DNA from: Ponticoccus alexandrii
GTDB taxonomy: Bacteria; Pseudomonadota; Alphaproteobacteria; Rhodobacterales; Rhodobacteraceae
Assembly (NCBI RefSeq): GCF_016806125.1
Contig: NZ_CP047170.1
Location: forward strand, 310,001 to 374,000
Direction of reading: 5' to 3'
Length of the DNA: 64,000 nucleotides
The notes below the pieces were generated by a model. It was not told the origin of the DNA. It made no database searches and saw only the letters and a list, made by a program, of their open reading frames with translations. Shown piece after piece: positions 1-64,000 of the stretch. Both the position numbers and the translations under genes were made by a program. Position 1 is the stretch's first letter; each line of letters begins with the position of its first letter.

Positions 1-111
1 CGCGGACCCGTCCTGCTAGCCTTGTCCGCCAGTCCTGTACCACGCCGCGCGCACCGGAGGGATGGCGCAGCTTTCCGCCAAAACCTGTGCGGGCGCGCTT
101 GTGCCTCTTGC

Positions 112-134
112 GTTATGTTATAGTATAACTGTAC
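112..134. promoter_or_regulatory. Candidate Zur operator (palindrome)
   Basis: A 23-bp imperfect palindrome whose core, GTTATAGTATAAC at 117-129, is a perfect 6+1+6 inverted repeat; the outer GT and AC also match. It lies 37 bp upstream of the first of two COG0523 GTPase genes. AT-rich palindromes of this TGTTATA type are the usual form of Zur sites in alphaproteobacteria, and COG0523 genes are common Zur targets. Zur binding itself is inference. Confidence 0.6.
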
Positions 135-170
135 GGGGCAGGGAGTGCAGCACAACAAGGGAGCGACGGC

Positions 171-1283
171 ATGACACCGGGAACCAGAAACAACCGGATT
201 CCGATTACCCTGCTGACGGGCTTCCTTGGCGCGGGGAAAACGACGTTGCTCAACCACCTGTTGCACGATCCGGATGCCGGGCGGATCGCCGTCATCATGA
301 ACGAGTTCGGCGATATCGGTCTGGATCACGACCTGATCGAAGCCGCGACCGAAGAGACGGTCCTGCTGCAGTCCGGTTGCCTGTGCTGCACCATTCGCGG
401 CGACCTGCTGAAGACGCTCGGCAGCCTCATGGCGCGGCGCAACCGGGGCGATCTGGCCTTCGACCGCGTGGTGATCGAGACCACCGGCATCGCCGATCCC
501 GGACCGATCCTGCACAGCCTGATCGTCGACCCTGTCGTTGCCCCGTATTTCCGGATGGACGGGGTCGTGACGCTGGCGGACGCGGCCTTGGGCCCGCAGA
601 CGCTGGACCGGCAATACGAGGCCGTGCAGCAGGTGGCGATGGCCGATCTGATCGTGGTGTCCAAGGCCGACCTTGTCGATGCCCGCAGCCTGACGGAGTT
701 CAACGCCCGGCTGGAGCGCCTCAACGATACGGCGCGGCGCATCCATGCGGAACGGGGCCGCATTGCGGCGCGCAGCCTGTTCGGGCTGACCGCCCTGCAT
801 CAGGACGCGACCACGCAGGACATGGCGCGGTGGCTTGGGCCGACTGCCGCGCCGGGCGATCCGCTTGCGAACCTCTCGGGCTTTGCGACACCCGCTTCCG
901 GGACGGCCCCCTTGCCCACCCCGGCCTCGGCGAAAGCGCCGCATGACGACCGGATCGTCTCTGTCTCGTATGAGATGGCCGAACCGATCGCCTGCGAGGT
1001 CTTCGACCTCTGGCTCGACACCCTGATCGCACTCAGGGGTCCGCATATTCTCCGCATCAAGGGCATCGTGCACCTGCAGGGCATAGACGATCCCTTTGTC
1101 TTTCACGGCGTGCAGCACATCTTCGACGCGCCCGTGCAACTGAAGGGCTGGCGCGGTCCCGACAGGGTCAGCCGCATCGTCGTCATCGCCCGCGACATGA
1201 CCGAGGCCGACCTGAAAGCCAGTCTCGACACCCTTCACATGCAGCCCCGCAAGGCGGCGGAAACGGCCGACACGCCCTTCTGA
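171..1283 (+). CDS. CobW/COG0523-family GTPase, putative metallochaperone
   Basis: 370 aa G3E-class P-loop GTPase of the COG0523 family, whose members deliver or insert metals, often zinc. Visible are the Walker A motif GFLGAGKTT (about residues 18-26), the metal-binding CLCC motif (about 70-73) typical of this family, a guanine-specificity SKAD motif (about 164-167) and a C-terminal CobW_C domain. The ATG follows the sequence gggagcgacggc. It is the first gene of a two-gene unit with a second COG0523 protein 39 bp downstream, behind a Zur-like palindrome. This suggests induction under zinc shortage. CobW proper acts in cobalamin synthesis, but no cob genes are near, so a zinc role is more likely. 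Confidence 0.85.
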   Translation: MTPGTRNNRIPITLLTGFLGAGKTTLLNHLLHDPDAGRIAVIMNEFGDIGLDHDLIEAATEETVLLQSGCLCCTIRGDLLKTLGSLMARRNRGDLAFDRVVIETTGIADPGPILHSLIVDPVVAPYFRMDGVVTLADAALGPQTLDRQYEAVQQVAMADLIVVSKADLVDARSLTEFNARLERLNDTARRIHAERGRIAARSLFGLTALHQDATTQDMARWLGPTAAPGDPLANLSGFATPASGTAPLPTPASAKAPHDDRIVSVSYEMAEPIACEVFDLWLDTLIALRGPHILRIKGIVHLQGIDDPFVFHGVQHIFDAPVQLKGWRGPDRVSRIVVIARDMTEADLKASLDTLHMQPRKAAETADTPF

Positions 1284-1322
1284 CCCCGCCCCTTTCCGAA
1301 CAACACAACACAGGAGACAGCC

Positions 1323-2534
1323 ATGTCCGCCACCGACACCCGTTTGCCCGTCACCGTCCTTTCCGGCTTCCTCGGCGCCGGAAAGACCACGCTACTGAAC
1401 CGCGTACTGAACAACCGCGAGGGCCGCCGCGTCGCCGTCATCGTCAACGACATGTCCGAGGTGAACATCGACGCCGACCTCGTGCGTGAGGGCACCGAGC
1501 TGTCGCGCTCCGAGGAGAAGCTGGTCGAGATGTCCAACGGCTGCATCTGCTGCACCCTGCGCGACGACTTGCTGAAAGAGGTGCGTGCGCTGTCGCAGGA
1601 GGGCCGCTTCGACTACCTGCTGATCGAGTCCACCGGCATCTCGGAACCGCTGCCCGTTGCCGCGACCTTCGATTTCCGCGACGAACAGGGCGAAAGCCTG
1701 TCGGACGTGGCGCGTCTGGACACCATGGTCACGGTGGTGGACGCGGTGAACCTGCTGAACGACTATTCCAGCCACGACTTCCTGACCGACCGGGGCGAAA
1801 GCCTTGGCGATCAGGACGACCGCAGCCTTGTCAGCCTGCTGACGGAACAGATCGAATTCGCCGACGTGGTGATCCTGAACAAGGTTACCGACGCAGGCCC
1901 CGACAAGACCGACAAGGCGCGCAAGATCATCCGCGCCCTGAATGGCGACGCGAAGATCATCGAGACCGATCATTCCGAAGTGGCGCCCGAGGCGATCCTC
2001 GACACCGGGCTTTTCGATTTCGACAGCGCGCATGAACACCCGATGTGGGCCAAAGAGCTCTATGGCTTCGCCAACCACGTGCCCGAGGACGAGGAATACG
2101 GCATCACCTCTTTCGTCTACAACGCCCGCGCGCCCTTCCACCCGGAGCGGCTGCACAGGGCGCTGAACGGCGCCCTGCCCGGCACCATCCGCGCCAAGGG
2201 ACATTTCTGGACCGCCTCGCAGCCCAACTGGGCGATGGAGTTCTCGCTGGCGGGCGCGATGTCCTCGGTCAAGCCGCTGGGCTGGTGGTGGGCCTCGGTT
2301 CCGAAGGAGCGTCTGCCCACGCATCCCGACGCGCAGGCCGAAATCGCGCGGCTCTGGGCCGAGCCATGGGGCGACCGTCGGCAGGAAATCGTCTTCATCG
2401 GCGTGGGCCTCGACCGCGACGCCATCTGCGCCACGCTGAACGCCGCCCTGCTGGACGTGACGGATTTCACCCCGGAGGCCTGGACCGATCTGCCTGACCC
2501 TTTCCCGCGCATGGACCGGCAACAGGCGGCCTGA
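1323..2534 (+). CDS. COG0523-family GTPase, putative zinc chaperone (YciC/ZigA-like)
   Basis: 403 aa second member of the G3E COG0523 GTPases. It has GFLGAGKTT near residues 15-23, the GCICC metal motif near 74-78 followed by TLRDDLL, an LNKV guanine-recognition motif, and a C-terminal CobW_C domain ending in the FTPEAW region. The ~400-residue length matches the Zur-controlled YciC/ZigA-type subgroup. The ribosome site is cacaggagacagcc just before the ATG. It is probably co-transcribed with the preceding paralogue. The two are clearly diverged, so this is an old duplication or independent recruitment, not a recent tandem copy. The specific client protein cannot be told from sequence. Confidence 0.85.
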
Positions 2535-2844
2535 CGGATGACCGGCTGCCGTTGCCCGATGGGGCAACGGCAAGCGCGCCATTTCGCGGCCCTATGAGGC
2601 GGACGGTATCGAGGCGGCGGGCAGGGCCGCCGCCGCAAATCTAGGCGGCGAAAGGCCATTTCCGGTGCCGTTCAAACCGGCCATGGCCAATGGCACGCAG
2701 ACCTTCCGCCCGAAGCGGGCGGGCAGCCTGCACGCTTTGCGTTCTGTCCGGCCCGGGGCCGATGGTCTTCCCGCAGACGGCCCGCGTCACTTGACGCGAA
2801 CCAGGGCTGTCCGTCAAAGGCCTTCGCCCCCAACTGGCGAGGCG
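2535..2844. other. Convergent intergenic region, no gene seen
   Basis: 310 bp between the plus-strand GTPase gene and the minus-strand lyase gene. It holds the hairpin at 2547-2572 and a smaller GC-rich stem (GGCGGC 2613-2618 with GCCGCC 2626-2631). I see no credible reading frame with a ribosome site. Confidence 0.5.
2547..2572 (+). terminator. Hairpin downstream of the COG0523 genes
   Basis: Perfect 11-bp stem (TGCCGTTGCCC with GGGCAACGGCA) and a GATG loop, 12 bp after the stop codon. There is no T-run after it, so it may be a processing or stabilising hairpin or a weak terminator in high-GC DNA. Confidence 0.55.
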
Positions 2845-3777
2845 CTACGCCTGTTTACCCGGAAAAGGATACAGCCGATCCGAAGTCCCCGCCTTCATGA
2901 CGAACCCCGGGACCGCATGGCTCAGAACATCCGGCAGCGCCTGCGAAATCCCGATCAGCGACCCAAGGTCGGTTCCGGTCTGGATGCCGCATTGGTGGAA
3001 CATGTGCACCAGGTCTTCGGTGCAGACGTTGCCCGTTGCACCCGGCGCGTAGGGACAGCCACCAATACCGCCAAGCGCGGAATCGAAACTGCGGATGCCG
3101 GCATCGTAGGCGGCGAGCGCGTTGACCAGACCCATGTCGCGCGTGTTGTGCAAATGGAGCGTAAGGGGAAGGCCCGGGTGCCTGTCCAGGATGGTGGCCA
3201 CAACTTCCGCAACGTGGCGCGGATTGGCCACCCCGATGGTGTCGGCGATGGTGATGCCCTCGATCCCCAGCGCGAGATATTCCTCGATCCCCCAGAGGAT
3301 GCGGTCCATGGACTGACGCCCCTCGAAGGGGCAGCCAAAGGTGGTGGCCAGCGTGCCATTCACGAAAACGCCAGAGCCTTCCATCACACGCATGATCTCG
3401 GTGAACTGGGCGAGAGACTCCGCGCAGGTCATGCGCATGTTGGCCAGATTGTGCTGCTCTCCGATAGACATCACGAGGTTGACCTCGTCGACCTTGCTGT
3501 GCAGGGCGCGCTCGGCCCCGCGCACGTTCGGCACTAGTGCGGTGTAGCGCACACCCGGAACCCGCTGTAGCCCGGCCAGAACCTCGGCTGCGTCGCGCAG
3601 ATTGGGGATCGCCTTGGGCGACACGAAGGATGTGACTTCCAGACGCTTGATGCCGGTGCGCGACAGCCGGTCGGCAAGCCGGATCTTTTCCTCGGTCGCG
3701 ACGAATTCTGCTTCGTTCTGAAGGCCGTCGCGCAGCACGACCTCATTGATCTCAACCTGTTCGGGCTTTGCAGTCAT
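2845..3777 (-). CDS. mvaB: Hydroxymethylglutaryl-CoA lyase family protein
   Basis: 310 aa TIM-barrel lyase of the HMGL-like family. HMG-CoA lyase splits 3-hydroxy-3-methylglutaryl-CoA into acetoacetate and acetyl-CoA, the last step of leucine breakdown. The N-terminus has the RDGLQNE metal-site motif, the middle has HLHNTRD with the metal-binding HxH, and the C-terminal part has the GGCPYAPGATGN signature with the catalytic cysteine. The start at 3777 is chosen because GGAGG lies 8 bp upstream; a longer frame upstream has no ribosome site. It is divergent from the aldehyde/alcohol dehydrogenase operon and shares its promoter region. This suggests the true substrate may be a related 3-hydroxyacyl-CoA of that pathway rather than a leucine intermediate. 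Confidence 0.85.
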   Translation of the reverse strand: MTAKPEQVEINEVVLRDGLQNEAEFVATEEKIRLADRLSRTGIKRLEVTSFVSPKAIPNLRDAAEVLAGLQRVPGVRYTALVPNVRGAERALHSKVDEVNLVMSIGEQHNLANMRMTCAESLAQFTEIMRVMEGSGVFVNGTLATTFGCPFEGRQSMDRILWGIEEYLALGIEGITIADTIGVANPRHVAEVVATILDRHPGLPLTLHLHNTRDMGLVNALAAYDAGIRSFDSALGGIGGCPYAPGATGNVCTEDLVHMFHQCGIQTGTDLGSLIGISQALPDVLSHAVPGFVMKAGTSDRLYPFPGKQA

Positions 3778-3847
3778 GGGTTTTCCTCCGATTTCCGTTG
3801 CGGGACCATACCCAAACAGGGCGTGACGCATCAACAGAAATATCATC

Positions 3848-3927
3848 TGATGTATCAGTTGACAGAAGCGTGCAGAGGGTGCAGCTTGACCCCTGAAATC
3901 GAATCTGATGTATTTACTGATGCATCA
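3848..3927. promoter_or_regulatory. Three TGATG-type repeats, probable GntR operators
   Basis: The divergent promoter holds TGATGTATCA (3848-3857), TGATGTATTT (3906-3915) and the perfect palindrome TGATGCATCA (3918-3927). FCD-type GntR repressors commonly bind short palindromes of this form, and such a gene is the third of the plus-strand operon. Binding is inferred. Confidence 0.5.
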
Positions 3928-3965
3928 CTGACCTTGGAGAGGCCGTGATGCGACGTGGAGGAACT

Positions 3966-5378
3966 ATGACCGAACCGGCGAAGCAGATCGCGGAACTCGT
4001 GGCACGTGCACGCAAGGCGCAGGCCGTGCTGAACGGCTACACCCAAGAACAGGTGGACCTGATCGCAGGGGCCATCGTCTATCACCTGTCGCAGCCCGAC
4101 ATGGCCTCGCACGTCGCCGAGATGGCCTTTGAAGAGACCGGCATGGGTCTTGTCGAGAGCAAGCGCGCCAAGCTGGCGCAGAAGATGCCCGCGATCTTCC
4201 ACGACATCCGCAAGGAACCGACCGTCGGCGTCATCGACCGCGATACGGCCAACGGGATCACCACCATTGCCAAGCCCTACGGCGTGATCGCGGCGCTCGT
4301 GCCCAGCACGAACTGCGAGGCGACACCGATCTTCAAGGCGGTTCTGGGCATCCGCGCCCGCAATGCCGTGATCTGCGCCCCGCACCCCGCCAGCAAGAAG
4401 ACGACTCTTTACGTGGTGGAGGTCATCCGGCAGGTGCTGCGCGCCATGGATGCGCCCGAGGACCTCGTGATGTGCATCGAAACCCCGTCCAAGGCGCTGG
4501 CCGCGGAACTGATGGCGCAATGCGACGTCAGCATGGCGACCGGTTCGGGCGACATGGTCCACGCGGCCTATTCTTCGGGTAAGCCTGCCTATGGCGTGGG
4601 TGTCGGCAACGCCGCCGTCATCATCGACGAGACCGTGGACCTTGCCGAGACGGCAGAGAAGATCCGCATCGGCAAGACCGGCGACAATGCCTCTGGCTGC
4701 TCGGCGGAGAACTCGATCGTCGTTCAGGCCGGCATCTACGACGGCTTCCTCAAGGCTCTGGAGGCCGAGGGCGCGCATATCGCTTCTGACGAGGAAAAGG
4801 CCAAGCTGCGCGCGGTGATCTGGGAAAACGGCCATGTCTCGCGCAAGGTCGTGGCCCGTCCGGTCGAAGAGATCGCGGCCATCGCCGGGATCGAGGTGAA
4901 GCCGGGCACGCGCTTCTTCGTGGTCGAAGAGACCGGCACCGGCGCCGATCACCCCTTCTCGGGCGAAAAGCTGAGCCTTGTGCTGACCTGCTACAAATAC
5001 GACAGCTTCGACGAGGCCGTCGGTCTGGTGAACGCCATCACCGACTACTCTGGCTCGGGCCACTCCTGCGGCATCCATTCCAACGACCCCGACCGCATCC
5101 TGCGTCTGGGGCTCGAGACGCGGACCTCGCGGGTCATCGTGCGCCAGCCGCACGGCGTGGCGAACTCTGGCAGCTGGGCGAACGGGCTGGCCAAGACCTT
5201 CTCGCTGGGCTGCGGCAGTTGGGGCGGCAACTCCGTCTCGGAAAACGTGACGCAGAAGCACTACTACAACACCACCCGCATCGCAGAGCCGCTGGACCGC
5301 CCGGTTCCCGACGACAAGGCGATCTACGGCGCGCTTCTGGACCGGATCGCCGCTGTGCGCGTCGGCGCGGAGGCCTGA
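3966..5378 (+). CDS. CoA-acylating aldehyde dehydrogenase (SucD/SauS-like)
   Basis: 470 aa soluble NAD(P)-dependent dehydrogenase that would oxidise an aldehyde to an acyl-CoA. It follows the clostridial succinate-semialdehyde dehydrogenase SucD and the sulfoacetaldehyde dehydrogenase SauS along its length: the YTQEQVD and EETGMG segments near the N-terminus, the KPYGVIAALVPSTN nucleotide-fold segment, the catalytic cysteine in NASGCSAENS (near residue 240), and the C-terminal GCGSWGGNSVSENVT signature. The ATG at 3966 has GGAGG 4 bp upstream; an ATG at 3948 is an alternative. The next gene resembles the clostridial partner 4-hydroxybutyrate dehydrogenase, so an alcohol to aldehyde to acyl-CoA route is likely. 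The carbon chain (succinate semialdehyde, sulfoacetaldehyde or other) is not settled. Confidence 0.8.
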   Translation: MTEPAKQIAELVARARKAQAVLNGYTQEQVDLIAGAIVYHLSQPDMASHVAEMAFEETGMGLVESKRAKLAQKMPAIFHDIRKEPTVGVIDRDTANGITTIAKPYGVIAALVPSTNCEATPIFKAVLGIRARNAVICAPHPASKKTTLYVVEVIRQVLRAMDAPEDLVMCIETPSKALAAELMAQCDVSMATGSGDMVHAAYSSGKPAYGVGVGNAAVIIDETVDLAETAEKIRIGKTGDNASGCSAENSIVVQAGIYDGFLKALEAEGAHIASDEEKAKLRAVIWENGHVSRKVVARPVEEIAAIAGIEVKPGTRFFVVEETGTGADHPFSGEKLSLVLTCYKYDSFDEAVGLVNAITDYSGSGHSCGIHSNDPDRILRLGLETRTSRVIVRQPHGVANSGSWANGLAKTFSLGCGSWGGNSVSENVTQKHYYNTTRIAEPLDRPVPDDKAIYGALLDRIAAVRVGAEA

Positions 5379-5382
5379 GAGC

Positions 5383-6495
5383 ATGCATTTCGCCCTGCGG
5401 CCGCAGCTTCACGGCCATGACACCTTTGCCGCCTTTGCCGAGGCCCATGGCCTTGGCGCGCGGGACCTGATCTTCACCCAGCGCATCCTGCATGAGACCT
5501 TCATGCAGGACAGCGCGGCACAGGTGCTGTTCTACGACGACTTCTGCGACGGAGAGCCGACGGATGTCGCCGTCGACGCGATGCTGACCGAGATCCGCAA
5601 GCTGGACTTCGACCGTCTGGTGGCGATCGGGGGCGGCTCGATCCTCGACAGCGCCAAGGTTCTGGCGCTCGACTCCGACGCGGACGTCGCGGGCCTCTTC
5701 GAGGCGGGCGTGCAGCCGGGCCGCAAGGTGGGGCTGATCCTTGCGCCCACCACCTGCGGCACGGGCTGCGAGGTGACCTGCGTCTCGGTCTTCGACTTCC
5801 CGGCCATCGGCAGCAAGATCGGCAAGGCTTTCGATGCCGGTTTCGCGGACCACGCGGTGCTGGTGGACGAATTCCTGTCCAAGATCCCCTACCCCGTCTT
5901 CGCGACCTCTTCGGCCGACGCGCTGGTCCACGCGATGGAGATCTACCTCGCCCCCAAGGCCAGCCCCTACACCGACATGTTCTGCATGGCCGCGATCAAG
6001 TCGATCCTTCAGGGCTACATGCGCATCGTCGAACACGGGCGCGCGGTCATCCAGCAGGACGCGCGGGCCTACCTGATCGCCAGCAACATGGCCGGGATCG
6101 CGCTGGCCAACGTGCTTGCGGGCGGCGTCCACGCCATCGCCATGCACTTCGGCAGCGCCCACCACGTGCCGCATGGCGAGGCGACGCGGCTTTTCCTGCC
6201 GCCGGTCTTCAAGATCTACTACCGCAAGGCGCCCGAGGGGAAGATCTCCGAGATCGCTCAGGTGATCACCGAGGTGCTCGACCTGCCGCAGGACGGCACG
6301 AACCCCTTCGATGCCCTCGACGCGCTTCTGGCGAAGGTCGTCCCGACCAAGCGCCTGCGTGACTACGGCATGGCCGAGGGCGACGTCGGTCCCTATGCCG
6401 CCAAAGTCATCGAGACCCAGCAGCGCCTGCTGGTGAACAACTACGTCCCGCTTTCGGATACGGACATCGCGGGCGTATACACAGACCTCATGTGA
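5383..6495 (+). CDS. Iron-containing alcohol dehydrogenase, 4-hydroxybutyrate dehydrogenase-like
   Basis: 370 aa group III alcohol dehydrogenase. The NAD-binding GGGSILDSAK motif is near residue 83. Metal ligands are visible as the D and H of SSADALVHAME, the H of GGVHAIAMH and the H of HVPHGEA. The overall sequence and length resemble Clostridium kluyveri 4-hydroxybutyrate dehydrogenase, including TTCGTG near the middle and QQRLLVNNY near the end. Sulfoacetaldehyde reductases belong to the same enzyme group. It starts 4 bp after the aldehyde dehydrogenase, so the two are co-translated and should act in sequence on an imported hydroxy acid or hydroxysulfonate. Confidence 0.82.
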   Translation: MHFALRPQLHGHDTFAAFAEAHGLGARDLIFTQRILHETFMQDSAAQVLFYDDFCDGEPTDVAVDAMLTEIRKLDFDRLVAIGGGSILDSAKVLALDSDADVAGLFEAGVQPGRKVGLILAPTTCGTGCEVTCVSVFDFPAIGSKIGKAFDAGFADHAVLVDEFLSKIPYPVFATSSADALVHAMEIYLAPKASPYTDMFCMAAIKSILQGYMRIVEHGRAVIQQDARAYLIASNMAGIALANVLAGGVHAIAMHFGSAHHVPHGEATRLFLPPVFKIYYRKAPEGKISEIAQVITEVLDLPQDGTNPFDALDALLAKVVPTKRLRDYGMAEGDVGPYAAKVIETQQRLLVNNYVPLSDTDIAGVYTDLM

Positions 6496-6524
6496 CCAAA
6501 GCAATAATTCACAGGGGGGCGCGC

Positions 6525-7190
6525 ATGGCTCAGACCATTTCCAGAAAGGCCTACGACATTCTTCAGGACCAGATCATGAATGGCGTGCTCAGGGCAGGAG
6601 CGCCTCTCGATATCCACCGCATCGCGGCGGGTATGGAGATGAGCATCACGCCCGTCCGGGACGCCATCAAGAAGCTCGAGGCCGACGGTCTGGTCGAAGT
6701 GATCCCCCGGTCGGGTACCTTCGTGCGGCACTACACGATCGAGGACCTGATCAAGGGTTACGAACTGGTCGAGGGGTTGGACGGCATGGCCGGATACCTG
6801 CTGGCCGAGAAGGTAGAGGCGGGACTGGTCGCGGGTGTCGAGGTCGATGCCATCCTGACCCCGCTCGTCGACGAGATGGAACGCCACCTTTCGCGGGACC
6901 AAGTGCGGACATGGGCGGAACTGGATGACCGATTCCACCGCACGATTTTCGACATGGCGGAGAACCCGCTGCTCGCCAATGCCTACAATTCGGCGAGAAA
7001 CCAAATGCGGTCGGTGCTGTCTTTCATCAGCCCGGTCCACGTCGACAGGGCCAATTCGGTGAAGGAGCACCGTCTGATCGTCGCGGCGATTGCCGCGGGC
7101 GATTGCGAACAGGCCCGCAAGACCTGTCAGGATCACCGGCATCTCATCCGCCAGATCCTGAAGACCTTGCACCGTGAGTGTCAAACATAA
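6525..7190 (+). CDS. GntR-family regulator, FCD (VanR-like) type
   Basis: 221 aa. An N-terminal winged helix (about residues 5-70, with TPVRDAIKKLEADGLVEV as the recognition segment) precedes an all-helical FCD effector domain. The ATG at 6525 has the purine-rich acagggggg upstream; a GTG at 6492 overlapping the alcohol dehydrogenase stop is less likely. It sits between the dehydrogenases and the TRAP genes in one direction, so it probably represses this operon and the divergent lyase gene. The effector is probably the imported acid or its CoA derivative. Confidence 0.82.
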   Translation: MAQTISRKAYDILQDQIMNGVLRAGAPLDIHRIAAGMEMSITPVRDAIKKLEADGLVEVIPRSGTFVRHYTIEDLIKGYELVEGLDGMAGYLLAEKVEAGLVAGVEVDAILTPLVDEMERHLSRDQVRTWAELDDRFHRTIFDMAENPLLANAYNSARNQMRSVLSFISPVHVDRANSVKEHRLIVAAIAAGDCEQARKTCQDHRHLIRQILKTLHRECQT

Positions 7191-7204
7191 TGGAGGAGTG
7201 AGAC

Positions 7205-8167
7205 ATGACGACCAAGATGACTGCAATCCTGGCGGGCAGCGTGCTGCTGGCAGGTGCCGCACAGGCCGAAGACGTGATCTTCGCCCACGGCGAGAACCCC
7301 GGAAACCCGCGCTACATCGCGGCGGAGAAGTGGGCCGAGCTTTACACCGAATGCACCGGTTCGTCGGTGAACGTGGCGCCTTCGGCGACCATGGGCGATG
7401 ACGTGGAAATGCTGACCTCGGTCGGCGCGGGCATCATCCAGATCACCGCGAACTCGCAGGGGTCTTTCAGCCAGATCGTGCCGGAAATCGGCCTGCTGGG
7501 CCTGCCCTTCCTGTTCCCCGATCTGGAAACCGCATGGGCAACCGTGGACGGCGAAGTCGGCGACCTGATCGACGAGCGCGCGCATGAATCCGGCCTCAAG
7601 GTCGTGGGCTACTGGGACAACGGCATCCGCCACATCACCCACCTGTCCAAGCACATGCTGGAGCCGGCGGATCTGGCGGGCATGCGCATCCGCACCCCCC
7701 CGGCAGAGATGACCGTCGACATCTTCGAGGCGCTCGGCGCGTCCCCCGCCCCGCTGGCGTGGTCCGAGGTGCCTTCGGCGCTTCAGTCCGGCGTCTTCGA
7801 GGGTCAGGAGAACCCGCTGACGAACATCTACTTCGCCAAGCTGCACGAGATCACGCCTTACATCACCATAACCGGCCATATGTACGAGGCATCGCCCGTC
7901 GTCGTGGGCCTCGGCTGGTGGGAAGGTCTGGACGAAGCGACCCAGACCTGCGTCACCGACGCCACCCGTGAAGCCGGTGCGCTGCAGCGTCAGCTGAACA
8001 AGGAAGGCAACGAAAAGCTTCAGGCGACGATGGAAGAGGAAGGCGCGATCTTTGCGACCGCCAACCGCGAAGCCTTCGTCGAGGCGACCGCTTCGGTCTA
8101 TGACAAGTATGCGGAAACCTATCCGGAGCTGGTCAAGGCCCTGCGCGAGGCAGCGCAAGGGCAATGA
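7205..8167 (+). CDS. dctP: TRAP transporter solute-binding protein (DctP family)
   Basis: 320 aa periplasmic binding protein. A Sec signal peptide ends near AAQAEDVIF (about residue 21), followed by the DctP fold. The family features are the GMRIRTPPAEM segment with the arginine that grips substrate carboxylates, and GVFEGQENPLTN. GGAGTGAG precedes the ATG. The stop overlaps the start of the small membrane subunit. The ligand is probably an organic acid or sulfonate feeding the upstream dehydrogenases. Confidence 0.88.
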   Translation: MTTKMTAILAGSVLLAGAAQAEDVIFAHGENPGNPRYIAAEKWAELYTECTGSSVNVAPSATMGDDVEMLTSVGAGIIQITANSQGSFSQIVPEIGLLGLPFLFPDLETAWATVDGEVGDLIDERAHESGLKVVGYWDNGIRHITHLSKHMLEPADLAGMRIRTPPAEMTVDIFEALGASPAPLAWSEVPSALQSGVFEGQENPLTNIYFAKLHEITPYITITGHMYEASPVVVGLGWWEGLDEATQTCVTDATREAGALQRQLNKEGNEKLQATMEEEGAIFATANREAFVEATASVYDKYAETYPELVKALREAAQGQ

Positions 8168-8739
8168 GCCGGTCTTCTTCGGACGCGACAGGGGGGCGGC
8201 AACGCCCCCTTGTCCATGGACTCCTGAAACTCTGTCGCGGGCTGACCCTCGGGCTGGACTACAGCGCGCGGGTGATCGCCGTCACGGCCATGGCCGTGAT
8301 GTTCACCCTGCTGCTGATGAACGTGGTGCTGCGCTACATCTTCACTACCGGCATCCCCATGGCCTACGAGATCCACGCTGTGCTGCTGCCCTGGCTGGTG
8401 GCTGGCGGGCTGGTCGTGGCCTCGGCGCGCAACCGCAACATCGCGGTGACGCTGTTGCCCGACATGATGTCCCCCACCGCGCGGCGCCTCGTCCTTATGG
8501 TGGTGCAGGGCATCGTCCTGCTGATCGCCGTCTCGATCGTCTGGAGCGGCCAGCCGATCCTGCGTGCCTCGACCTTCCAGTCGCTGTCGACGCTGGGGGT
8601 CAAGCAGGTCTGGGGCTACGCAAGCCTGCCCTATTCCTTCGCGTGCATCAGCGTGATCGCGACCTGCGACCTGCTGCGCCTCATCCTGCGCGACGAGACC
8701 CTCGAAGAGAGCCTCCTCACGCCCACGAGTCTGAGCTGA
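8164..8739 (+). CDS. dctQ: TRAP transporter small membrane subunit (DctQ)
   Basis: 191 aa with four predicted membrane segments (first near residues 37-60). It starts in an ATGA overlap with the binding-protein gene. The NVVLRYIFTTGIPMAYE region, with a polar motif at the end of helix 1, is typical of DctQ proteins. The N-terminal ~25 residues are hydrophilic and somewhat longer than usual. It pairs with the large subunit 27 bp downstream. Confidence 0.85.
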   Translation: MSRSSSDATGGRQRPLVHGLLKLCRGLTLGLDYSARVIAVTAMAVMFTLLLMNVVLRYIFTTGIPMAYEIHAVLLPWLVAGGLVVASARNRNIAVTLLPDMMSPTARRLVLMVVQGIVLLIAVSIVWSGQPILRASTFQSLSTLGVKQVWGYASLPYSFACISVIATCDLLRLILRDETLEESLLTPTSLS

Positions 8740-8766
8740 TCGGACCCTGACAGGAAAGCCCCGACC

Positions 8767-10023
8767 ATGTCCGCGACAATGATCTGGATCTTCGTACTGC
8801 TGCTGCTTGGCTCCGTCCCGGTGGGTTTCGCCATCCTCGGCGGCGTCGCCGGCGCGCTCTGGCTGGACGGCAAGTCCATGGCCGTGCTGGCGCAGCGGCT
8901 CTATTCGCCCACGCAGAGCTTCCCCATGCTCGCGATCCCCTTCTTCATCCTTGCCGGCAACCTGATGATGTCCGGCCGGTTCGGAACCTACCTCGTCAAC
9001 ATCGCACGCCTTCTGGTGGGCCGCTTCAAGGGCGGCATGGGGCAGGTCTCGGTGCTTGGCTCGGTGATGTTCGGCGGCGTCTCGGGCTCGGCCGTTGCCG
9101 ATGCCACGGCGCTCGGAAACGCGCTGATCCCGGTGCAGAAGGAAAGCGGCTATCCGCCCGCCTTTGCGGCGGCGGTCAATGCCTCCTCCTCCACCGTCTC
9201 GGTGTTGATCCCGCCGTCGATCCCGCTGATCCTCTACGGGCTGATCGCCAACGTCTCCATCGTCAACCTCTTCATCGCCGGCATCCTGCCGGGGGTGCTG
9301 CTGGCGGTGGGCATGATGGGCGCGGTGGCCGTGGTCGGCAAGCGGCGCAACCTGCCGCGCGCGCCGCTCGAAGGGGGATTCGCCGCCTTCAAGGGCCAGT
9401 TGTTCATCGCCTTGCCCGCCATGTTCATGCCGATTTTCGTGATCGGCACGCTGCGCTTCGGCATCGCCACGCCCACAGAGGTTAGCGTCATGGCCGTGGC
9501 CTATGCGATGGCTGTCAGCGGAATCCTCTACCGCGACCTGTCGTGGCGCGTCCTGTGGGAGGCCTCGGTCGCCACGGTGATGATGACGGGCGCGGTGATG
9601 ATCATCATCATGGCCTCGTCCACCATGCAGTGGGTGCTGACGCTCGAACGGGTGCCGCAATTCCTTGCGGAATGGGTCAGCGTGACCTTCTCGGAACCGT
9701 GGATGGTCATCATGGCGCTCAACGTGGTGATGCTGCTCATCGGCACCGTGCTCGACCTTCCGGCGGCCGTGCTGCTGCTGGGGCCGATCTTCGTCGGCAT
9801 CGGTCAGGCGATCGGTCTGGACCCGGTGCAGCTGGGCCTGATGATGGTCGTCAACCTGTCGATCGGGCTTTACACGCCGCCGGTCGGGACGACGCTATTC
9901 ATCTCGTCGGCCATTGCGCGGGTGGGGATCGGGGCGACGGTGAAGGCGCTGCTGCCATTCTACATGGTGTCCCTGCTGGTGTTGTTGCTGATCTCCTACG
10001 TCCCGGCGCTGACCTGGTACTGA
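8767..10023 (+). CDS. dctM: TRAP transporter large permease subunit (DctM)
   Basis: 418 aa highly hydrophobic sodium-coupled permease with about 12 helices. Family markers are FPMLAIPFFILAGNLM near residues 56-71, GGVSGSAVADATALG near 103-117, PPSIPLILYG near 150 and LYTPPVGTTLF near 370. The ribosome site is caggaaagcc. It is the last gene of the operon; a strong hairpin follows. Confidence 0.9.
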   Translation: MSATMIWIFVLLLLGSVPVGFAILGGVAGALWLDGKSMAVLAQRLYSPTQSFPMLAIPFFILAGNLMMSGRFGTYLVNIARLLVGRFKGGMGQVSVLGSVMFGGVSGSAVADATALGNALIPVQKESGYPPAFAAAVNASSSTVSVLIPPSIPLILYGLIANVSIVNLFIAGILPGVLLAVGMMGAVAVVGKRRNLPRAPLEGGFAAFKGQLFIALPAMFMPIFVIGTLRFGIATPTEVSVMAVAYAMAVSGILYRDLSWRVLWEASVATVMMTGAVMIIIMASSTMQWVLTLERVPQFLAEWVSVTFSEPWMVIMALNVVMLLIGTVLDLPAAVLLLGPIFVGIGQAIGLDPVQLGLMMVVNLSIGLYTPPVGTTLFISSAIARVGIGATVKALLPFYMVSLLVLLLISYVPALTWY

Positions 10024-10038
10024 GACAGGCCCACGGCT

Positions 10039-10063
10039 GGCCGGCGCGTTCTGCGCGCCGGCC
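10039..10063 (+). terminator. Hairpin after the TRAP operon
   Basis: Perfect 10-bp stem GGCCGGCGCG with CGCGCCGGCC, 5-nt loop, 15 bp after the dctM stop. It lacks a T-run. Confidence 0.6.
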
Positions 10064-10231
10064 TGTCGGGCCGGGGTCATGCTGAAGCAGGCGGACCAGT
10101 GCCCTGCCCCTGCCTTTGTCGTCAGCCCCGCCGCCCCTTCAGAACCGCGCGGCAAAGCGAAAGGCGACGACCCTGTGGGCCCTCTCACCCGGCAATACTG
10201 TCCCCGATCCCGGCAAAGCGGAATGCCAGAA

Positions 10232-10259
10232 AAGAGGGCGCGCCTGATCCGGCGCGCCC
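10232..10259 (-). terminator. Rho-independent terminator of the monooxygenase gene
   Basis: Read on the minus strand, a perfect 9-bp stem (GGGCGCGCC with GGCGCGCCC, 6-nt loop) is followed by tcttttct. It lies just beyond the stop of the minus-strand monooxygenase and faces the plus-strand hairpin at 10039-10063. Confidence 0.7.
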
Positions 10260-10269
10260 CATCGGCGCA

Positions 10270-12069
10270 TCACGACAGGTGATGCACCTCTTGCAACCCG
10301 TAGACGGGGGTCTCGATGCCCTCCATCCGGGCCTTCAGTTGCAGCGCAAGATACAGCGAGTAGTGCCGCGACTGATGCAGGTTGCCGCCGTGGAACCAGA
10401 GGTTCTCCTGCTGGGTCGGTTTCCACATGTTGCGCTGCTCGCCCTCCCACGGGCCGGGGTCCTTGGTGGTGTCCGAGCCGAGGCCCCAGACCTTGCCGAC
10501 CTTGTCCGCGACCTCGGGGCTGATGAGATCCGCGGCCCAGCCGTTCATGCTGCCATAGCCGGTCGCCATGACCACCAGATCGGCGTCCAGATGTGTGCCA
10601 TCCGACAGCACCACGCCGGTCTCGTCGAAATGGTCCACCTGCCCCTTCACCAGTTTCACCGCGCCGTCGATGATCAGCTGGCTGGCACCCACGTCGATGT
10701 AATAACCCGATCCGCGCCGCAGGTACTTCATGAACAGGCCGGACCCGTCGTCGCCCCAGTCGAGGTCGAAGCCCGCCTTCTCCAGCCCCGCGTAGAAATC
10801 GGCGTCGCGTTCCTTCATCTGCTCGTAGAGCGGTATCTGGAACTCGTGCATGATCCGGTAGGGAAGCGAGGCGAAGATCATATCGGCCTTTTCGGTCGTC
10901 ACGCCATTGGCCACCGCCTCTTCGGAATAAAGCGCGCCGAGGCCGATATCCATCAGCGTGTCCGAGCGCACGATATGGGTCGAGGAGCGCTGAACCATGG
11001 TCACGTCGGCGTCCGCCTCCCAAAGCGCGGCACAGATGTCATGGGCCGAGTTGTTCGACCCCACGACAACCACCTTCTTGCCGGTCCAGTCATCCGGTCC
11101 CTCGTGCTGCGAACTGTGCTGGATCGTGCCCCTGAAATCCTCCATGCCCGGGAACTGCGGCAGGTTGGGCTTGCCCGACATGCCGGTGGCCAGCACCAGC
11201 TGCGTCGGGCGCAGCGTGACCTCTTCTCCGTCGCGGTTCACCTTGACGGTCCATGTGCCGCTGGCCTCGTCATATTGCGCGCTTTGCACCTCGGACCGGG
11301 ACCAGTAGTTGATCTCCATCACCTTGGTGTACATCTCCAGCCAGTCGCCGACCTTGTCCTTGGGCGTGAAGACCGGCCAGTTGTCCGGGAACTTGATGTA
11401 AGGCAGGTGGTCGTACCAGATCGGGTCATGCAGGCAGAGCGACTTGTAACGCGACCGCCACTGGTCGCCGGGCCGGTCGTGCTTGTCCAGAACGATGGTC
11501 GGCACGCCAAGCTGCCGCAGCCGCGCGCCAAGGGCAATGCCGCCCTGCCCGCCGCCGACGATCACGGTATAGGGCTGTTCGGCATAGCCCAGCTCGGCGG
11601 CCTCGGCCTCGCGCTTTTCCTTCCAGGACTTGCGGTTCTTGGCAGCGCCGTGTTCCGCGCCCATCGGGCGGCGCTTGCCGCGGTTCTCCTCATGGCCCTT
11701 CAGCTCCTGAAGCGCGGTCAGCAGCGTCCAGATCCGCCCGTCCTTCAGACGCATCAGCCCCCAGCCGCGCCCGACGGCGGTCTCGAAAGTGATCCACGCG
11801 GTGATGACACCGCCTTCTTCGCCCGGCACCTCGCCCTGCTGAATGGCGAAGCCACGCGGCCGGGTGTGATTCAGTTGCGCAGTCAACATGTCCTGAACGC
11901 CAGACGGCCCCTCCACCGTCTTCAGGTTCCAGGACACGGCGATCAGGTCGCGCCAATAACTGTCCGTGGCAAAAAGTGCGCTTGCGGCCATGGCATCGCC
12001 TGCCTCCAGCGCGGCGTTCAGGCTGTCGAGCGTCTCTTGCACCTGATCGGTGACTGTCGAGTCGAGCAT
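10270..12069 (-). CDS. Flavin-containing monooxygenase with N-terminal NTF2-like domain
   Basis: 599 aa. Residues 1-125 form a SnoaL/NTF2-like domain; residues about 168 onward form an FAD/NADPH oxidoreductase. Visible are the FAD-binding VIVGGGQGGIALGARL (about 169-184), the NADPH site VVVVGSNNSAHDI, the ATGMSGKP loop and the late MATGYG motif. The segment FRGTIQHSSQH replaces the exact FMO fingerprint, so it is FMO/YUCCA-like or Baeyer-Villiger-like. It would use NADPH and O2 to oxygenate a small soft nucleophile or ketone. The substrate is unknown. An AcoR-like regulator gene directly upstream, with a clear inverted repeat between them, suggests induction by the substrate. Confidence 0.8.
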   Translation of the reverse strand: MLDSTVTDQVQETLDSLNAALEAGDAMAASALFATDSYWRDLIAVSWNLKTVEGPSGVQDMLTAQLNHTRPRGFAIQQGEVPGEEGGVITAWITFETAVGRGWGLMRLKDGRIWTLLTALQELKGHEENRGKRRPMGAEHGAAKNRKSWKEKREAEAAELGYAEQPYTVIVGGGQGGIALGARLRQLGVPTIVLDKHDRPGDQWRSRYKSLCLHDPIWYDHLPYIKFPDNWPVFTPKDKVGDWLEMYTKVMEINYWSRSEVQSAQYDEASGTWTVKVNRDGEEVTLRPTQLVLATGMSGKPNLPQFPGMEDFRGTIQHSSQHEGPDDWTGKKVVVVGSNNSAHDICAALWEADADVTMVQRSSTHIVRSDTLMDIGLGALYSEEAVANGVTTEKADMIFASLPYRIMHEFQIPLYEQMKERDADFYAGLEKAGFDLDWGDDGSGLFMKYLRRGSGYYIDVGASQLIIDGAVKLVKGQVDHFDETGVVLSDGTHLDADLVVMATGYGSMNGWAADLISPEVADKVGKVWGLGSDTTKDPGPWEGEQRNMWKPTQQENLWFHGGNLHQSRHYSLYLALQLKARMEGIETPVYGLQEVHHLS

Positions 12070-12180
12070 TTCGTTTCCTCCTCATCGGCTATGTGATGCC
12101 CGGAGAGTGGCGAAACGGCCCCCGCTGACTCTACGAAAATCTTGCAGATTTGGTCGGGAAACACGGTGCTGCGAAGCAGC

Positions 12181-12208
12181 ATGTTGCACATGCAACGCCG
12201 TGCAACAT
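12181..12208. promoter_or_regulatory. Overlapping inverted repeats, probable operator of the AcoR-like regulator
   Basis: ATGTTGCAC (12181-12189) and GTGCAACAT (12200-12208) form a perfect 9+10+9 inverted repeat. Inside it GTTGCA-ca-TGCAAC (12183-12196) is a second perfect repeat. The element lies between the regulator stop and the monooxygenase start, about 110 bp upstream of the latter, the normal place for an upstream activator site. I find no convincing -24/-12 promoter after it. Confidence 0.6.
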
Positions 12209-12209
12209 C

Positions 12210-13958
12210 TCAGTCGGGCGCGCGCAACCCCTCCCTGCGGATGCGACGCAGAACGGTCGATCGGTTGACCCCAAGGCGGCGCGCGGCCCGGGCCATGTTC
12301 CAGTTGCAGGCGTCCAGAACCGCCTCCAGATCCTGCTCTGGCGCCGGGGAACGGGGCGCGGCGGGCAGGTCCGGCAGGTCGATCACCTTGGTTTCCGCCA
12401 AAGCGCAGGCCACGTCCAGCGTATTGCCGAGCGCCCGCAGGTTACCCGGCCAGTCACGCGCCATCAGCTCGGCCCGCGCCGAGGGGGTCAGCCGCATCTC
12501 GCCGCCGTCGCGGCGCCGAAGCAGCCGGTCGATCAGCCAGCCAAGGTCCTGCCTTTCGCGCAGAGGCGGGAGGGCGAGCACCGCCCCGGCCAGCCTGTGA
12601 TACAGCATCGGGGGCAATGTCCCCTGCGCCATCAGTTCGGACGCGACCCGCCCTGTCGTCGCAATCGGGCGCATGTCGGGGTGGGCATCCAGAAGCCCCG
12701 CAAGGACGCGCGCAGTCTCGGGCGCCAGATCCTCGACCCGGCGCAGCAGCAGCGTGCCGGGGCCCGTCTGGCCAGAGAGCGCGGCGCCCAGATCCTCGAC
12801 ATCGGCCCCGGCACAATCGAGGGCCACGAAACCACCGCGCCGCGAGGCCATGTGCACCGCGCGCGCCAGCTTGGTCTTGCCGGTTCCGCTTTCGCCGCAC
12901 AGCATCAGGGGCACCGGCGTCGGGGCCAGCCGCTCGGCCTGCGACAGCAGCCGGGCCATGGCCGGATCCCCCCCAGCGAGGGTGGCCAGAACACCGCCGC
13001 GCACCCGCAGGGCTGGCGCGATCGGCTGACCCGGTGCCCGGCGGGGCGCTTGCGGCGCAATCGCGTGGCCGAAAACGGCACCGCCATCGCCAAGCGCCAC
13101 CACCCGGTCCTCGGTCGGGCGATCGCGCATCAGGTCGGGCAGGTCGTCGACGCTCAACCCCAGAAGGGTGTCGATCCGCGCGCCGATCAGGCTCTTGCCA
13201 CCCGACAGCATCCGCGTCGCCGCACGCGTAGCGCCGATCACGCGACCCGCGCCGTCCAGCGACACCGCCGCCTCGGGGTCTACGTCGAGGAACTCGGGGC
13301 TGGTCGAGAATCGCAGCACCCATTCCCGGCGGCTGGCCGCCATCAGGTTCGCCATCTCGACCCGCCGCGCCGCCGCCGTCACCAGCGACATGGCGAGGTT
13401 CTGGCTGCTCTTCGGCGCAGGAGAGCGCAAAAGCGAGATGTCCAGAACCGCCGCCAGTTGCCCAAGGCTGTCGTAGATCGGCGCCGAGGTGCAGGACAAC
13501 CCTGTATGCGCGTTCCCGAAGTGATCGTCCTGATGCACGGTTACCGGCTCGCCGGTCACGATGCAGGCACCGACACCACAGGTTCCCGCAAGATCTTCGG
13601 ACCAGTTGGAGCCGAGGTAGAGCCCCGCCTTGCGCAACTCGTCCACCAGCAGGTCGTCGCCGTAGAAGTCGACGCAGACGCCCTTGGCATCGGTCAGGAG
13701 CAGCACGTAGTTCTGGCCCGTCACCTGCCGGAACAGGCCCTGCAGGCTGGAGCGCGCGGCCCCGATCATCCAGTCGGCCTGATCACGGTGAATACGGAAC
13801 TCGGTCTCGGTAACGATATGGGCCGGATCGCTGCGCGTCGGGTCCATCCCGTACAGCTCGACGCAGCGCCGCCAAGAGGCATCCACGTAGCTGTCCCGCC
13901 CGGACGCGCGCCCCTCCAGAACCTCGGCGATTTCCTCGACGTGATGCCGCTCGACCAT
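12210..13958 (-). CDS. AcoR-like Fis-family regulator with degenerate AAA+ domain
   Basis: 582 aa. Order: N-terminal GAF-like sensor (about 50-190), PAS-like region (about 195-290), AAA+ domain (about 325-540), Fis-type helix-turn-helix at the C-terminus (NMARAARRLGVNRSTVLRR). Walker A is intact (GESGTGKT). The canonical GAFTGA loop that contacts sigma-54 is absent: about 25-30 residues between the A and B motifs are missing, and the Walker B acidic pair is replaced (LLLRRVEDL). Such proteins cannot activate sigma-54 normally; they may act with sigma-70 or as repressors. The start at 13958 has GGGAGG 8 bp upstream; a longer upstream frame is unsupported. It probably controls the monooxygenase just downstream. 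Confidence 0.8.
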   Translation of the reverse strand: MVERHHVEEIAEVLEGRASGRDSYVDASWRRCVELYGMDPTRSDPAHIVTETEFRIHRDQADWMIGAARSSLQGLFRQVTGQNYVLLLTDAKGVCVDFYGDDLLVDELRKAGLYLGSNWSEDLAGTCGVGACIVTGEPVTVHQDDHFGNAHTGLSCTSAPIYDSLGQLAAVLDISLLRSPAPKSSQNLAMSLVTAAARRVEMANLMAASRREWVLRFSTSPEFLDVDPEAAVSLDGAGRVIGATRAATRMLSGGKSLIGARIDTLLGLSVDDLPDLMRDRPTEDRVVALGDGGAVFGHAIAPQAPRRAPGQPIAPALRVRGGVLATLAGGDPAMARLLSQAERLAPTPVPLMLCGESGTGKTKLARAVHMASRRGGFVALDCAGADVEDLGAALSGQTGPGTLLLRRVEDLAPETARVLAGLLDAHPDMRPIATTGRVASELMAQGTLPPMLYHRLAGAVLALPPLRERQDLGWLIDRLLRRRDGGEMRLTPSARAELMARDWPGNLRALGNTLDVACALAETKVIDLPDLPAAPRSPAPEQDLEAVLDACNWNMARAARRLGVNRSTVLRRIRREGLRAPD

Positions 13959-14573
13959 GTAACCATCCTCCCGTCCGCAACCATACAACCAAGCACCCCG
14001 CACCCAAGGAAGGACTTTGGTATCGGGCTTGACGCTGTCCGACCAACGGGAGGTCGCATGGCGGCGGTTCAGCCCCCCTGCCCTGCTCGGGACAGCGACC
14101 AACCTGCGCGGCGCGGTCATCTTGTAAACGCCACCGGGGTGCAGGTGCCGCACCCGCGGGTTCCGGCCGGACCGATCGCTGTCCCCTGCCCCGACCCTCT
14201 GGTCGTTCGACCTATGGTCACTCTTCTCGACACATCCGCCGGACATCTCACAAACAGCTGCTTGGCGGACAGCTTCGAAGCAATGGCATGCCCCCTCATG
14301 GCAACCTTCGTCGCGCGCCCTGTCCGGACGTGCATCGTCGACAGCGAATTCGAGGCCCGGGAAACCCCCTCCACGCAGAGAGATGATAAGGGGCTCGTTT
14401 CTGCCGCTCATTTTACAGCTGTAAACGTCGTCGCAAGCCGGCAAACGCCGCTGGTCACGTGCCGCTTAAAGGGGCGTTATATAGAGGAAAAATCTTGACT
14501 TAGCCTCTTGGATCAAGGCTTTTACCCTAAAGTGGCGCAAAAAAGGCCACATTTTCGAATTTGGGGCAACTAG
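13959..14573. other. Regulatory region upstream of repABC, no gene seen
   Basis: 615 bp without a convincing gene. It holds the parS-like palindrome at 14411-14426, a TTGACT hexamer at 14495-14500 that may be a -35 box for repA, and an AGCCT/AGGCT inverted repeat (14502-14506 and 14516-14520) that could be an autoregulatory operator. GC content drops towards repA. Confidence 0.5.
14411..14426. other. parS-like site 1 upstream of repA
   Basis: TTTTACAGCTGTAAAC matches 15 of 16 positions of the ideal palindrome GTTTACAGCTGTAAAC, which fits the known repABC parS form GTTNNCNGCNGNNAAC. It is the most symmetric of three copies in the repABC locus and the probable RepB-binding centromere. Confidence 0.7.
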
Positions 14574-15758
14574 ATGATTCCTGTGACACCACTGGCAAGC
14601 GAGAAGCCGTCAGCGCTCGCGACGGATATTTCCGAACGGTTGAATGCCGCAATCCGGGAACACCTCCTCTCTGCTTTTGCCCCGGACAGTACAAAGTCGC
14701 TACGCTCTTTTTCGGCGCCGGAAGCGGCCGAACTGCTTGGAGTCTCTGGCCAGTTCATGCGCAAGGTGCATGCCGAAGGCACAATCCCCGAACCCGAAGA
14801 CGTTCGTGGCGGGCGGCGCTATTACACCGCACAAGAGATCTGGAACGCGCGCGAGATCCTGGAAAAGTCGTCGCGCAAGAAGGGCCGCTATCTGCCGCGT
14901 CGGTCCGGGGACGAGAAACTGCAGGTCTGGCAGCTGATGAACTTCAAAGGCGGATCGAGCAAGAGCACGACGACGATCCACCTTGCCCACTATTTCGCAC
15001 TTCGCGGCTACCGCGTTCTGGTGGTTGATCTCGACCCGCAAGGATCACTGACCTCGATGTGCGGCATCAGCCCGGAGATCGATTTCGACGGGCTGACGGT
15101 CTATGACGCGATCCGCTATGATGACCCTGTCAGCATGGCAGATGTCGTGGTCCCAACCTATTTCCCGGGGCTGTCGATCGCGCCGTCGCGCCTCATGCTG
15201 TCAGAGTTCGAGACTGAATCCGCTGTGCATTCAGACCCGGACCAGCCGTTCTTCACCCGTATCCGTAATGCCCTGTCGCAGGTCGAGGACGATTTCGACC
15301 TGGTCCTGATGGACAGCCCACCGCAGCTGGGCTTCCTGACCATCGCCGGAATGGCCGCGGCAAGCTCTTTGATCGTGCCTCTGACCCCCTCGATGCTGGA
15401 CGTCTCGTCGACAGCGCAGTTCCTCGAGCTGGCAGGCGCCTACATGGGTGTGATTGAGGACGCCGGGGCGAGTCTTCAATACGATCACTTCAAGTTCCTG
15501 ATCACCCGGGACGAACCGACGGACGTCCCCTCGCAGCAGCTGACCTCGTTCATGCGCGCCCTGTTCCAGGATCGGGTCATGTCCGCGACCGCGCTGAAAA
15601 GCACCGCCATCAGCGACGCGACCATGCTGAAACAATCGATCTATGAGGTTGTGCGGTCCGAAATGACCCGCGCAACCTACGACCGTGCAAAGGGGTCGTT
15701 GGATGCCGTCGGGCACGAGGTCGAGACGATGATCCAGCAATCATGGGGACGTCAGTAA
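14574..15758 (+). CDS. repA: Plasmid partitioning ATPase RepA (repABC)
   Basis: 394 aa ParA-type ATPase. The N-terminal ~100 residues hold a helix-turn-helix/MerR-like DNA-binding part (AAELLGVSGQFMRKVHAEG). The ATPase follows, with a deviant Walker box NFKGGSSKSTTT near residue 122, VVDLDPQGSL, and LVLMDSPPQLG as Walker B. The Walker box has serine where most ParA proteins have glycine (KGGxGK). It segregates the plasmid with RepB and represses the operon. The start has gggg 8 nt upstream. The stop overlaps the repB start (TAATG). Confidence 0.9.
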   Translation: MIPVTPLASEKPSALATDISERLNAAIREHLLSAFAPDSTKSLRSFSAPEAAELLGVSGQFMRKVHAEGTIPEPEDVRGGRRYYTAQEIWNAREILEKSSRKKGRYLPRRSGDEKLQVWQLMNFKGGSSKSTTTIHLAHYFALRGYRVLVVDLDPQGSLTSMCGISPEIDFDGLTVYDAIRYDDPVSMADVVVPTYFPGLSIAPSRLMLSEFETESAVHSDPDQPFFTRIRNALSQVEDDFDLVLMDSPPQLGFLTIAGMAAASSLIVPLTPSMLDVSSTAQFLELAGAYMGVIEDAGASLQYDHFKFLITRDEPTDVPSQQLTSFMRALFQDRVMSATALKSTAISDATMLKQSIYEVVRSEMTRATYDRAKGSLDAVGHEVETMIQQSWGRQ

Positions 15759-16729
15759 TGGCACGGAAAACCCTTCGCGACATGTCCGGCATCGCCAGCA
15801 CCATCGCGCGGTCAGGCAATGCGTCGAAAGAACGGCCCCCCAAGACAACCGCGCCCGCGCTGGGGGCCTTGCAGGGGTCTCTGGCATCGATCCGAGAGAT
15901 CGATCCCGGGCTGATCGACGACTGGGGCCCCAAGGACCGGCTGGACGAGTTTACAACTGTAAACACCGAAGAAAGTGACGATGGGTTCGAGACGCTCAAG
16001 ACCAGCATCCGCGATGGCGGTCAGCAGGTGCCAATCCTCGTGCGGCGTTCGAAAACGGCAGAGGGCCGCTTCGAAGCGATCTATGGCCGCCGCCGCCTGA
16101 AGGCATGCCGGGAACTTGGCATCAAGGTGCGTGCCAACGTTCAGGATCTCGATGACGCCACGGCCTTGCTGGCCAAGGGGCTGGAGAACGCGGCGCGGCG
16201 CAACCTGTCGTTCTACGAGAAAGCGCGCTTCGCCGAGGCCATCCAGGCCGCAGGCCATGAAAGCGCAACCGTGCGGCAGGTTCTCAACCTGTCCCCATCG
16301 GGGCATTCGCACCTGACCAAGGTGACGCAGAACGTCCCGTCGAAGGTTGGGGACTCGATTGGCTCGGCGCCGAAATCCGGTCGGCCAAGATGGACTGAAC
16401 TGGCCGAATTGTTCCTTAACCGGAAGCTGACAGAGGCGAGTGCGCTTGGTGTCCTGGCCAAGTTGAACCCCGCGCTGACCTCTGACGAACGCCTGGAGGC
16501 ACTCGTCCGGGAGGCACACAAACGCGGGACGAAAGGGACCCACGGCCCCCGGGAAATCACGCCCATGGAGGGCGTGGTCATCAGGGCAGGGCGAGGCAGC
16601 CTTTCGATGTCGGTTAAAAAATCCGGTGCGAACGCCGAGTTTGCAACGTGGCTCGAGAGCCATCTCGAGGAAATCATAAAGAAATCCTACGCCGAGTTTA
16701 CAGATGTAAATTCGGAGGATGACACCTGA
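15758..16729 (+). CDS. repB: Plasmid partitioning protein RepB (repABC)
   Basis: 323 aa ParB-family centromere-binding protein. The start at 15758 overlaps the repA stop and gives MARKTLRDMSGI, a usual RepB beginning. The N-terminal ParB/sulfiredoxin-like domain has GGQQVPILVR and YGRRRLKACRELG; the central helix-turn-helix is near HESATVRQVLNLSPSGHSHL. A conserved ENAARRNLSFYEKARFA segment links them. Two parS-like sequences lie within the gene itself. It acts with RepA in plasmid partition. Confidence 0.9.
   Translation: MARKTLRDMSGIASTIARSGNASKERPPKTTAPALGALQGSLASIREIDPGLIDDWGPKDRLDEFTTVNTEESDDGFETLKTSIRDGGQQVPILVRRSKTAEGRFEAIYGRRRLKACRELGIKVRANVQDLDDATALLAKGLENAARRNLSFYEKARFAEAIQAAGHESATVRQVLNLSPSGHSHLTKVTQNVPSKVGDSIGSAPKSGRPRWTELAELFLNRKLTEASALGVLAKLNPALTSDERLEALVREAHKRGTKGTHGPREITPMEGVVIRAGRGSLSMSVKKSGANAEFATWLESHLEEIIKKSYAEFTDVNSEDDT
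15949..15964. other. parS-like site 2 inside repB
   Basis: GTTTACAACTGTAAAC has both 7-base arms intact, with one change in the centre, relative to the repABC parS palindrome. It lies within repB codons of ordinary sense. Confidence 0.6.
16696..16711. other. parS-like site 3 at the repB 3' end
   Basis: GTTTACAGATGTAAAT matches the palindrome except for one central and one terminal base. It ends 18 bp before the end of repB. It may be a weaker RepB site. Confidence 0.5.
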
Positions 16730-16754
16730 GGAAGAGCAGAAAGGAGGAAAGGTA

Positions 16755-16806
16755 AACAAAGAAAACCCCCGAAACCGAAGTTTCGAGGGCTGCTGCGCAA
16801 AGCGCA
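16755..16806 (-). ncRNA. Counter-transcribed RNA of repABC (inc-alpha type)
   Basis: repABC plasmids carry a ~50-60 nt antisense RNA between repB and repC that limits RepC. On the minus strand there is a promoter at 16841-16813, then a small GCGC-ttt-GCGC stem. A terminator stem follows (CGAAAC 16770-16775 with GTTTCG 16780-16785, CGAA loop, flanked by C/G pairs), ending in ttttctttgttt (16764-16753). The predicted RNA is about 52 nt. On the plus strand the same stem has no T-run, so it terminates only the antisense transcript. Confidence 0.7.
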
Positions 16807-16812
16807 ATTCTT

Positions 16813-16841
16813 AGATTAGACACCTGGAAGTTAGCAGCCAA
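16813..16841 (-). promoter_or_regulatory. Promoter of the counter-transcribed RNA
   Basis: Minus-strand -35 TTGGCT (16841-16836) and -10 TAATCT (16818-16813), separated by exactly 17 nt. This places the start near 16806. Confidence 0.55.
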
Positions 16842-16904
16842 CGAATCGCCACACAAGAAAAATCGCTTCTGAGCGAACGGGATTTCTTTGTCTGCTGACA
16901 GCGG

Positions 16905-18263
16905 ATGGAACAATTTACAAATGCCCCCGACGGGGCAACTGGGGTCTTCATGCCTCAGACTGGCGGAGCTTTGCCCAACACAAATCGAGCCGCAGGGTGG
17001 CGCAAGGCCTCGCCAGGCCTTGCCATCGCAGAGCGCCACGCGGCCGCCGGAGAACAGGTCGCCGTGCCCAAGTCACGCGCATTCGTGGCCGTAAAGCGTG
17101 TAGGGGCCGCCATTGGTCTCAAGGCGGGCGACATGATGCTGCTGGACACGCTCGGAGCGTTCACGCAGGCGCAGGACTGGGAAGAGGGACAGCGCCCGAT
17201 TGTCTGGGCCTCCAACGCCTATCTGATGGCGCAAACGGGCTTCTCGCTTTCTGCGCTCAAGCGTCACGCACGGCGACTCGCCGAGGCGGGTGTGATCTCT
17301 TTCAGGGACAGCCCCAATGGCAAGCGCTGGGGCCGTCGCGATGCCAGGGGCCGCATCGCCGAGGCCTATGGCTTCGATCTGTCGCCGCTCTCGGCCCGTG
17401 TGGCCGAGTTCGAGGCCCTGCATCCCGCGCTGCAGGCAGAGCGTGCGCTCTGCCAACGCCTGAAGCGCCAGATCACCGTCGCACGCCGAATGATCCGCGC
17501 CCGGATCGAGGCTGCCGTCAGCGACGCCTTACGCGGCCCCTGGATACGGCTGACCCATCTCTTTGAAGAGCTTCTGGGACGGCTTCCGCGCCAACACCAG
17601 ACACCGGAACAACTCGCGCAACTTCTGTCGTCATTCACGGACCTTCAGGACCGCGTCGAAGCCGCTTATCTCAAGGCGACACACGTCACGAAACCTGTGG
17701 AAAACACTTCCAAAACCGGGGAACAACTCTCTGTGGAAACACAGCAAGTGAACGCCAGGGAGTTCACTTGCGAACCGCATATACAAATTACCAATCAACT
17801 TGATCAAGTAACCCGTAATGCCTCGAAGAATGCGCAAGTCATTACCGTTCTGCCCAATCCAGGGACCCCGTGTCAGGCAGAACAGACACAAAGTGACCAA
17901 ATATCCGAAAGGCGCAGGGCACGCGCGCCGATGAATCTGTCCACGGTCATGCACGCCTGTCCGGAATTCGCATCATGGGCGCGCAATATCGGCGGCTTCC
18001 TCAAGGATTGGGGCGATCTGCATCGGATCGCCGGGCAACTTCGGCCGATGATCGGGGTCTCCGAACAGGCCTGGAACTTGGCACAGGTCCAACTGGGCAG
18101 ACAACAAGCGACAGCGGCCCTGGCGCTTGTCTTCGAGAAGCATTGCGCAGGCGAAGTCGCTTCGCCAAGTGGCTATCTGCGCGGCATCGTTACGAAGGCC
18201 GGGGCAGGGGAGCTACATCTCGAGCGCAGTTTCTATGGCAGGATCAGCGCGCAGGCGGCGTGA
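16905..18263 (+). CDS. repC: Plasmid replication initiator RepC (repABC)
   Basis: 452 aa replication initiator of repABC plasmids. The N-terminal RepC domain contains GWRKASPGLAIAE, the DWEEGQRPIVWASNAYL region, and SPNGKRWGRRDARGRI leading to AYGFDLSPLSAR. A lower-complexity, Gln/Thr-rich linker separates it from the C-terminal RepC_C domain. The first ATG has no strong ribosome site, as expected for a gene restrained by antisense RNA and leader folding. The 175-bp leader from repB holds the antisense RNA. The replication origin of repABC plasmids usually lies within repC itself. Confidence 0.9.
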   Translation: MEQFTNAPDGATGVFMPQTGGALPNTNRAAGWRKASPGLAIAERHAAAGEQVAVPKSRAFVAVKRVGAAIGLKAGDMMLLDTLGAFTQAQDWEEGQRPIVWASNAYLMAQTGFSLSALKRHARRLAEAGVISFRDSPNGKRWGRRDARGRIAEAYGFDLSPLSARVAEFEALHPALQAERALCQRLKRQITVARRMIRARIEAAVSDALRGPWIRLTHLFEELLGRLPRQHQTPEQLAQLLSSFTDLQDRVEAAYLKATHVTKPVENTSKTGEQLSVETQQVNAREFTCEPHIQITNQLDQVTRNASKNAQVITVLPNPGTPCQAEQTQSDQISERRRARAPMNLSTVMHACPEFASWARNIGGFLKDWGDLHRIAGQLRPMIGVSEQAWNLAQVQLGRQQATAALALVFEKHCAGEVASPSGYLRGIVTKAGAGELHLERSFYGRISAQAA

Positions 18264-18370
18264 TACAGCATTTCCAGTTTGCATTGCCCATGAGGATCGG
18301 TCCATCGCGTTCGCGCCACAGGCGAAAGGCAGCTATAAAACGATCCAGCCAAAACTGGAAATACTCTTGG
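18261..18370. repeat. Possible small palindromic element after repC
   Basis: ATTTCCAGTTT (18270-18280) and AAACTGGAAAT (18352-18362) are a perfect 11-bp inverted repeat bounding ~110 bp that starts at the repC stop. The layout resembles a miniature inverted-repeat element. No target-site duplication could be confirmed. Confidence 0.35.
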
Positions 18371-18813
18371 CCAGGGCGTCAGAGGCCTGCGGCCTTGGCC
18401 AGTTTTGCTAGCAAGCGGTCACGGCGGGTCTTCTCGGTCGAGGCATGTCCCAGCTGCTTCTGGACGCAGCGTTCGTCGACCTCCGCAGAACTGGTAAGGC
18501 AGGCGCCAGTTAGACAGCATCGCCCTGTCGACACGGCCCGAGACTATGCGTCGAAGGCTTATGCAAAGGGCTGGGCGCATTTTACGCGCTCGTGCCGGAT
18601 GAATTCTGCGACCATCTTCAATTTCAGGCGAGGCTTGCCCGCCGTTTTCCATGTTCGGAGGTTCATCATTGTCGGGCCCGCGCACCTTGGTGGCTTCCTC
18701 CTGCGCACTCCGATGCACGGCCCGCAGATCCATGTCTTGAAGGCCGCCCTGCCCCTTTGGCACATGTCCAGCAAACACCGACACCGCCAAGCCCCAAGGC
18801 GGGTCAGCGCACA
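18371..18813. other. Gene-poor stretch between the two replicons
   Basis: No intact gene is convincing. A minus-strand frame ending near 18391 encodes a coherent basic tail (QLGHASTEKTRRDRLLAKL), but upstream it has no start or family match I can name. It may be the remnant of a gene lost when the two replicons became neighbours. Confidence 0.35.
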
Positions 18814-18856
18814 GTAACCCGTGGGTTACTGTGCGCGCGCGTAACCCACGGGTTAC
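18814..18856. repeat. Paired 16-bp inverted repeats, candidate centromere of the second parAB
   Basis: GTAACCCGTGGGTTAC (18814-18829) and its exact complement-order copy GTAACCCACGGGTTAC (18841-18856) are separated by an 11-bp GC alternation. Each is itself a palindrome apart from two central bases. The second covers the stop codon of the minus-strand parB-like gene. They differ wholly from the repABC parS sites, as expected if each ParB has its own centromere. The pair can also fold as a long hairpin. Confidence 0.65.
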
Positions 18857-19881
18857 TGCTCCAATGCGGATTCGAATGCCTCAACAGCACGCTGGAGTTT
18901 TGCACGATCAACCGAAGAAAAGTCCACCTCAGAGAGGATGCGGCATTCCCCCTTGCGCGCGGTAACCTTGCTTTTGCCAACGTGGAACTCGTACTTCACA
19001 TTCTTCTCCGACTTCGGAGCCCCGGCGACACGGCTCTCGCCCTCTGCAAAACGGCGAAGGATGGCCAGTTGGTCGTCTGCGGACTCCACGCCGGACAAGT
19101 CTTCGCGCAAACCCTCCGCAAGGTCAGGCGCGGCCTGCAACCGCCGCACCACATCGACGCCAAGGTTGCGGGGAACGGCCTTCGGAAACTTCAACGCCTC
19201 GCCCAGTTCTTCCAAAAGATGTACGAAGCTGCGGATGTAGCTGCGTTTCATCTTGTGCAAGGAGGCATAGATGCGGCTGACCAGATCCCGGGCGCCCTGC
19301 CCTTCCTCCTGCGCGGCGATAATCGCGACCTGCGCCATCTCGGCAAAACTCAGATCTTCGCGGATGACGTTCTCTTCGACCATGTCGATGTAGAGGTCGA
19401 TCCGGCTGCTTTGCCCCTCGTCGACCCGTGCGACCGCCCTCGCAAAACGGTCGTCGCCGGTTTCCTTGTGCAGCTGGCGCAGCGCCGTCAGACGGCGCCA
19501 GCCCTTCTTCAGCTGGTAGCCACCATCCACCTGGAAAACTTCGATCGGCTCTTTCTGGCCGCGCTCCCGCATAGAAGCCTTCAGTTCCTCCATCTCGTCA
19601 GAGGCGGCCACCGCCTCCAGATCCAGCCGGTCGCGTGGCAGGGCATCGGTACGGATTTCGCCGAGCGGAAGCTCGACCAGAACCCGCCCCTCATCCTGCG
19701 CGCGCCGCCACGCCTTGGCGTCGGCGGCGTTCTGACGCCGCTGTTCCACGAGGCTTTCGGTGCTTTCCGCAAGAGATCCAGCCGCTTCGCGGACCGCGGT
19801 CCCCATCGGGCCAGGGTTGCGTTTGCGCTTGGGGGTCTCTGGCGCGTCGATGGGGCCGAATCCGAACTTGTTCCTGCTCAT
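18853..19881 (-). CDS. parB: ParB-family partition protein of the second replicon
   Basis: 342 aa. It has an N-terminal low-complexity stretch, a ParB nuclease-like domain with LPLGEIRTDALPRDR and GGYQLKKGWRRLTALRQL, then the helix-turn-helix region around ENVIREDLSFAEMAQVA. It differs greatly from RepB of the adjacent repABC. The start overlaps the parA stop (ATGA), so the two are co-translated. Plasmid segregation is the clear role. Confidence 0.85.
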   Translation of the reverse strand: MSRNKFGFGPIDAPETPKRKRNPGPMGTAVREAAGSLAESTESLVEQRRQNAADAKAWRRAQDEGRVLVELPLGEIRTDALPRDRLDLEAVAASDEMEELKASMRERGQKEPIEVFQVDGGYQLKKGWRRLTALRQLHKETGDDRFARAVARVDEGQSSRIDLYIDMVEENVIREDLSFAEMAQVAIIAAQEEGQGARDLVSRIYASLHKMKRSYIRSFVHLLEELGEALKFPKAVPRNLGVDVVRRLQAAPDLAEGLREDLSGVESADDQLAILRRFAEGESRVAGAPKSEKNVKYEFHVGKSKVTARKGECRILSEVDFSSVDRAKLQRAVEAFESALEQ

Positions 19882-21188
19882 GTGTTAACCTCCTCTTTCT
19901 TGTCGCGACGCTTCCAGGCGCCCAACACCACTTCCTTGAACTCCTCGTAAGTCGTGTCGAAGCTTTGTCGCGCGCGCTTCCATGTCTCGCGCGTCATCTG
20001 CCGATAATCCTGCTCGTAAACCGACATCTGGAAACGCCCGGATTGCTCGACCGCCCGGGTCATCTCGATTGCATTCCGACAGACATCGGCGCCGAACACG
20101 TTGCGGAATGCGTCCATCATCGCGACATGCAGCGGATTGGACGCCTCGAACCGGGTCATCAGCAGCCGGATGTCGTCGAATTTCTTGGGCAGGGTAATCC
20201 CCGCATCCTGCGCAATCCGCGCATAGCCCTCCGAAATATCCTCTAGCGCATCGCCAAGCTGGCCCAGGAAGCTGGTGGTGCTGTCGTATTCCCAGTAGCC
20301 GGGGCCGGAGGGGATATAGAGGATATCCGCCGCGAAAGCCGCGTTCAGAGATTGGTAGCCAATGGCCGGTGGGCAGTCGAAGATGATCAGGTCGAACTGG
20401 TCCTCCGGCAGTTCGTCCAGATAGCGCGCGACGCAACCGAAGAAGCTCCAGGCCTTGTGCATCGCGCGGTACTGGGCGCTGGCAAATTCAACGAAAGCGG
20501 CGTTGGCGCAGGAGGGGATGATGTCGATGGTTGGCCAGGCGGTTTTCTGGATGAAGTCCTGAACCCGCTGAGCGCCGATGGACTGGACGTCTTCGGGCAG
20601 CTCGTCGGCGGCAGGGTAGGGGCAATCCGCCGGATCGTCGTAGGCGCCGGCGATGCGATCGGCCTCGCGGCAGAGATCGCGGCACATGATGCCCCAGACA
20701 GTGTTCCATTCCTTGACCTCGACCAGCCCCATGGAATGGGTCAGCGTGGCCTGCGGATCGAAGTCGACCACTAGCACCCGGTATCCATCCAGCGCGGCGG
20801 CATTGGCCAGATGCTGGGCAACCACGGTCTTGCCGACACCGCCCTTGAAGTTCGACACCGCCACCCGCATCGCCCGGCCTGCCGGGCGATGCGGCAGCAA
20901 AGTTTTGCCCCGGAACCGGATGCGGCGGCGTAACTCGTTGATCTCTGCCAGCGAGAACCAGCGTTGGCGCCCGTCCTCCTCTGTCGATCCCTGCGGCAGA
21001 GACGGGTCATCGGCCAACTTCTTGCGCAGCGTATCGGCAGGGACATGAAACATGAACTGGCTGATTTCCCAGATCGAGAAGGGCCGGAGGGATTTCTCCT
21101 CTGCCGGGGAAAAGGTCGCCTTTCGCACCGCCGCCTGCTGGGCAAGGCTGCGTTCGTTCATGGCTTGTAGGTTGGAATGATCTCGCAT
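19878..21188 (-). CDS. parA: ParA-family partition ATPase of the second replicon
   Basis: 436 aa from the start at 21188. An N-terminal HTH-like part (FSIWEISQFMFHVPADTLRKKL) precedes the ATPase with the standard Walker box SNFKGGVGKTVVAQH, VVDFDPQATLTHSMG and LIIFDCPPAIGYQ. It keeps the normal KGGVGK, unlike RepA of the neighbouring repABC. The start is uncertain: ATGs at 21272 and 21161 are alternatives and none has a strong ribosome site. It is divergent from the DnaA-like replicase and shares the origin region. Confidence 0.85.
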   Translation of the reverse strand: MRDHSNLQAMNERSLAQQAAVRKATFSPAEEKSLRPFSIWEISQFMFHVPADTLRKKLADDPSLPQGSTEEDGRQRWFSLAEINELRRRIRFRGKTLLPHRPAGRAMRVAVSNFKGGVGKTVVAQHLANAAALDGYRVLVVDFDPQATLTHSMGLVEVKEWNTVWGIMCRDLCREADRIAGAYDDPADCPYPAADELPEDVQSIGAQRVQDFIQKTAWPTIDIIPSCANAAFVEFASAQYRAMHKAWSFFGCVARYLDELPEDQFDLIIFDCPPAIGYQSLNAAFAADILYIPSGPGYWEYDSTTSFLGQLGDALEDISEGYARIAQDAGITLPKKFDDIRLLMTRFEASNPLHVAMMDAFRNVFGADVCRNAIEMTRAVEQSGRFQMSVYEQDYRQMTRETWKRARQSFDTTYEEFKEVVLGAWKRRDKKEEVNT

Positions 21189-21555
21189 GACCTCGCTCGC
21201 GTTATGTGGTATTTCCCCCTGAATAACCGGATTTCGCCAAAGCGCAAAACGCAGAAACCGCAGAACTGCCATTTTTCGAAAGCAGGAGCCAAATTACGGG
21301 ATTTTCGTGGAGCTGCTGCAACGGTTAGGGTGACAACCACAAGCAATCCGCAAAATATAGGGTGACGATGCAGGGCGAATAGGGTGTCAGCTATGTGTCC
21401 CCCATTACCTATATACCAATTTTTTCTTCTTTTTCTGAAATTGCGTCAACGCTCCCGTACTTAACCCGTTGTTGACAAAAAACGGGATTAGTGAACAGTT
21501 GAAGGCACAATGGGAATCGGACGCAGAGACGATCCCGGGGCAAGAGGTAGCAGTC
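21189..21555. other. Candidate replication origin between parA and the DnaA-like gene
   Basis: 367 bp, AT-rich in its right half. TAGGGTGAC occurs at 21326-21334 and 21358-21366 and TAGGGTGTC at 21380-21388, all in the same direction, 32 and 22 bp apart (about three and two helix turns). An AT-rich stretch follows (21401-21440, including a run of T). Iteron-like repeats next to an AT-rich zone beside a replicase gene is a usual origin layout. I see no classical DnaA box. Confidence 0.55.
21326..21388 (+). repeat. Three iteron-like direct repeats TAGGGTG(A/T)C
   Basis: Nine-base repeats, two identical and one with a single change, on one face of the helix by spacing. They are probably binding sites for the adjacent replicase, or for ParA as autoregulator. 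Confidence 0.55.
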
Positions 21556-22269
21556 ATGGACGCACGGCGTTTCACCGGTCCGCAGGCCGGCTCCCAGAAA
21601 TACGACCTGTTGACCGCGATGTCGGTTGCCGGCTTGAACGGGACACCGGGGTTTCAGACCTCGATGCTGCGCCTCGTCGCACTGGTGACTGCGCGATACA
21701 ATTGGAGCCGTGATGAACTGACAGTCGGACAGCGGGAAATGGCGCGGCTTTGGTCCGTGGATGAACGCACGGTCAAGCGTGAGATCAAGAGGCTGACCAC
21801 CGCCTCGATCCTGTTGCAATTGCGGCCCGGGGTGCGGGGCAGGGTGGCTGCCTATCGGCTGAACATCGCGGAAATCCATCGGCTGAGCGCGCCTATCTGG
21901 GATCGTGTCGGACCGGATTACTCGGATCGCATGACACAGCAAGCGCCGAAACCGATGCCAGAGAAGGTTGTGCACGTGGATTTCGCCACATCTGACGCGC
22001 GCGGCGATCGCCCGATGGCACAGCCCCCTGCTGTGGATACAGACGATCCCTGGACCCTCACCCTGGCACGGCTGGCCGCGCTGGAACCCGCCCTGCATCG
22101 GAGTTGGTTCTCGGCCCTGTCGATGGCCGGGTTCGAGGCCGGGGTGCTTATCCTGCGTGCCCCCACGCGGTTCCTTGCGCAATATGTGCAAACACATCAC
22201 CTCAAACTGCTGACCGGAACGGCGCAGCTGTCTTTTCCCGGATTGCGGCGGATCGAAATCTCGGTCTGA
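21556..22269 (+). CDS. DnaA-like plasmid replicase
   Basis: 237 aa. The first ~105 residues form a winged-helix region (LTVGQREMARLWSVDERTV). The last ~70 residues resemble DnaA domain I (ALEPALHRSWFSALSMAGFEA, then FLAQYVQTHHL). There is no AAA+ domain and no DnaA domain IV. This fits the DnaA-like plasmid replication type known from Rhodobacterales, which is found beside its own parAB, as here. The ATG at 21556 has an AGAGGT upstream; a TTG at 21469 would add 29 residues. Confidence 0.75.
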   Translation: MDARRFTGPQAGSQKYDLLTAMSVAGLNGTPGFQTSMLRLVALVTARYNWSRDELTVGQREMARLWSVDERTVKREIKRLTTASILLQLRPGVRGRVAAYRLNIAEIHRLSAPIWDRVGPDYSDRMTQQAPKPMPEKVVHVDFATSDARGDRPMAQPPAVDTDDPWTLTLARLAALEPALHRSWFSALSMAGFEAGVLILRAPTRFLAQYVQTHHLKLLTGTAQLSFPGLRRIEISV

Positions 22270-22380
22270 CGGCATGACCTGCGAGGGAACAAGCAGCGGG
22301 TGATTGCGCTGATCTCGGATTGGTGCAGCAGCAAAGCGAGACCCGCGCCGAAGGCGGTCGCAAGAGACAAGAGGAAAGCC

Positions 22381-23220
22381 ATGTCCGAGGACAGCATCCA
22401 ATGGATGGATACCGTGACCAAACTGGGCCCTGCCCATGCCGGGCAGGTTGTGGTGGCGGCATCCCATGGCGGAGAATACGCCGCCTATTGCGCCGCCCGC
22501 GCGCAGGTCAGGGCGGTGATCTTCAACGATGCCGGGGTGGGGAAAGAGTCCGAGGGCATCCATGCGATCGGCTATTTCGGCAAGCTGGGGGTACCGGCTG
22601 CGGCGACCTCGCATCTGTCGGCGCGGATCGGTGACGGGCAGGACCACTACGACAATGGCGTCATCTCTTACGTGAACGAGGCAGCCGCGCGGATCGGTTG
22701 CACGGTGGGCCAAAGCACCCAGGACTGTGCCGGGCACATGCGGGCCGCCAAGGCCTTCGATTACGCGGTTCCCGCGAAGGCTGAGAGCCGCGCCCTCGTC
22801 GCAGGCGAAAACGGCCGCCCCGACATCGTCGTGATCGACTCGCTGGCTCTGCTGACGCCGGAGGACGCCGGGGCGATTATGATCACGGGCTCGCATGGCG
22901 CGCTGCTTCCCACGGACAGCCGGATCCTGATGAACGGCGACGCGCGGGGTGCGCTGCTGTGCGACGCGGGGTTCGGCAAGGAGGGTATCGGGATCCGGCG
23001 CGTGATGGCACTGGACGGTCACGGCAAGCCCGGCGCTGCGGTCTCGGTCACCAGTGCACGGATCGGAAATGCGCTGTCGGTGCTCGAAACCGGTATCCTG
23101 TCCTTCGTCAACCGGACCGCTGGCGGGCTTGGCGCGCATGTGGGCATGACTGCCCGGCAGTATGTCACGCTGTTGCAGGAAACGCTCGCCGAGGGCGCCG
23201 CTGCCTTGGGTCGGCCATGA
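22381..23220 (+). CDS. Unknown protein with an internal tandem duplication
   Basis: 279 aa, no signal peptide or membrane segment. Two related halves are visible. Residues about 22-105 contain SHGG, FNDAGVGKE, SARIG and ISYVN; residues about 164-260 contain SHGA, LCDAGFGKE, SARIG and LSFVN in the same order and spacing. The pattern suggests a pseudo-twofold fold with two similar sites, each with His, Asp and Lys/Glu that could be catalytic. The ATG at 22381 has AAGAGGAAA upstream. It stands alone between the replicase and a PQQ sugar dehydrogenase. I do not recognise a named function; it may be an uncharacterised enzyme. Confidence 0.7.
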   Translation: MSEDSIQWMDTVTKLGPAHAGQVVVAASHGGEYAAYCAARAQVRAVIFNDAGVGKESEGIHAIGYFGKLGVPAAATSHLSARIGDGQDHYDNGVISYVNEAAARIGCTVGQSTQDCAGHMRAAKAFDYAVPAKAESRALVAGENGRPDIVVIDSLALLTPEDAGAIMITGSHGALLPTDSRILMNGDARGALLCDAGFGKEGIGIRRVMALDGHGKPGAAVSVTSARIGNALSVLETGILSFVNRTAGGLGAHVGMTARQYVTLLQETLAEGAAALGRP

Positions 23221-23432
23221 GGCGGGTCCGTCGTCAGAGGCCCGGCGGCAAGGGTCACTGATGGCGCGGCACCTTCCCCGGCTGCCGGTGAGGGAGCTGA
23301 AAGGCATACCGCGCGGGCATTTTGACAAAAGGGAAGGGGGGGGCAGAGCCGATCCCGGGGCGTCATGACCCTGCAGATGGCGGGTTGGCCGCTGGGGGGG
23401 CCGCGCGCGCCTGCGCGCGCGGCCCTTCAGGG

Positions 23433-24725
23433 TCAGTTGCCGGGCGTCAGCTTGTAGATCGTCCCCTCGTCGATCGAGGTATAGAGGCTGCCGTCCGGCC
23501 CCATGACAACAGAGCGGAAACGCCCGGGATCCATCGGCAGGGTCATTTCTGTCACGTCATAGACGTCGTCGTGATCGTCGTTGAACTGGATCACGTCGAT
23601 ACGCTGCCCGATGGGTGTGCCGCCAAAGCCGATCCCCATGATGCCCACGACCATGGCGCCGTCCCAGTCTCCCCACTGCTCGCCCGAAAGGAAAGCGGCG
23701 GAAGAGGTGCCCTGAGACCAGCCGTTGTTGTTCCAGATCGGGGGCATCGCGTCTGGGTAGGTCTCGAAGTCAGTCATCGGCATGAAGGCCGCCCGTTCGT
23801 AGCGGTTCATCCCGTCTTCCTGGTTCGGGCTGTAGCCGCAGTAGTCGTCGGGGCAATCCCCGCGGCCCGCCATGTTCGGACGTGGGTCCCAGCCGGCGTT
23901 GCCGCCGTTCACGAGGACGGTGATCTCGTCCGAGTGCCACGGGCCGTGCTCTGCCGTGATCGCCGCGCCGGTTTCCGGGTGGAAAGCAATGCCCTGCACG
24001 TTGCGGTGGCCATAAGTGTAGGTCCGCGGGTCAAAGCCTTCGGGCGGGCTGTTGTCCGGGTGGGCGTTGCCGTCGGTGTCGATCCGCAGAACCTTGGACC
24101 CCATGATCGTCGGGCTTTGCGGCACCTCGCTGTTGTGGGTGTCGCCGGTCGTCAGGAACAGCGCCCCGTCGGGACCAAACCGCACGCGGCCGCCGTTGTG
24201 CGCGCCCGGACCGCCGAAGGGGTGGTCGGAGGCAGCCATCTTGTAGGGCACGTCGTCGACGATGTCGGTCCGCTCTGCCACCGAAGTGAAATCCTCACTC
24301 AGTGTGAAGCGCATGAGGCGGTTGGTGTGCGGTTCCGACATGTTCGAGGTCGAATAGACGTAAATCCGGCGGTTGCTGTCGAACTCGGGATCGAAGGCAA
24401 CGCCCATCATCCCGGCCTGACCCTCGCAGAACAGGTCAGTGCCGTTCTCGGGGTAGCCTTCGGCTTCACCCACGCCGTAAAGCGCGTTGACGGTGCCGTC
24501 GGGCATGCGGACCGACAGGCCGCTGCACTTCTCGGTGAACAGCATGGTGCCATCATCGAGGAAGGCCATGTCCCACGGGTTGTCGAGATCGTCGAGCACG
24601 ACCTCATGCGTCAGCATCGTGGTGTTCATGCCGTCCTGGGCTATCGCAGGCGACGACAGCATGGCCGTTCCGGCAAGTAGGGACGCAGCCATGGGCAGCG
24701 TCAAGCGGTGGTCTGAAAAAGTCAT
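23433..24725 (-). CDS. PQQ-dependent soluble aldose (sorbosone-type) dehydrogenase
   Basis: 430 aa periplasmic six-bladed propeller of the glucose/sorbosone dehydrogenase family. A Sec signal peptide ends near SSPAIAQDG (about residue 31). Family features are NPWDMAFLDDGTMLFTEK, the PQQ-site HNGGRVRFGPDG and TGDTHN, and GYGHRN-like HRNVQGIAF with the catalytic-site histidines. It oxidises sugars or related aldehydes using PQQ and passes electrons to a cytochrome c. The start at 24725 has GGGAGGA upstream. A c-type cytochrome gene lies next upstream in the same direction. No PQQ synthesis genes are in the window, so the cofactor comes from elsewhere. Confidence 0.88.
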   Translation of the reverse strand: MTFSDHRLTLPMAASLLAGTAMLSSPAIAQDGMNTTMLTHEVVLDDLDNPWDMAFLDDGTMLFTEKCSGLSVRMPDGTVNALYGVGEAEGYPENGTDLFCEGQAGMMGVAFDPEFDSNRRIYVYSTSNMSEPHTNRLMRFTLSEDFTSVAERTDIVDDVPYKMAASDHPFGGPGAHNGGRVRFGPDGALFLTTGDTHNSEVPQSPTIMGSKVLRIDTDGNAHPDNSPPEGFDPRTYTYGHRNVQGIAFHPETGAAITAEHGPWHSDEITVLVNGGNAGWDPRPNMAGRGDCPDDYCGYSPNQEDGMNRYERAAFMPMTDFETYPDAMPPIWNNNGWSQGTSSAAFLSGEQWGDWDGAMVVGIMGIGFGGTPIGQRIDVIQFNDDHDDVYDVTEMTLPMDPGRFRSVVMGPDGSLYTSIDEGTIYKLTPGN

Positions 24726-24909
24726 AGGTTCCTCCCTTTCGCCGGCCATGGCGATGAAGATTGATTTGGCCGGCACCGTGTTTTCGGGTTCTGTTGCCCA
24801 TGTCCATGCAGGACCCTGGGCTGTAGCGGTGGGGGGCACGATCTTTCGGCCGACAGGCGTTCCTTGGGCCGCGCCGCCCCGGATTGCTCCTAGGGTGTCT
24901 TCTGCGCCG

Positions 24910-25266
24910 TCAGTTGAAAGCCGTCGTCACATAGACCGCAAGGCTGGCGATATCGCTGTCGGACAGTTTCTTCGCGTGCTGGATCATCAGGATCGAATTG
25001 GGGCCGATCTTCTCTCCCTCACGGTAGCGTTCCAGCCGTTCGACGATATACGCGGGCTCTTTGTCGGCAAGGCTGGGATAGCTCGCGGCGCCTTGCGCCT
25101 GATTGCCGTGGCAGGCGCGACAGGATCGCGTGAAAATCTTCTTCGCTGCCGCAAGATCGACGTCCTCAACGGCTGCGTCGCCCTCGGCCTTCGGCGCAGC
25201 ATCCTGCGCGTGGCCGACTGCGCCCCACAGTACCATGGCGCCCCCCAGACAAATACTCCTCCACAT
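24910..25266 (-). CDS. Exported cytochrome c (class I)
   Basis: 118 aa with a short signal peptide (to AVGHAQDA, about residue 21). One heme site CRACH is near residue 49, and a methionine in SILMIQHAKKL near residue 95 is the likely sixth ligand. GGAGAAG lies 8 nt before the ATG. It is transcribed towards the PQQ sugar dehydrogenase gene and is its probable electron acceptor. Confidence 0.85.
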   Translation of the reverse strand: MWRSICLGGAMVLWGAVGHAQDAAPKAEGDAAVEDVDLAAAKKIFTRSCRACHGNQAQGAASYPSLADKEPAYIVERLERYREGEKIGPNSILMIQHAKKLSDSDIASLAVYVTTAFN

Positions 25267-25436
25267 TCACGTCTTCTCCGTCATTTATACAATTATCAGA
25301 TGTGGAGCAGTGCCTTTCTACTTCAACCTCCGCCACCAACCAAGGAGTCTGTATTGACAAAGTATGACACAGAGCACGCAAGAGGCGAGTTCTAGGCGGT
25401 ATCGAGTCGATGGAATATGTGCCTGCCAGTCCCGTA

Positions 25437-26774
25437 CTACGGCCCTGCGGGGCTGCCGACAGGCAGGGTTACCGCAAGGCGGGCGCCGCCCAGGGTTTCT
25501 GACCGGTCGAGGCGGAGCGTGCCATCCAGCGCGTCGATCCGTTCGCGCATGCCCATCAGGCCGCGCCCCTCGGCCCAGCCGGCGCGCGGGCCATGGCCGT
25601 CGTCTTCGACGCTCAGGCGCAGGTCGCCGGTTTGCGTGGCCGTCAGCGTGATGCGGATATGACTGGGCTGGCTGTGGCGCAGGGCGTTTGTCAGGGCCTC
25701 CTGAAGCACCCGGTAAAGCGTGGCATCCGCCATGTCGCCGGTGCGGGGCAGGGGGGTGGGGCAGACAAGGTCGAAACGGACATTCGGGTGCGCGTCGGCG
25801 TGGTCTCCGACAAGGTCCGTCACCACGTCGGGCAGGGGCAGCTGCCCGATGGACGAGGGCCGCAGCGTATCGAGAACCCGCCTGTTGATCCGGCGCATGT
25901 CGGTGACGAGCCGCTCGATCCCGGCGGCCCGCTCTGGCGCCGAAGCCGGGTCGGCGCCCAGGCCCTCTGCCATGACGCTCAACCCAAAGAGGCAGGGACC
26001 CATTTCGTCGTGCAGGTCCCGGGCCAGCGTGCGGCGTTCGTCTTCACGAAGGGCCAGCAGCTTTGCCGACAGGGCTTTTCGGTCTGCCTCGGAGTGTTGC
26101 AGGGACGCGGCCAGTCGGTCGATCCGGTCGCCGATGGGCCGCAGGTCCGGTGTGTTGATGGCCGCCGCCCGGCTGCCGTAGTCGCCCGACTGCAGGCGCA
26201 TCAGCACGGTTTCGAGCTGGCGCAGCGGGTCGAGCGCGCGCCGCACTAGCATGCCCGACAGCAGCAGCAGCGCAAGCGTGGCGAGACTCCAGACCAGAAA
26301 GAGCGCCGCAACATCCTCCCAGACCTCGGCGGCTTCGTCCCCGGCGCTGGCTGCGATTTCGATCACGCCGCGGGGCACCCCGTCCCGACCAGCGACCGGA
26401 ACGGTGACCGGGCCGATATCCGGCGCGACCCAGCCCAGGAACCAGCCCGGCACCACCTTGTCCCCGGACCCTTGTCCTTCCGGTGAAAAAAGTGGCACGG
26501 CGGGCCCTTCGTCCGACGGCAGATATCGGATGCGAACGTGTCTGGGCCGAAGGATGGCGCCGCGCAGATCCTGGAGGACTGTGGCCGGATCCGCCGTGCG
26601 GTGCGCGACGGTATCCCGGATCAGGATCGCGGCGCTGTCCTGTGCCGCGACGATCTCGCGCGCGACGGCGGTACGCGCATTCAGCAACAGGACGCAGCCA
26701 GCGCCCACCATGACAACCAGATGAACAGCGGCAATCACCAGCAGGACGCGCGATCTGAGCCGGATGCGGTGCAT
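25437..26774 (-). CDS. Sensor histidine kinase, HisKA_3 (NarX/UhpB) type
   Basis: 445 aa membrane kinase. Transmembrane segments lie near residues 9-31 and 175-197 with a ~140-residue periplasmic sensor between them, followed by a HAMP-like linker. The phospho-acceptor is the His of LARDLHDEMGP. The ATPase has an N box (QEALTNALRHS) and a G box (GRGLMGMRERI). GGGAGGAG precedes the ATG. HisKA_3 kinases pair with NarL-type regulators; one lies at the far end of this quinoprotein region (33078). It probably senses periplasmic alcohol or aldehyde, or redox state. Confidence 0.88.
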   Translation of the reverse strand: MHRIRLRSRVLLVIAAVHLVVMVGAGCVLLLNARTAVAREIVAAQDSAAILIRDTVAHRTADPATVLQDLRGAILRPRHVRIRYLPSDEGPAVPLFSPEGQGSGDKVVPGWFLGWVAPDIGPVTVPVAGRDGVPRGVIEIAASAGDEAAEVWEDVAALFLVWSLATLALLLLSGMLVRRALDPLRQLETVLMRLQSGDYGSRAAAINTPDLRPIGDRIDRLAASLQHSEADRKALSAKLLALREDERRTLARDLHDEMGPCLFGLSVMAEGLGADPASAPERAAGIERLVTDMRRINRRVLDTLRPSSIGQLPLPDVVTDLVGDHADAHPNVRFDLVCPTPLPRTGDMADATLYRVLQEALTNALRHSQPSHIRITLTATQTGDLRLSVEDDGHGPRAGWAEGRGLMGMRERIDALDGTLRLDRSETLGGARLAVTLPVGSPAGP

Positions 26775-26906
26775 GGTCTCCTCCCTTGGTCGCGGTTCCC
26801 GGGGTTCACGCTATCCCGAAAAGCGGCACCGTGCCGATGGGACATTGGTTCTGGTCATGCCGTCTGCTCCCGTCACCGGCTGCCGGACGATCCCGGATGG
26901 CGGGGC

Positions 26907-27464
26907 CTAGTCCTGCAGGGGCAGGGGGTCTAGGGGCACCAGAGGCAGCCCCTCTGCCTGCCAGTCGTCCACGCCGCCGGGATACCACCGGGCGTCGTAG
27001 CCAAGCGCCCGGACCCGCTGGACGGCGTTCCAGCTGAGCCAGCAATCGAGCTGACAGAAGACGATGACCGGGGCATCGGGGCTGGCGTGATCCTTCAGCG
27101 CCGCATGCAGGTAGGCGTCGGCCCAGGCCTCTGTCGTGCCCCAGCCGACGACCGGCAACCAGAGCGCTCCGGGCAGGCTTTCGTGGCGTTCGGGGTGAAG
27201 CCAGGTGCCGTTCGCGGTGATCTCGAAGGTCCGCAGCGGGTGGACGTCCAGCAGCGTCGCGCCCTGCGCCGCAAGGGCCTGCACCCAGGGGGTCGACAGG
27301 GCGGGAATGCCCTCTGGCGGAGCGGGGATAGGGGCACGGTACTGCGCCGTCCGGTAGCCGCTGAAAGGGTCGAACAGCGGCGCCTCGGCCAGCCCGGGTG
27401 AGGCAAGCAGGATCACGGAAAAAATCCGGGAAAAAACGGCAATCGAAGAGGGTGATTTTGGCAT
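26907..27464 (-). CDS. PQQ-dependent catabolism-associated CXXCW-motif protein
   Basis: 185 aa exported rhodanese-like protein. The signal peptide ends near GLAEAPLF. The C-terminal half has the family hallmark FCQLDCWLSWNA, where one cysteine replaces the usual rhodanese active site and the next precedes W. Members accompany quinoprotein alcohol dehydrogenases; their exact job is not known. It is divergent from the cytochrome, SoxYZ-like and ExaA genes, sharing a 128-bp promoter region. Confidence 0.85.
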   Translation of the reverse strand: MPKSPSSIAVFSRIFSVILLASPGLAEAPLFDPFSGYRTAQYRAPIPAPPEGIPALSTPWVQALAAQGATLLDVHPLRTFEITANGTWLHPERHESLPGALWLPVVGWGTTEAWADAYLHAALKDHASPDAPVIVFCQLDCWLSWNAVQRVRALGYDARWYPGGVDDWQAEGLPLVPLDPLPLQD

Positions 27465-27592
27465 TACTTGAATGATAACAGTGTATTAGACCTTTTGCCA
27501 GTATACCGTCCGATCCGCCGCCGGCAACGTGAAAGGGTGGCGTCCCGGTCGTGGGCCGCCCTGCCAACCGCCGCCAACAGGGATCGTCCTCA

Positions 27593-28276
27593 ATGCTGTC
27601 CAAACCAATCCTTTCCGCCTGCCTCGCAAGCCTCATCGGTCTCGCCGTGCCACAGGCCGCGCTGGCCCATGGCGATGCCGCGCCGCAGGCCGTGGACACC
27701 ACCGGCCTGCCCGACCTGCCCGAAGAGATGGCCTCGGAAAACCCGTGGCGCGAGGCCGATGGAGATCTGATGATGACCGCCGTCGAGATCGGCGCGAAGG
27801 GGTTCAACAGCAACTGTGCGCGCTGCCACGGGCTCGAGGCGATCTCGGGCGGTCTGGCGCCCGATCTGCGGTATCTCGAGGCCGACAGCTGGGGCGACGA
27901 GTGGTACCTGGACCGGGTGCTGAACGGCTATGAGCAGAACGGCGCGGTCAAGATGCCGCCCTTCGCCGACATCCTCAGCCAGGAAGCGATCTGGGCCATC
28001 CGCACCTATGTCGAGACGCGCCCCGACGATCAGGAACTGGCCGAGCGTCAGGATGAGCTGCACGCTCTGAAAGAGCGGATCGACGGGCTGAAGACGGATG
28101 CCTCGGGCGCCATCGACGTGGCGGGCGCGCTGACCGAGCTGGGCGAAAGCTTCGTGGCGCTGTCCGGCGCGCCCAGATCGGTGACCGCGCTGGAAGAGGC
28201 GGCCTGGCTGTTGCGGGCGGAACCGCCGCGGGTGAACGCCGCGTCTGATGCGCTTCTGGGCATCCTGCGGGACTGA
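27593..28276 (+). CDS. Cytochrome c-550 PedF-like
   Basis: 227 aa exported cytochrome. The signal peptide ends near QAALAHGDA (about residue 22). There is one heme motif CARCH (near residue 76) and a methionine in VKMPPF as likely ligand. The C-terminal third is unusual: a coiled-coil-like stretch (ELAERQDELHALKERID) and an acidic extension make it longer than most PedF-type proteins. It is the expected electron acceptor of the ExaA enzyme encoded four genes later. First gene of the plus-strand operon. Confidence 0.8.
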   Translation: MLSKPILSACLASLIGLAVPQAALAHGDAAPQAVDTTGLPDLPEEMASENPWREADGDLMMTAVEIGAKGFNSNCARCHGLEAISGGLAPDLRYLEADSWGDEWYLDRVLNGYEQNGAVKMPPFADILSQEAIWAIRTYVETRPDDQELAERQDELHALKERIDGLKTDASGAIDVAGALTELGESFVALSGAPRSVTALEEAAWLLRAEPPRVNAASDALLGILRD

Positions 28277-28282
28277 CGCGCC

Positions 28283-29035
28283 ATGTCCGCCCTGCTCACC
28301 CAGCTTTTGCCCGGAGGCGGCCCCGTCCGACAGGACGCGGCCCCCGGGAAGGCCGATCCATGGGACAGCGGCATGTGGCCGCTGCACCGCGCGGACTGGC
28401 TGGGCGATCCGGCGGACTGGCGCAATGACGCTGCCGTCGTGGTGCTGGGGCCCGAGGCGGCAGAGGACGCGATGCATGTGCCCTTTACGCTGGACGCGAC
28501 CGGCGTGGGTGCGGTCGAACGGATCGTCGTCACCATCGACTACAGCCCGATCCCGCAGGTTCTGACCTTCTGGCCGGGCCGCGCGCGGCCGCTGCTGGGC
28601 TTCGGCGTGAAATACGAATCCGGCAGCCCCCTGCGGGCCTCGGTTCAGCGCGCCGGGGGCGGCTGGCGGATGGGCGCGCGTTACGTGTCGGCCATGGGAG
28701 GGGGCTGCACCGCGCCCGCCGCCGCGCATGGACAGCCCGACTGGCAGGAGGGCTTTGGCGAGATGCGGGCGCGGCTCTGGCCCGACACCGGGCGGCTGCG
28801 CGTCTGGCTGCGTCACCCCCAGGACACCGGGCTGGCGCCGGGCATCGCCGCGCATCACCTGACCGAGATGGTGCTGGAGGATGACGCGGGGCAGATCGCC
28901 CGGCTGGAGCTGCACGCGCCGGTCGAAGAGAACCCGGCGCTGACCTTCCTGCTGCCCGAGGATGTCTCTGGCCCGGTCACGATCCGGGCGCGCGACACCA
29001 TGGGCTATCGCTTTGTCGGAGAGGTGGCGGCATGA
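28283..29035 (+). CDS. Quinoprotein dehydrogenase-associated SoxYZ-like carrier
   Basis: 250 aa. The N-terminal SoxY-like half ends in the GGGCTAPA motif near residue 145, where the cysteine stands in place of the SoxY carrier cysteine. The C-terminal half is a SoxZ-like beta domain, so the two are fused. I see no clear N-terminal signal peptide; the first 20 residues are not hydrophobic. In quinoprotein clusters such carriers are thought to bind an intermediate of the relay system. The gene follows the cytochrome by 6 bp and overlaps the next gene. Confidence 0.8.
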   Translation: MSALLTQLLPGGGPVRQDAAPGKADPWDSGMWPLHRADWLGDPADWRNDAAVVVLGPEAAEDAMHVPFTLDATGVGAVERIVVTIDYSPIPQVLTFWPGRARPLLGFGVKYESGSPLRASVQRAGGGWRMGARYVSAMGGGCTAPAAAHGQPDWQEGFGEMRARLWPDTGRLRVWLRHPQDTGLAPGIAAHHLTEMVLEDDAGQIARLELHAPVEENPALTFLLPEDVSGPVTIRARDTMGYRFVGEVAA

Positions 29036-29997
29036 CCCCTGACAGCAATATCCGCCGCCGCGCCTTGCTGAAGGTCGGGATCGCCGGGACGGCGAGCCTT
29101 GCCCTGCCGCTGGCCGCTGTCGCCGCGCGCAGCTACGGCTTCGAGGCGGCAGAGGTGGCGGATGGCGTCTGGCTGATCGCGGGCGCGCAAGACAGCCTGA
29201 ACCGTGACAATGGCGGGGCGATCGCCAACACCGTGCTGCTGAGGACGGGGCAGGGGGCCATTGTCATCGACACCGGGTCGACCGCGCTGATGGGGGCCGA
29301 GATCCGGGCCTTTGCGGATCAGCGCCTTGGCGGCGTCGCGGCTACGCTGAACACCCATCACCACCCGGACCACTGGTTCGGCAACGCCGCCTTTGCCGAT
29401 GCGCCGATCCTGTCGCTGGGGCCGACCGCGCAGGCCGCGGCGCTGAACGGGCAGGGCTACTCGGACGCGCTCTACAGCATCCTCGGGCCGTGGATGTCGG
29501 GCACGACCCCGGTGCCGCCGCAGTCGCCGGTGCAGCCCGGCGCGCAGAGCCTTGCGGGCCGCGCCCTGACGCTGATGCCGCTGGCGGGACACACAGAGGC
29601 GGACCTTGCAATCCTTGATGCGGACACCGGCACGCTGATCGCGGGCGACTTGCTGTTCCTCGACCGGGCGCCGACGCTGCCCGATGCCGACATGGCCACC
29701 TGGCGGGCCAGCCTCGACAGCCTGGGCGCGCTTCAGCCCTCGGGCACGATCCCCGGTCACGGGCCCTTCCACCGCTCCAGCGCCGCGCTGGCGCAGACCC
29801 GCGCCTACCTGGAGGCGACCGATGCCCGCCTGATGCGGGCCGCCGAACTGGGACTGACCCCGGCCGAGGCCATGGCCGCCGGGCCGGTGCCCGATTTTGC
29901 CGGATTGGGCGCCATGCCCGAGGAATATCACCGCTCCGTCGTGCAGCGATGGGCGGATTACGAACAGCGTGCGCTGACAACGATCAGCGACGCCTGA
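29032..29997 (+). CDS. Quinoprotein relay system zinc metallohydrolase
   Basis: 321 aa metallo-beta-lactamase-fold protein. A twin-arginine signal (RRRALLKVG and a hydrophobic stretch) is near residues 9-35. The zinc motif NTHHHPDHWFGN (near 103-114), the later H in LAGHTE and D in AGDLLF give a two-metal site. It belongs to the SoxH-like group that accompanies SoxYZ-like carriers in PQQ alcohol oxidation clusters. It may hydrolyse a carrier-bound product. The start overlaps the SoxYZ-like stop (ATGA). Confidence 0.85.
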   Translation: MTPDSNIRRRALLKVGIAGTASLALPLAAVAARSYGFEAAEVADGVWLIAGAQDSLNRDNGGAIANTVLLRTGQGAIVIDTGSTALMGAEIRAFADQRLGGVAATLNTHHHPDHWFGNAAFADAPILSLGPTAQAAALNGQGYSDALYSILGPWMSGTTPVPPQSPVQPGAQSLAGRALTLMPLAGHTEADLAILDADTGTLIAGDLLFLDRAPTLPDADMATWRASLDSLGALQPSGTIPGHGPFHRSSAALAQTRAYLEATDARLMRAAELGLTPAEAMAAGPVPDFAGLGAMPEEYHRSVVQRWADYEQRALTTISDA

Positions 29998-30046
29998 CCG
30001 ACGGGGCGGGCCGACCCGCCGCGCAATCTTCATGGAGGAGAGAGAG

Positions 30047-31912
30047 ATGAACGGACTGCTCAAGACAACGGTCGCCAGCCTGTCGCTGCTGGCCCTGACA
30101 AGCGCGCCCGCGCTGGCGGACGTGACGTGGGAGGACATCATGGCCGACCACGAAACCACGACGGACGTGCTGATGTACGGCATGGGCAACAACGCCCAGC
30201 GGTATTCCTCGCTGACGCAGATCAACGCCGAGAACGTGCAGCACATGCGCCCGGCCTGGGCCTTCTCGTTCGGGGATGAAAAGCAGCGCGGGCAAGAGGC
30301 GCAGGCCATCGTACATGATGGCGTGATCTACATCACCGGCTCGTATTCCCGCATGTGGGCGCTGGATGCCAAGACCGGCGAGCGCCTGTGGAAATTCGAG
30401 GCCCGCCTGCCCGAAGACATCCGTCCCTGCTGCGACGTGGTGAACCGCGGTGCCGCGATCTATGGCGACAAGGTCTATTTCGGCACGCTCGATGCCTCGA
30501 TCTACGCGCTGGACAAGAACACCGGCAAGGTCGTCTGGCGCGAGAAGTTCGGCGACCACAAGATCGGCTACACCATGACCGGTGCGCCGACCATCGTGAA
30601 GGACGCCGAGAGCGGCCGCGTCATGCTGATCCATGGCTCGTCGGGGGACGAATTCGGCGTTGTCGGCAAGCTCTATGCCCGCGACGTGGATACCGGCGAG
30701 GAAATCTGGATGCGTCCCTTCGTCGAGGGCCACATGGGCAAGCTGGCAGGCGCCGACAGCACCACCACCGGCGACCCGGATGCGCCGTCCTGGCCGATGA
30801 ACGAAGAGGGCACCGACAAGAAGGAAAGCTGGTATCACGGCGGCGGCGCACCCTGGCAGTCGGCCAGCTACGACCCCGAGACCAACACCATCATCGTCGG
30901 CACCGGCAACCCGGCGCCCTGGAACACCTGGGAACGCTCCGAAGGCGACAATTTCCAGGACTTCGACTCGCTCTATACCTCTGGTCAGGCCTACGTGAAC
31001 CCGACCGACGGCGAGATCATTGGCTTCTACCAGCACACGCCGAACGACGCATGGGACTTCTCGGGCAACAACGAGCTGGTGCTCTTCGACTTCACCGACA
31101 AGGACGGCAAGCAGCACCGCGCCGCCGCCCACGCCGACCGGAACGGCTTTTTCTACGTGACCGACATCGACGCGCTGTCGGATCGCAACGGCGAAAGCAT
31201 CAACCGTCCGACTGCCCTGCTGAATGCCTTCCCCTTCGTGGACGACATCACATGGGCCAAGGGGATCGACCTTGAAACCGGGCGTCCCATCGAGGTCGAG
31301 GGCCAGCGTCCGCCGCTGCCCGCAGAGGGCGAGACCAAGGGCGCCACGATCCAGGTCACCCCGCCGTTCCTCGGCGGCAAGAACTGGAACCCGATGGCCT
31401 ACAGCCAGAAGACCGGCCTGTTCTACGTGCCCGCCAACAACTGGACAGAGGACTACTGGACCGAGACCGTCACCTATAACGCCGGGGCCGCCTACCTTGG
31501 TCAGGGCTTCCGCATCAAGCGGCTGCATGACGACCACATCGGCACCCTGCGCGCCTACGATCCCGCCACCGGCGAGAAGAAGTGGGAGCACAACGAGGAA
31601 TTCCCGCTCTGGGCCGGCGTGATGGCCACGGCGGGCGACCTCGTGTTCACCGGCACCTCGGACGGCTACGTCAAGGCCTTCCATTCCGAGACGGGCAAGC
31701 AGCTGTGGGAGTTCAACACCGGTTCGGGCATCATCTCGCAGCCCGTGACCTGGGAACTGGACGGCAAGCAGTACCTCGGCATCGCCTCGGGCTATGGCGG
31801 CGCGGTGCCGCTCTGGGGTGGCGACATGGCGACGCTGACTACGCAGGTCAGCCAGGGCGGATCGTTCTGGGTCTTCGAGATCCCCGACGAACTGCTGGCC
31901 AGCGCTGAATAA
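30047..31912 (+). CDS. exaA: PQQ-dependent ethanol dehydrogenase, calcium type (ExaA-like)
   Basis: 621 aa eight-bladed propeller quinoprotein with signal peptide to about residue 25 (SAPALADVTW). The adjacent-cysteine motif PCCDVVNRG near residue 126, the PQQ/metal motif TGNPAPWNTW, and the catalytic Asp in TPNDAWDFSGNNELV are clear. The residue two places after that Asp is Ser, not Asp, so this is the calcium ExaA type and not lanthanide XoxF/ExaF. The C-terminal half follows Pseudomonas ExaA closely (PPFLGGKNWNPMAYS, GFRIKR, GGAVPLWGGDMA). It oxidises ethanol and other primary alcohols in the periplasm. The start has GGAGGAG at 6 nt; an earlier ATG is within that site. Confidence 0.92.
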   Translation: MNGLLKTTVASLSLLALTSAPALADVTWEDIMADHETTTDVLMYGMGNNAQRYSSLTQINAENVQHMRPAWAFSFGDEKQRGQEAQAIVHDGVIYITGSYSRMWALDAKTGERLWKFEARLPEDIRPCCDVVNRGAAIYGDKVYFGTLDASIYALDKNTGKVVWREKFGDHKIGYTMTGAPTIVKDAESGRVMLIHGSSGDEFGVVGKLYARDVDTGEEIWMRPFVEGHMGKLAGADSTTTGDPDAPSWPMNEEGTDKKESWYHGGGAPWQSASYDPETNTIIVGTGNPAPWNTWERSEGDNFQDFDSLYTSGQAYVNPTDGEIIGFYQHTPNDAWDFSGNNELVLFDFTDKDGKQHRAAAHADRNGFFYVTDIDALSDRNGESINRPTALLNAFPFVDDITWAKGIDLETGRPIEVEGQRPPLPAEGETKGATIQVTPPFLGGKNWNPMAYSQKTGLFYVPANNWTEDYWTETVTYNAGAAYLGQGFRIKRLHDDHIGTLRAYDPATGEKKWEHNEEFPLWAGVMATAGDLVFTGTSDGYVKAFHSETGKQLWEFNTGSGIISQPVTWELDGKQYLGIASGYGGAVPLWGGDMATLTTQVSQGGSFWVFEIPDELLASAE

Positions 31913-31922
31913 GACCGATGAC

Positions 31923-31942
31923 GGGCGGCTTTCGGGCCGCCC
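31923..31942 (+). terminator. Hairpin after exaA
   Basis: A 7-bp stem GGGCGGC with GCCGCCC, 6-nt loop, immediately after the exaA stop. It may stabilise the exaA mRNA or reduce read-through into the following small genes. Confidence 0.5.
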
Positions 31943-31968
31943 CCCTGTTTCCACGGGAGAGTACAGAG

Positions 31969-32607
31969 ATGAAGACGTTCCTTCTGGGCGCGGTCGCGGC
32001 CCTGTCGTTGGCCAGCGGGGCGCAGGCCGAGCAGTCCAAAACCCAGCGATTGCAGGCGGCCGCCACGACCTATCCGATCATCGTCGACACCGAAGAGCCG
32101 CGTGAAGGCCCGCTGGTCATCGATGGCTGCGAGCTGAAACCGGGCGCCGACTGTCCCGGCGTCGATCTCAGCCATGCCGACCTGCGCGGCATCCAGCTGA
32201 TGGGCGCCAACCTGCGCGGCGCCAAGCTGACGCGGGCCAACCTCTACAATGCCACGCTGAAGGGTGCCGATTTCTCGGGGGCGGACCTGCGCGGCGCGAC
32301 GCTGACCAAGTCGCACATGCAGGGGATGGTCGCGCGCGGCGCCGACTTCACCGGCGCCAACATGGACTTCTCGCGCCTCGCGGGGGCCAAGTTCCACGGC
32401 GCCAACCTGACCGCCATCTCGATGGAGGCCAGCTGGGCGCCCAAGATCCGCCTTGTCGGCGCGACCATCAAGGCCTCGAACCTGCAGGAGTCCAAGTTCT
32501 ACGACGCGGACTTTGGCGAGGCGGTCATGGAGGGCAACAACATCCGCTACGCCATCTGGGAAGGCGCTCACATGGAGAATTGCAGCGGATGTCCCTTCGA
32601 CTGGTGA
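31969..32607 (+). CDS. Exported pentapeptide-repeat protein
   Basis: 212 aa. The signal peptide ends near SGAQAEQSK (about residue 20). About residues 60-190 are A(D/N)LxG-type pentapeptide repeats (for example ADLRGIQLMG, ANLRGAKLTRANLYNATL), which fold as a right-handed quadrilateral helix. Cysteines occur before the repeats (CELKPGADC) and in the last turn (NCSGCPF). Pentapeptide proteins are occasionally found in PQQ alcohol clusters; a scaffold role is possible. No enzyme motif is seen. Confidence 0.8.
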   Translation: MKTFLLGAVAALSLASGAQAEQSKTQRLQAAATTYPIIVDTEEPREGPLVIDGCELKPGADCPGVDLSHADLRGIQLMGANLRGAKLTRANLYNATLKGADFSGADLRGATLTKSHMQGMVARGADFTGANMDFSRLAGAKFHGANLTAISMEASWAPKIRLVGATIKASNLQESKFYDADFGEAVMEGNNIRYAIWEGAHMENCSGCPFDW

Positions 32608-33002
32608 CGCTTGCCTTTCTGGCCTGGCCGCTTCCCACCTCCCAGAGCCGGGCCGAAACTCTCGCGGCGGGTCTGACGACCTGCCGCGAGATCGTTTCCG
32701 ATGCCGCGCGTCTGGCGTGCTACGATGGCCTCGTGCCCGACGGGCAGGGGGATCGGTTCAGCGGCAAGGGCAGCGGCATCACGCCCGAGTTCACCGTCGA
32801 GGCACCGCGCCTGATGCGCTTCGACAGTTCCGACGTGATCATGGTCGTCTACCTGCTGAACGAGGCGGGCGCCGTAGTACAGAACCTGCACCGGGGCGGG
32901 GCAGGGGGCGGCGCCTTCCTGATCGAGACGCCGGGCCGCTACCATGTGCAGGTCAATGCCTCGGGCGCGTGGAGCGTGACCGTCCTGCCGCCGTCGCCAT
33001 AA
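32589..33002 (+). CDS. Small exported protein of unknown function
   Basis: 137 aa, overlapping the pentapeptide gene by 19 bp. A signal peptide ends near SQSRAETL. The mature part begins with TTCREIVSDAARLACYD, a cysteine-containing motif that recurs in several exported proteins, and continues as a predicted beta domain. The product is unknown. Position in the quinoprotein operon suggests a periplasmic accessory role. Confidence 0.6.
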   Translation: MSLRLVTLAFLAWPLPTSQSRAETLAAGLTTCREIVSDAARLACYDGLVPDGQGDRFSGKGSGITPEFTVEAPRLMRFDSSDVIMVVYLLNEAGAVVQNLHRGGAGGGAFLIETPGRYHVQVNASGAWSVTVLPPSP

Positions 33003-33077
33003 AGTCGTATCCGCTTTTCCGCCGGGTCGGTCTAGCCTGACCGCGTTCCGGTCACAAAGCGGAAAACGGGAGGAATC

Positions 33078-33755
33078 ATGACCAAGAGCCGGGACGCTCC
33101 GGTTGCGTCGCAAGACCCGCGCATGACCTGCGGGCTGGTGATCGACGACCACCCGATGATCCACCTCGGCTGCAGCCAGCTTCTGACGGATGTGGGGTTC
33201 GACGAGGTGCTGGCCGCCTCATCGGCTGAAGAGGGCATCGCCATCGCCCGCGACCGGCAACCGGATTTCGCCGTTCTGGACCTTGGGCTGCCCGGCGCCG
33301 GTGGGCTGAACAGCATCGACAGCCTGCGCGCGGTGGCGCCCGCGATGCGCATCCTTGTCTTTACAATGAACGACCGCCCGGCCTTTGCCGCCCGCGTGCT
33401 GGAGGCCGGGGCGCATGGCTTCCTGTCCAAGAACGCCGCGCCCGATCGTTTCCGGGAGGCCATCGCGGCGATCCGCGCGGGCGGGATCTACCTGGACCAC
33501 GAGACCGCGATGAAGCTGGTGACCCGGCGCAGCGTCAGCTCCGGCTGTCCGCTGGCGGGCCTGACCCCGCGTGAGCGCGAGGTGCTCTTCGCTCTGGGAG
33601 AGGGGCTCGACCTGTCGCGCATCGCCAGTGATCTGGGCGTCAGCTACAAGACCGCCGCCAACACCAGTTCCGCGCTGAAGAAGAAGCTTGGCGCCAGGGG
33701 CCTGAACGACCTGATCCGGATCGCCATCGAGAACGGAGACGAGCGTCTGGCGTGA
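33078..33755 (+). CDS. NarL/FixJ-family response regulator
   Basis: 225 aa. The receiver domain (about 18-135) has the phospho-Asp in VLDLGLPG and a signalling Lys in FLSKNAAP. The C-terminal LuxR helix-turn-helix is LTPREREVLFALGEGLDLSRIASDLGVSYKT. GGGAGGAATC precedes the ATG. It is the likely partner of the HisKA_3 kinase at 25437-26774; the two bracket the quinoprotein region and would turn it on for alcohol growth. Confidence 0.88.
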   Translation: MTKSRDAPVASQDPRMTCGLVIDDHPMIHLGCSQLLTDVGFDEVLAASSAEEGIAIARDRQPDFAVLDLGLPGAGGLNSIDSLRAVAPAMRILVFTMNDRPAFAARVLEAGAHGFLSKNAAPDRFREAIAAIRAGGIYLDHETAMKLVTRRSVSSGCPLAGLTPREREVLFALGEGLDLSRIASDLGVSYKTAANTSSALKKKLGARGLNDLIRIAIENGDERLA

Positions 33756-33860
33756 CGGGTGAAGGCTGCCGCCCGTTGCCAGCTTTCCGAAAACGCCGGA
33801 AGATCACAAGATGGCCTGACGCGGCGACGCCGGTCCCGGAAAACGCAGCCCCGCCCGGCG

Positions 33861-34355
33861 CTACCGTTGCTCGGCTTTCAGAAAGGCTGCAATCGCCTGC
33901 CGGTTCGTCTGACCGATCATGCTTTCCCCGTCGGCCACGAGATCGGCCAGAGACTGGCGGCGCAGGGCATCGCGCCAGACGGCCTCTGCGGACAACATGC
34001 GGGTCTTGATGAAGCAATCGGCCTTGTAGGCGCAGGGATCGGTGCTTGCGCCGGGCGCGCGGCGGCGGATTTCGCGGCAGGTGAAGGCGGGCCCCGACCC
34101 GTCGATTGCCTCGACGATGTCCAGCAGGGTGATCTCTGCCGGCGCGCGCGCCAGCCGGTAGCCGCCGCGCGGGCCGGGCGCAGCCTCGACCAGCTGCCGG
34201 GCCGCCAGCGCCCTCATGTGCTTCAGCAGGTAGGATTCCGATACGCCGTGAAACTCGGCAAGGCTCTTGCCCGGCAGCACCATGCCCTCGTCAAGACCGG
34301 TCAGCAGCAGCATGCAATGAAGGGCCGCCTCTACCCCGTCGCTCAACCGTCGCAT
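33861..34355 (-). CDS. Rrf2-family regulator with cysteine cluster
   Basis: 164 aa Rrf2 winged-helix protein (VSESYLLKHMRALAARQLVEA and GPRGGYRLARAP). Three cysteines lie after the helix-turn-helix with spacing C-x14-C-x5-C (TCREIR...PCAYKADC). IscR, NsrR and RirA use three cysteines for an iron-sulfur cluster but with shorter first spacing, so cluster binding is plausible, not proven. It is divergent from the AhpD-like gene and probably represses it. Confidence 0.8.
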   Translation of the reverse strand: MRRLSDGVEAALHCMLLLTGLDEGMVLPGKSLAEFHGVSESYLLKHMRALAARQLVEAAPGPRGGYRLARAPAEITLLDIVEAIDGSGPAFTCREIRRRAPGASTDPCAYKADCFIKTRMLSAEAVWRDALRRQSLADLVADGESMIGQTNRQAIAAFLKAEQR

Positions 34356-34380
34356 CTGTCGCCCTCTTGTTCCTGCTTAA

Positions 34381-34403
34381 TCATGGATATAAATTATCGA
34401 TGA
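34381..34403. promoter_or_regulatory. Dyad in the Rrf2 / AhpD-like divergent promoter
   Basis: TCATGGATA, a TAAAT centre, then TATCGATGA: arms match at 8 of 9 positions. Rrf2 proteins usually bind AT-rich dyads of this size. Confidence 0.55.
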
Positions 34404-34430
34404 TTCGTCAGCAAGCTGGAAGGACAGGCC

Positions 34431-34883
34431 ATGACACCCCGTATGAACATCGCCGCGGAGGCGCCGGCGCTCTATCGCACCATTCGCGCGATGGACGGCC
34501 AGATCATGGAGAGCGGCCTTGACCCGGCCTTGCTGCACCTGGTGAAGCTGCGCGCCTCGCAGATCAATGGCTGCGCGTTTTGTGTCGACATGCACGTGCA
34601 GGAGGCATTGGAGATCGGCGTGCCTGCGCAGAAGCTGCATCTTGTGGCCGTCTGGCGTGAATCGCCGATTTTCACGGCCAAAGAGCGCGCCGCCCTGCGC
34701 TGGACCGAAAGCCTGACGCATATTTCCGCGACGGGTGCACCGGACGGCGACTACGAAGCGGTCCGGGCCGAGTTTAGTAAAGCCGAATTGGCCGTCCTGA
34801 CGGTGGCGATTGGCGCCATCAACATGCTGAACCGGATGGGCGTTGCCGCCCGCCTGCAACATCCGAACAGGGAAAGGGGCTGA
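34431..34883 (+). CDS. AhpD-like carboxymuconolactone decarboxylase family protein
   Basis: 150 aa. The redox site CAFCVDMH (near residues 44-51; CxxC plus His) is that of AhpD-type alkylhydroperoxidases, with flanking VKLRASQING. AhpD proteins reduce peroxides with thiols. Divergence from an Rrf2 regulator supports a role in oxidative or nitrosative stress. The ATG follows aaggacaggcc. Confidence 0.82.
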   Translation: MTPRMNIAAEAPALYRTIRAMDGQIMESGLDPALLHLVKLRASQINGCAFCVDMHVQEALEIGVPAQKLHLVAVWRESPIFTAKERAALRWTESLTHISATGAPDGDYEAVRAEFSKAELAVLTVAIGAINMLNRMGVAARLQHPNRERG

Positions 34884-35052
34884 AGTCTTGGGCTGAGGGG
34901 CGCCAACCCGGCATGACGCAGGTGAAGGCTGGTCGGGTGGGCGCTTGGGATGAGGCTGCACAGAGAACGGGTTCAGGTTTCATTTTTCAGAAGTGGTCCG
35001 ACCAATTCCGCTCACGGTTAAAGCAAAAATAAACAAGAATATTTATATATTA

Positions 35053-35062
35053 TAAGTACTTA
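35053..35062. promoter_or_regulatory. TAAGTACTTA palindrome upstream of the GntR/TRAP operon
   Basis: A perfect 10-bp palindrome in an AT-rich promoter zone (35030-35070), about 100 bp before the GntR gene. It could be its operator, but a single short site is weak evidence. Confidence 0.3.
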
Positions 35063-35168
35063 ATGATATTTCGTCGTTGGGAGAGTAGCTAACATAGACA
35101 CTTCATCCATGTCCCGGCTTGTCTTGTTCCGCAGTGTTTGACCATTCTGCGAGGCAGGGAGGATGGGC

Positions 35169-35924
35169 ATGGACCGGGTTGAGAGCAGCGAATCAGGAAC
35201 CGGGAAAGGCGCGGATCGCGTCATCGCCTATTTCATGTCCCGCCTGCGCGAGGGTGCGCTGAAGCTGGGCGATCGGCTGCCGTCCGAGCGCGAGCTGGCC
35301 CGCGATCTTGGCGTCGGCCGTCCGCTCTTGCGCGAAGTCATGCGCTCGCTATCAATGCTGGGCGTGCTGGATATCCGCCACGGCTCCGGCGCCTATGTCG
35401 GGAAGGTCGATATCGGGTTGATGTCGGACTTCTTCACCTTCTGCCTCTCGCAAGAGCAGGATGTGCTGGACGACGTCCTTCAGGCGCGCATCGCTATCGA
35501 ATGCCAGGCGATCCGGCTGGCCTGTTCGCGCGCCAACGAACGCGACCTCGCCCGCATCAGCCAGTGGCTGAACGTGCTGCTGCACACGCTGGACGACCCC
35601 GAGAAGGGTGGCCACGCCGATTTCATGTTCCATCAGGCGGTCGTCGCCGCCAGCCACTCGAGGTCCCTTATCGTGCTGCACGGCGCGCTGGCGGACCTGC
35701 TCAAGCAAAGCCATGTCGAACGCCGCCGCACCTATCGCAGCGGCCCGATCATGCAGGATTTGGTGGAGGCGCATCGCGATGTGTTTCTGTCAATCGTGGG
35801 GAAGGATCCCGACAAGGCCGATCAACGGCTGCGGGAGCATTTCGCCATCGGCGACGAGTTGCGTCGCCAAAGCCTGATATCCGAGTACGAACGCAAGGAC
35901 TTTCGGGTACCGCACACGACCTGA
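35169..35924 (+). CDS. GntR-family regulator, FCD type (PdhR/LldR-like)
   Basis: 251 aa. The winged helix spans about residues 18-80 (LPSERELARDLGVGRPLLREVMRSL and HGSGAYVG), followed by a helical FCD domain with metal-binding HQAVVAASHS. The ATG at 35169 is about 7 nt after GGGAGG; the ATG at 35163 touches it. It precedes a TRAP operon and rpiB-like gene, so it should control them. Confidence 0.83.
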   Translation: MDRVESSESGTGKGADRVIAYFMSRLREGALKLGDRLPSERELARDLGVGRPLLREVMRSLSMLGVLDIRHGSGAYVGKVDIGLMSDFFTFCLSQEQDVLDDVLQARIAIECQAIRLACSRANERDLARISQWLNVLLHTLDDPEKGGHADFMFHQAVVAASHSRSLIVLHGALADLLKQSHVERRRTYRSGPIMQDLVEAHRDVFLSIVGKDPDKADQRLREHFAIGDELRRQSLISEYERKDFRVPHTT

Positions 35925-35947
35925 CGACACAAAAACCGGAGGAGAGA

Positions 35948-36937
35948 ATGCTTCACGCATCCACCCGGCGGCTGATGGCCGCCGCCGCTATCGGCTTGCT
36001 TGGCACCCAGGCCACCGCCGCCGATCTGCGCTATGCCCACGTCGGCGCCGAGGGCGATTTCCAGACCCGTTTCGCCGCCGAGGCCGCCGAAGAGATCGGC
36101 ACCGCCACCGATGGCGAGGTGACGATCAACGTCTTCCCGGCCAGCCAGCTTGGCAACGTGGCCGAGATGGTCGACGGGGTGAAGCTGGGATCGATCCACA
36201 TGGGGCACCACGATTTCGCCTCGCTGGCCCGCATCGTGCCCGAGATCGCGGTCTTCAACGCGCCCTTCATCTACCGTGACGGCGCCCATGCGCTGGCCGC
36301 GACCGACCCGGCCACCTCCGAGGCGCTGATCGCGCTGAACGAGCGGCTGGTCGAAGAGGGCGGTGTCCGCGTCATCGGCCGCATCTATCGCGGCGCGCGC
36401 CACATCTCGTCGAACTTCGAGATCAAGTCGCCCGACGACATGACCGGAAAGCCCTTCCGCGCCGTGCCGCTGGATCTGTGGATTTCGATGATCAAGGGCA
36501 TGGGCGCCACGCCGACGCCGGTCGAGGTCAGCGAGCTGCCGACCGCGCTGATGACCGGCCTCGTGGTGGGGCAGGAAAACCCGCTGACCATGATCTCGGC
36601 CAATGCGCTGCATGAGGTGCAGAGCCACGTCGCCATGACCGGCCACATGCAGTCGGTGCTGGCGGTCTTCGTGAACGAGAACGCATGGCAGGGCCTGACC
36701 GAAGAGCAGCGCGCGGCGATCTCCAAGGTGCTCGACGACAAGGCGCAGCAGTCGCTGGAATGGGCGCAGGCCTCCGAGGCCGACCTGATCACCGAGCTTG
36801 AGGGCAAGGGCATGGTCTTCACCACCGAGGAAAACGGTCTCGACCTCGCGGCCTTCCGCGACAAGGTGCTGCCGCAGATCACCGCGGACTTCCCCGAGTA
36901 CGAAGATTACATCGCGCAGATTTCCGCGGTGGAATGA
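35948..36937 (+). CDS. dctP: TRAP transporter solute-binding protein (DctP family), second set
   Basis: 329 aa with signal peptide ending near TQATAADLR (about residue 26). Family features: MTGKPFRAVPLDLW with the ligand-gripping Arg, and GLVVGQENPLTM. GGAGGAG precedes the ATG. The substrate may be a sugar acid or polyol derivative, since an RpiB-type isomerase gene closes the operon. A strong hairpin follows the stop. Confidence 0.87.
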   Translation: MLHASTRRLMAAAAIGLLGTQATAADLRYAHVGAEGDFQTRFAAEAAEEIGTATDGEVTINVFPASQLGNVAEMVDGVKLGSIHMGHHDFASLARIVPEIAVFNAPFIYRDGAHALAATDPATSEALIALNERLVEEGGVRVIGRIYRGARHISSNFEIKSPDDMTGKPFRAVPLDLWISMIKGMGATPTPVEVSELPTALMTGLVVGQENPLTMISANALHEVQSHVAMTGHMQSVLAVFVNENAWQGLTEEQRAAISKVLDDKAQQSLEWAQASEADLITELEGKGMVFTTEENGLDLAAFRDKVLPQITADFPEYEDYIAQISAVE

Positions 36938-36944
36938 CCCCTGC

Positions 36945-36972
36945 GCGGGCCGGGCATCACGCCCCGGCCCGC
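36945..36972 (+). terminator. Intra-operon hairpin after dctP (second set)
   Basis: Perfect 10-bp stem GCGGGCCGGG with CCCGGCCCGC and an 8-nt loop, between dctP and dctQ. No T-run. It probably protects the dctP message so that more binding protein than permease is made. Confidence 0.55.
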
Positions 36973-36989
36973 ACCAGACCGGAGACGAC

Positions 36990-37439
36990 ATGACCCGACC
37001 CCTGCAAATCCTCTGCGTGTTTCTCGTGGCGGCCCTCGTGGTGACGCCCTTCGCGCAGGTCATCATGCGCGGCGTCTTTGGCCGTGCCATGATCGGCGCC
37101 GAGGAACTGACCCGCGTGCTGCTGATCGCCTCCGTCTTCGTGTCCTACCCGCTGGTGGTGGCGGCGCGCGAGAACATCGGCATGACAGAGATCCGCGACG
37201 CCCTGCCAAGCCCCGCGCCGCGCCTACTGGCGCTGATCAACACGCTGATCGGTCTGGGCATTTCCGTGACCATGGCGGTGATCACCGTGCAGAACATCTC
37301 GGGGAACATGCGCAACGCGACGCCGACGCTGGGCATCCCCTTCTGGCTGTTCCTCGGCGCCGCCGGACTGGGTTTCGCGGGGGCCGCCGTCTACCACGCG
37401 CGCCGCTTCGTGATCCAGCTCAAGACGGGGGAAGTGTGA
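36990..37439 (+). CDS. dctQ: TRAP transporter small membrane subunit (DctQ), second set
   Basis: 149 aa, four membrane segments, starting almost at once in the first helix. The QVIMRGVFGRAMIGAEELTR region matches the DctQ loop. The start has GGAGACGAC upstream. The stop is 1 bp before the dctM start. Confidence 0.84.
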   Translation: MTRPLQILCVFLVAALVVTPFAQVIMRGVFGRAMIGAEELTRVLLIASVFVSYPLVVAARENIGMTEIRDALPSPAPRLLALINTLIGLGISVTMAVITVQNISGNMRNATPTLGIPFWLFLGAAGLGFAGAAVYHARRFVIQLKTGEV

Positions 37440-37440
37440 C

Positions 37441-38715
37441 ATGGGTCTGGTCCTGATCTTCCTCTTCCTGATCCTCTTCATGCTGGGCGTGCGCGTGGTC
37501 TACGCGATCCTGCTGCCCTCGATCCTCTATGTCTTCATGGAGGGCCTGCCGGCGGGGATGCTGGCGCAGCGGGTGACCTATGCGCTCGACAGTTTCCCGC
37601 TGGTGGCGGTGCCGGTCTTCATCTTCGTCGGCAACCTGATGAACCTGTCCGGCGTGACCGACCGCATCTTCAAGTTCGCCGATACGCTGGTGGGCCGAGT
37701 GCCGGGCGGGTTGGCGCAGGTCAACATCTTCTCCAGCCTGATCTTTTCCGGCATGTCCGGCGCGGCGCTGGCCGATATCGGCGGCCTTGGGCGGATCGAG
37801 ATCGACGCCATGAAAAAGCGTGGCTTCTCCGGCCCCTTCGCGGGGGCGGTCACGGCCGCCTCGGCGGTGGTGGGGCCGATCTTTCCTCCCTCGATCCCGC
37901 TGATCGTCTACGGATCGGTCACAAGCGTCTCGATCATTCAGCTTCTGATCGCGGGTATCGTCCCGGCGCTGATCTGCATCACGTTGCTGATGCTCACCGC
38001 CTTCGCCATCGCATTGGTACAGGACATGCCGCGCGCCGAGCGCTGGCCCACGGTCGGAGAGGTCTTTACCGCGCTCTGGCCCGCGCTGCCCGCCATGCTG
38101 GCGCCGGTGCTGATGATCGCGGGCATGATGCTGGGATGGTTCACGCCGACAGAGGCGGCCAGCGTCACGGCGGTCTACGTCATCCTCATCGCGCTGTTCT
38201 TCTACCGCGAACTGACTTGGGCGCATCTGTGGACCGCGACGGTCAACACGGCGCTGTCGACCAGCGCGATCCTGATCATCGTCGCGGCGGCCTCCATGTT
38301 CGGCTGGATCCTCGCGGTGGAACAGATCCCGCAGGATTTCGCCAAGTTCATCCTGCAATTCGCCTCCAGCCCCATCGTCCTGTTGCTGATCGCCAACCTG
38401 ATCTTCTTCGTCGCGGGCATGTTCCTCGACTCGACGACTGCGACGCTGCTGGTGGTGCCGATCATCGCGCCGCCGCTGGTGGCCGCAGGGATCGACCCGG
38501 TGCATCTGGGCATCATCGTGATCTTCAACCTGATGCTGGGGCTGCTGACGCCGCCCATGGGCCTGTCGCTGTTCCTTGTGTCGTCCATCGCCAAGGTCAG
38601 CCTGCGGCAACTGCTGGTGGCGCTCTTGCCCTTCTACCTGCCGCTGCTTCTGTGCCTCGGCATCATCACCTTCGCCGAGGACCTCGTCCTCTGGCTGCCG
38701 CGCATGTTGCGCTGA
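37441..38715 (+). CDS. dctM: TRAP transporter large permease subunit (DctM), second set
   Basis: 424 aa, about 12 helices. Markers: DSFPLVAVPVFIFVGNLM, FSGMSGAALADIGGLG, PPSIPLIVYGSV and GLLTPPMGLSLF. The ALADIGG version of the middle motif differs from the first set (AVADATA) and third set (AAADSAA), in line with different substrates. Confidence 0.9.
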   Translation: MGLVLIFLFLILFMLGVRVVYAILLPSILYVFMEGLPAGMLAQRVTYALDSFPLVAVPVFIFVGNLMNLSGVTDRIFKFADTLVGRVPGGLAQVNIFSSLIFSGMSGAALADIGGLGRIEIDAMKKRGFSGPFAGAVTAASAVVGPIFPPSIPLIVYGSVTSVSIIQLLIAGIVPALICITLLMLTAFAIALVQDMPRAERWPTVGEVFTALWPALPAMLAPVLMIAGMMLGWFTPTEAASVTAVYVILIALFFYRELTWAHLWTATVNTALSTSAILIIVAAASMFGWILAVEQIPQDFAKFILQFASSPIVLLLIANLIFFVAGMFLDSTTATLLVVPIIAPPLVAAGIDPVHLGIIVIFNLMLGLLTPPMGLSLFLVSSIAKVSLRQLLVALLPFYLPLLLCLGIITFAEDLVLWLPRMLR

Positions 38716-38737
38716 GACTTCCAACACGGAGACTGAC

Positions 38738-39187
38738 ATGAAAATCGTTATCGGATCGGATCACGCGGGTTTCCCGATGAAGGCGGGGGTGATCGAGGTC
38801 ATCCGCGCCGATGGCCACGAGGTCACGGACGTGGGCTCCTACAACCCGGACCCGGTGGACTTTCCCGACGTCGCGCGGGCGCTCTGCGAGAAGATCCTGA
38901 ACGGCGAGGCAGAGCGCGGGTTGCTGGTCTGCGGCACCGGCGTCGGCGCGGTGATCGCCGCGAACAAGGTGCCGGGTATCCGCGCCTCTGTCTGCCACGA
39001 CGCCCATTCGGCGCATCAATGCGTGGAACATGACGACGTGAACGTCATGTGCATCGGCGCGCAGATCATCGGGCCTTGGCTGGCGGCGGATCTGGTGCGC
39101 TCTTTCCTGACCGCCGAGTTCTCGACCGACCCCGATTGCCGGCGCCGGGTCGAGAAACTGAACGCGATGGACCTGGCGCGCGGCTGA
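38738..39187 (+). CDS. rpiB: RpiB/LacA-LacB family sugar-phosphate isomerase
   Basis: 149 aa. SDHAGFPMK at the N-terminus, the active-site CGTGVG near residue 67 and the CHDAHSAHQCVEHDD region with catalytic His mark the RpiB family. These enzymes interconvert aldose and ketose phosphates (ribose 5-phosphate, allose 6-phosphate, erythrulose phosphates). Its place as the last gene of a GntR-TRAP operon suggests a special sugar, not the housekeeping pentose pathway. No kinase is in the operon. Confidence 0.85.
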   Translation: MKIVIGSDHAGFPMKAGVIEVIRADGHEVTDVGSYNPDPVDFPDVARALCEKILNGEAERGLLVCGTGVGAVIAANKVPGIRASVCHDAHSAHQCVEHDDVNVMCIGAQIIGPWLAADLVRSFLTAEFSTDPDCRRRVEKLNAMDLARG

Positions 39188-39522
39188 TCTCGCGCGGGGC
39201 CGCCCGCCCGGCGGGCGGTTTCATCATGGGCTGCCCTCTCCCGCGGCTGGCGGAACTCGCAGTGGCGTTTTCCGTCAGCTGTCAGGGGCCCTCGGGGCAG
39301 AGACTGCGCCTTGTCCGATCCCCGGCAAGGCCCGGGGCGTCACGAGGCACGTCTCACGGGTCCTGATACCCGGATCGCTCGGAGCGCCCCCTTCCCTCAG
39401 GGCGCATTATCAACATACGATAAACTATCATCATATATTGACTAGATAGGTTTGCCATACGGTCATCGCCCTCTCATCCTGATCTCGAAATACGGAGTAC
39501 TCGAGCCAGGGGAGGGGCGGGG
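39188..39522. other. Intergenic region between rpiB and the IclR gene
   Basis: 335 bp, no gene. It holds the rpiB terminator (39200-39218), a GCGCCC/GGGCGC stem (39384-39389 with 39400-39405), and an AT-rich promoter zone with the inverted repeat GATA-aac-TATC (39419-39429), which may be an IclR site. Confidence 0.5.
39200..39218 (+). terminator. Terminator after rpiB
   Basis: Perfect 8-bp GC stem CCGCCCGC with GCGGGCGG, 3-nt loop, followed by tttcatc, 12 bp after the stop. Confidence 0.6.
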
Positions 39523-40305
39523 GTGAACACGGAAAACCGGGACACGCGCGGGGCCGAGACCTCTTTGGCCAAGGCGATCCGGCTGCTGCCCATCGTGGCA
39601 GAGCGGAACGCGACCGGGGTCAACCTGTCGACCGTCGCGCGCAAGGCGGGCCTGACCACCGCTACCGCGCGGCGGCTGTTGCAGGGGCTCGTGGACGGCG
39701 GGCTGCTCAGCTTCGATCCCTATTCCAAGATCTACACTCTGGGCATCGGCCTCTTCGACCTCGCCGGTGCGCCCGGGTCGCCGCGGCAATTCGACGGCCT
39801 GCGCCTGCGCCTGCGTCCGGCGGTCGAAGAGACCGCTGCCGTCACGGGCGACACGGTCTATGTCACCGTGCCCCATGGCGACGAGGCGCTGTGCATCGAC
39901 ACCGAGACCGGACCCTATCCGATCTCGACCAACACCCTGCACGTCGGTTCCCGGCGTCCGCTGGGGGTGGGCGCAGGCAGCGCGGTGCTGCTGGCGGCCC
40001 TGCCCGAAGAGCGGCGCGAAAGGGTCCTGGCCGGCAACCGTGAGGTCTATGGCCGCTACGGCGAACTCACACCCACTGCCGTCAGGGACATGGTCGCGCA
40101 TTGGCAACGGCATCGCTACCTCGTCAACCGCTCGGTGATCATCGCCGACGTGGGGGCGGTCGCCGTCGCGATCTTCGACGAAACCCACCGTCTGCTGGGC
40201 GCGCTCTCGGTCGCGGCGCTGAAATCCCGGCTGACCCCCGAGCGCTGCGAAGAGGCCGTGGCGGCGATGAGCACCGCGCTGACCCGTTCCGGCTTTACGA
40301 TCTGA
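39523..40305 (+). CDS. IclR-family regulator
   Basis: 260 aa. An N-terminal winged helix (VNLSTVARKAGLTTATARRLLQGL, about 35-60) precedes the IclR effector domain (GSRRPLGVGAGSAVLLAAL). The start is a GTG with GGAGGGG upstream. It leads a catabolic and transport operon (acyl-CoA synthetase, citryl-CoA-lyase-like, SDR, TTT), which it should regulate. Confidence 0.86.
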   Translation: MNTENRDTRGAETSLAKAIRLLPIVAERNATGVNLSTVARKAGLTTATARRLLQGLVDGGLLSFDPYSKIYTLGIGLFDLAGAPGSPRQFDGLRLRLRPAVEETAAVTGDTVYVTVPHGDEALCIDTETGPYPISTNTLHVGSRRPLGVGAGSAVLLAALPEERRERVLAGNREVYGRYGELTPTAVRDMVAHWQRHRYLVNRSVIIADVGAVAVAIFDETHRLLGALSVAALKSRLTPERCEEAVAAMSTALTRSGFTI

Positions 40306-40316
40306 GGATTGATGAC

Positions 40317-41840
40317 ATGTACCCCATCCACTTCTTCGACCGCGCGGCGCGCCTCTGGCCCGAGGCCACGGCGGTGGAATGCGGCGCCGAGACGCTAAGC
40401 TATGCCGCGCTGCACGCCCGTGTTCAGGCTCTGGCCAGCGGCCTGCAGGCGCTTGACCCCGCGTTCGGTTCCCGGGTCGGGGTCTGCTGCTACAACTCGA
40501 TCGAACACCTCGTCAGCTGGCTGGCGGTGCTGGCGGCGGGCAAGGTCTGGGTGCCGTTGCAGCCGATGAACGCGCAGGACGAGCTGCTGCGCGCGATCAG
40601 CTTCACCGGCGCAAGTCTTGTGATCGTCCAGCCCGAGACGGCGGCCAAGCTGGCGGGCGCCTCCGCGCGCTTCGTCATGGCCACGGCCCAGGCGGGGGAG
40701 GGCACCACCGCCACGCTGGAGCGCGACCACGCCGGGCAGGCGCCTGTGCCCTGCGCCCTGCCTCTGTCCGCGACGCAGGCGATCAAGTTCACCGGCGGCA
40801 CCACCGGGCGACCGAAGGGCGTGATGCAGCCCTATCGCGCGTGGAACACCAACATCGCCACGCAGATCGCCGCCTGGTCCCTTGACGCGGGCCAGCGCTA
40901 CCTTGCCGCCGCGCCGATCACGCATGGTACCTCGACCTACATCCTGCCGACGCTGGCGACGGGGGGCACCATTGTGCTGCTTGACCGGCCCCGCCCCGAA
41001 GAGACGCTGAGCGCGCTTCAGACTCAGGCCATCACCACGACCTTCGTGCCGCCCACCGTGCTTTACATGCTGATGGAGCTGGAGACGGTCCGCGACAGCA
41101 GCTACCCGGATCTGCGCAACCTGATCTATGGCGCCGGGCCCATGCGCCCCGAGGCCATCGCCCGCGCGCAGGAGATCTTTGGCCCCTGCGTCGCCTCGAC
41201 CTATGGCCAGACCGAGGCGCCGCAGATCGCCACCATGATCAGCGCGTCGGAACTGGCCGACCCCGCGAAACGGACCTCGGTCGGGCGCGAGACCATGCTG
41301 AGCCGGGTCGAGATGATGGACGCTGAAGGCCGCATCCTGCCCCCCGGCGAGACCGGAGAGATCGTCATTCGCGGCGACCTTCTGATGACCGGCTACTGGG
41401 ACCAGCCAGAGGCCACGGCGCAGGCGCTGAAGGACGGCTGGCTGCATACCGGCGATCTGGGGATGAAGGATGCGGACGGCTACGTCTTCATCCGGGGCCG
41501 CGCCAAGGAGATGATCATCTCCGGCGGCTTCAACGTCTACCCCGCGGATGTCGAGACGGTGATGGGCGAACACCCCGACGTGGTCGACTGCGCCGTCTAC
41601 GGCGTGCCGGACGACAAATGGGGCGAGGCCGTCCATGCGGCCGTGCAGCTGCGCGGCGGGGCCACCCCCGACGCGGCGGGCATCATCGCCTTCGTCCGCG
41701 AAAGGCTGGGCCCGGTGAAGACCCCGAAATCGGTGCGGTTCATGGACGACCTGCCGCGCAACGCCATTGGCAAGCTCCAGAAGGCAGAGCTTGTCGCACG
41801 ACACGAGACCGCCCCGGCGGTCGCAGCACGGGAAGGATGA
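40317..41840 (+). CDS. Acyl-CoA synthetase (AMP-forming)
   Basis: 507 aa ANL-superfamily ligase that activates a carboxylic acid with ATP and CoA. Motifs: phosphate loop FTGGTTGRPKGV (near 162-173), YGQTEAP, GWLHTGDLG, RAKEMIISGGFNVYP, and the catalytic lysine in NAIGKLQK near the C-terminus. The ATG is 11 bp after the IclR stop. The next gene is a citryl-CoA-lyase-like protein, so the ligase probably makes the CoA thioester that is then cleaved. The acid is probably the one taken up by the TTT transporter. Confidence 0.85.
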   Translation: MYPIHFFDRAARLWPEATAVECGAETLSYAALHARVQALASGLQALDPAFGSRVGVCCYNSIEHLVSWLAVLAAGKVWVPLQPMNAQDELLRAISFTGASLVIVQPETAAKLAGASARFVMATAQAGEGTTATLERDHAGQAPVPCALPLSATQAIKFTGGTTGRPKGVMQPYRAWNTNIATQIAAWSLDAGQRYLAAAPITHGTSTYILPTLATGGTIVLLDRPRPEETLSALQTQAITTTFVPPTVLYMLMELETVRDSSYPDLRNLIYGAGPMRPEAIARAQEIFGPCVASTYGQTEAPQIATMISASELADPAKRTSVGRETMLSRVEMMDAEGRILPPGETGEIVIRGDLLMTGYWDQPEATAQALKDGWLHTGDLGMKDADGYVFIRGRAKEMIISGGFNVYPADVETVMGEHPDVVDCAVYGVPDDKWGEAVHAAVQLRGGATPDAAGIIAFVRERLGPVKTPKSVRFMDDLPRNAIGKLQKAELVARHETAPAVAAREG

Positions 41841-41842
41841 CC

Positions 41843-42607
41843 ATGACCGCCGCCACCCCCACGACCTCGCTCTGCCGCTACACGGATACCGAGATATTCT
41901 ACCGCAACCGCAATCTGGTCGATGACCTCATGGCAGGCGACGCGGATTTCGTCAGCGTCATGATGGGCCATATCCTAGGCCGCGCGGTCAGCGCCGCCGA
42001 GCAGCGGGTCATGCATGCGATCCTGATCGTGATGATGGAGCACGGGCTGACCCCCAGCGCCATTGCCACGCGGTCGGTCTATATGTCCGCGCCCGAGAAC
42101 CTTCAGGGCGCGGTGGCGGCGGGGCTTCTGGCCGTGGGCAGCCAGTTCGTCGGCACCATCGAGAACAACGCTCGCCTGTTGGCCGAGCTGGCCCCGCTGG
42201 AGGGACAGGCGCAGGCCGACCGCGCCGCCGAAATCGTGCGCGAGCACCGCGCCCACAAGGCGCATCTGCCCGGCTTTGGCCACCACCTGCACCGGCCCGA
42301 CGATCCGCGCGCGCTGAAGCTGATCGAAATCGGCCGCGCCGAGGCCGCCTCGACCCGGCACGTGGACGCGCTTCTGGCGCTGTCGCAGGCGGTCGATGCC
42401 GAATTCGGGCGCCACATCACCATCAACGCCACCGGGGCCACGGCGGCTCTGTTGGGTGACATGGACATCCCCGTGGCCCTGATGCGCGGCTTTGCCGTCG
42501 TCTCGCGGGCGGCGGGGCTGGTGGCGCATATCGCCGAAGAGCAGCGCAAGCCCTCGGGTCGCTACATCTGGGAAACGGTCGACAAGGCCGTGCCCTTCGA
42601 GGAGTGA
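41843..42607 (+). CDS. Citryl-CoA lyase-like protein (citrate synthase family)
   Basis: 254 aa, much shorter than citrate synthase (~430) and the size of citryl-CoA lyases. Conserved are the first active His in MMEHGLTPS and the second in GFGHHLHRPDDPRA, plus GLVAHIAEEQ. The catalytic Asp expected in the NVDG-type motif is replaced: here it reads NATGAT, with Thr. So the chemistry may differ from citrate synthase or the enzyme uses another base. The ATG at 41843 has GGAAGG at 6 nt; the ATG at 41837 overlaps the ligase stop. It would split the acyl-CoA made by the upstream ligase into acetyl-CoA and an oxo acid. Confidence 0.78.
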   Translation: MTAATPTTSLCRYTDTEIFYRNRNLVDDLMAGDADFVSVMMGHILGRAVSAAEQRVMHAILIVMMEHGLTPSAIATRSVYMSAPENLQGAVAAGLLAVGSQFVGTIENNARLLAELAPLEGQAQADRAAEIVREHRAHKAHLPGFGHHLHRPDDPRALKLIEIGRAEAASTRHVDALLALSQAVDAEFGRHITINATGATAALLGDMDIPVALMRGFAVVSRAAGLVAHIAEEQRKPSGRYIWETVDKAVPFEE

Positions 42608-42611
42608 GGCC

Positions 42612-43325
42612 ATGAGCGACCACGCCATCGTCACCGGCGGCGCGCGCGGCATCGGCGCGGCGATCGCGGAACGGCTGACCCGCGACGGGTTCTCCGTGGC
42701 CGTGGTCGACCGCCTCGCGCCGGAACACGATTTCCTGTCAGAGGCCATCGAGGTCGACCTTTCGGATGCCGGGGCGACCCGCGCCGCGCTGGAAGTTTAC
42801 TGTAAGGGCCGGCAGGTCACGCGGCTGGTCAACAATGCGGGCATCGTCCTGCCCGCTCCGGTGGAAGAGACCGATCCGCTGTCCATCGATGCCGTTGCGG
42901 CAGTGAACCTGCGCGCGCCGCTGATCTGCCTGCAGGCGGTGCTGCCCGCGATGAAGGCCGCGGGGCGGGGGCGGATCGTCAATATCTCCAGCCGTGTCGC
43001 GCTGGGGAAGGAGTTGCGCACCGCCTATGCTGCCTCGAAGGCCGGGCTGCACGGCATGACCAAGACATGGGCGCTGGAACTGGGCCGCCACGGCATCACC
43101 GTGAATGCCGTCGGTCCCGGCCCCATCGCGACAGAGCTTTTCAACGCGGTGAATCCCCCCGGCGACCCGCGCACCGATAGGATCGTCCAGACCATCCCGG
43201 TCAAGCGCACGGGAACGCCCGGGGACGTGGCCGAAGCCGTGGGCTTCTTCTGCTCGGAGGGGGCGGGCTTCGTGACGGGGCAAGTGCTCTACGTCTGTGG
43301 AGGCATGACAATCGGCTCCGCCTGA
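42612..43325 (+). CDS. Short-chain dehydrogenase/reductase
   Basis: 237 aa classical SDR: cofactor motif TGGARGIG (8-15), NNAG near 76-79, catalytic S in ISSRVAL and YAASK. It starts 5 bp after the lyase gene. It probably oxidises or reduces a hydroxyl on the substrate or on a product of the lyase. A second SDR closes the operon. Confidence 0.87.
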   Translation: MSDHAIVTGGARGIGAAIAERLTRDGFSVAVVDRLAPEHDFLSEAIEVDLSDAGATRAALEVYCKGRQVTRLVNNAGIVLPAPVEETDPLSIDAVAAVNLRAPLICLQAVLPAMKAAGRGRIVNISSRVALGKELRTAYAASKAGLHGMTKTWALELGRHGITVNAVGPGPIATELFNAVNPPGDPRTDRIVQTIPVKRTGTPGDVAEAVGFFCSEGAGFVTGQVLYVCGGMTIGSA

Positions 43326-43377
43326 CGGGCGGGCCAGGACCGGCGCAAAGGCCGGAAACACCAAGGAGGAGACTGAC

Positions 43378-44361
43378 ATGACCATGACCAGAAGACAGAT
43401 CGCCGGGGCGCTGGCCGCCGTGTCGATGCTTTCGCTCGGCAGCGCCGCCATGGCCGCCGACTATCCGACCAAGCGGATCACCATCATCGTGCCCTACAGC
43501 GCGGGCGGGTCCACCGACATCCTCGCCCGGCAGGTGGCCGACGGCATGACGCAGGTGCTGGGCGAGACGGTCACGGTCGAGAACCGCCCCGGCGCGGGGG
43601 CCACGCTGGGCACCACCATGGCCGCCAAGGCCCGGCCCGACGGCTACACGCTGTTCATGGGGCAGGTCTCGTCCCACGGTATCGCGCCCGCCGTCTACAA
43701 GAACCTGCAATATGACGCGGTGGCGGATTTCGCGCCGATCAAGCTGCTGATCTCCATCCCCAACGTGATGGTCGTCAACAAGGACAGCCCCTACCAGACT
43801 GCCGCCGAGTTCCTTGATGCGGCGAAAGAGGGCAACAAGACCTTCGGCTCCTCGGGTGTCGGCAGTTCGATCCACCTGTCGGGCGAGATGTTCAAGGCGC
43901 GCACCGGGGCGCAGATGACGCATGTGCCCTTCCGGGGCAGCGGCGAGGCGGTGCCCGCGCTCTTGGCGGGTGACGTGGACGTAATGTTCGACAACCTGCC
44001 CTCGGCCATGCCACACATCCAGTCCGGCGCCCTGCGCGCGCTGGCGGTGACCACGCCCGCCCGGTCGGACCAGCTGGGTGACGTGCCGACGCTGGACGAG
44101 CTCGACATCTCCGAGCTTGACGGCTTTGCCGCGCGGTCGTGGTTCGGCCTGCTGGCCCCCGCTGGCACCGACCCCGAGATCGTCGCGACCCTGTCCGACG
44201 CGCTGGATCAGGTGATCGCGACCGAGGGCTTCACCAGCTTCGCCGCCACGCGGGGCGCGCAGATCGAGGGCGGCTCGCCCGAGGACTTCGCCGCCTACAT
44301 CGACTCGGAACTGTCGAACTGGAAGACCGTCGTCGACGAGGCGGGCGTCACTGTCGAGTAA
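43378..44361 (+). CDS. tctC: Tripartite tricarboxylate transporter binding protein (TctC)
   Basis: 327 aa periplasmic protein with signal peptide ending near SAAMAADYP (about residue 27). TctC hallmarks: ITIIVPYSAGGSTDILAR near the start of the mature protein, VENRPGAGATLG, and HVPFRGSGEAVPALLAGDVD. It binds a carboxylate for import. AAGGAGGAG precedes the ATG. A hairpin follows the stop. Confidence 0.9.
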   Translation: MTMTRRQIAGALAAVSMLSLGSAAMAADYPTKRITIIVPYSAGGSTDILARQVADGMTQVLGETVTVENRPGAGATLGTTMAAKARPDGYTLFMGQVSSHGIAPAVYKNLQYDAVADFAPIKLLISIPNVMVVNKDSPYQTAAEFLDAAKEGNKTFGSSGVGSSIHLSGEMFKARTGAQMTHVPFRGSGEAVPALLAGDVDVMFDNLPSAMPHIQSGALRALAVTTPARSDQLGDVPTLDELDISELDGFAARSWFGLLAPAGTDPEIVATLSDALDQVIATEGFTSFAATRGAQIEGGSPEDFAAYIDSELSNWKTVVDEAGVTVE

Positions 44362-44369
44362 GCCAGGCA

Positions 44370-44398
44370 GGACGGCGTCCCCCGCCGGGTCGCCGTCC
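44370..44398 (+). terminator. Intra-operon hairpin after tctC
   Basis: Perfect 8-bp stem GGACGGCG with CGCCGTCC, loop of 13, between tctC and tctB. It may stabilise the tctC message. Confidence 0.5.
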
Positions 44399-44433
44399 GC
44401 CAGATCGACCGTCCGGGACAGGGAGGAGCGGAC

Positions 44434-44949
44434 ATGAGCACATCGGACACCACGCACCGCCGGGGCCGCCAGAGGGAGATCGTCTTTGCCGCGCTGACCC
44501 TGCTGGCGGCGATCCTCTTCGGTCTGTTCGTCATCCCGGCGGGGGTCACGCAACCGGCCTCTGTCAAGCATCTGCCGCTTTCGCCGGTTTTCCTGCCCTA
44601 CCTGCTGACCATCGCCGTGGGTGTCTTTGCGCTGGTCCATCTGGCCGAGGCGCTGTTTGCGCCGCATATCCCCGACGAGGACGCGCAGGCGCCGGACCCG
44701 CACCCGCGCTGGCCACTGCGCCTTGCGGCGCTGACCGGACTGCTGCTGATCTACCTGCTGTTGCCCGAGACGCTTGGGATGCTGCTGACCGCGATCCTCG
44801 TCACCATCGTCCTGATGGCCATGGGCGGCGAACGCCGCCCGCAGATCCTGCTGGGCGTGGGCATCGCCGTGCCACTGGTGGTCTACCTGTTCTTCGTCCA
44901 CGTTGCGCAGGTCCCCATGCCCGAGGGTCTCTTCGAGGGGTGGTTCTGA
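44434..44949 (+). CDS. tctB: Tripartite tricarboxylate transporter small membrane protein (TctB)
   Basis: 171 aa with four membrane segments and a charged N-terminus. The gene is between tctC and tctA, 1 bp before tctA. Small subunits are poorly conserved; position and topology carry the call. Confidence 0.8.
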   Translation: MSTSDTTHRRGRQREIVFAALTLLAAILFGLFVIPAGVTQPASVKHLPLSPVFLPYLLTIAVGVFALVHLAEALFAPHIPDEDAQAPDPHPRWPLRLAALTGLLLIYLLLPETLGMLLTAILVTIVLMAMGGERRPQILLGVGIAVPLVVYLFFVHVAQVPMPEGLFEGWF

Positions 44950-44950
44950 C

Positions 44951-46453
44951 ATGTGGGAAAACATCGCCACCGGCTTCACCCTCTTCCTGACGGTCCAGAA
45001 CATCCTCGCGATCACCGTGGGCGTCTGCCTTGGCGTGACGGTGGGGGCTATTCCGGGCCTCACCGCGACCATGGCGGTCGCGCTGGCGCTGCCCTTCACC
45101 TTTGCCCTCGACCCGGTCACCGGCATCCTGCTGCTGGTGGGCGTCTACAAGGGCGGGGTCTTCGGCGGCTCGATCACCGCGATCCTGATCCGCGCGCCCG
45201 GCACCCCCGCCGCCGCCTGCACGTTGCTCGACGGTTATCCGCTGGCGCAGAAGGGACAGGCGGGCAAGGCCATGAACATGGCGCTCTATGCGTCGTGCAT
45301 CGCGGATTTCCTGTCCAACCTCTCGCTGATCTTCTTCGCCAGCATGATCGCGGGGCTGGCGCTGGCCTTCGGCCCGCCGGAATACTTCTGGCTGATCTGC
45401 TTCTCGCTGACCGTGGTGATCTCGATCTCGGGGTCTTCCCTGACCAAGGGGCTGATCTCCGGCCTTTTGGGGCTTCTGACCTCGACCATCGGGCTGGATC
45501 TGGTCTACGGCACGCAGCGCTTCACCTTCGACAACTTCAACCTGATGGCGGGGGTCAGCTACATCCCGCTGCTGATCGGCCTCTTTGCGCTGCCCGAGGC
45601 CATCGATTTCTACATGCGCCGCATCAAGCCGCATGTCGTCAAGCCGGCGGACCGCAGCCGCGTGACCCGCGACGAGTTCCGCCGCAGCCTGCCCGCGATC
45701 CTGCGCGGCAGCTTTATCGGGGTCATCATAGGCACCATTCCCGGCGCGGGCGCCACGGCGGCGGCCTTCCTGTCCTACGGCGAGGCGCGGCGCACGTCGA
45801 AATCACCCGAGACCTTCGGCAAGGGCAATATCGAGGGCGTCGCGGCATCCGAGGCCGGCAACAACGGCGTTGCCGGGGCCACGCTGATCCCGCTGCTGGC
45901 GCTCGGCATTCCGGGGGATGTGGTGACGGCGGTGATCCTCGGCGCCTTCATGCTGCAGGGCCTCACCCCCGGCCCGCTGATGTTTCAGGACAACATCACC
46001 ATCATCTACGCCATCTTCATCGGCATCATGCTGAGTTCGCTGGTGCTGTTCGGTTCGGGCAAGCTGGCGATCCGCTACTTTGCCAAGATCGCCGACATCC
46101 CGCGTCACATCCTTCTGCCCATCGTCCTGCTGTTCTGCGTCTTCGGCAGCTACGCGGTGCAAAGCCAGATGTTCGACGTGGGCGTGATGCTGGCCTTCGG
46201 CGTGCTGGGCTACCTGATGATGAAGATCAACATGGCCGCCGCGCCCTTCCTCATGGGCTTCATCCTGGGCCCTCTGTTCGAGGACAACCTGCGGCGGTCC
46301 TTCCTGATCTCGGAGGACATCGGCATCTTCTTCCGCAGCCCGATCTGCTGGATCTTCATCGCCATCACCCTTTTCTCGCTTTTCGTGGGGGTCCGCCGCG
46401 AGGTGCGCAGCACGCGCTCGAAACGCCGCGCCCTGCGCGAGGGGCAGGCGTGA
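44951..46453 (+). CDS. tctA: Tripartite tricarboxylate transporter large membrane protein (TctA)
   Basis: 500 aa with about 12 helices. TctA markers: GVTVGAIPGLTATMAVALALPFT near the N-terminus, GTIPGAGATAAAFLSYGEA and the GIPGDVVTAVILGA segment in the middle. Sodium- or proton-coupled uptake of a tricarboxylate or other carboxylate. The stop overlaps the GTG of the next SDR gene. Confidence 0.9.
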   Translation: MWENIATGFTLFLTVQNILAITVGVCLGVTVGAIPGLTATMAVALALPFTFALDPVTGILLLVGVYKGGVFGGSITAILIRAPGTPAAACTLLDGYPLAQKGQAGKAMNMALYASCIADFLSNLSLIFFASMIAGLALAFGPPEYFWLICFSLTVVISISGSSLTKGLISGLLGLLTSTIGLDLVYGTQRFTFDNFNLMAGVSYIPLLIGLFALPEAIDFYMRRIKPHVVKPADRSRVTRDEFRRSLPAILRGSFIGVIIGTIPGAGATAAAFLSYGEARRTSKSPETFGKGNIEGVAASEAGNNGVAGATLIPLLALGIPGDVVTAVILGAFMLQGLTPGPLMFQDNITIIYAIFIGIMLSSLVLFGSGKLAIRYFAKIADIPRHILLPIVLLFCVFGSYAVQSQMFDVGVMLAFGVLGYLMMKINMAAAPFLMGFILGPLFEDNLRRSFLISEDIGIFFRSPICWIFIAITLFSLFVGVRREVRSTRSKRRALREGQA

Positions 46454-47268
46454 CGGCCCGCGACTTCGACGGGCAGACCGCCATCGTCATCGGTGCGGGG
46501 GCGATCGCCACGGGCATCGGCATCGGGCGGGCCATCAGCATCGCGCTGGCGCGGGGCGGGGCGCATGTGGTGGCCGCCGATGCCAGCCTTGCCTCTGCCG
46601 AAGAGACCGTGGCCCTGATCCGGGAGGAGGGCGGGCAGGCCGAAGCGCGGCTGGTGGACGTGCTGGACGACGACAGTCTCACCGGGCTGATTGCGGGTGT
46701 GGACCGCGACCGGGGCCGCATCGACATCCTGCAGTGCAACGTGGGTCTGGGCAAAAGCGGGCCGTCCGATCAGACCAGCGCCGCCGATTGGCGCCGGATC
46801 AGCGATGCCAACCTGACCTCGCTGCACGTGGCGGCGCAGGCGGCCTTGCCTGCGATGCGGCGGCAGGGCAGGGGGGTGATCACCGTGACCTCTTCGATCG
46901 CGTCGATCCGGCATGTCGGCTATCCACATCTGGCCTATGGCGCGACCAAGGCGGGCGCGAACCAGTTCGCCCGTGCGCTGGCGGTCGAGCTTGCGCCCGA
47001 GGGCATCCGCGTCAACGCCATTGTCGCGGGGCTGATCGACACGCCGCGAATCGGCGTGACGCTGGCCAGAAGCTACGGCAGCCAGACCGAGGATCAGATG
47101 CGCGCCGCCCGCGCCCGCCAGTGCCCCATGGGCCGCATGGGCAGCGCCTGGGACATCGCCGAGGCGGCGGTCTTCCTCGCGTCGGACCGCGCGGGCTACA
47201 TCACCGGGACCGAGATCGTCGTGGACGGCGGGCTGTCGGCCAGCGTCCGGCAGGTTGTGGACGGTTGA
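46450..47268 (+). CDS. Short-chain dehydrogenase/reductase with altered motifs
   Basis: 272 aa SDR starting with GTG in an overlap with tctA. The cofactor loop has an insertion (GAGAIATGIGIGRAI), and the usual NNAG is CNVG. The catalytic Ser and YGATK are present, with a C-terminal GTEIVVDGG typical of SDRs. It is the last gene of the TTT operon; it may act on a second hydroxyl of the imported acid. Confidence 0.85.
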   Translation: MTARDFDGQTAIVIGAGAIATGIGIGRAISIALARGGAHVVAADASLASAEETVALIREEGGQAEARLVDVLDDDSLTGLIAGVDRDRGRIDILQCNVGLGKSGPSDQTSAADWRRISDANLTSLHVAAQAALPAMRRQGRGVITVTSSIASIRHVGYPHLAYGATKAGANQFARALAVELAPEGIRVNAIVAGLIDTPRIGVTLARSYGSQTEDQMRAARARQCPMGRMGSAWDIAEAAVFLASDRAGYITGTEIVVDGGLSASVRQVVDG

Positions 47269-47462
47269 AGCGCCCGCCCGGGCGAGCCTGCGCGACCGGG
47301 TTAGTGCCCTTGTCGCGGCAGGGTTTTCGCCGAACCGCGGCTGGGCTAGCCCGATGCACGGGGCGATAGAGGGGGGCTAGCAGGTCGAGCGACCTTGCTG
47401 TGTTGGGGCGGCCCCCCTTTCCATCCGCAGGCGGATTGTCAGCGCCCGCCACTGTGACCGGA

Positions 47463-49361
47463 TCACCGCTTAAGGATATGCAGTTCCAGCGCCGTGCCTT
47501 CACCCAGATGAACGGTGTTCAGGGCCACGCGGCTGGCGCGGGCGGTGCCTTCGGGCTCTCCGGTGTTGAAGTTGATGTCGTACTTGGGAAAGTTCGACGA
47601 AGAGATGTCGAGCCGCAACCGGTGACCCGCCTTGAAGAGGTTCACGGTGGCGAAGGGTGTGATCGTGATGTCGAAGGCGCCTTCGTCCGCTGCAAGGGGT
47701 TCGGGGCGATCATAGCCCTTGCGGTAGCGCACGCGAAAGATGCCGTCGGTGATGTTCATGGCGTAGCCGCGCGGGTAGTCCTCTGACGGCGGGTAGACAT
47801 CCACCAGCTTGGCGGTGAAATCCGTGTCCGGCGCGTCGGTCGAGACCCGCAGCCGGATCGTGACCGGCCCGGCGACCAGCAGGTCCTCGGGCAGGGGCGG
47901 GGTCTGGAAGGACAGCACGTCGCGCCGCGCGATCAGCGGCAGGCCCGGCGTCGTGCAGCCGAAGAAGCGCGTGTCCTCGGTCTGGTCGAAGGCGCCGCCG
48001 GTGAAGATCGGCTCGCCGGACGTGAGGGAGCCGCCGATGGTCGGCACCGGGTTCGCGGGGTCGTAGCTGTAGGACAGCGCGCCGGATTGCGGCACCTCTG
48101 ACAGCGTCATGTCCGGGGCGGGGTAGAGGCTCAGGGCCTCGGCCTCGGGGATGGGCCAGTCGCTGGCCTCGATCCAACGGCCGCCGTGATCGAGATGGCC
48201 CTCTGCCGTTTTGCGGCCCGACCCGCCACCCATGGCGAAGAGGTGTACGCGCTCGTCGCGCAGGTCGGGGGCCTCGTCCTTCAGCCAGCGGGCGAAGAAC
48301 TTGATCCGGAACGCCAGCCAATCGGCGTCGACCTGCCCGTCAAAGACCGCCTCGGGGCCGAAATCCACGTCGCCGAAGATGCGCTGAGAGCGGTTGCCAT
48401 GGGTCCACGGCCCCATGATCAGTGTCAGCGGACGATCCGCGTCGCCCTTGAGGCCCTCGTAATTCTCCAGCGTGGTCTGCACGTAGGCGTCGTACCAGCT
48501 GGACATGAAGATGATCGGAACCTTGGGGAAGTCGTGATAATGCCCCGCCGCCCAGATCCCGGTCTTCTGCCAGAACCCGTCGAAGGTGCCGTTCTGCCAC
48601 TGGTCCAGCAGGTAGGCCTCGTAATCCGGGTCCCAGCGCACCGGCGAGCGCCCCTTGGACCACGGCGTGTGCTTCATCCAGTCAAAGAGGCTCTCGGCCT
48701 GGATCGCGTTCAGGACGGCCGGGTCGGACTTGGCAAGGGGGGCCTCCATGGCGCGATTGTAGGCCCAAGTCGCCTGCTTCATCTCCAGCGCGCCGCCCTG
48801 CCGGATGCCGCAGGTGAAGGCGTTGGAAAAGCCGCCCGAGTCTATGGCCATACAAGCCAGCCCCGGCGGGTTCAGGCAGGCCAGCGCCATCTGCACATGG
48901 GCGTCGTAGCTGAGGCCCATGGTGCCGACGCGCCCGTTGGAAAAGGCCTGCGCGTCGATCCAGCGCATCGAGTCGAAGCCGTCTTCGGCCTCGTTGAGGT
49001 ACTTGGTGAAGCTGCCCTCGGAGTCGTAGCGGCCCCGGCAGTCCTGCCAGATCACCACGTAGCCCTCGGCCACCAGCCGCGCCGCAAGGGCAGGGCGGCT
49101 GAGCGACACCGGGTTCGCCACCGAAAGCTCGGTGCGGGGCGTGCCCGCCTTGTCGTAGGGCGTGCGCTCGAACACCACCGGGCGCGGGGTCGGGTCCGGT
49201 TGCCCGTCCGGCCCCGCGGGCCGGTAGACATCGGTGGCGAGGCGCACGCCGTCGCGCATCGCCACCATGCAGTTGCGGTGGACGACCACCCCCTCGCTGA
49301 CCGGCTCTGCCGGGGTCAGCGCGATCGTGTCGGTGGTACGGGTCATGGAGGTGGTCGTCAT
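47463..49361 (-). CDS. CocE/NonD-family hydrolase (S15 type)
   Basis: 632 aa alpha/beta-hydrolase with a C-terminal jelly-roll (X-Pro dipeptidyl-peptidase/CocE) domain. The nucleophile Ser is in GLSYDAH; the family usually has GxSYxG, so the last Gly is Ala. The Asp is in SSWYDAY and the His in GPWTHGN. There is no signal peptide. It may cleave esters, amides or peptides brought in by the adjacent ABC transporter. The start at 49361 is uncertain (GTG at 49370, ATG at 49346). The gene begins within 10 bp of the binding-protein stop, so it is the last gene of the transporter operon. Confidence 0.83.
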   Translation of the reverse strand: MTTTSMTRTTDTIALTPAEPVSEGVVVHRNCMVAMRDGVRLATDVYRPAGPDGQPDPTPRPVVFERTPYDKAGTPRTELSVANPVSLSRPALAARLVAEGYVVIWQDCRGRYDSEGSFTKYLNEAEDGFDSMRWIDAQAFSNGRVGTMGLSYDAHVQMALACLNPPGLACMAIDSGGFSNAFTCGIRQGGALEMKQATWAYNRAMEAPLAKSDPAVLNAIQAESLFDWMKHTPWSKGRSPVRWDPDYEAYLLDQWQNGTFDGFWQKTGIWAAGHYHDFPKVPIIFMSSWYDAYVQTTLENYEGLKGDADRPLTLIMGPWTHGNRSQRIFGDVDFGPEAVFDGQVDADWLAFRIKFFARWLKDEAPDLRDERVHLFAMGGGSGRKTAEGHLDHGGRWIEASDWPIPEAEALSLYPAPDMTLSEVPQSGALSYSYDPANPVPTIGGSLTSGEPIFTGGAFDQTEDTRFFGCTTPGLPLIARRDVLSFQTPPLPEDLLVAGPVTIRLRVSTDAPDTDFTAKLVDVYPPSEDYPRGYAMNITDGIFRVRYRKGYDRPEPLAADEGAFDITITPFATVNLFKAGHRLRLDISSSNFPKYDINFNTGEPEGTARASRVALNTVHLGEGTALELHILKR

Positions 49362-49366
49362 GGTCG

Positions 49367-50941
49367 TCACTCGGTCGAGGTGATTTTCTGCGGCAGGGTC
49401 TGTTCTGACAGGCCCGCGTCGATGGTCAGCCCGTCCTTCAGGCCCCAGTGCACCTTCTGCCAGTAAAGCGGCACGATGGGTGTTTCCTCGAACACGAGCG
49501 CCGTGGCGTCGCGCAGCTTGGTCAGGCGCGCCTCTTCGTCGAACTCCTGCAGGGCATCGGCCAGCGCCGCGTCGAAGGCCTCGGACGAAAAGCGCACGCG
49601 GTTGAACGCGCCCTTGCCGGCTTCCTTGTCGTAGGTGCCCAAGAGCGCCTGAAGGTTCGGCGCCGAGGTCGGCGTGGACGACCCCAGCGAAAAGACGAAG
49701 GCGCCGTAGTCACCCGCCGAGGCGGCCTTGGAATAGACCGAGTAGGGCAGGGCCTCGACCCCGTTCACCTTCAGCCCGCCGCGCGCCAGCATCTGCCCCA
49801 GCGCCTGCACGATGTCCCCGTCCCCGGGGAAGCGGTCGTTCGAGCTGTAGAGCGTCAGGCCGAAGCCGTCCGGGTAGCCCGCCTCTGCCAGCAGAGCCTT
49901 GGCCTGTTCCACGTCCACCGCGTCGGGGGCGACGTCGGGATTGTGGCCCCCCAGCGCGTCGGGCACCAACTGGCCCGCCGGCACGCCCGATCCGCCAAGG
50001 ATGCGGTCCACGATCAGCTGACGGTCGATCATCAGCGAGATCGCCTTGCGCACGCGGGCGTCCTTGAAGGGGTTCTCTTCCAGCGGGTTGCCCGCGAGGT
50101 CCGTCACCGCCGGGGCCTGATCGCCGCGCATGGACAGGCCGAGGTAGATCACGCGGCCCGAGGGCGTCGAGAAGACATTGATGCCATCGGTGCCTTCCAG
50201 ACGCGTCACGTCCTGCGGCGGCACCGCGTCGATCACGTCGACCGCGCCGGACAGCAGCGCCGCGACCCGCGCCGCGTCGTTCGAGATGAAGCGGATCTCG
50301 ACCTCGTTGAACTCCGGCACGGTGCCCCAGTAGGCCTCATTCGCGTGCATGGTCAGCGTCTCGCCGACACGCCACTCGTCGAGGATGTAGGGGCCGGTGC
50401 CCACGGCGGTGGCGGGGGCGTTGAAGTCCTCGCTCGTCTTGCCCTCTGCAGCGGCCTTGGAGATGATGAAGACGCGGCCGATGTCCTCCATCAGGGCGGG
50501 GTTCGGCACGTTGGTGGTGATCTTCACAGTCAGGTCGTCCACCGCCTCGACGCTCGCGACCGAGGACACCATGTCGGTGTAGGGCGCGGGCGAGTTAGGG
50601 ACCTCGTCGGCGCGCTCCAGCGAATAGACCACGTCTGCGGCGGTGAAGGGCGATCCGTCGTGGAAGGTGACCCCCTCGCGCAGTTTCAGGGTCCAGGTGG
50701 TCTCGTCCTCGTTGGTCCAGCTTTCGGCAAGGCCCGGCGAGACCTGAAGGTTCTCGTCGAAGTTCACGAGCCGGTCGAAGAACATGGTCGAGGTCATCTG
50801 GTTGTTGCCGGTCCGCGAGAACTGCGGGTCGATCGAGCTTTGCTCGGACGCGCGGCCGATGGTGAGGTCGGCGGCCCACGCGGGCATCAGCATGGTGGTG
50901 GACAGTAGGGCCGCGAGGGCAGCGGTCTTGGTCAGGCGCAT
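49367..50941 (-). CDS. ABC transporter substrate-binding protein, family 5 (peptide/opine type)
   Basis: 524 aa periplasmic protein; signal peptide ends near MPAWAADLT (about residue 24). SBP_bac_5 features: WTLKLREGVTFHDGSPFTAADVVYS and the ending APIVPLYW-like segment (EETPIVPLYWQ). AAGGAG precedes the ATG at 50941. The ligand is a peptide, opine or similar; the hydrolase gene downstream suggests an amide or ester compound. Confidence 0.88.
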   Translation of the reverse strand: MRLTKTAALAALLSTTMLMPAWAADLTIGRASEQSSIDPQFSRTGNNQMTSTMFFDRLVNFDENLQVSPGLAESWTNEDETTWTLKLREGVTFHDGSPFTAADVVYSLERADEVPNSPAPYTDMVSSVASVEAVDDLTVKITTNVPNPALMEDIGRVFIISKAAAEGKTSEDFNAPATAVGTGPYILDEWRVGETLTMHANEAYWGTVPEFNEVEIRFISNDAARVAALLSGAVDVIDAVPPQDVTRLEGTDGINVFSTPSGRVIYLGLSMRGDQAPAVTDLAGNPLEENPFKDARVRKAISLMIDRQLIVDRILGGSGVPAGQLVPDALGGHNPDVAPDAVDVEQAKALLAEAGYPDGFGLTLYSSNDRFPGDGDIVQALGQMLARGGLKVNGVEALPYSVYSKAASAGDYGAFVFSLGSSTPTSAPNLQALLGTYDKEAGKGAFNRVRFSSEAFDAALADALQEFDEEARLTKLRDATALVFEETPIVPLYWQKVHWGLKDGLTIDAGLSEQTLPQKITSTE

Positions 50942-50961
50942 CTTAGTGGCTCCTTGTTGGG

Positions 50962-52014
50962 TCATGAGGTGGGGGTGAGGTCACCGGTCTTCACGCCGGC
51001 GTTCGTGAGGGGCCGACCGGTGCCGCCGTCCAGATGGCAGGCGACGGCATGGTCGGGGCTGGCCTTGGTCAGCACCGGGCGTTCGACCCGGCAGCGGTCC
51101 ATGGCAAGCGGGCAGCGGGGGTGGAAATGGCACCCCTGCGGCGGGTTCACCGGAGAGGGGATTTCCCCCTTCACCGAGGAAAATCGGTGGCCGCGGCGGT
51201 CGATCCGGGGGATCTCTTCCAGCAGGGCCTGCGTGTAGGGATGACGCGCGGCGGCAAAGATGCGGTCCGTGGGCGCGGTTTCCACCACGCGGCCAAGGTA
51301 CATGATCACCACCCGGTCCGAGATGTAGCGCACCACCGACAGGTCATGGCTGATGAACAGCAGCGTCAGCGACAGGTCCTGCCGCAGCTTCACGAGAAGG
51401 TTGATCACCTGCGCCTGAATGGACACGTCCAGCGCCGCGATGCTTTCGTCGCAGATCAGGAAGTCGGGGTTCACCGCCAGTGCGCGCGCGATGCCGATGC
51501 GCTGCCGCTGCCCGCCCGAGAACTGGTGCGGGTAGCGGTCGATCATCGCCGGGTCCAGCCCGACCTGCGCCATCAGGCCCTCGACCGTCGCCCGGACGTC
51601 GCGGCGCTCGGCAAGGCCGTGCAGGCGCGGGGCCTCGCCGATGATGTCGACCACCTTTTTGCGCGGGTTGAGCGAGGACATGGGGTCCTGAAAGATGATC
51701 TGCGTGGCCAGCCGCATGGCCCGCTCCTCGGCGCCGCGCAGGGTGGCGATGTCGCGCCCCTCGCGCGAGACGGTGCCAGAGGTGACCGGCAGCATCCCCG
51801 CCACGATCCGGCCCAGCGTGGACTTGCCGCAGCCGGATTCGCCCACGAGGCCCACAACCTCGCCCCGGTCGATGCTGAGCGACACGCCGTCCAGCGCATG
51901 CACGGTGGGCGGCGGCGAGGCGAGGCCCGCGCGCATGGCCAGCCGCTCTGCCAGATCGGGTTTGCGGCGGAAATGGCGTGTGACGTTCGAGACTTCGATC
52001 ATGGGGGCGGTCAT
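50962..52014 (-). CDS. ABC transporter ATP-binding protein, OppF/DppF type
   Basis: 350 aa. Walker A GESGCGKS, signature FSGGQRQR, Walker B FLICDESIAALD. The family usually has DEP; here DES. The C-terminal oligopeptide-type zinc-finger-like segment is CHFHPRCPLAMDRC. The start at 52014 overlaps the preceding ATPase gene stop. Confidence 0.88.
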   Translation of the reverse strand: MTAPMIEVSNVTRHFRRKPDLAERLAMRAGLASPPPTVHALDGVSLSIDRGEVVGLVGESGCGKSTLGRIVAGMLPVTSGTVSREGRDIATLRGAEERAMRLATQIIFQDPMSSLNPRKKVVDIIGEAPRLHGLAERRDVRATVEGLMAQVGLDPAMIDRYPHQFSGGQRQRIGIARALAVNPDFLICDESIAALDVSIQAQVINLLVKLRQDLSLTLLFISHDLSVVRYISDRVVIMYLGRVVETAPTDRIFAAARHPYTQALLEEIPRIDRRGHRFSSVKGEIPSPVNPPQGCHFHPRCPLAMDRCRVERPVLTKASPDHAVACHLDGGTGRPLTNAGVKTGDLTPTS

Positions 52015-52997
52015 GCGGGGACCTCCGTCAGGCGCGAGCCGAGCGGGTGGAAGCAGCGCCATGCCCGGTCCGGCGTGCCGGTTTCCTCCGGCTCCGCAAG
52101 GCAGGCGTCCGTGGCATGGGCGCAGCGTGGGCGGAAGGGGCAGCCCTCGGGGCGGTTCAACGGCGGCGGCGCGTTGCCGGGGATCTGGCGCAGCGGCTGG
52201 CCGCGGTCGTTCTCCATCGGCAGGCTGTCGATCAGGCCGCGCGTGTAGGGGTGGCGCGGGGTGTCCAGCACTTCGTCCACGGACCCGCGCTCGACGATGC
52301 GGCCCGCGTACATCACCGCCATCTTGTGGGCGAGCTGGCCGACGACGCCGAGGTCATGGCTGATCCAGATCATCCCCAGCCCCATGTCGCGGGTCAGCGC
52401 CTGCATCTCGGACAGGATCTGGCTCTGGATCGTGACATCGAGCGCGGTCGTGGGTTCGTCGGCGATGATCAGGTCGGGTTTGTGCAGAAGCGCGATGGCG
52501 ATGGCCACGCGCTGGCGCATCCCGCCCGAGAATTCGTGCGGGTAGGCGTCGATGCGCTCGTCGGGATGCGGGATGCCGACCTGTCCCAGCGCGTCGCGGG
52601 CCATGGCGCGGGCCTCTGCCTTGGACACGCGGGCGTGCGCCTGCACAGTCTCGATCATCTGGGTGCCGATGCGCAGCACCGGGTTCAGCGTCATCATCGG
52701 GTCCTGAAAGATCATCGCGATCCGGTTGCCGCGCAGGTCGCGCAGGCGGCGCGGCGAGGCGGCGCGCAGATCCTCGCCGTGAAAGCGGATCTCTCCCTCG
52801 ATCACGCGGCCCGGCGGATCGACCAGACCGAGCAGAGAGAAGCCGGTGATCGACTTCCCCGATCCGCTTTCGCCCACAAGGCCAAGGATCTCGCCGCGCC
52901 CGACGGTCAGGTCGACGCCGTCCACGGCCCTGACCGTGCCCCGGGGCGTTTCGAACCATGTGCGCAACCCGCGCACCTCAAGCAGCGCTTCGGTCAT
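52011..52997 (-). CDS. ABC transporter ATP-binding protein, OppD/DppD type
   Basis: 328 aa. Walker A GESGSGKS, signature FSGGMRQR, Walker B LIIADEPTTALD. C-terminal CPFRPRCAHATDAC as in OppD. It overlaps OppC-like and OppF-like genes by 4 bp on both sides. It forms the ATPase pair with the next gene. Confidence 0.89.
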   Translation of the reverse strand: MTEALLEVRGLRTWFETPRGTVRAVDGVDLTVGRGEILGLVGESGSGKSITGFSLLGLVDPPGRVIEGEIRFHGEDLRAASPRRLRDLRGNRIAMIFQDPMMTLNPVLRIGTQMIETVQAHARVSKAEARAMARDALGQVGIPHPDERIDAYPHEFSGGMRQRVAIAIALLHKPDLIIADEPTTALDVTIQSQILSEMQALTRDMGLGMIWISHDLGVVGQLAHKMAVMYAGRIVERGSVDEVLDTPRHPYTRGLIDSLPMENDRGQPLRQIPGNAPPPLNRPEGCPFRPRCAHATDACLAEPEETGTPDRAWRCFHPLGSRLTEVPA

Positions 52998-53881
52998 TGG
53001 GCCAGCCTCGGGTTCAGGATTTCGCGCAGACGGTCGCCGACGATGTTGACGCAGAAGACCAGCGCCAGCAGCAGAAGGCCCGGGTAGACCGACATCCAGT
53101 AGAGCCCCGCCAGCATGACCTGATAGCCGTTGGCGATCAGCAGCCCCAGCGAGGGCTCGGTGATCGGCAGGCCGATGCCGAGGAAGGACAGCGTGGCCTC
53201 TGCAGCGATGGCGCTGGCGACCTGGATGGTGCCGATGACGATCAGCGGCGGCAGACAGTTGGGCAGGATGTGCCCGAACATGATCCGCCACGCCGGAATG
53301 CCGAGGCAGCGTGCCGCTTCGGCGTATTCCTTGCCCGCCTCGATCAGCGCGGTCGCCCGCACGGCGCGGGCGAAATAGGCCCATTGTACGAAGACCAGCG
53401 CAAGGATCACCTTGTCCACGCCCTGCCCGAAGACCACGAGGATCATCAGCGCCACAAGGATCGTCGGAAAGCCCAGCATCAGATCGACGAAGCGCATCAC
53501 GAAGGTGTCGATCCAGCCGCCGCGATAGGCCGCCAGCAACCCCAGCGCGGTGCCCACCAGCATCGCCAGCACGCCCGCCGTGACACCGACCGCCAGAGAG
53601 GTCCGCAGCCCGTAAAGCATGGCCGACAGCATGTCGCGGCCCTGACCATCGGTGCCCAGCACGTAGGTCATGCCGGTGTAGCCCTCGGACATCGGCGGCA
53701 GCTTGGCGTCGAAGAAGTCGATCTCTGTCAGGTCGTAGGGGTTCTGCGGCGCGATCAGCGGCGCGAAGACGGCAGAGACCACGAGCACCACGCAGATCAC
53801 GGCGGCGATGGTGGCCTTGGGGCTGGTCAGAAGGCCGCGCAGGATGCGGGAGGCCATGCTTTCGGGACGAAGAAGGCTCAT
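52994..53881 (-). CDS. ABC transporter permease, OppC/DppC type
   Basis: 295 aa with an N-terminal OppC_N helix and five further helices. The EAA-type loop is EYAEAARCLGIPAWRIMFGHILPN. The start overlaps the OppB-like stop. Confidence 0.88.
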   Translation of the reverse strand: MSLLRPESMASRILRGLLTSPKATIAAVICVVLVVSAVFAPLIAPQNPYDLTEIDFFDAKLPPMSEGYTGMTYVLGTDGQGRDMLSAMLYGLRTSLAVGVTAGVLAMLVGTALGLLAAYRGGWIDTFVMRFVDLMLGFPTILVALMILVVFGQGVDKVILALVFVQWAYFARAVRATALIEAGKEYAEAARCLGIPAWRIMFGHILPNCLPPLIVIGTIQVASAIAAEATLSFLGIGLPITEPSLGLLIANGYQVMLAGLYWMSVYPGLLLLALVFCVNIVGDRLREILNPRLAQ

Positions 53882-54849
53882 TGCGCACGCCCCCGGATGC
53901 GGGGATCGAGCAGCGAGTAAAGCACGTCGACCACAAGGTTGATGACGATGAACATGGCCGTGATCACAAGGATGTAGGCGACGACCACGGGCCGGTCGAG
54001 CATCTTGATGCTGTCGATGATCAGCTTGCCCACACCGGGCCATGCGAAGATCGTTTCCGTCACCACGGCGAAGGCGATGAGCGAGCCGAACTCGATCCCC
54101 AGCACGGTGACGATGGGAATGAGGATGGTCTTCAGCACATGCACGAAGAGGATGCGCCCCTCGCCAATGCCGCGCGCACGGGCGTATTTCACGAAGTCGA
54201 GCGGCATGGTCTCCTGCACGCCGGTGCGGGTCAGGCGGATCACCAGCGCGATCTGGGCCAATGCAAGGTTGGTCGCGGGCAGGATCAGGTGCACGAAGCC
54301 GTCCCATGTCGCATAGCTGGTGCGCAGGCCGAGGAAGGTCCCTGTCTCGCCGCGCCCGGTGGAGGGCAGCCAGCCCAGCCAGACCGCGAAGATCATGATC
54401 AGCATCATACCCTGCCAGAAGTTCGGCAGCGAGAAGCCGAGGATCGAGCCGGTCATGATCGATTCGTCCGTCAGCGAGCGCGGCTTGACCCCCGCGATCA
54501 GCCCCAGCGGAATGCCGATCACCAGCGACAGGATCAGCGAGGTCGTCACCAGTTCCAGCGTGGCGGGCAGGCGCTCGAAGATCACGTCGAGCGCGGGGCG
54601 ATTGTAGACGAAGCTGCGCCCGAAATCGCCCTGCACCGCCGAGGAGATGAAGGTCCAGTATTGCACCGGCAGCGGGTCGTTCAGGTTCAGGGATTCAGCG
54701 ACCTGCGCGCGTTCCGCCATGGATGCATCGGCGGGCAGCAGGATCTCCAGCGGGTCGCCGATGGCATAGACGCCGAGGAAGACCACCAGCGAGGTGATCA
54801 ACAGAACGAGGATGGCCTGAAGCACGCGTCTGAGGATGAAGACCGTCAT
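53878..54849 (-). CDS. ABC transporter permease, OppB/DppB type
   Basis: 323 aa with six helices, N-terminal FILRRVLQAILVLL, and the EAA-type loop MPLDFVKYARARGIGEGRILFVHVLKT. It is the first gene of the ABC operon, divergent from a LysR gene with a 167-bp promoter region. Confidence 0.88.
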   Translation of the reverse strand: MTVFILRRVLQAILVLLITSLVVFLGVYAIGDPLEILLPADASMAERAQVAESLNLNDPLPVQYWTFISSAVQGDFGRSFVYNRPALDVIFERLPATLELVTTSLILSLVIGIPLGLIAGVKPRSLTDESIMTGSILGFSLPNFWQGMMLIMIFAVWLGWLPSTGRGETGTFLGLRTSYATWDGFVHLILPATNLALAQIALVIRLTRTGVQETMPLDFVKYARARGIGEGRILFVHVLKTILIPIVTVLGIEFGSLIAFAVVTETIFAWPGVGKLIIDSIKMLDRPVVVAYILVITAMFIVINLVVDVLYSLLDPRIRGRAQ

Positions 54850-54969
54850 GGCGCGTGTCTTTCGGCGCCGGGAGGCGGTGTGTCGTGTGGCATGGCGTTA
54901 TGTGCTGTGTCCCTGTTTCCGAAAGCTTGTACGATGAGTCGCGGCTATGCAATATTATGAAAAATTGAC

Positions 54970-54982
54970 CGCATCGTATGCG
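54970..54982. promoter_or_regulatory. LysR-type palindrome in the ABC/LysR promoter
   Basis: CGCAT-cgt-ATGCG is a perfect 5+3+5 repeat, flanked by AATT at about equal distances on both sides. LysR regulators bind interrupted dyads between divergent genes like these. Confidence 0.5.
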
Positions 54983-55016
54983 AATTGGGAATACTGTTTG
55001 AGGCAAAAGGGGGCAC

Positions 55017-55919
55017 ATGCAGCTCAATCTTCTGGAGACCTTTCGCGCGGTGCTGGAACATGGCTCGACCCTGGCCGCTGCCAGAAGCCTTGGCCTCACG
55101 CAGTCCGCCGTGTCCCGCAGGATCGCGCAGCTCGAGTCGGAGCTGGATCTCGATCTTTTCCTCAGGGATCGCGGACGGTTGGTGCCGACGCGCGAATGTC
55201 AGGCGCTGCAGGGGCAGATCTTCGGCATGGTCGATCGGGGCCAGCAGCTGCGGCATCTCGCGCGGGACCTGCGGCGCGGAAACTCGCCCGCGCTGCGCCT
55301 GCGGGTGGCGGTGCCTGCCAGTCTGACGCTGACGATCATGCCGCGCATCCTGAAGCGGTTTCTGGCGGAAAATGACCGCGTGCAGGTGGAACTGCACAGC
55401 GGACCCTATGACACCATCGAGAGAATGCTTATGGATGACCGCGCCGAACTGGGCTTTCTGCGAATCCCGGTGCAGCGCCCGGGGTTGGTGGTGACGCCCG
55501 TGATCGCCACGCGCAGTGTCTGCGTCATGCCCAAGGGGCACCCGTTGTGTGACCGCGACGAGGTTACGATGCAAGACCTTCGCCACGAGCCGCTGATCCT
55601 GCTGGGCCGGATGCGCGCGCCGCGCCGAGAGCTGGACGCGGCCTTCTGGTCGGCGGGCCAGTCGCCCAACGTCCGGATCGAGGCGCATTCGGTCATGTCC
55701 GCCTGTTCACTGGTGGCCGAGGGGCTGGGCCTGACCATCGTCAACGGGCTGATGGCGCGGGATTTCGATCATCTGCCGATCACGGTCCGGCCGATCAGCC
55801 CGGCAATCGCCGACCGCTTCGCCTTTGCCTCGAACGCCGAGGTGCCGTTGAGCCAGTCCGCCGAGAACTTCATCGGCACGAGTCGTCAGTTCATGGAGAG
55901 CCTGCTGGCAGGGGACTGA
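55017..55919 (+). CDS. LysR-family regulator
   Basis: 300 aa. Winged helix about residues 1-60 (STLAAARSLGLTQSAVSRRIAQLE), followed by the periplasmic-binding-like effector domain. Divergent from the peptide-type ABC operon, which it likely regulates. GGGGGCAC lies before the ATG. Confidence 0.87.
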   Translation: MQLNLLETFRAVLEHGSTLAAARSLGLTQSAVSRRIAQLESELDLDLFLRDRGRLVPTRECQALQGQIFGMVDRGQQLRHLARDLRRGNSPALRLRVAVPASLTLTIMPRILKRFLAENDRVQVELHSGPYDTIERMLMDDRAELGFLRIPVQRPGLVVTPVIATRSVCVMPKGHPLCDRDEVTMQDLRHEPLILLGRMRAPRRELDAAFWSAGQSPNVRIEAHSVMSACSLVAEGLGLTIVNGLMARDFDHLPITVRPISPAIADRFAFASNAEVPLSQSAENFIGTSRQFMESLLAGD

Positions 55920-56055
55920 CCGCCACGCCACAGCCCGATTCCCGCTTCTTCGCCCGCTGACAACCGGCAGGCTGCGCGCCTCTTCGGGTGCGCAGCGCGA
56001 GGGGCGTGAACCCTTTTGCAGGAACCCCGACAACCGGCCTCTTGACAGATCTGCC

Positions 56056-56075
56056 ATGTTACATGTTACGTGTTA
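56056..56075. promoter_or_regulatory. ATGTTAC-type repeats upstream of the fourth catabolic operon
   Basis: ATGTTACATGTTACGTGTTA holds a perfect ATGT-t-ACAT palindrome (56056-56064) and near-tandem 7-bp repeats. It lies in the promoter of an operon that ends with its own GntR gene and may be its operator. Confidence 0.4.
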
Positions 56076-56130
56076 GGAAATGGAGGGCCGGGCGATGCCA
56101 TGCGGCGTCCCGGGTCAGGGAGGACAAGAC

Positions 56131-56988
56131 GTGACCAGTGAGAACGCATTGCGTGACCGGCTGAGCCTTGGGCTCTTGACCGTTGCGCCCGGGGCGCCGG
56201 ATCCGATGACGGCGCGCATCGTGCAGGCGCAGGGTTTCGACGCGGTCTACATGACCGGGCTCGGCGCGACGGCCCTGCGGTTGGGTCAGCCCGACCTCGG
56301 CCTGCTGACGCAGACGGAAATGGCAGATCACGCCCGCAGCATTGTGCGGGCCGTCGATATCCCGGTGATCGCGGATGCCGACACCGGCTATGGTGGCGCG
56401 CTGAACGTCGCGCGGACCGTGCGGGAATACATGCAGGGGGGTGTCGCGGCGCTCCACCTCGAGGATCAGGTTTCTCCGAAGCGCTGTGGCCAGCTGGCCG
56501 GTGTGCGGCTGGTCTCGCCCGAGGAGGGTGTGGCCCGGCTTTCGGCGGCGGTCGAGGCGCGCGGCACCGGCGATATGGTCCTCATCGGGCGCACCGATGC
56601 CTTGCAGGCCATGGGCATGGACGAGGCGGTCGCGCGGGCCTCGCGCTACCGTGACACCGGCGTCGACCTCGTCTTCGTCGATGGCGTCAAGACCCGCGCC
56701 GAGGTCGAAACCATCGCGAAGCGGGTCGAGGGGCCCAAGGTCCTGAGCCTTGTCGACGGCACCGATGCGGCGCATCTGACGGTCGATGATGTGCGGGAAC
56801 TGGGCTTTTCCGTGGTGATGTACGCGGTGACGACCCTGTTCGCCGCCGCCCGTGCGACGCAGGACGCGCTGACCGCGCTGAAGGCGCAGGGCCGCCCGGC
56901 CTCTGCCGGCGCGCTCACCTATGCCGAGTTCTGCGAGGTCGTGGATCTGGCGGGGCATCAGGCCTTCGCGCACAGGCACGGCGAATGA
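56131..56988 (+). CDS. Isocitrate lyase/PEP mutase-family protein
   Basis: 285 aa TIM-barrel protein. Metal-site motif DADTGYGG and later EDQ; catalytic loop PKRCGQ, where the family Cys is present but the following His of KKCGH/KRCGH is Gln. Cys suggests a C-C lyase (2-methylisocitrate lyase or oxaloacetate decarboxylase-like) rather than PEP mutase. The start is GTG with GGGAGGAC at 7 nt; earlier ATGs lack a good site. The stop overlaps the SDR start. It probably cleaves a hydroxy acid intermediate of this operon to pyruvate or glyoxylate. Confidence 0.8.
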   Translation: MTSENALRDRLSLGLLTVAPGAPDPMTARIVQAQGFDAVYMTGLGATALRLGQPDLGLLTQTEMADHARSIVRAVDIPVIADADTGYGGALNVARTVREYMQGGVAALHLEDQVSPKRCGQLAGVRLVSPEEGVARLSAAVEARGTGDMVLIGRTDALQAMGMDEAVARASRYRDTGVDLVFVDGVKTRAEVETIAKRVEGPKVLSLVDGTDAAHLTVDDVRELGFSVVMYAVTTLFAAARATQDALTALKAQGRPASAGALTYAEFCEVVDLAGHQAFAHRHGE

Positions 56989-57692
56989 CGGCCACCGTCC
57001 TCATCACCGGCGCGGGCTCGGGCATCGGGCTGGCCACCGCGCGGGCCGTGGTGGCGCGCGGCGCGCAGGCGATCCTCTGGGACGTGTCGCGCCCGGCGCT
57101 TAACGCGGCGCGCGCGGAGCTGGGCGAGGCGGCCCGCACCGCCGTGGTCGACGTCTCGGACGCCGGGGCCGTGGCTTCGGCGGATCTGGCCGGGGTGACG
57201 CATCTGGTGAACAACGCCGGTATCCTCGGTCAGAAGGTGGCATGGACCGGCCTGGATGCGGAGCATCTGAAGGCCATCTTCGACGTCAATGTCATCGGAT
57301 TGATGCTGGTCACGCAGGCCTTTGCACAGGCCCGGATGGCGCATCCGACGGCCGCCATCGTCAACATGTCCTCCATCGCGGGCGAGAACGGCGGCGGCCC
57401 CGGCTTTGCCGCCTACGGCGCCTCGAAGGGCGCGATCATGGCGCTGACGCGGGCCATGGCGCGGGATTTCGCGCCCGACATCCGGGTCAACGCGCTTGCG
57501 CCGGGGATCATCGACACACCGATACAGGACACCATCCTGACGGCGCCGGACGCGCGGGACAGGGTGGCCGAGGGCATTCCCATGGCGCGCATGGGCACGG
57601 CGGACGAGGTGGCGCGGGCGGCGGACTGGCTGCTCTTCGACGCCCCCTATGTCACGGGTGAAATCATTCGGATCGCGGGAGGACGGCGGTGA
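56985..57692 (+). CDS. Short-chain dehydrogenase/reductase
   Basis: 235 aa classical SDR: TGAGSGIG near residues 8-15, NNAG near 73, MSSIAG and YGASK. It overlaps both neighbours by 4 bp (ATGA, GTGA). It likely oxidises a hydroxyl on the imported compound. Confidence 0.87.
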   Translation: MTATVLITGAGSGIGLATARAVVARGAQAILWDVSRPALNAARAELGEAARTAVVDVSDAGAVASADLAGVTHLVNNAGILGQKVAWTGLDAEHLKAIFDVNVIGLMLVTQAFAQARMAHPTAAIVNMSSIAGENGGGPGFAAYGASKGAIMALTRAMARDFAPDIRVNALAPGIIDTPIQDTILTAPDARDRVAEGIPMARMGTADEVARAADWLLFDAPYVTGEIIRIAGGRR

Positions 57693-58189
57693 AACTGGTC
57701 GACTACTTCTTCAGGGCGCTGGAAGTGATCCTTGTCTTCCTGCTGGCAGGCATGACGCTGATGGTCTTTGCAAACGTGGTGCTGCGCTACGGCTTTGGCT
57801 CGGGCATCGACATCAGCGAAGAGCTGTCGCGCTTCTTCTTCGTCTGGCTGATCTTCCTCGGCGCCATCGTCGCCATGCGGCACAACATGCACATGGGCTT
57901 CGACCTCGTCGTTACGACTGCGAGCGAGCCGGTGCGGCGCGTGTTGCTGACCGTGGCCAACGGGCTGGTGCTGGCGGTCTGCCTCATGGTCCTTTGGGGG
58001 ACGCTGTCGCAATTCCACGTCAACGCGACGAATATCGCGCCGGTCACGCGCATGTCGATGGCCTGGGTCTTCGGCGTGCTGATCCCGATGTCCGCGCTGA
58101 TCGGGCTGATGGCCGGGCTGCGGATGATCGGCTATGCCACGGGCCGCCTGACCGGCGTCCCGACCTCGGGGCGGGGTATTCCGGAATGA
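57689..58189 (+). CDS. dctQ: TRAP transporter small membrane subunit (DctQ), third set
   Basis: 166 aa with four membrane segments, GTG start overlapping the SDR stop. NVVLRYGFGSGIDISEELSRF is the DctQ loop motif. In this operon order is Q-M-P, with the binding-protein gene after the permeases. Confidence 0.85.
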   Translation: MKLVDYFFRALEVILVFLLAGMTLMVFANVVLRYGFGSGIDISEELSRFFFVWLIFLGAIVAMRHNMHMGFDLVVTTASEPVRRVLLTVANGLVLAVCLMVLWGTLSQFHVNATNIAPVTRMSMAWVFGVLIPMSALIGLMAGLRMIGYATGRLTGVPTSGRGIPE

Positions 58190-59463
58190 CGCTGCTTCTC
58201 TTCATCTTCACCCTCGGCCTGACCCTGTCCATCGGCGTCCCGGTTGCCTTCGCGCTGCTGATCTGCGCCGCCGTCATGGGTCTTCAGATGGACCTCTTCG
58301 ATGCGCAGGTGATCTCTCAGCGCATGGTCGTGGGCGCGAACAACTTTTCCCTTCTTGCGATCCCCTTCTTCCTGCTGGCGGGCGAGCTGATGAACGCCGG
58401 CGGCATGTCCAAGCGGATCATCGGCTTTGCCATGGCCTTTGTCGGGCATGTGCGCGGCGGGCTGGGTGTGGTGGCGATCTTCGCCGCGATCATCCTTGCC
58501 TCGCTCTCGGGCTCGGCCGCGGCGGACTCGGCGGCGCTGATCGCGATCATGCTGCCGATGATGCGGGAATCCGGCCATGACGAGGCACGCTCGGTGGGTC
58601 TGATGGCTTCGGGCGGCGTCATTGCCCCGATCATTCCGCCTTCTATCGCCTACATCATCTTTGCCGTGGCGACGAATCTGTCGATTACCCAGCTGTTCCT
58701 TGCGGGCATCGTGCCCGGGGTGATGATGGGCCTTGGCGCCATTGTCGCATGGCTGATCGTGGCGCGGCGGGACAACGTGCAACCGCAGCCGCGGCAGGGC
58801 TGGGACGTGCGGCTGCGCGAGACGCGCAAGGCGCTCTGGTCTCTGGGCATGCCGGTCATCATCCTCGGCGGCATCCGCTTCGGTGTGGTGACACCGACCG
58901 AGGCCGCCGTGATCGCCGCCGTCTACGCCATCTTCGTCGGCATGGTGGTGCACCGCGAGTTGAAGATCAGTCATATGTTCCACGTCTTCCGAGACGCGGC
59001 CCTGACGACGGCCGTGGTGATGATGCTGGCCGCCGCCGCCCTGGCCACGGCCTGGTTCATCACGCTGGCGGACCTGTCGGGCATCGTGCTCGAGCTGGTC
59101 GGCCCACTGGTGGACAACCCGAGGTTGCTGCTGATCGTCATCATGGCGCTGGTGCTGATGATCGGGACCATGCTGGACATGGGGCCGACCATCCTGATCC
59201 TCGCGCCGGTCCTGCTGCCGGTGGTCGAGGAGGCGGGGATCGACCCGATCTACTTCGGCGTGCTCTTCGTCATCAACTGCGCCATCGGCCTTGTGACGCC
59301 ACCCGTGGGCATCGTGCTGAGCGTCTCGGCCGGGGTCTCGGGCGTGCCGCTGCACAAGGTGGCCAAGGGGGCGGCGCCGTTTCTCTTCGCGCAGATCATC
59401 GTGCTGGCCCTGCTGGTGATTTTCCCGCAACTCGTTCTCGCGCCGCTGGAATGGCTGCGCTGA
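58186..59463 (+). CDS. dctM: TRAP transporter large permease subunit (DctM), third set
   Basis: 425 aa with about 12 helices. Markers: FSLLAIPFFLLAGELM, SLSGSAAADSAALIAIM, PPSIAYIIFAV and GLVTPPVGIVLS. The ATG overlaps the dctQ stop. Confidence 0.9.
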   Translation: MTLLLFIFTLGLTLSIGVPVAFALLICAAVMGLQMDLFDAQVISQRMVVGANNFSLLAIPFFLLAGELMNAGGMSKRIIGFAMAFVGHVRGGLGVVAIFAAIILASLSGSAAADSAALIAIMLPMMRESGHDEARSVGLMASGGVIAPIIPPSIAYIIFAVATNLSITQLFLAGIVPGVMMGLGAIVAWLIVARRDNVQPQPRQGWDVRLRETRKALWSLGMPVIILGGIRFGVVTPTEAAVIAAVYAIFVGMVVHRELKISHMFHVFRDAALTTAVVMMLAAAALATAWFITLADLSGIVLELVGPLVDNPRLLLIVIMALVLMIGTMLDMGPTILILAPVLLPVVEEAGIDPIYFGVLFVINCAIGLVTPPVGIVLSVSAGVSGVPLHKVAKGAAPFLFAQIIVLALLVIFPQLVLAPLEWLR

Positions 59464-59502
59464 GCGCACTGACGACCGTTTAAACAAGGAGGAGACTGAA
59501 AC

Positions 59503-60504
59503 ATGACACTGAAGACCCTTGCGGCTCTGGCCATGGCCACCGCGCTCACCACCCCGGCCTTTGCCGCCGATTACGGCAAGCACACATTCAAGATTTCGAG
59601 CGGTGCGGCCAAGGATCACCCGATCGCCACCGGCATCGAGGCCATGTCGACCTGCATGGAAGACGGCTCTGACGGCAAGATGAAGCTGCGCGGCTTCTAT
59701 TCCGGCCAGCTGGGCGATGATGCCGACGCGACGCAGGCGACGCGGTCCGGGTCCATCGACATGGTGGTGACAGGCTCCGCCGCCATCGCGGGCATCGAGC
59801 CGGCCATGGGCGTCTTCACGCTGCCGTTCATGTTCGAGAACGACGCCGAGGTCGATGCCATCATGACCGGCCCCTTCTTCGACTACGTCGCCGAGAAGAT
59901 GCCGGAGCATGATCTGATCATGCTGTCGATGTGGGAGAACGGCTTCCGCAACGCCACTAACTCCAAGCACCCGATCATGGCCGTCTCGGACTTCGAGGGT
60001 CTGAACTTCCGCGTGATGCAGAACCCGATCTTCCTCGACACCTTCCGCCGTCTTGGCGCGAACCCGGTGCCGATGGCCTTCGGCGAGGTCTTCACCGCAC
60101 TGGAAACCGGCGCCGTGGACGGGCAGGAAAACCCGCTGCCGCTGATCGAGGCGACCAAGTTCTACGAGGTGCAGAAGTACCTGACGCTGACCCGCCACGC
60201 CTATTCGCCGAACCCGGTTCTGGTGAACAAGGGCGTCTGGGAGAGCCTGAACGCCGACGAGCAGGCGCTGATCCGCTCCTGTGCCGAAAGCGCCCGGGAC
60301 GCCCAGATCGAGCGTTCGCGCACCGCGGTCGGGGAATCCGCCGAGAAGCTGACCGCCGAGGGCATGGAGATCGCCGAGATGCCCGCCGAAGAGATGGCAA
60401 AGCTGCGCGAACTGGTGGCGCCGGTCTATGAGACCTCGATGGACTCGGTCGGCAAGGAGAACTTTGACCGGCTGACCGAAGAGCTGGCCAAGATTCGCAA
60501 CTAA
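59503..60504 (+). CDS. dctP: TRAP transporter solute-binding protein (DctP family), third set
   Basis: 333 aa, signal peptide ending near TPAFAADYG (about residue 22). Family features: GLNFRVMQNP with the carboxylate-binding Arg, and GAVDGQENPLPL. AAGGAGGAG precedes the ATG. A long hairpin lies just downstream before the 2-hydroxyacid dehydrogenase gene. Confidence 0.88.
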   Translation: MTLKTLAALAMATALTTPAFAADYGKHTFKISSGAAKDHPIATGIEAMSTCMEDGSDGKMKLRGFYSGQLGDDADATQATRSGSIDMVVTGSAAIAGIEPAMGVFTLPFMFENDAEVDAIMTGPFFDYVAEKMPEHDLIMLSMWENGFRNATNSKHPIMAVSDFEGLNFRVMQNPIFLDTFRRLGANPVPMAFGEVFTALETGAVDGQENPLPLIEATKFYEVQKYLTLTRHAYSPNPVLVNKGVWESLNADEQALIRSCAESARDAQIERSRTAVGESAEKLTAEGMEIAEMPAEEMAKLRELVAPVYETSMDSVGKENFDRLTEELAKIRN

Positions 60505-60522
60505 GCCCGCAGGGGCTTGACC

Positions 60523-60557
60523 GGACCGGTACGCGCCGCTCCCGCGCGTGCCGGTCC
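60523..60557 (+). terminator. Intra-operon hairpin after dctP (third set)
   Basis: A 14-bp stem (60523-60536 with 60544-60557) with one G-U pair and a 7-nt loop, between the binding-protein gene and the oxidoreductase. No T-run. It should stabilise the upstream message or cut read-through. Confidence 0.6.
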
Positions 60558-60582
60558 ACCCCTATCCAAGGATCGCACCTTT

Positions 60583-61998
60583 ATGCCGCTTGACACCGCC
60601 TCTTTCCTTGCCCGCCTCGCATCGGCCTTTCCGGGTCCGGCGCTTCTGTCCGGCGACGACATCCCTGCGCGCAACCTGCACGACACCTCGTTTCTCGCGG
60701 ATGTGATGCCGCTGGCGGTGCTGCGCCCGGATACGCCCGAGGCTGTGGCCGAGGCGGTGCGGATCTGCGCCGAGGCGGGCGTGCCGATGGTGCCGCAGGG
60801 CGGGCTGACCGGGCTTGCGGGCGGCGGGCATCCTATCGACGGCGCGGTGATGATCTCGCTCGAACGCTTCAGTGGTATCGAAGAGATCGACCCCGCCAGT
60901 TCCACAATGACGGTGCGCGCGGGTACGCCGCTGGAGGTGATCCAGAAGGCCGCGGACGAGGCCGGGTTCTTCATCCCCCTCGATCTCGGCGCGCGCGGGT
61001 CCTGCCTGATCGGTGGCAACATCGGCACGAATGCAGGTGGCAACCGCGTGATCCGCTACGGCATGACGCGCGAGATGATCCTCGGGCTCGAATACGTGTT
61101 GTCGGACGGCACGCTCATCAGCGGCCTGAACAAGATGATCAAGAACAACGCGGGCTACGACCTGAAACAGCTGTTCATCGGCTCCGAAGGCACGCTGGGC
61201 ATCGTCACCCGCGCGGTGCTGCGGATGCATCCCAAGCCCGGCTGCGTGAACGCCGCGCTTTGCGGGCTGGACTCCTATGACGCGGTGGTCAGGCTGCTGG
61301 CAGAGGCGCGGCGCGGGCTGGGCCCGATGCTGTCCGCCTTCGAGGTCATGTGGCCGGACTACTGGCAGGTGGTGACAGAGACGGTGGGCACGCGATCCCC
61401 GTTGACGGGCCAGCACGCCTTCTATGTCTTGCTGGAAAGCCAGGGGCTGGACGAGGAGATAGACGGGCCGCGCTTCATGTCGTGGATCGAGAGGGTCTAC
61501 GACGCGGGGATTCTCGAGGACGCCGCTATCAGCCAAAGCCTGTCGGACGTGCAGCGGTTCTGGGGCGTGCGCGATGCCTGCGCCGAGTTCATGACGCACC
61601 TTGGAGCGCATTGTGCCTTCGACATCGGCCTGCCCGTAACCGCCATGGACGCCTTTGCCGAGGCCTGCCGGTCCCGGCTGAAGGCGGCGATCCCGGAGGC
61701 GCTCAGCGTGTATTACGGCCATATCGGCGACGGCAACCTGCACATCGTGGCGCTGGACCGCGCGGCGAAGGATCAGCCGATGAGCCGGATCAGCGGTATC
61801 GTCTACGACACGGTGCGCGATTTTGGCGGCACGGTGTCCGCCGAGCATGGTATCGGCCTTCTGAAAAAGCCATACCTCCCCTATACCCGCTCTGCCGAAG
61901 AACTGGCGCTGATGGCCCGCATCAAGGCCGCGCTGGACCCGGCCGGGCTGCTCAACCCGGGCAAGGTTATCGACACCTCATTTGGAGATCCCTCATGA
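60583..61998 (+). CDS. FAD-linked 2-hydroxyacid dehydrogenase (GlcD / D-lactate dehydrogenase type)
   Basis: 471 aa. The FAD_binding_4 domain has QGGLTGLAGGGHP near residue 71, GGNIGTNAGGN, and GYDLKQLFIGSEGTLGIVT. The C-terminal FAD_oxidase_C domain has YYGHIGDGNLH with metal-binding His and EHGIGLLKK. Members oxidise D-lactate, D-2-hydroxyglutarate, glycolate or similar 2-hydroxy acids to 2-oxo acids. The next gene overlaps it by 4 bp and encodes an aldolase, so the 2-oxo acid formed may be the aldolase substrate. Confidence 0.88.
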   Translation: MPLDTASFLARLASAFPGPALLSGDDIPARNLHDTSFLADVMPLAVLRPDTPEAVAEAVRICAEAGVPMVPQGGLTGLAGGGHPIDGAVMISLERFSGIEEIDPASSTMTVRAGTPLEVIQKAADEAGFFIPLDLGARGSCLIGGNIGTNAGGNRVIRYGMTREMILGLEYVLSDGTLISGLNKMIKNNAGYDLKQLFIGSEGTLGIVTRAVLRMHPKPGCVNAALCGLDSYDAVVRLLAEARRGLGPMLSAFEVMWPDYWQVVTETVGTRSPLTGQHAFYVLLESQGLDEEIDGPRFMSWIERVYDAGILEDAAISQSLSDVQRFWGVRDACAEFMTHLGAHCAFDIGLPVTAMDAFAEACRSRLKAAIPEALSVYYGHIGDGNLHIVALDRAAKDQPMSRISGIVYDTVRDFGGTVSAEHGIGLLKKPYLPYTRSAEELALMARIKAALDPAGLLNPGKVIDTSFGDPS

Positions 61999-62810
61999 AT
62001 TCCCTGAAATCCCGCCTGCTGTCTGGCGATTTCGTCACCGCCGCATGGGCCGAGCTGGGCCACCCGGATATCGCCGAAATCCTCGTTCGCCATGGCTGGC
62101 CCACCGTCCTGATCGACGGCGAGCACGGCATCGGCGACCTCGAGACATGGGTCGCCGTGGCCCGTGCGGCCGAGGCGGCCGGCGGCGAGGTCATCCTGCG
62201 TGTGCCCGATGGTACTGACACGACGCTGAAGAAGGCGATGGACCGCGGCTTCCGCTCGATCATCGTGCCGATGGTAAACACTGTCGCGCAGGCTACGCAG
62301 ATCGCCGCGTCGTGCCGCTACCCGCTGCGCGGCACCGGCGGCATCGGGCGCGGCTATGCGGCGCCGATCGTGCGCGGCTCGGACTATGCCACCCGCCCTG
62401 ATTATGCCGTGCAGTCCGCCAACGAGGACGTGCTGCTTTTCGTCCAGTGCGAGACCCCGGAAAGCGTTGCCACGCTGGCCGAGATCGCGGGCGTCGAGGG
62501 CATCGACGGCATCTTCCTTGGCCCGAACGACCTCGCGGCCACTTTGGGTCACATTGAGGACATGGGCCACGAGACGCCGCAGGCCGCCTATGCCGAGGTC
62601 GAGGCCAAGGTCAAAGGCGCGGGCAAGCTGCTGGCCACCGTGCCCGGCGGCGGGCGCGACTGGGCGATCCTGCGCGAGAAGGGCTATGACCTTGTCGCGG
62701 GGGTGAACGACGTCTCCTTCCTGATCGAGGCCGCCCGCGCCGCTGCCCGGGACCGCGATGCGCTTCTAGGCAGGCAGGCGGCACCGGACGAAGCCGTCGC
62801 GCGCTACTGA
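61995..62810 (+). CDS. HpcH/HpaI-family aldolase
   Basis: 271 aa class II-type aldolase/citrate-lyase-family barrel. Metal-site segment LIDGEHGIGD near the N-terminus, then FVQCETPESVATL and GIFLGPNDLAATLG typical of HpaI. These enzymes split 4-hydroxy-2-oxo acids to pyruvate plus an aldehyde. Overlap with the FAD dehydrogenase suggests successive steps on the same substrate. Confidence 0.86.
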   Translation: MNSLKSRLLSGDFVTAAWAELGHPDIAEILVRHGWPTVLIDGEHGIGDLETWVAVARAAEAAGGEVILRVPDGTDTTLKKAMDRGFRSIIVPMVNTVAQATQIAASCRYPLRGTGGIGRGYAAPIVRGSDYATRPDYAVQSANEDVLLFVQCETPESVATLAEIAGVEGIDGIFLGPNDLAATLGHIEDMGHETPQAAYAEVEAKVKGAGKLLATVPGGGRDWAILREKGYDLVAGVNDVSFLIEAARAAARDRDALLGRQAAPDEAVARY

Positions 62811-62855
62811 CCCCCGCCTGCCCCCGGCGGAGTTGCTTCTCCGGGGGTGAGCCGC

Positions 62856-63584
62856 ATGATAGAACCGCCCGACCGCCGCAAAGGGAATGCCCGACAGATG
62901 CCCGCAAAATCCGGGATGCAGATCGAACAGCCCAAGACCCTGACGGAGATCGTCGTGGAGCGTCTGCGCGAAGCGATCATCGACGGGCAGTATGCCTTTG
63001 GCGAGAATATCTCGGAGGACAAGTTGGCCACGGCCTTCGGTGTCAGCCGCTCTCCGGTGCGCGACGCGCTGAACGCCCTGCAGTTCACCGGGCTGGTGAC
63101 GATCAGGCCCAAGCGCGGCAGCTTCGTGTTCAAACCGACCGGCGAGGAGGTCGCCGAGATATGCGACTACCGCCTTATGCTGGAACGCGAGGCGCTGCGG
63201 CTGGCGATGGCCGCCGACCGCGACGGGTTTCTTGCGGCGCTGGACGACAAGCTGGACCAGATGCGCGAGCGGATGCGGGCGGGCGACGAGATCGGCTATG
63301 TCCGGATCGATACGGAATTCCACAACCTGTTCTTCGACCATTGCGGCAACCGGCTGGTGCAGAACGCCTTCGATCTTGTGGAGGCGCGCATCGCCACGAT
63401 CCGCACGGCTCTGAATGCCCGCTTCAAGCAGCGCCGCGAGGACAGTTTCGACCAGCACGTCGCCATCGTGGATGGGTTGAAACGCGACGATTGGGCCACC
63501 GTTTATGAGGTGCTGGGCAAGCACATCACCTCGATCCGAACCGATGCCATCGACGAACTGGCCCGCAACCCGGTCGAAAGCTGA
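62856..63584 (+). CDS. GntR-family regulator, FCD type
   Basis: 242 aa from the ATG at 62856. Winged helix in about residues 28-90 (GENISEDKLATAFGVSRSPVRDALNALQ), then an FCD domain with metal-binding residues (DTEFHNLFFDHCGN). The start is not certain: GTG at 62847, ATG at 62898. It is the last gene of the fourth catabolic operon and should control it. Confidence 0.82.
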   Translation: MIEPPDRRKGNARQMPAKSGMQIEQPKTLTEIVVERLREAIIDGQYAFGENISEDKLATAFGVSRSPVRDALNALQFTGLVTIRPKRGSFVFKPTGEEVAEICDYRLMLEREALRLAMAADRDGFLAALDDKLDQMRERMRAGDEIGYVRIDTEFHNLFFDHCGNRLVQNAFDLVEARIATIRTALNARFKQRREDSFDQHVAIVDGLKRDDWATVYEVLGKHITSIRTDAIDELARNPVES

Positions 63585-63874
63585 CCCCCGCCGGTCAGGC
63601 GGCCTTCCCCTTCTGCCGTGGATCGGGCCAATGGCCAACGCCGCCCCGGGAGGGCGCCCTGGCCGGATCTCGGGCGGGCCAACAGGGGCGTGAAAGCCGT
63701 GGGGAGCGGGTTTGCGGCGGGCCGAAGCGCCGGGTTTCCGGGTAGGATCGGGCTTTTGGCAGAAACCGGCCACTGATCCTTTTCGGACGATCCCGGCACC
63801 TCTCACCATGCCTCGGTCTGTATGGGTCAGTGGATCGTGGACGCCTTCCTCGCTCAGTTCGAGGCAGGGTGGCA

Positions 63875-64000
63875 ATGACGAGTCGCAGCACCTTCAGCGA
63901 TGACGTCAAGCGGAACACCGAATGGGACTACCCGGCTAAGCAGGTCGAAATCACCAGCCCCACCGCAACCGGGGCAAAGATCGGTATGGTGATCAAGGCG
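63875..64000 (+). mobile_element. Partial transposase-like reading frame at window edge (possible IS3 OrfA)
   Basis: The frame from the ATG at 63875 runs open to the window end and begins MTSRSTFSDDVKR, like the start of IS3-type OrfA proteins (basic start, FS-x-x-x-KR). The next part (TEWDYPAKQVEI) only loosely resembles the expected helix-turn-helix, so it may be a decayed or unusual copy. Truncated by the window edge. Confidence 0.4.

Follow-up and report, generated by a model that had tools for sequence, protein, structure and literature searches.

What does an enzyme of the citrate synthase fold do when threonine stands where its catalytic aspartate is expected? The question is raised by a gene of Ponticoccus alexandrii at positions 41843-42607 (plus strand) of the window, that is, the whole 64,000-nucleotide stretch of DNA analysed here. 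According to the literature, His274, His320 and Asp375 are named active-site residues of citrate synthase (PMC8455617), its active-site histidines comprise His235, His238, His274 and His320 (PMC4524684), and Asp375 deprotonates acetyl-CoA (PMC5830745). A preliminary description, made from the sequence alone, had suggested that the gene encodes a retro-Claisen enzyme modified to act on a citrate analogue. We consider, with a probability of about one half, that the product is a CoA-thioester carbon-carbon lyase using a hydroxy acid other than citrate and having an altered acid-base chemistry.

The gene product and its fold

The gene is an open reading frame without breaks encoding a citryl-CoA-lyase-like protein of 254 amino acids. 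The gene could start equally well at another in-frame ATG, at 41837, where it would overlap the stop codon of the preceding ligase gene in the sequence ATGA. The protein hits the Pfam model for the C-terminal citrate synthase domain (PF00285, 4.9e-25), and a sequence search among solved structures retrieved the citryl-CoA lyase of Hydrogenobacter (6hxp) as the top match (8.5e-29). The structure predicted from a 13-sequence alignment (mean pLDDT 72.8, pTM 0.71) also has 6hxp as its top structural match (Z 20.6, 222 residues, 3.6 Å); ATP-citrate lyase modules reach Z 17.2-18.8 and citrate synthases Z up to 16.1. The same genome encodes a full-length citrate synthase elsewhere.

The closest known enzyme is thus Ccl of Hydrogenobacter thermophilus (6hxp), like the window protein a small stand-alone protein of this fold, with 30% identity over the 222 aligned residues. 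Its activating partner, citryl-CoA synthetase, belongs to another family than the AMP-forming ligase of the window. ATP-citrate lyase contains the same fold as its citrate synthase homology module (in 6qcl and 6hxk, among others), joined there to an acyl-CoA synthetase portion of the NDP-forming kind; the window protein stands alone, and no lyase fused to a labelled neighbour was found in the 82 neighbourhoods of relatives described below. Citrate synthase and 2-methylcitrate synthase have the PF00285 domain in common with the window protein, which is much shorter.

Active-site residues

The motif N195-A196-T197-G198 (42425-42436) aligns with the NVDG or NVDF of 6hxp, of the Chlorobium ATP-citrate lyase (6qcl) and of citrate synthases. 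T197 (codon ACC, 42431-42433) stands at the position of Asp375 in pig citrate synthase and Asp1026 in human ATP-citrate lyase (ACLY), as the preliminary description had stated. H67 (42041-42043) and H147 (42281-42286 together with H148) fall on the histidines of the motifs DHE/DHG and GFGHR, R156 on the arginine of the DPR motif and R222 on that of SRxxG. F102 (42146-42148) aligns with the histidine of GPxHGG. These assignments are the same in a profile alignment to the citrate synthase that the genome itself encodes and in a multiple alignment with 6hxp and 6qcl. The pig numbers attached to the motifs (His238 for H67, His274 for F102, His320 for H147, Asp375 for T197) are in part our assumption, and H900, R976 and R1065 of ACLY presumably correspond to H67, H148 and R222, given the structural match of residues 842-1081 to 8-238 and the human sequence.

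Hence, the earlier view that both active-site histidines are kept is right for H67 and H147 but not for a third, His274. From the His274-His320-Asp375 set, the window protein keeps only H147, F102 and T197 occupying the two other places. The counterparts of H67, H147, R156 and R222 hold the oxo-acid in citrate synthase, and all four are found in citrate synthase, 2-methylcitrate synthase and the window protein, which is changed at the His274 and Asp375 sites. Ccl (6hxp) also has these four residues, together with E233, and differs in that it has Asp, a His at the 102 site and an Arg at the 148 site. The Chlorobium enzyme (6qcl) has Phe at the His274 site too, yet, unlike the window protein, it retains both the Asp and the Arg of GHR. 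The window protein therefore has the fold of a citryl-CoA lyase and lacks both the catalytic Asp and the Arg that follows the GxGH histidine.

Loss of the aspartate across a clade

The NATG motif occurs in 13 of 13 relatives from genome contigs (63-100% identity), so T197 is no sequencing error. It is also present in three Burkholderiales plasmid records (53-59%) and in remoter relatives (about 35-46%) from Alphaproteobacteria, Rhodococcus and a haloarchaeon, and a private mutation was ruled out along with an error. T197 is constant in a 14-sequence alignment (A1) that includes the haloarchaeal protein, the operon is kept in relatives, and dN/dS of the window gene against six homologues is 0.16-0.25, indicating purifying selection. 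With these observations, a decaying pseudoenzyme, to which the missing catalytic residues might point, is hardly credible.

Matches to the query P0001 (E 1e-12), Asp-less or Asp-bearing, were found in 44 of 397 phylum-drawn and 123 of 394 family-drawn genomes; the residue state was read for matches with a locus identifier and for regions fetched later by place. Out of 103 loci (match E 1e-8), four were dropped, three as copies of the window (L002, L017, L018) and one as lying outside 200-330 amino acids; the 99 others, the window protein and three anchors (6hxp, 6qcl and the own citrate synthase) gave an alignment of 103 rows. Asp is missing in 76 of them (Thr 47, Ser 19, Asn 6, Ala 4), the rows representing the top-scoring loci of each search rather than a random sample.

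Two further sites change with the Asp. Position 102 is Phe (49), Val (15), Ile (10) or Tyr (2) in the 76 Asp-less rows, versus His in 26 of the 27 Asp-bearing rows, the exception being the Phe of 6qcl. Position 148, which is H148 in the window protein, is Pro (55) or His (21) in Asp-less rows, versus Arg (26) or Lys (1) in Asp-bearing ones. The His274 and R976 sites are thus both changed in every Asp-less row. In contrast to the single-gene, single-residue change first described, the loss is neither specific to this gene nor limited to one residue. H147 and R156 are present in all 103 rows, H67 in 76/76 Asp-less and 26/27 Asp-bearing rows, and R222 in 75/76 and 27/27, respectively. Since the residues that hold the oxo-acid are kept while the pair that enolizes acetyl-CoA is changed, the pair can be said to be rebuilt in the Asp-less clade. 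The redesign of the active site across a clade is real and well supported.

Residues fixed in the Asp-less clade revealed no clear replacement acid in the 103-row alignment. R77 (42071-42073) and E233 (42539-42541) are constant in its 76 rows; they were dropped as candidates for a new acid since both also occur in Asp-bearing rows, R77 in 5/27 (among them the own citrate synthase) and E233 in 2/27 (6hxp and one other). H67, otherwise nearly invariant, is replaced by Ala in one Asp-bearing protein (L068, motif NVDG).

A 73-row tree was built with the trait columns removed, after the manual removal of 30 rows, which comprised 24 close relatives, five citrate synthases and 6qcl. It places the 56 Asp-less rows on one side of a branch with support 100/99; this branch is itself long, and the tree carries a long-branch warning for L113, L114, L052, L047, L050, L116 and 6hxp. 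The split is present in 100% of 200 bootstrap trees, and a single change suffices to explain it. This is also the case in a quick tree of all 103 rows rooted on the own citrate synthase, which makes the loss a derived state. Judged by its distribution, the loss of Asp is the mark of a broad protein family present in bacteria and archaea and no local oddity.

The operon and its conservation

The gene is the third of eight, all on the plus strand. It is preceded by genes for an IclR-family regulator (39523-40305), found at the same place in relatives, and an AMP-forming acyl-CoA ligase (40317-41840), whose stop overlaps the possible upstream start of the lyase-like gene. It is followed by genes for a first SDR oxidoreductase (42612-43325), the TctC-type solute-binding protein (43378-44361), the small membrane subunit TctB (44434-44949) and the large membrane subunit TctA (44951-46453) of a TTT transporter, and a second SDR oxidoreductase (46450-47268). 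The preliminary description had placed it between an acyl-CoA ligase and an SDR near a tricarboxylate transporter, and this is what we find, the three transporter genes coming after the first SDR. Just upstream, the region 35163-39187 encodes a regulator of the GntR/FCD type, a complete TRAP transporter (DctP, DctQ, DctM) and an RpiB/LacAB-type isomerase, a second uptake unit, for an acid or sugar acid, beside the TTT one.

The eight-gene order is kept in five Roseovarius contigs (L005-L009), in a Rhodovibrionaceae MAG (L013) and in a near-copy (L004), and seven of the eight genes are found on a short Rhodobaculum contig (L011). The near-copy (JAFKDC010000026.1), labelled Enemella evansiae (Actinomycetota), has the window operon in unchanged order at 96-100% protein identity and looks like a mixed label or assembly.

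The AMP ligase adjoins the lyase in 13 of 13 genome-contig relatives. Two of these (L014, L015) have the ligase-lyase pair alone, and the pair thus looks like the core of the system. Beyond ligase and lyase, 13 queries (E 1e-3) found no window-operon protein in L014, L015 or L010, the sequence after the lyase gene being short in L010 (1.4 kb) and L015 (0.4 kb). In L014 (1857-8560) and L015 (5379-8759), the pair forms an insertion into a common housekeeping locus: yebC precedes it in both, and an outer-membrane protein gene, then ruvC, ruvA and ruvB, follow it in L014. Of the three Burkholderiales records, two (L043, L044) retain the genes for TctC, ligase, lyase and SDR, and the third (L045) those for ligase and lyase. 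In the latter (5475-14459; Cupriavidus necator pBB2), the pair is followed by genes for a maleylacetate reductase, an amidohydrolase and an intradiol dioxygenase, a context that suggests an aromatic substrate.

Reading the substrate from the ligase or from TctC was given up because the nearest solved structures carry no specificity; they are generic fatty-acid, feruloyl and malonyl ligases for the former and Bug/terephthalate-type binding proteins for the latter. Importer, ligase and regulator look catabolic. This speaks against a synthase whose enolate would come from decarboxylation of a malonyl-CoA-like donor, making a base unnecessary; such an enzyme, which has as its sole supporting point that it would account for the loss of both enolization residues, is very improbable.

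Neighbourhoods of the wider family

Neighbourhoods of 82 relatives (36 Thr/Ala, 26 Ser/Asn, 20 Asp-bearing) were labelled by BLAST to 63 hand-picked references, so that divergent partners are missed; they include near-copies, with five lyase pairs at least 95% identical within L123/L127, L128/L155 and L052/L124/L125. An activating gene lies within 3 kb of the lyase in 27/36 Thr/Ala and 19/26 Ser/Asn members (46/62 Asp-less members together) and in 12/20 Asp-bearing ones; by the BLAST labels, none was found within this distance in 9/36 and 7/26 of the two Asp-less groups. The activating genes fall into three kinds unrelated to one another (AMP ligase, family III CoA-transferase and NDP-forming ligase), and the kind was confirmed by Pfam for all of the seven proteins tested, of which five were family III CoA-transferases, one was an NDP-forming ligase and one an AMP ligase. 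Within 6 kb, a component of a TTT or TRAP transporter is present in 13/36 Thr/Ala, 18/26 Ser/Asn and 13/20 Asp-bearing members. The lyase is therefore associated with CoA activation and acid transport in the Asp-bearing sister group too, and the association does not set the Asp-less clade apart. Many Thr/Ala members sit additionally in longer acyl-CoA degradation clusters, genes for acyl-CoA dehydrogenase, hydratase or MaoC proteins being found within 6 kb in 20/36 of them, versus 1/26 Ser/Asn and 1/20 Asp-bearing members.

Five Asp-less lyase genes (L112, at 4474-5277, L123, L127, L128 and L155) belong to a recurring cluster with biotin carboxylase, HMG-CoA-lyase, SDR and acyl-CoA dehydrogenase genes, in which two lyase-like genes of different folds stand together. 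In L052, L124 and L125, a lyase of the NAAG type adjoins an NDP-forming ligase gene, an arrangement like a split ATP-citrate lyase.

This resemblance, the frequent pairing with an activating enzyme and Model 2 for ACLY, as set out in PMC10115795, would favour a non-catalytic role: the protein would serve the ligase or CoA-transferase by loading CoA or acting allosterically, in line with a proposal made for human ACLY and its citrate synthase homology domain. Such a role is quite improbable. Indeed, activating partners from three unrelated families speak for a CoA-ester intermediate in common and not for docking, no fusion with a labelled neighbour was found in the 82 neighbourhoods, and H67, H147 and R156 are invariant in the 76 Asp-less rows, as expected of an active site.

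A role of the lyase in place of hydroxyacyl-CoA dehydrogenase and thiolase, that is, a thiolase-free degradation, was set aside because the control in the own genome was weak: by comparison of coordinates, a thiolase lies within 6 kb at only 2/10 acyl-CoA dehydrogenase places. With this control and imperfect queries, a thiolase was detectable in 1/22 (L016) of the neighbourhoods that contain genes for an acyl-CoA dehydrogenase, an enoyl hydratase or a MaoC protein. The motif filter used for query selection kept one of five own-genome loci. The products of L177, L179, L180 and L016 and one of L181 each found a match in one or more of the other thiolase queries, neither of the two L178 picks matched anything, and the other L181 pick, which hit ligase genes, was disregarded.

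A possible reaction

From the fold, the residue changes, the clade and the operon, we infer a CoA-ester substrate, the cleavage of a carbon-carbon bond and the direction of the reaction. The TTT transporter would import a hydroxy acid, and the AMP-forming ligase, encoded just before the lyase, would make its CoA ester. The window enzyme would then cleave this beta-hydroxyacyl-CoA by a retro-aldol/retro-Claisen reaction, yielding a carbonyl acid together with acetyl-CoA or one of its homologues, and the SDRs may act on the substrate or on the carbonyl product. H147, H67, R156 and R222 would hold and polarize the hydroxy-acid part. The replacement of Asp by T/S/N/A, of His274 by F/V/I/Y and of GHR by GHP/GHH suggests that the enolate of the acyl-CoA part would be protonated by water or by another residue, not by Asp. 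A hydrophobic residue at 102 and a small one at 197 could leave space for another acyl part and, with a rebuilt enolization pair, this part is probably unlike that of citryl-CoA. The retro-Claisen enzyme for a citrate analogue suggested at the outset fits the operon of ligase, lyase and transporter and the four kept residues.

The strongest point against a carbon-carbon lyase comes from human ACLY, whose D1026A mutant is inactive according to PMC10115795; on a simple reading, an Asp-less enzyme should not cleave. However, the same paper argues for an allosteric role of this Asp, so that the mutant gives no verdict on a protein that evolved without it. Further points against are the lack of a clear replacement acid in the alignment, the Asp-less neighbourhoods in which no activating gene was found within 3 kb, and the presence of such genes beside Asp-bearing relatives as well.

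The order of ligase then lyase fits any enzyme consuming a CoA ester and not a carbon-carbon lyase alone. The fold might have been reused for thioester hydrolysis, dehydration or a like step, for which His147 and the binding of a carboxylate would suffice. The enolization pair is gone in 76/76 rows in which H67, H147 and R156 are nevertheless kept, and the biotin-carboxylase subgroup already has an HMG-CoA-lyase gene alongside; both would agree with such a step. On the other hand, a lone ligase-hydrolase pair, as would occur in L014 and L015, would be a futile cycle, and citrate synthase probably uses its Asp in the hydrolysis of citryl-CoA as well. We therefore regard this as unlikely and retain a lyase for a CoA-activated hydroxy acid as the preferred reading.

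Tentatively, the whole Asp-less clade could be a separate class of citrate-synthase-fold enzymes, namely lyases for a range of beta-hydroxyacyl-CoAs that work without the Asp/His enolization pair. Their acids would be those imported by TRAP and TTT transporters and those of the dehydrogenase-hydratase pathways, and the class would be hidden under the name of citryl-CoA lyase.

Annotation as citryl-CoA lyase

The five top NCBIfam models for the window protein are all named citryl-CoA lyase. It scores 264.5 bits on the subfamily model NF004868, above the curated cut-off of 193, and 367.6 bits on its top model, the equivalog NF004867, under the curated cut-off of 409. Five other tested Asp-less proteins also pass NF004868. 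On NF004867, L006 scores 369.2 bits and the Cupriavidus metallidurans protein L044 passes with 495.7. As for Asp-bearing proteins, L023 goes to NF004864, and L068, whose best model is NF004869, obtains 208.6 bits on NF004868. With one of two Asp-bearing proteins tested passing NF004868, the models do not split the family cleanly by the Asp. Both kinds are named citryl-CoA lyase, and the NF004867 and NF004868 names are annotation.

These names are one reason to consider an ordinary citryl-CoA lyase, a stand-alone enzyme that needs no Asp and whose substrate, citryl-CoA, would be supplied by the partner ligase. Citrate is a frequent cargo of TTT transporters, which is a second point in its favour. 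A third is that the role of Asp1026 in ACLY is disputed between general base and allosteric residue (PMC10115795). Nevertheless, we judge it to have a low probability: the score falls short of the nearest equivalog's cut-off, the sites of His274 and R976 are changed as well, and the widely differing partners across the clade suggest varied substrates. Among the matches listed in a search of full-text literature, we found no tested enzyme with Thr at this position and ordinary citryl-CoA activity, no characterized Asp-less member and no tested NF004867 or NF004868 member; PRK06224 was not mentioned in the literature searched. The search omits most subscription journals, which makes it weak evidence that a tested Asp-less enzyme does not exist.

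ACLY is a drug target, and the role of its Asp1026 is in dispute (PMC10115795). A large natural clade of stand-alone proteins in which this Asp and two other sites are replaced makes the role of the Asp testable without engineered mutants. Pathways of acid degradation not yet described may stand behind the genes for Asp-less lyases, and the name given by NF004867 or NF004868 is by itself no evidence for citrate cleavage or for steps of the reductive TCA cycle. Cupriavidus metallidurans CH34 is a small example of this naming problem: PMC2864759 states that it encodes no pair of citryl-CoA synthetase and citryl-CoA lyase, whereas its megaplasmid carries the Asp-less homologue L044, which lies above the equivalog cut-off of NF004867.
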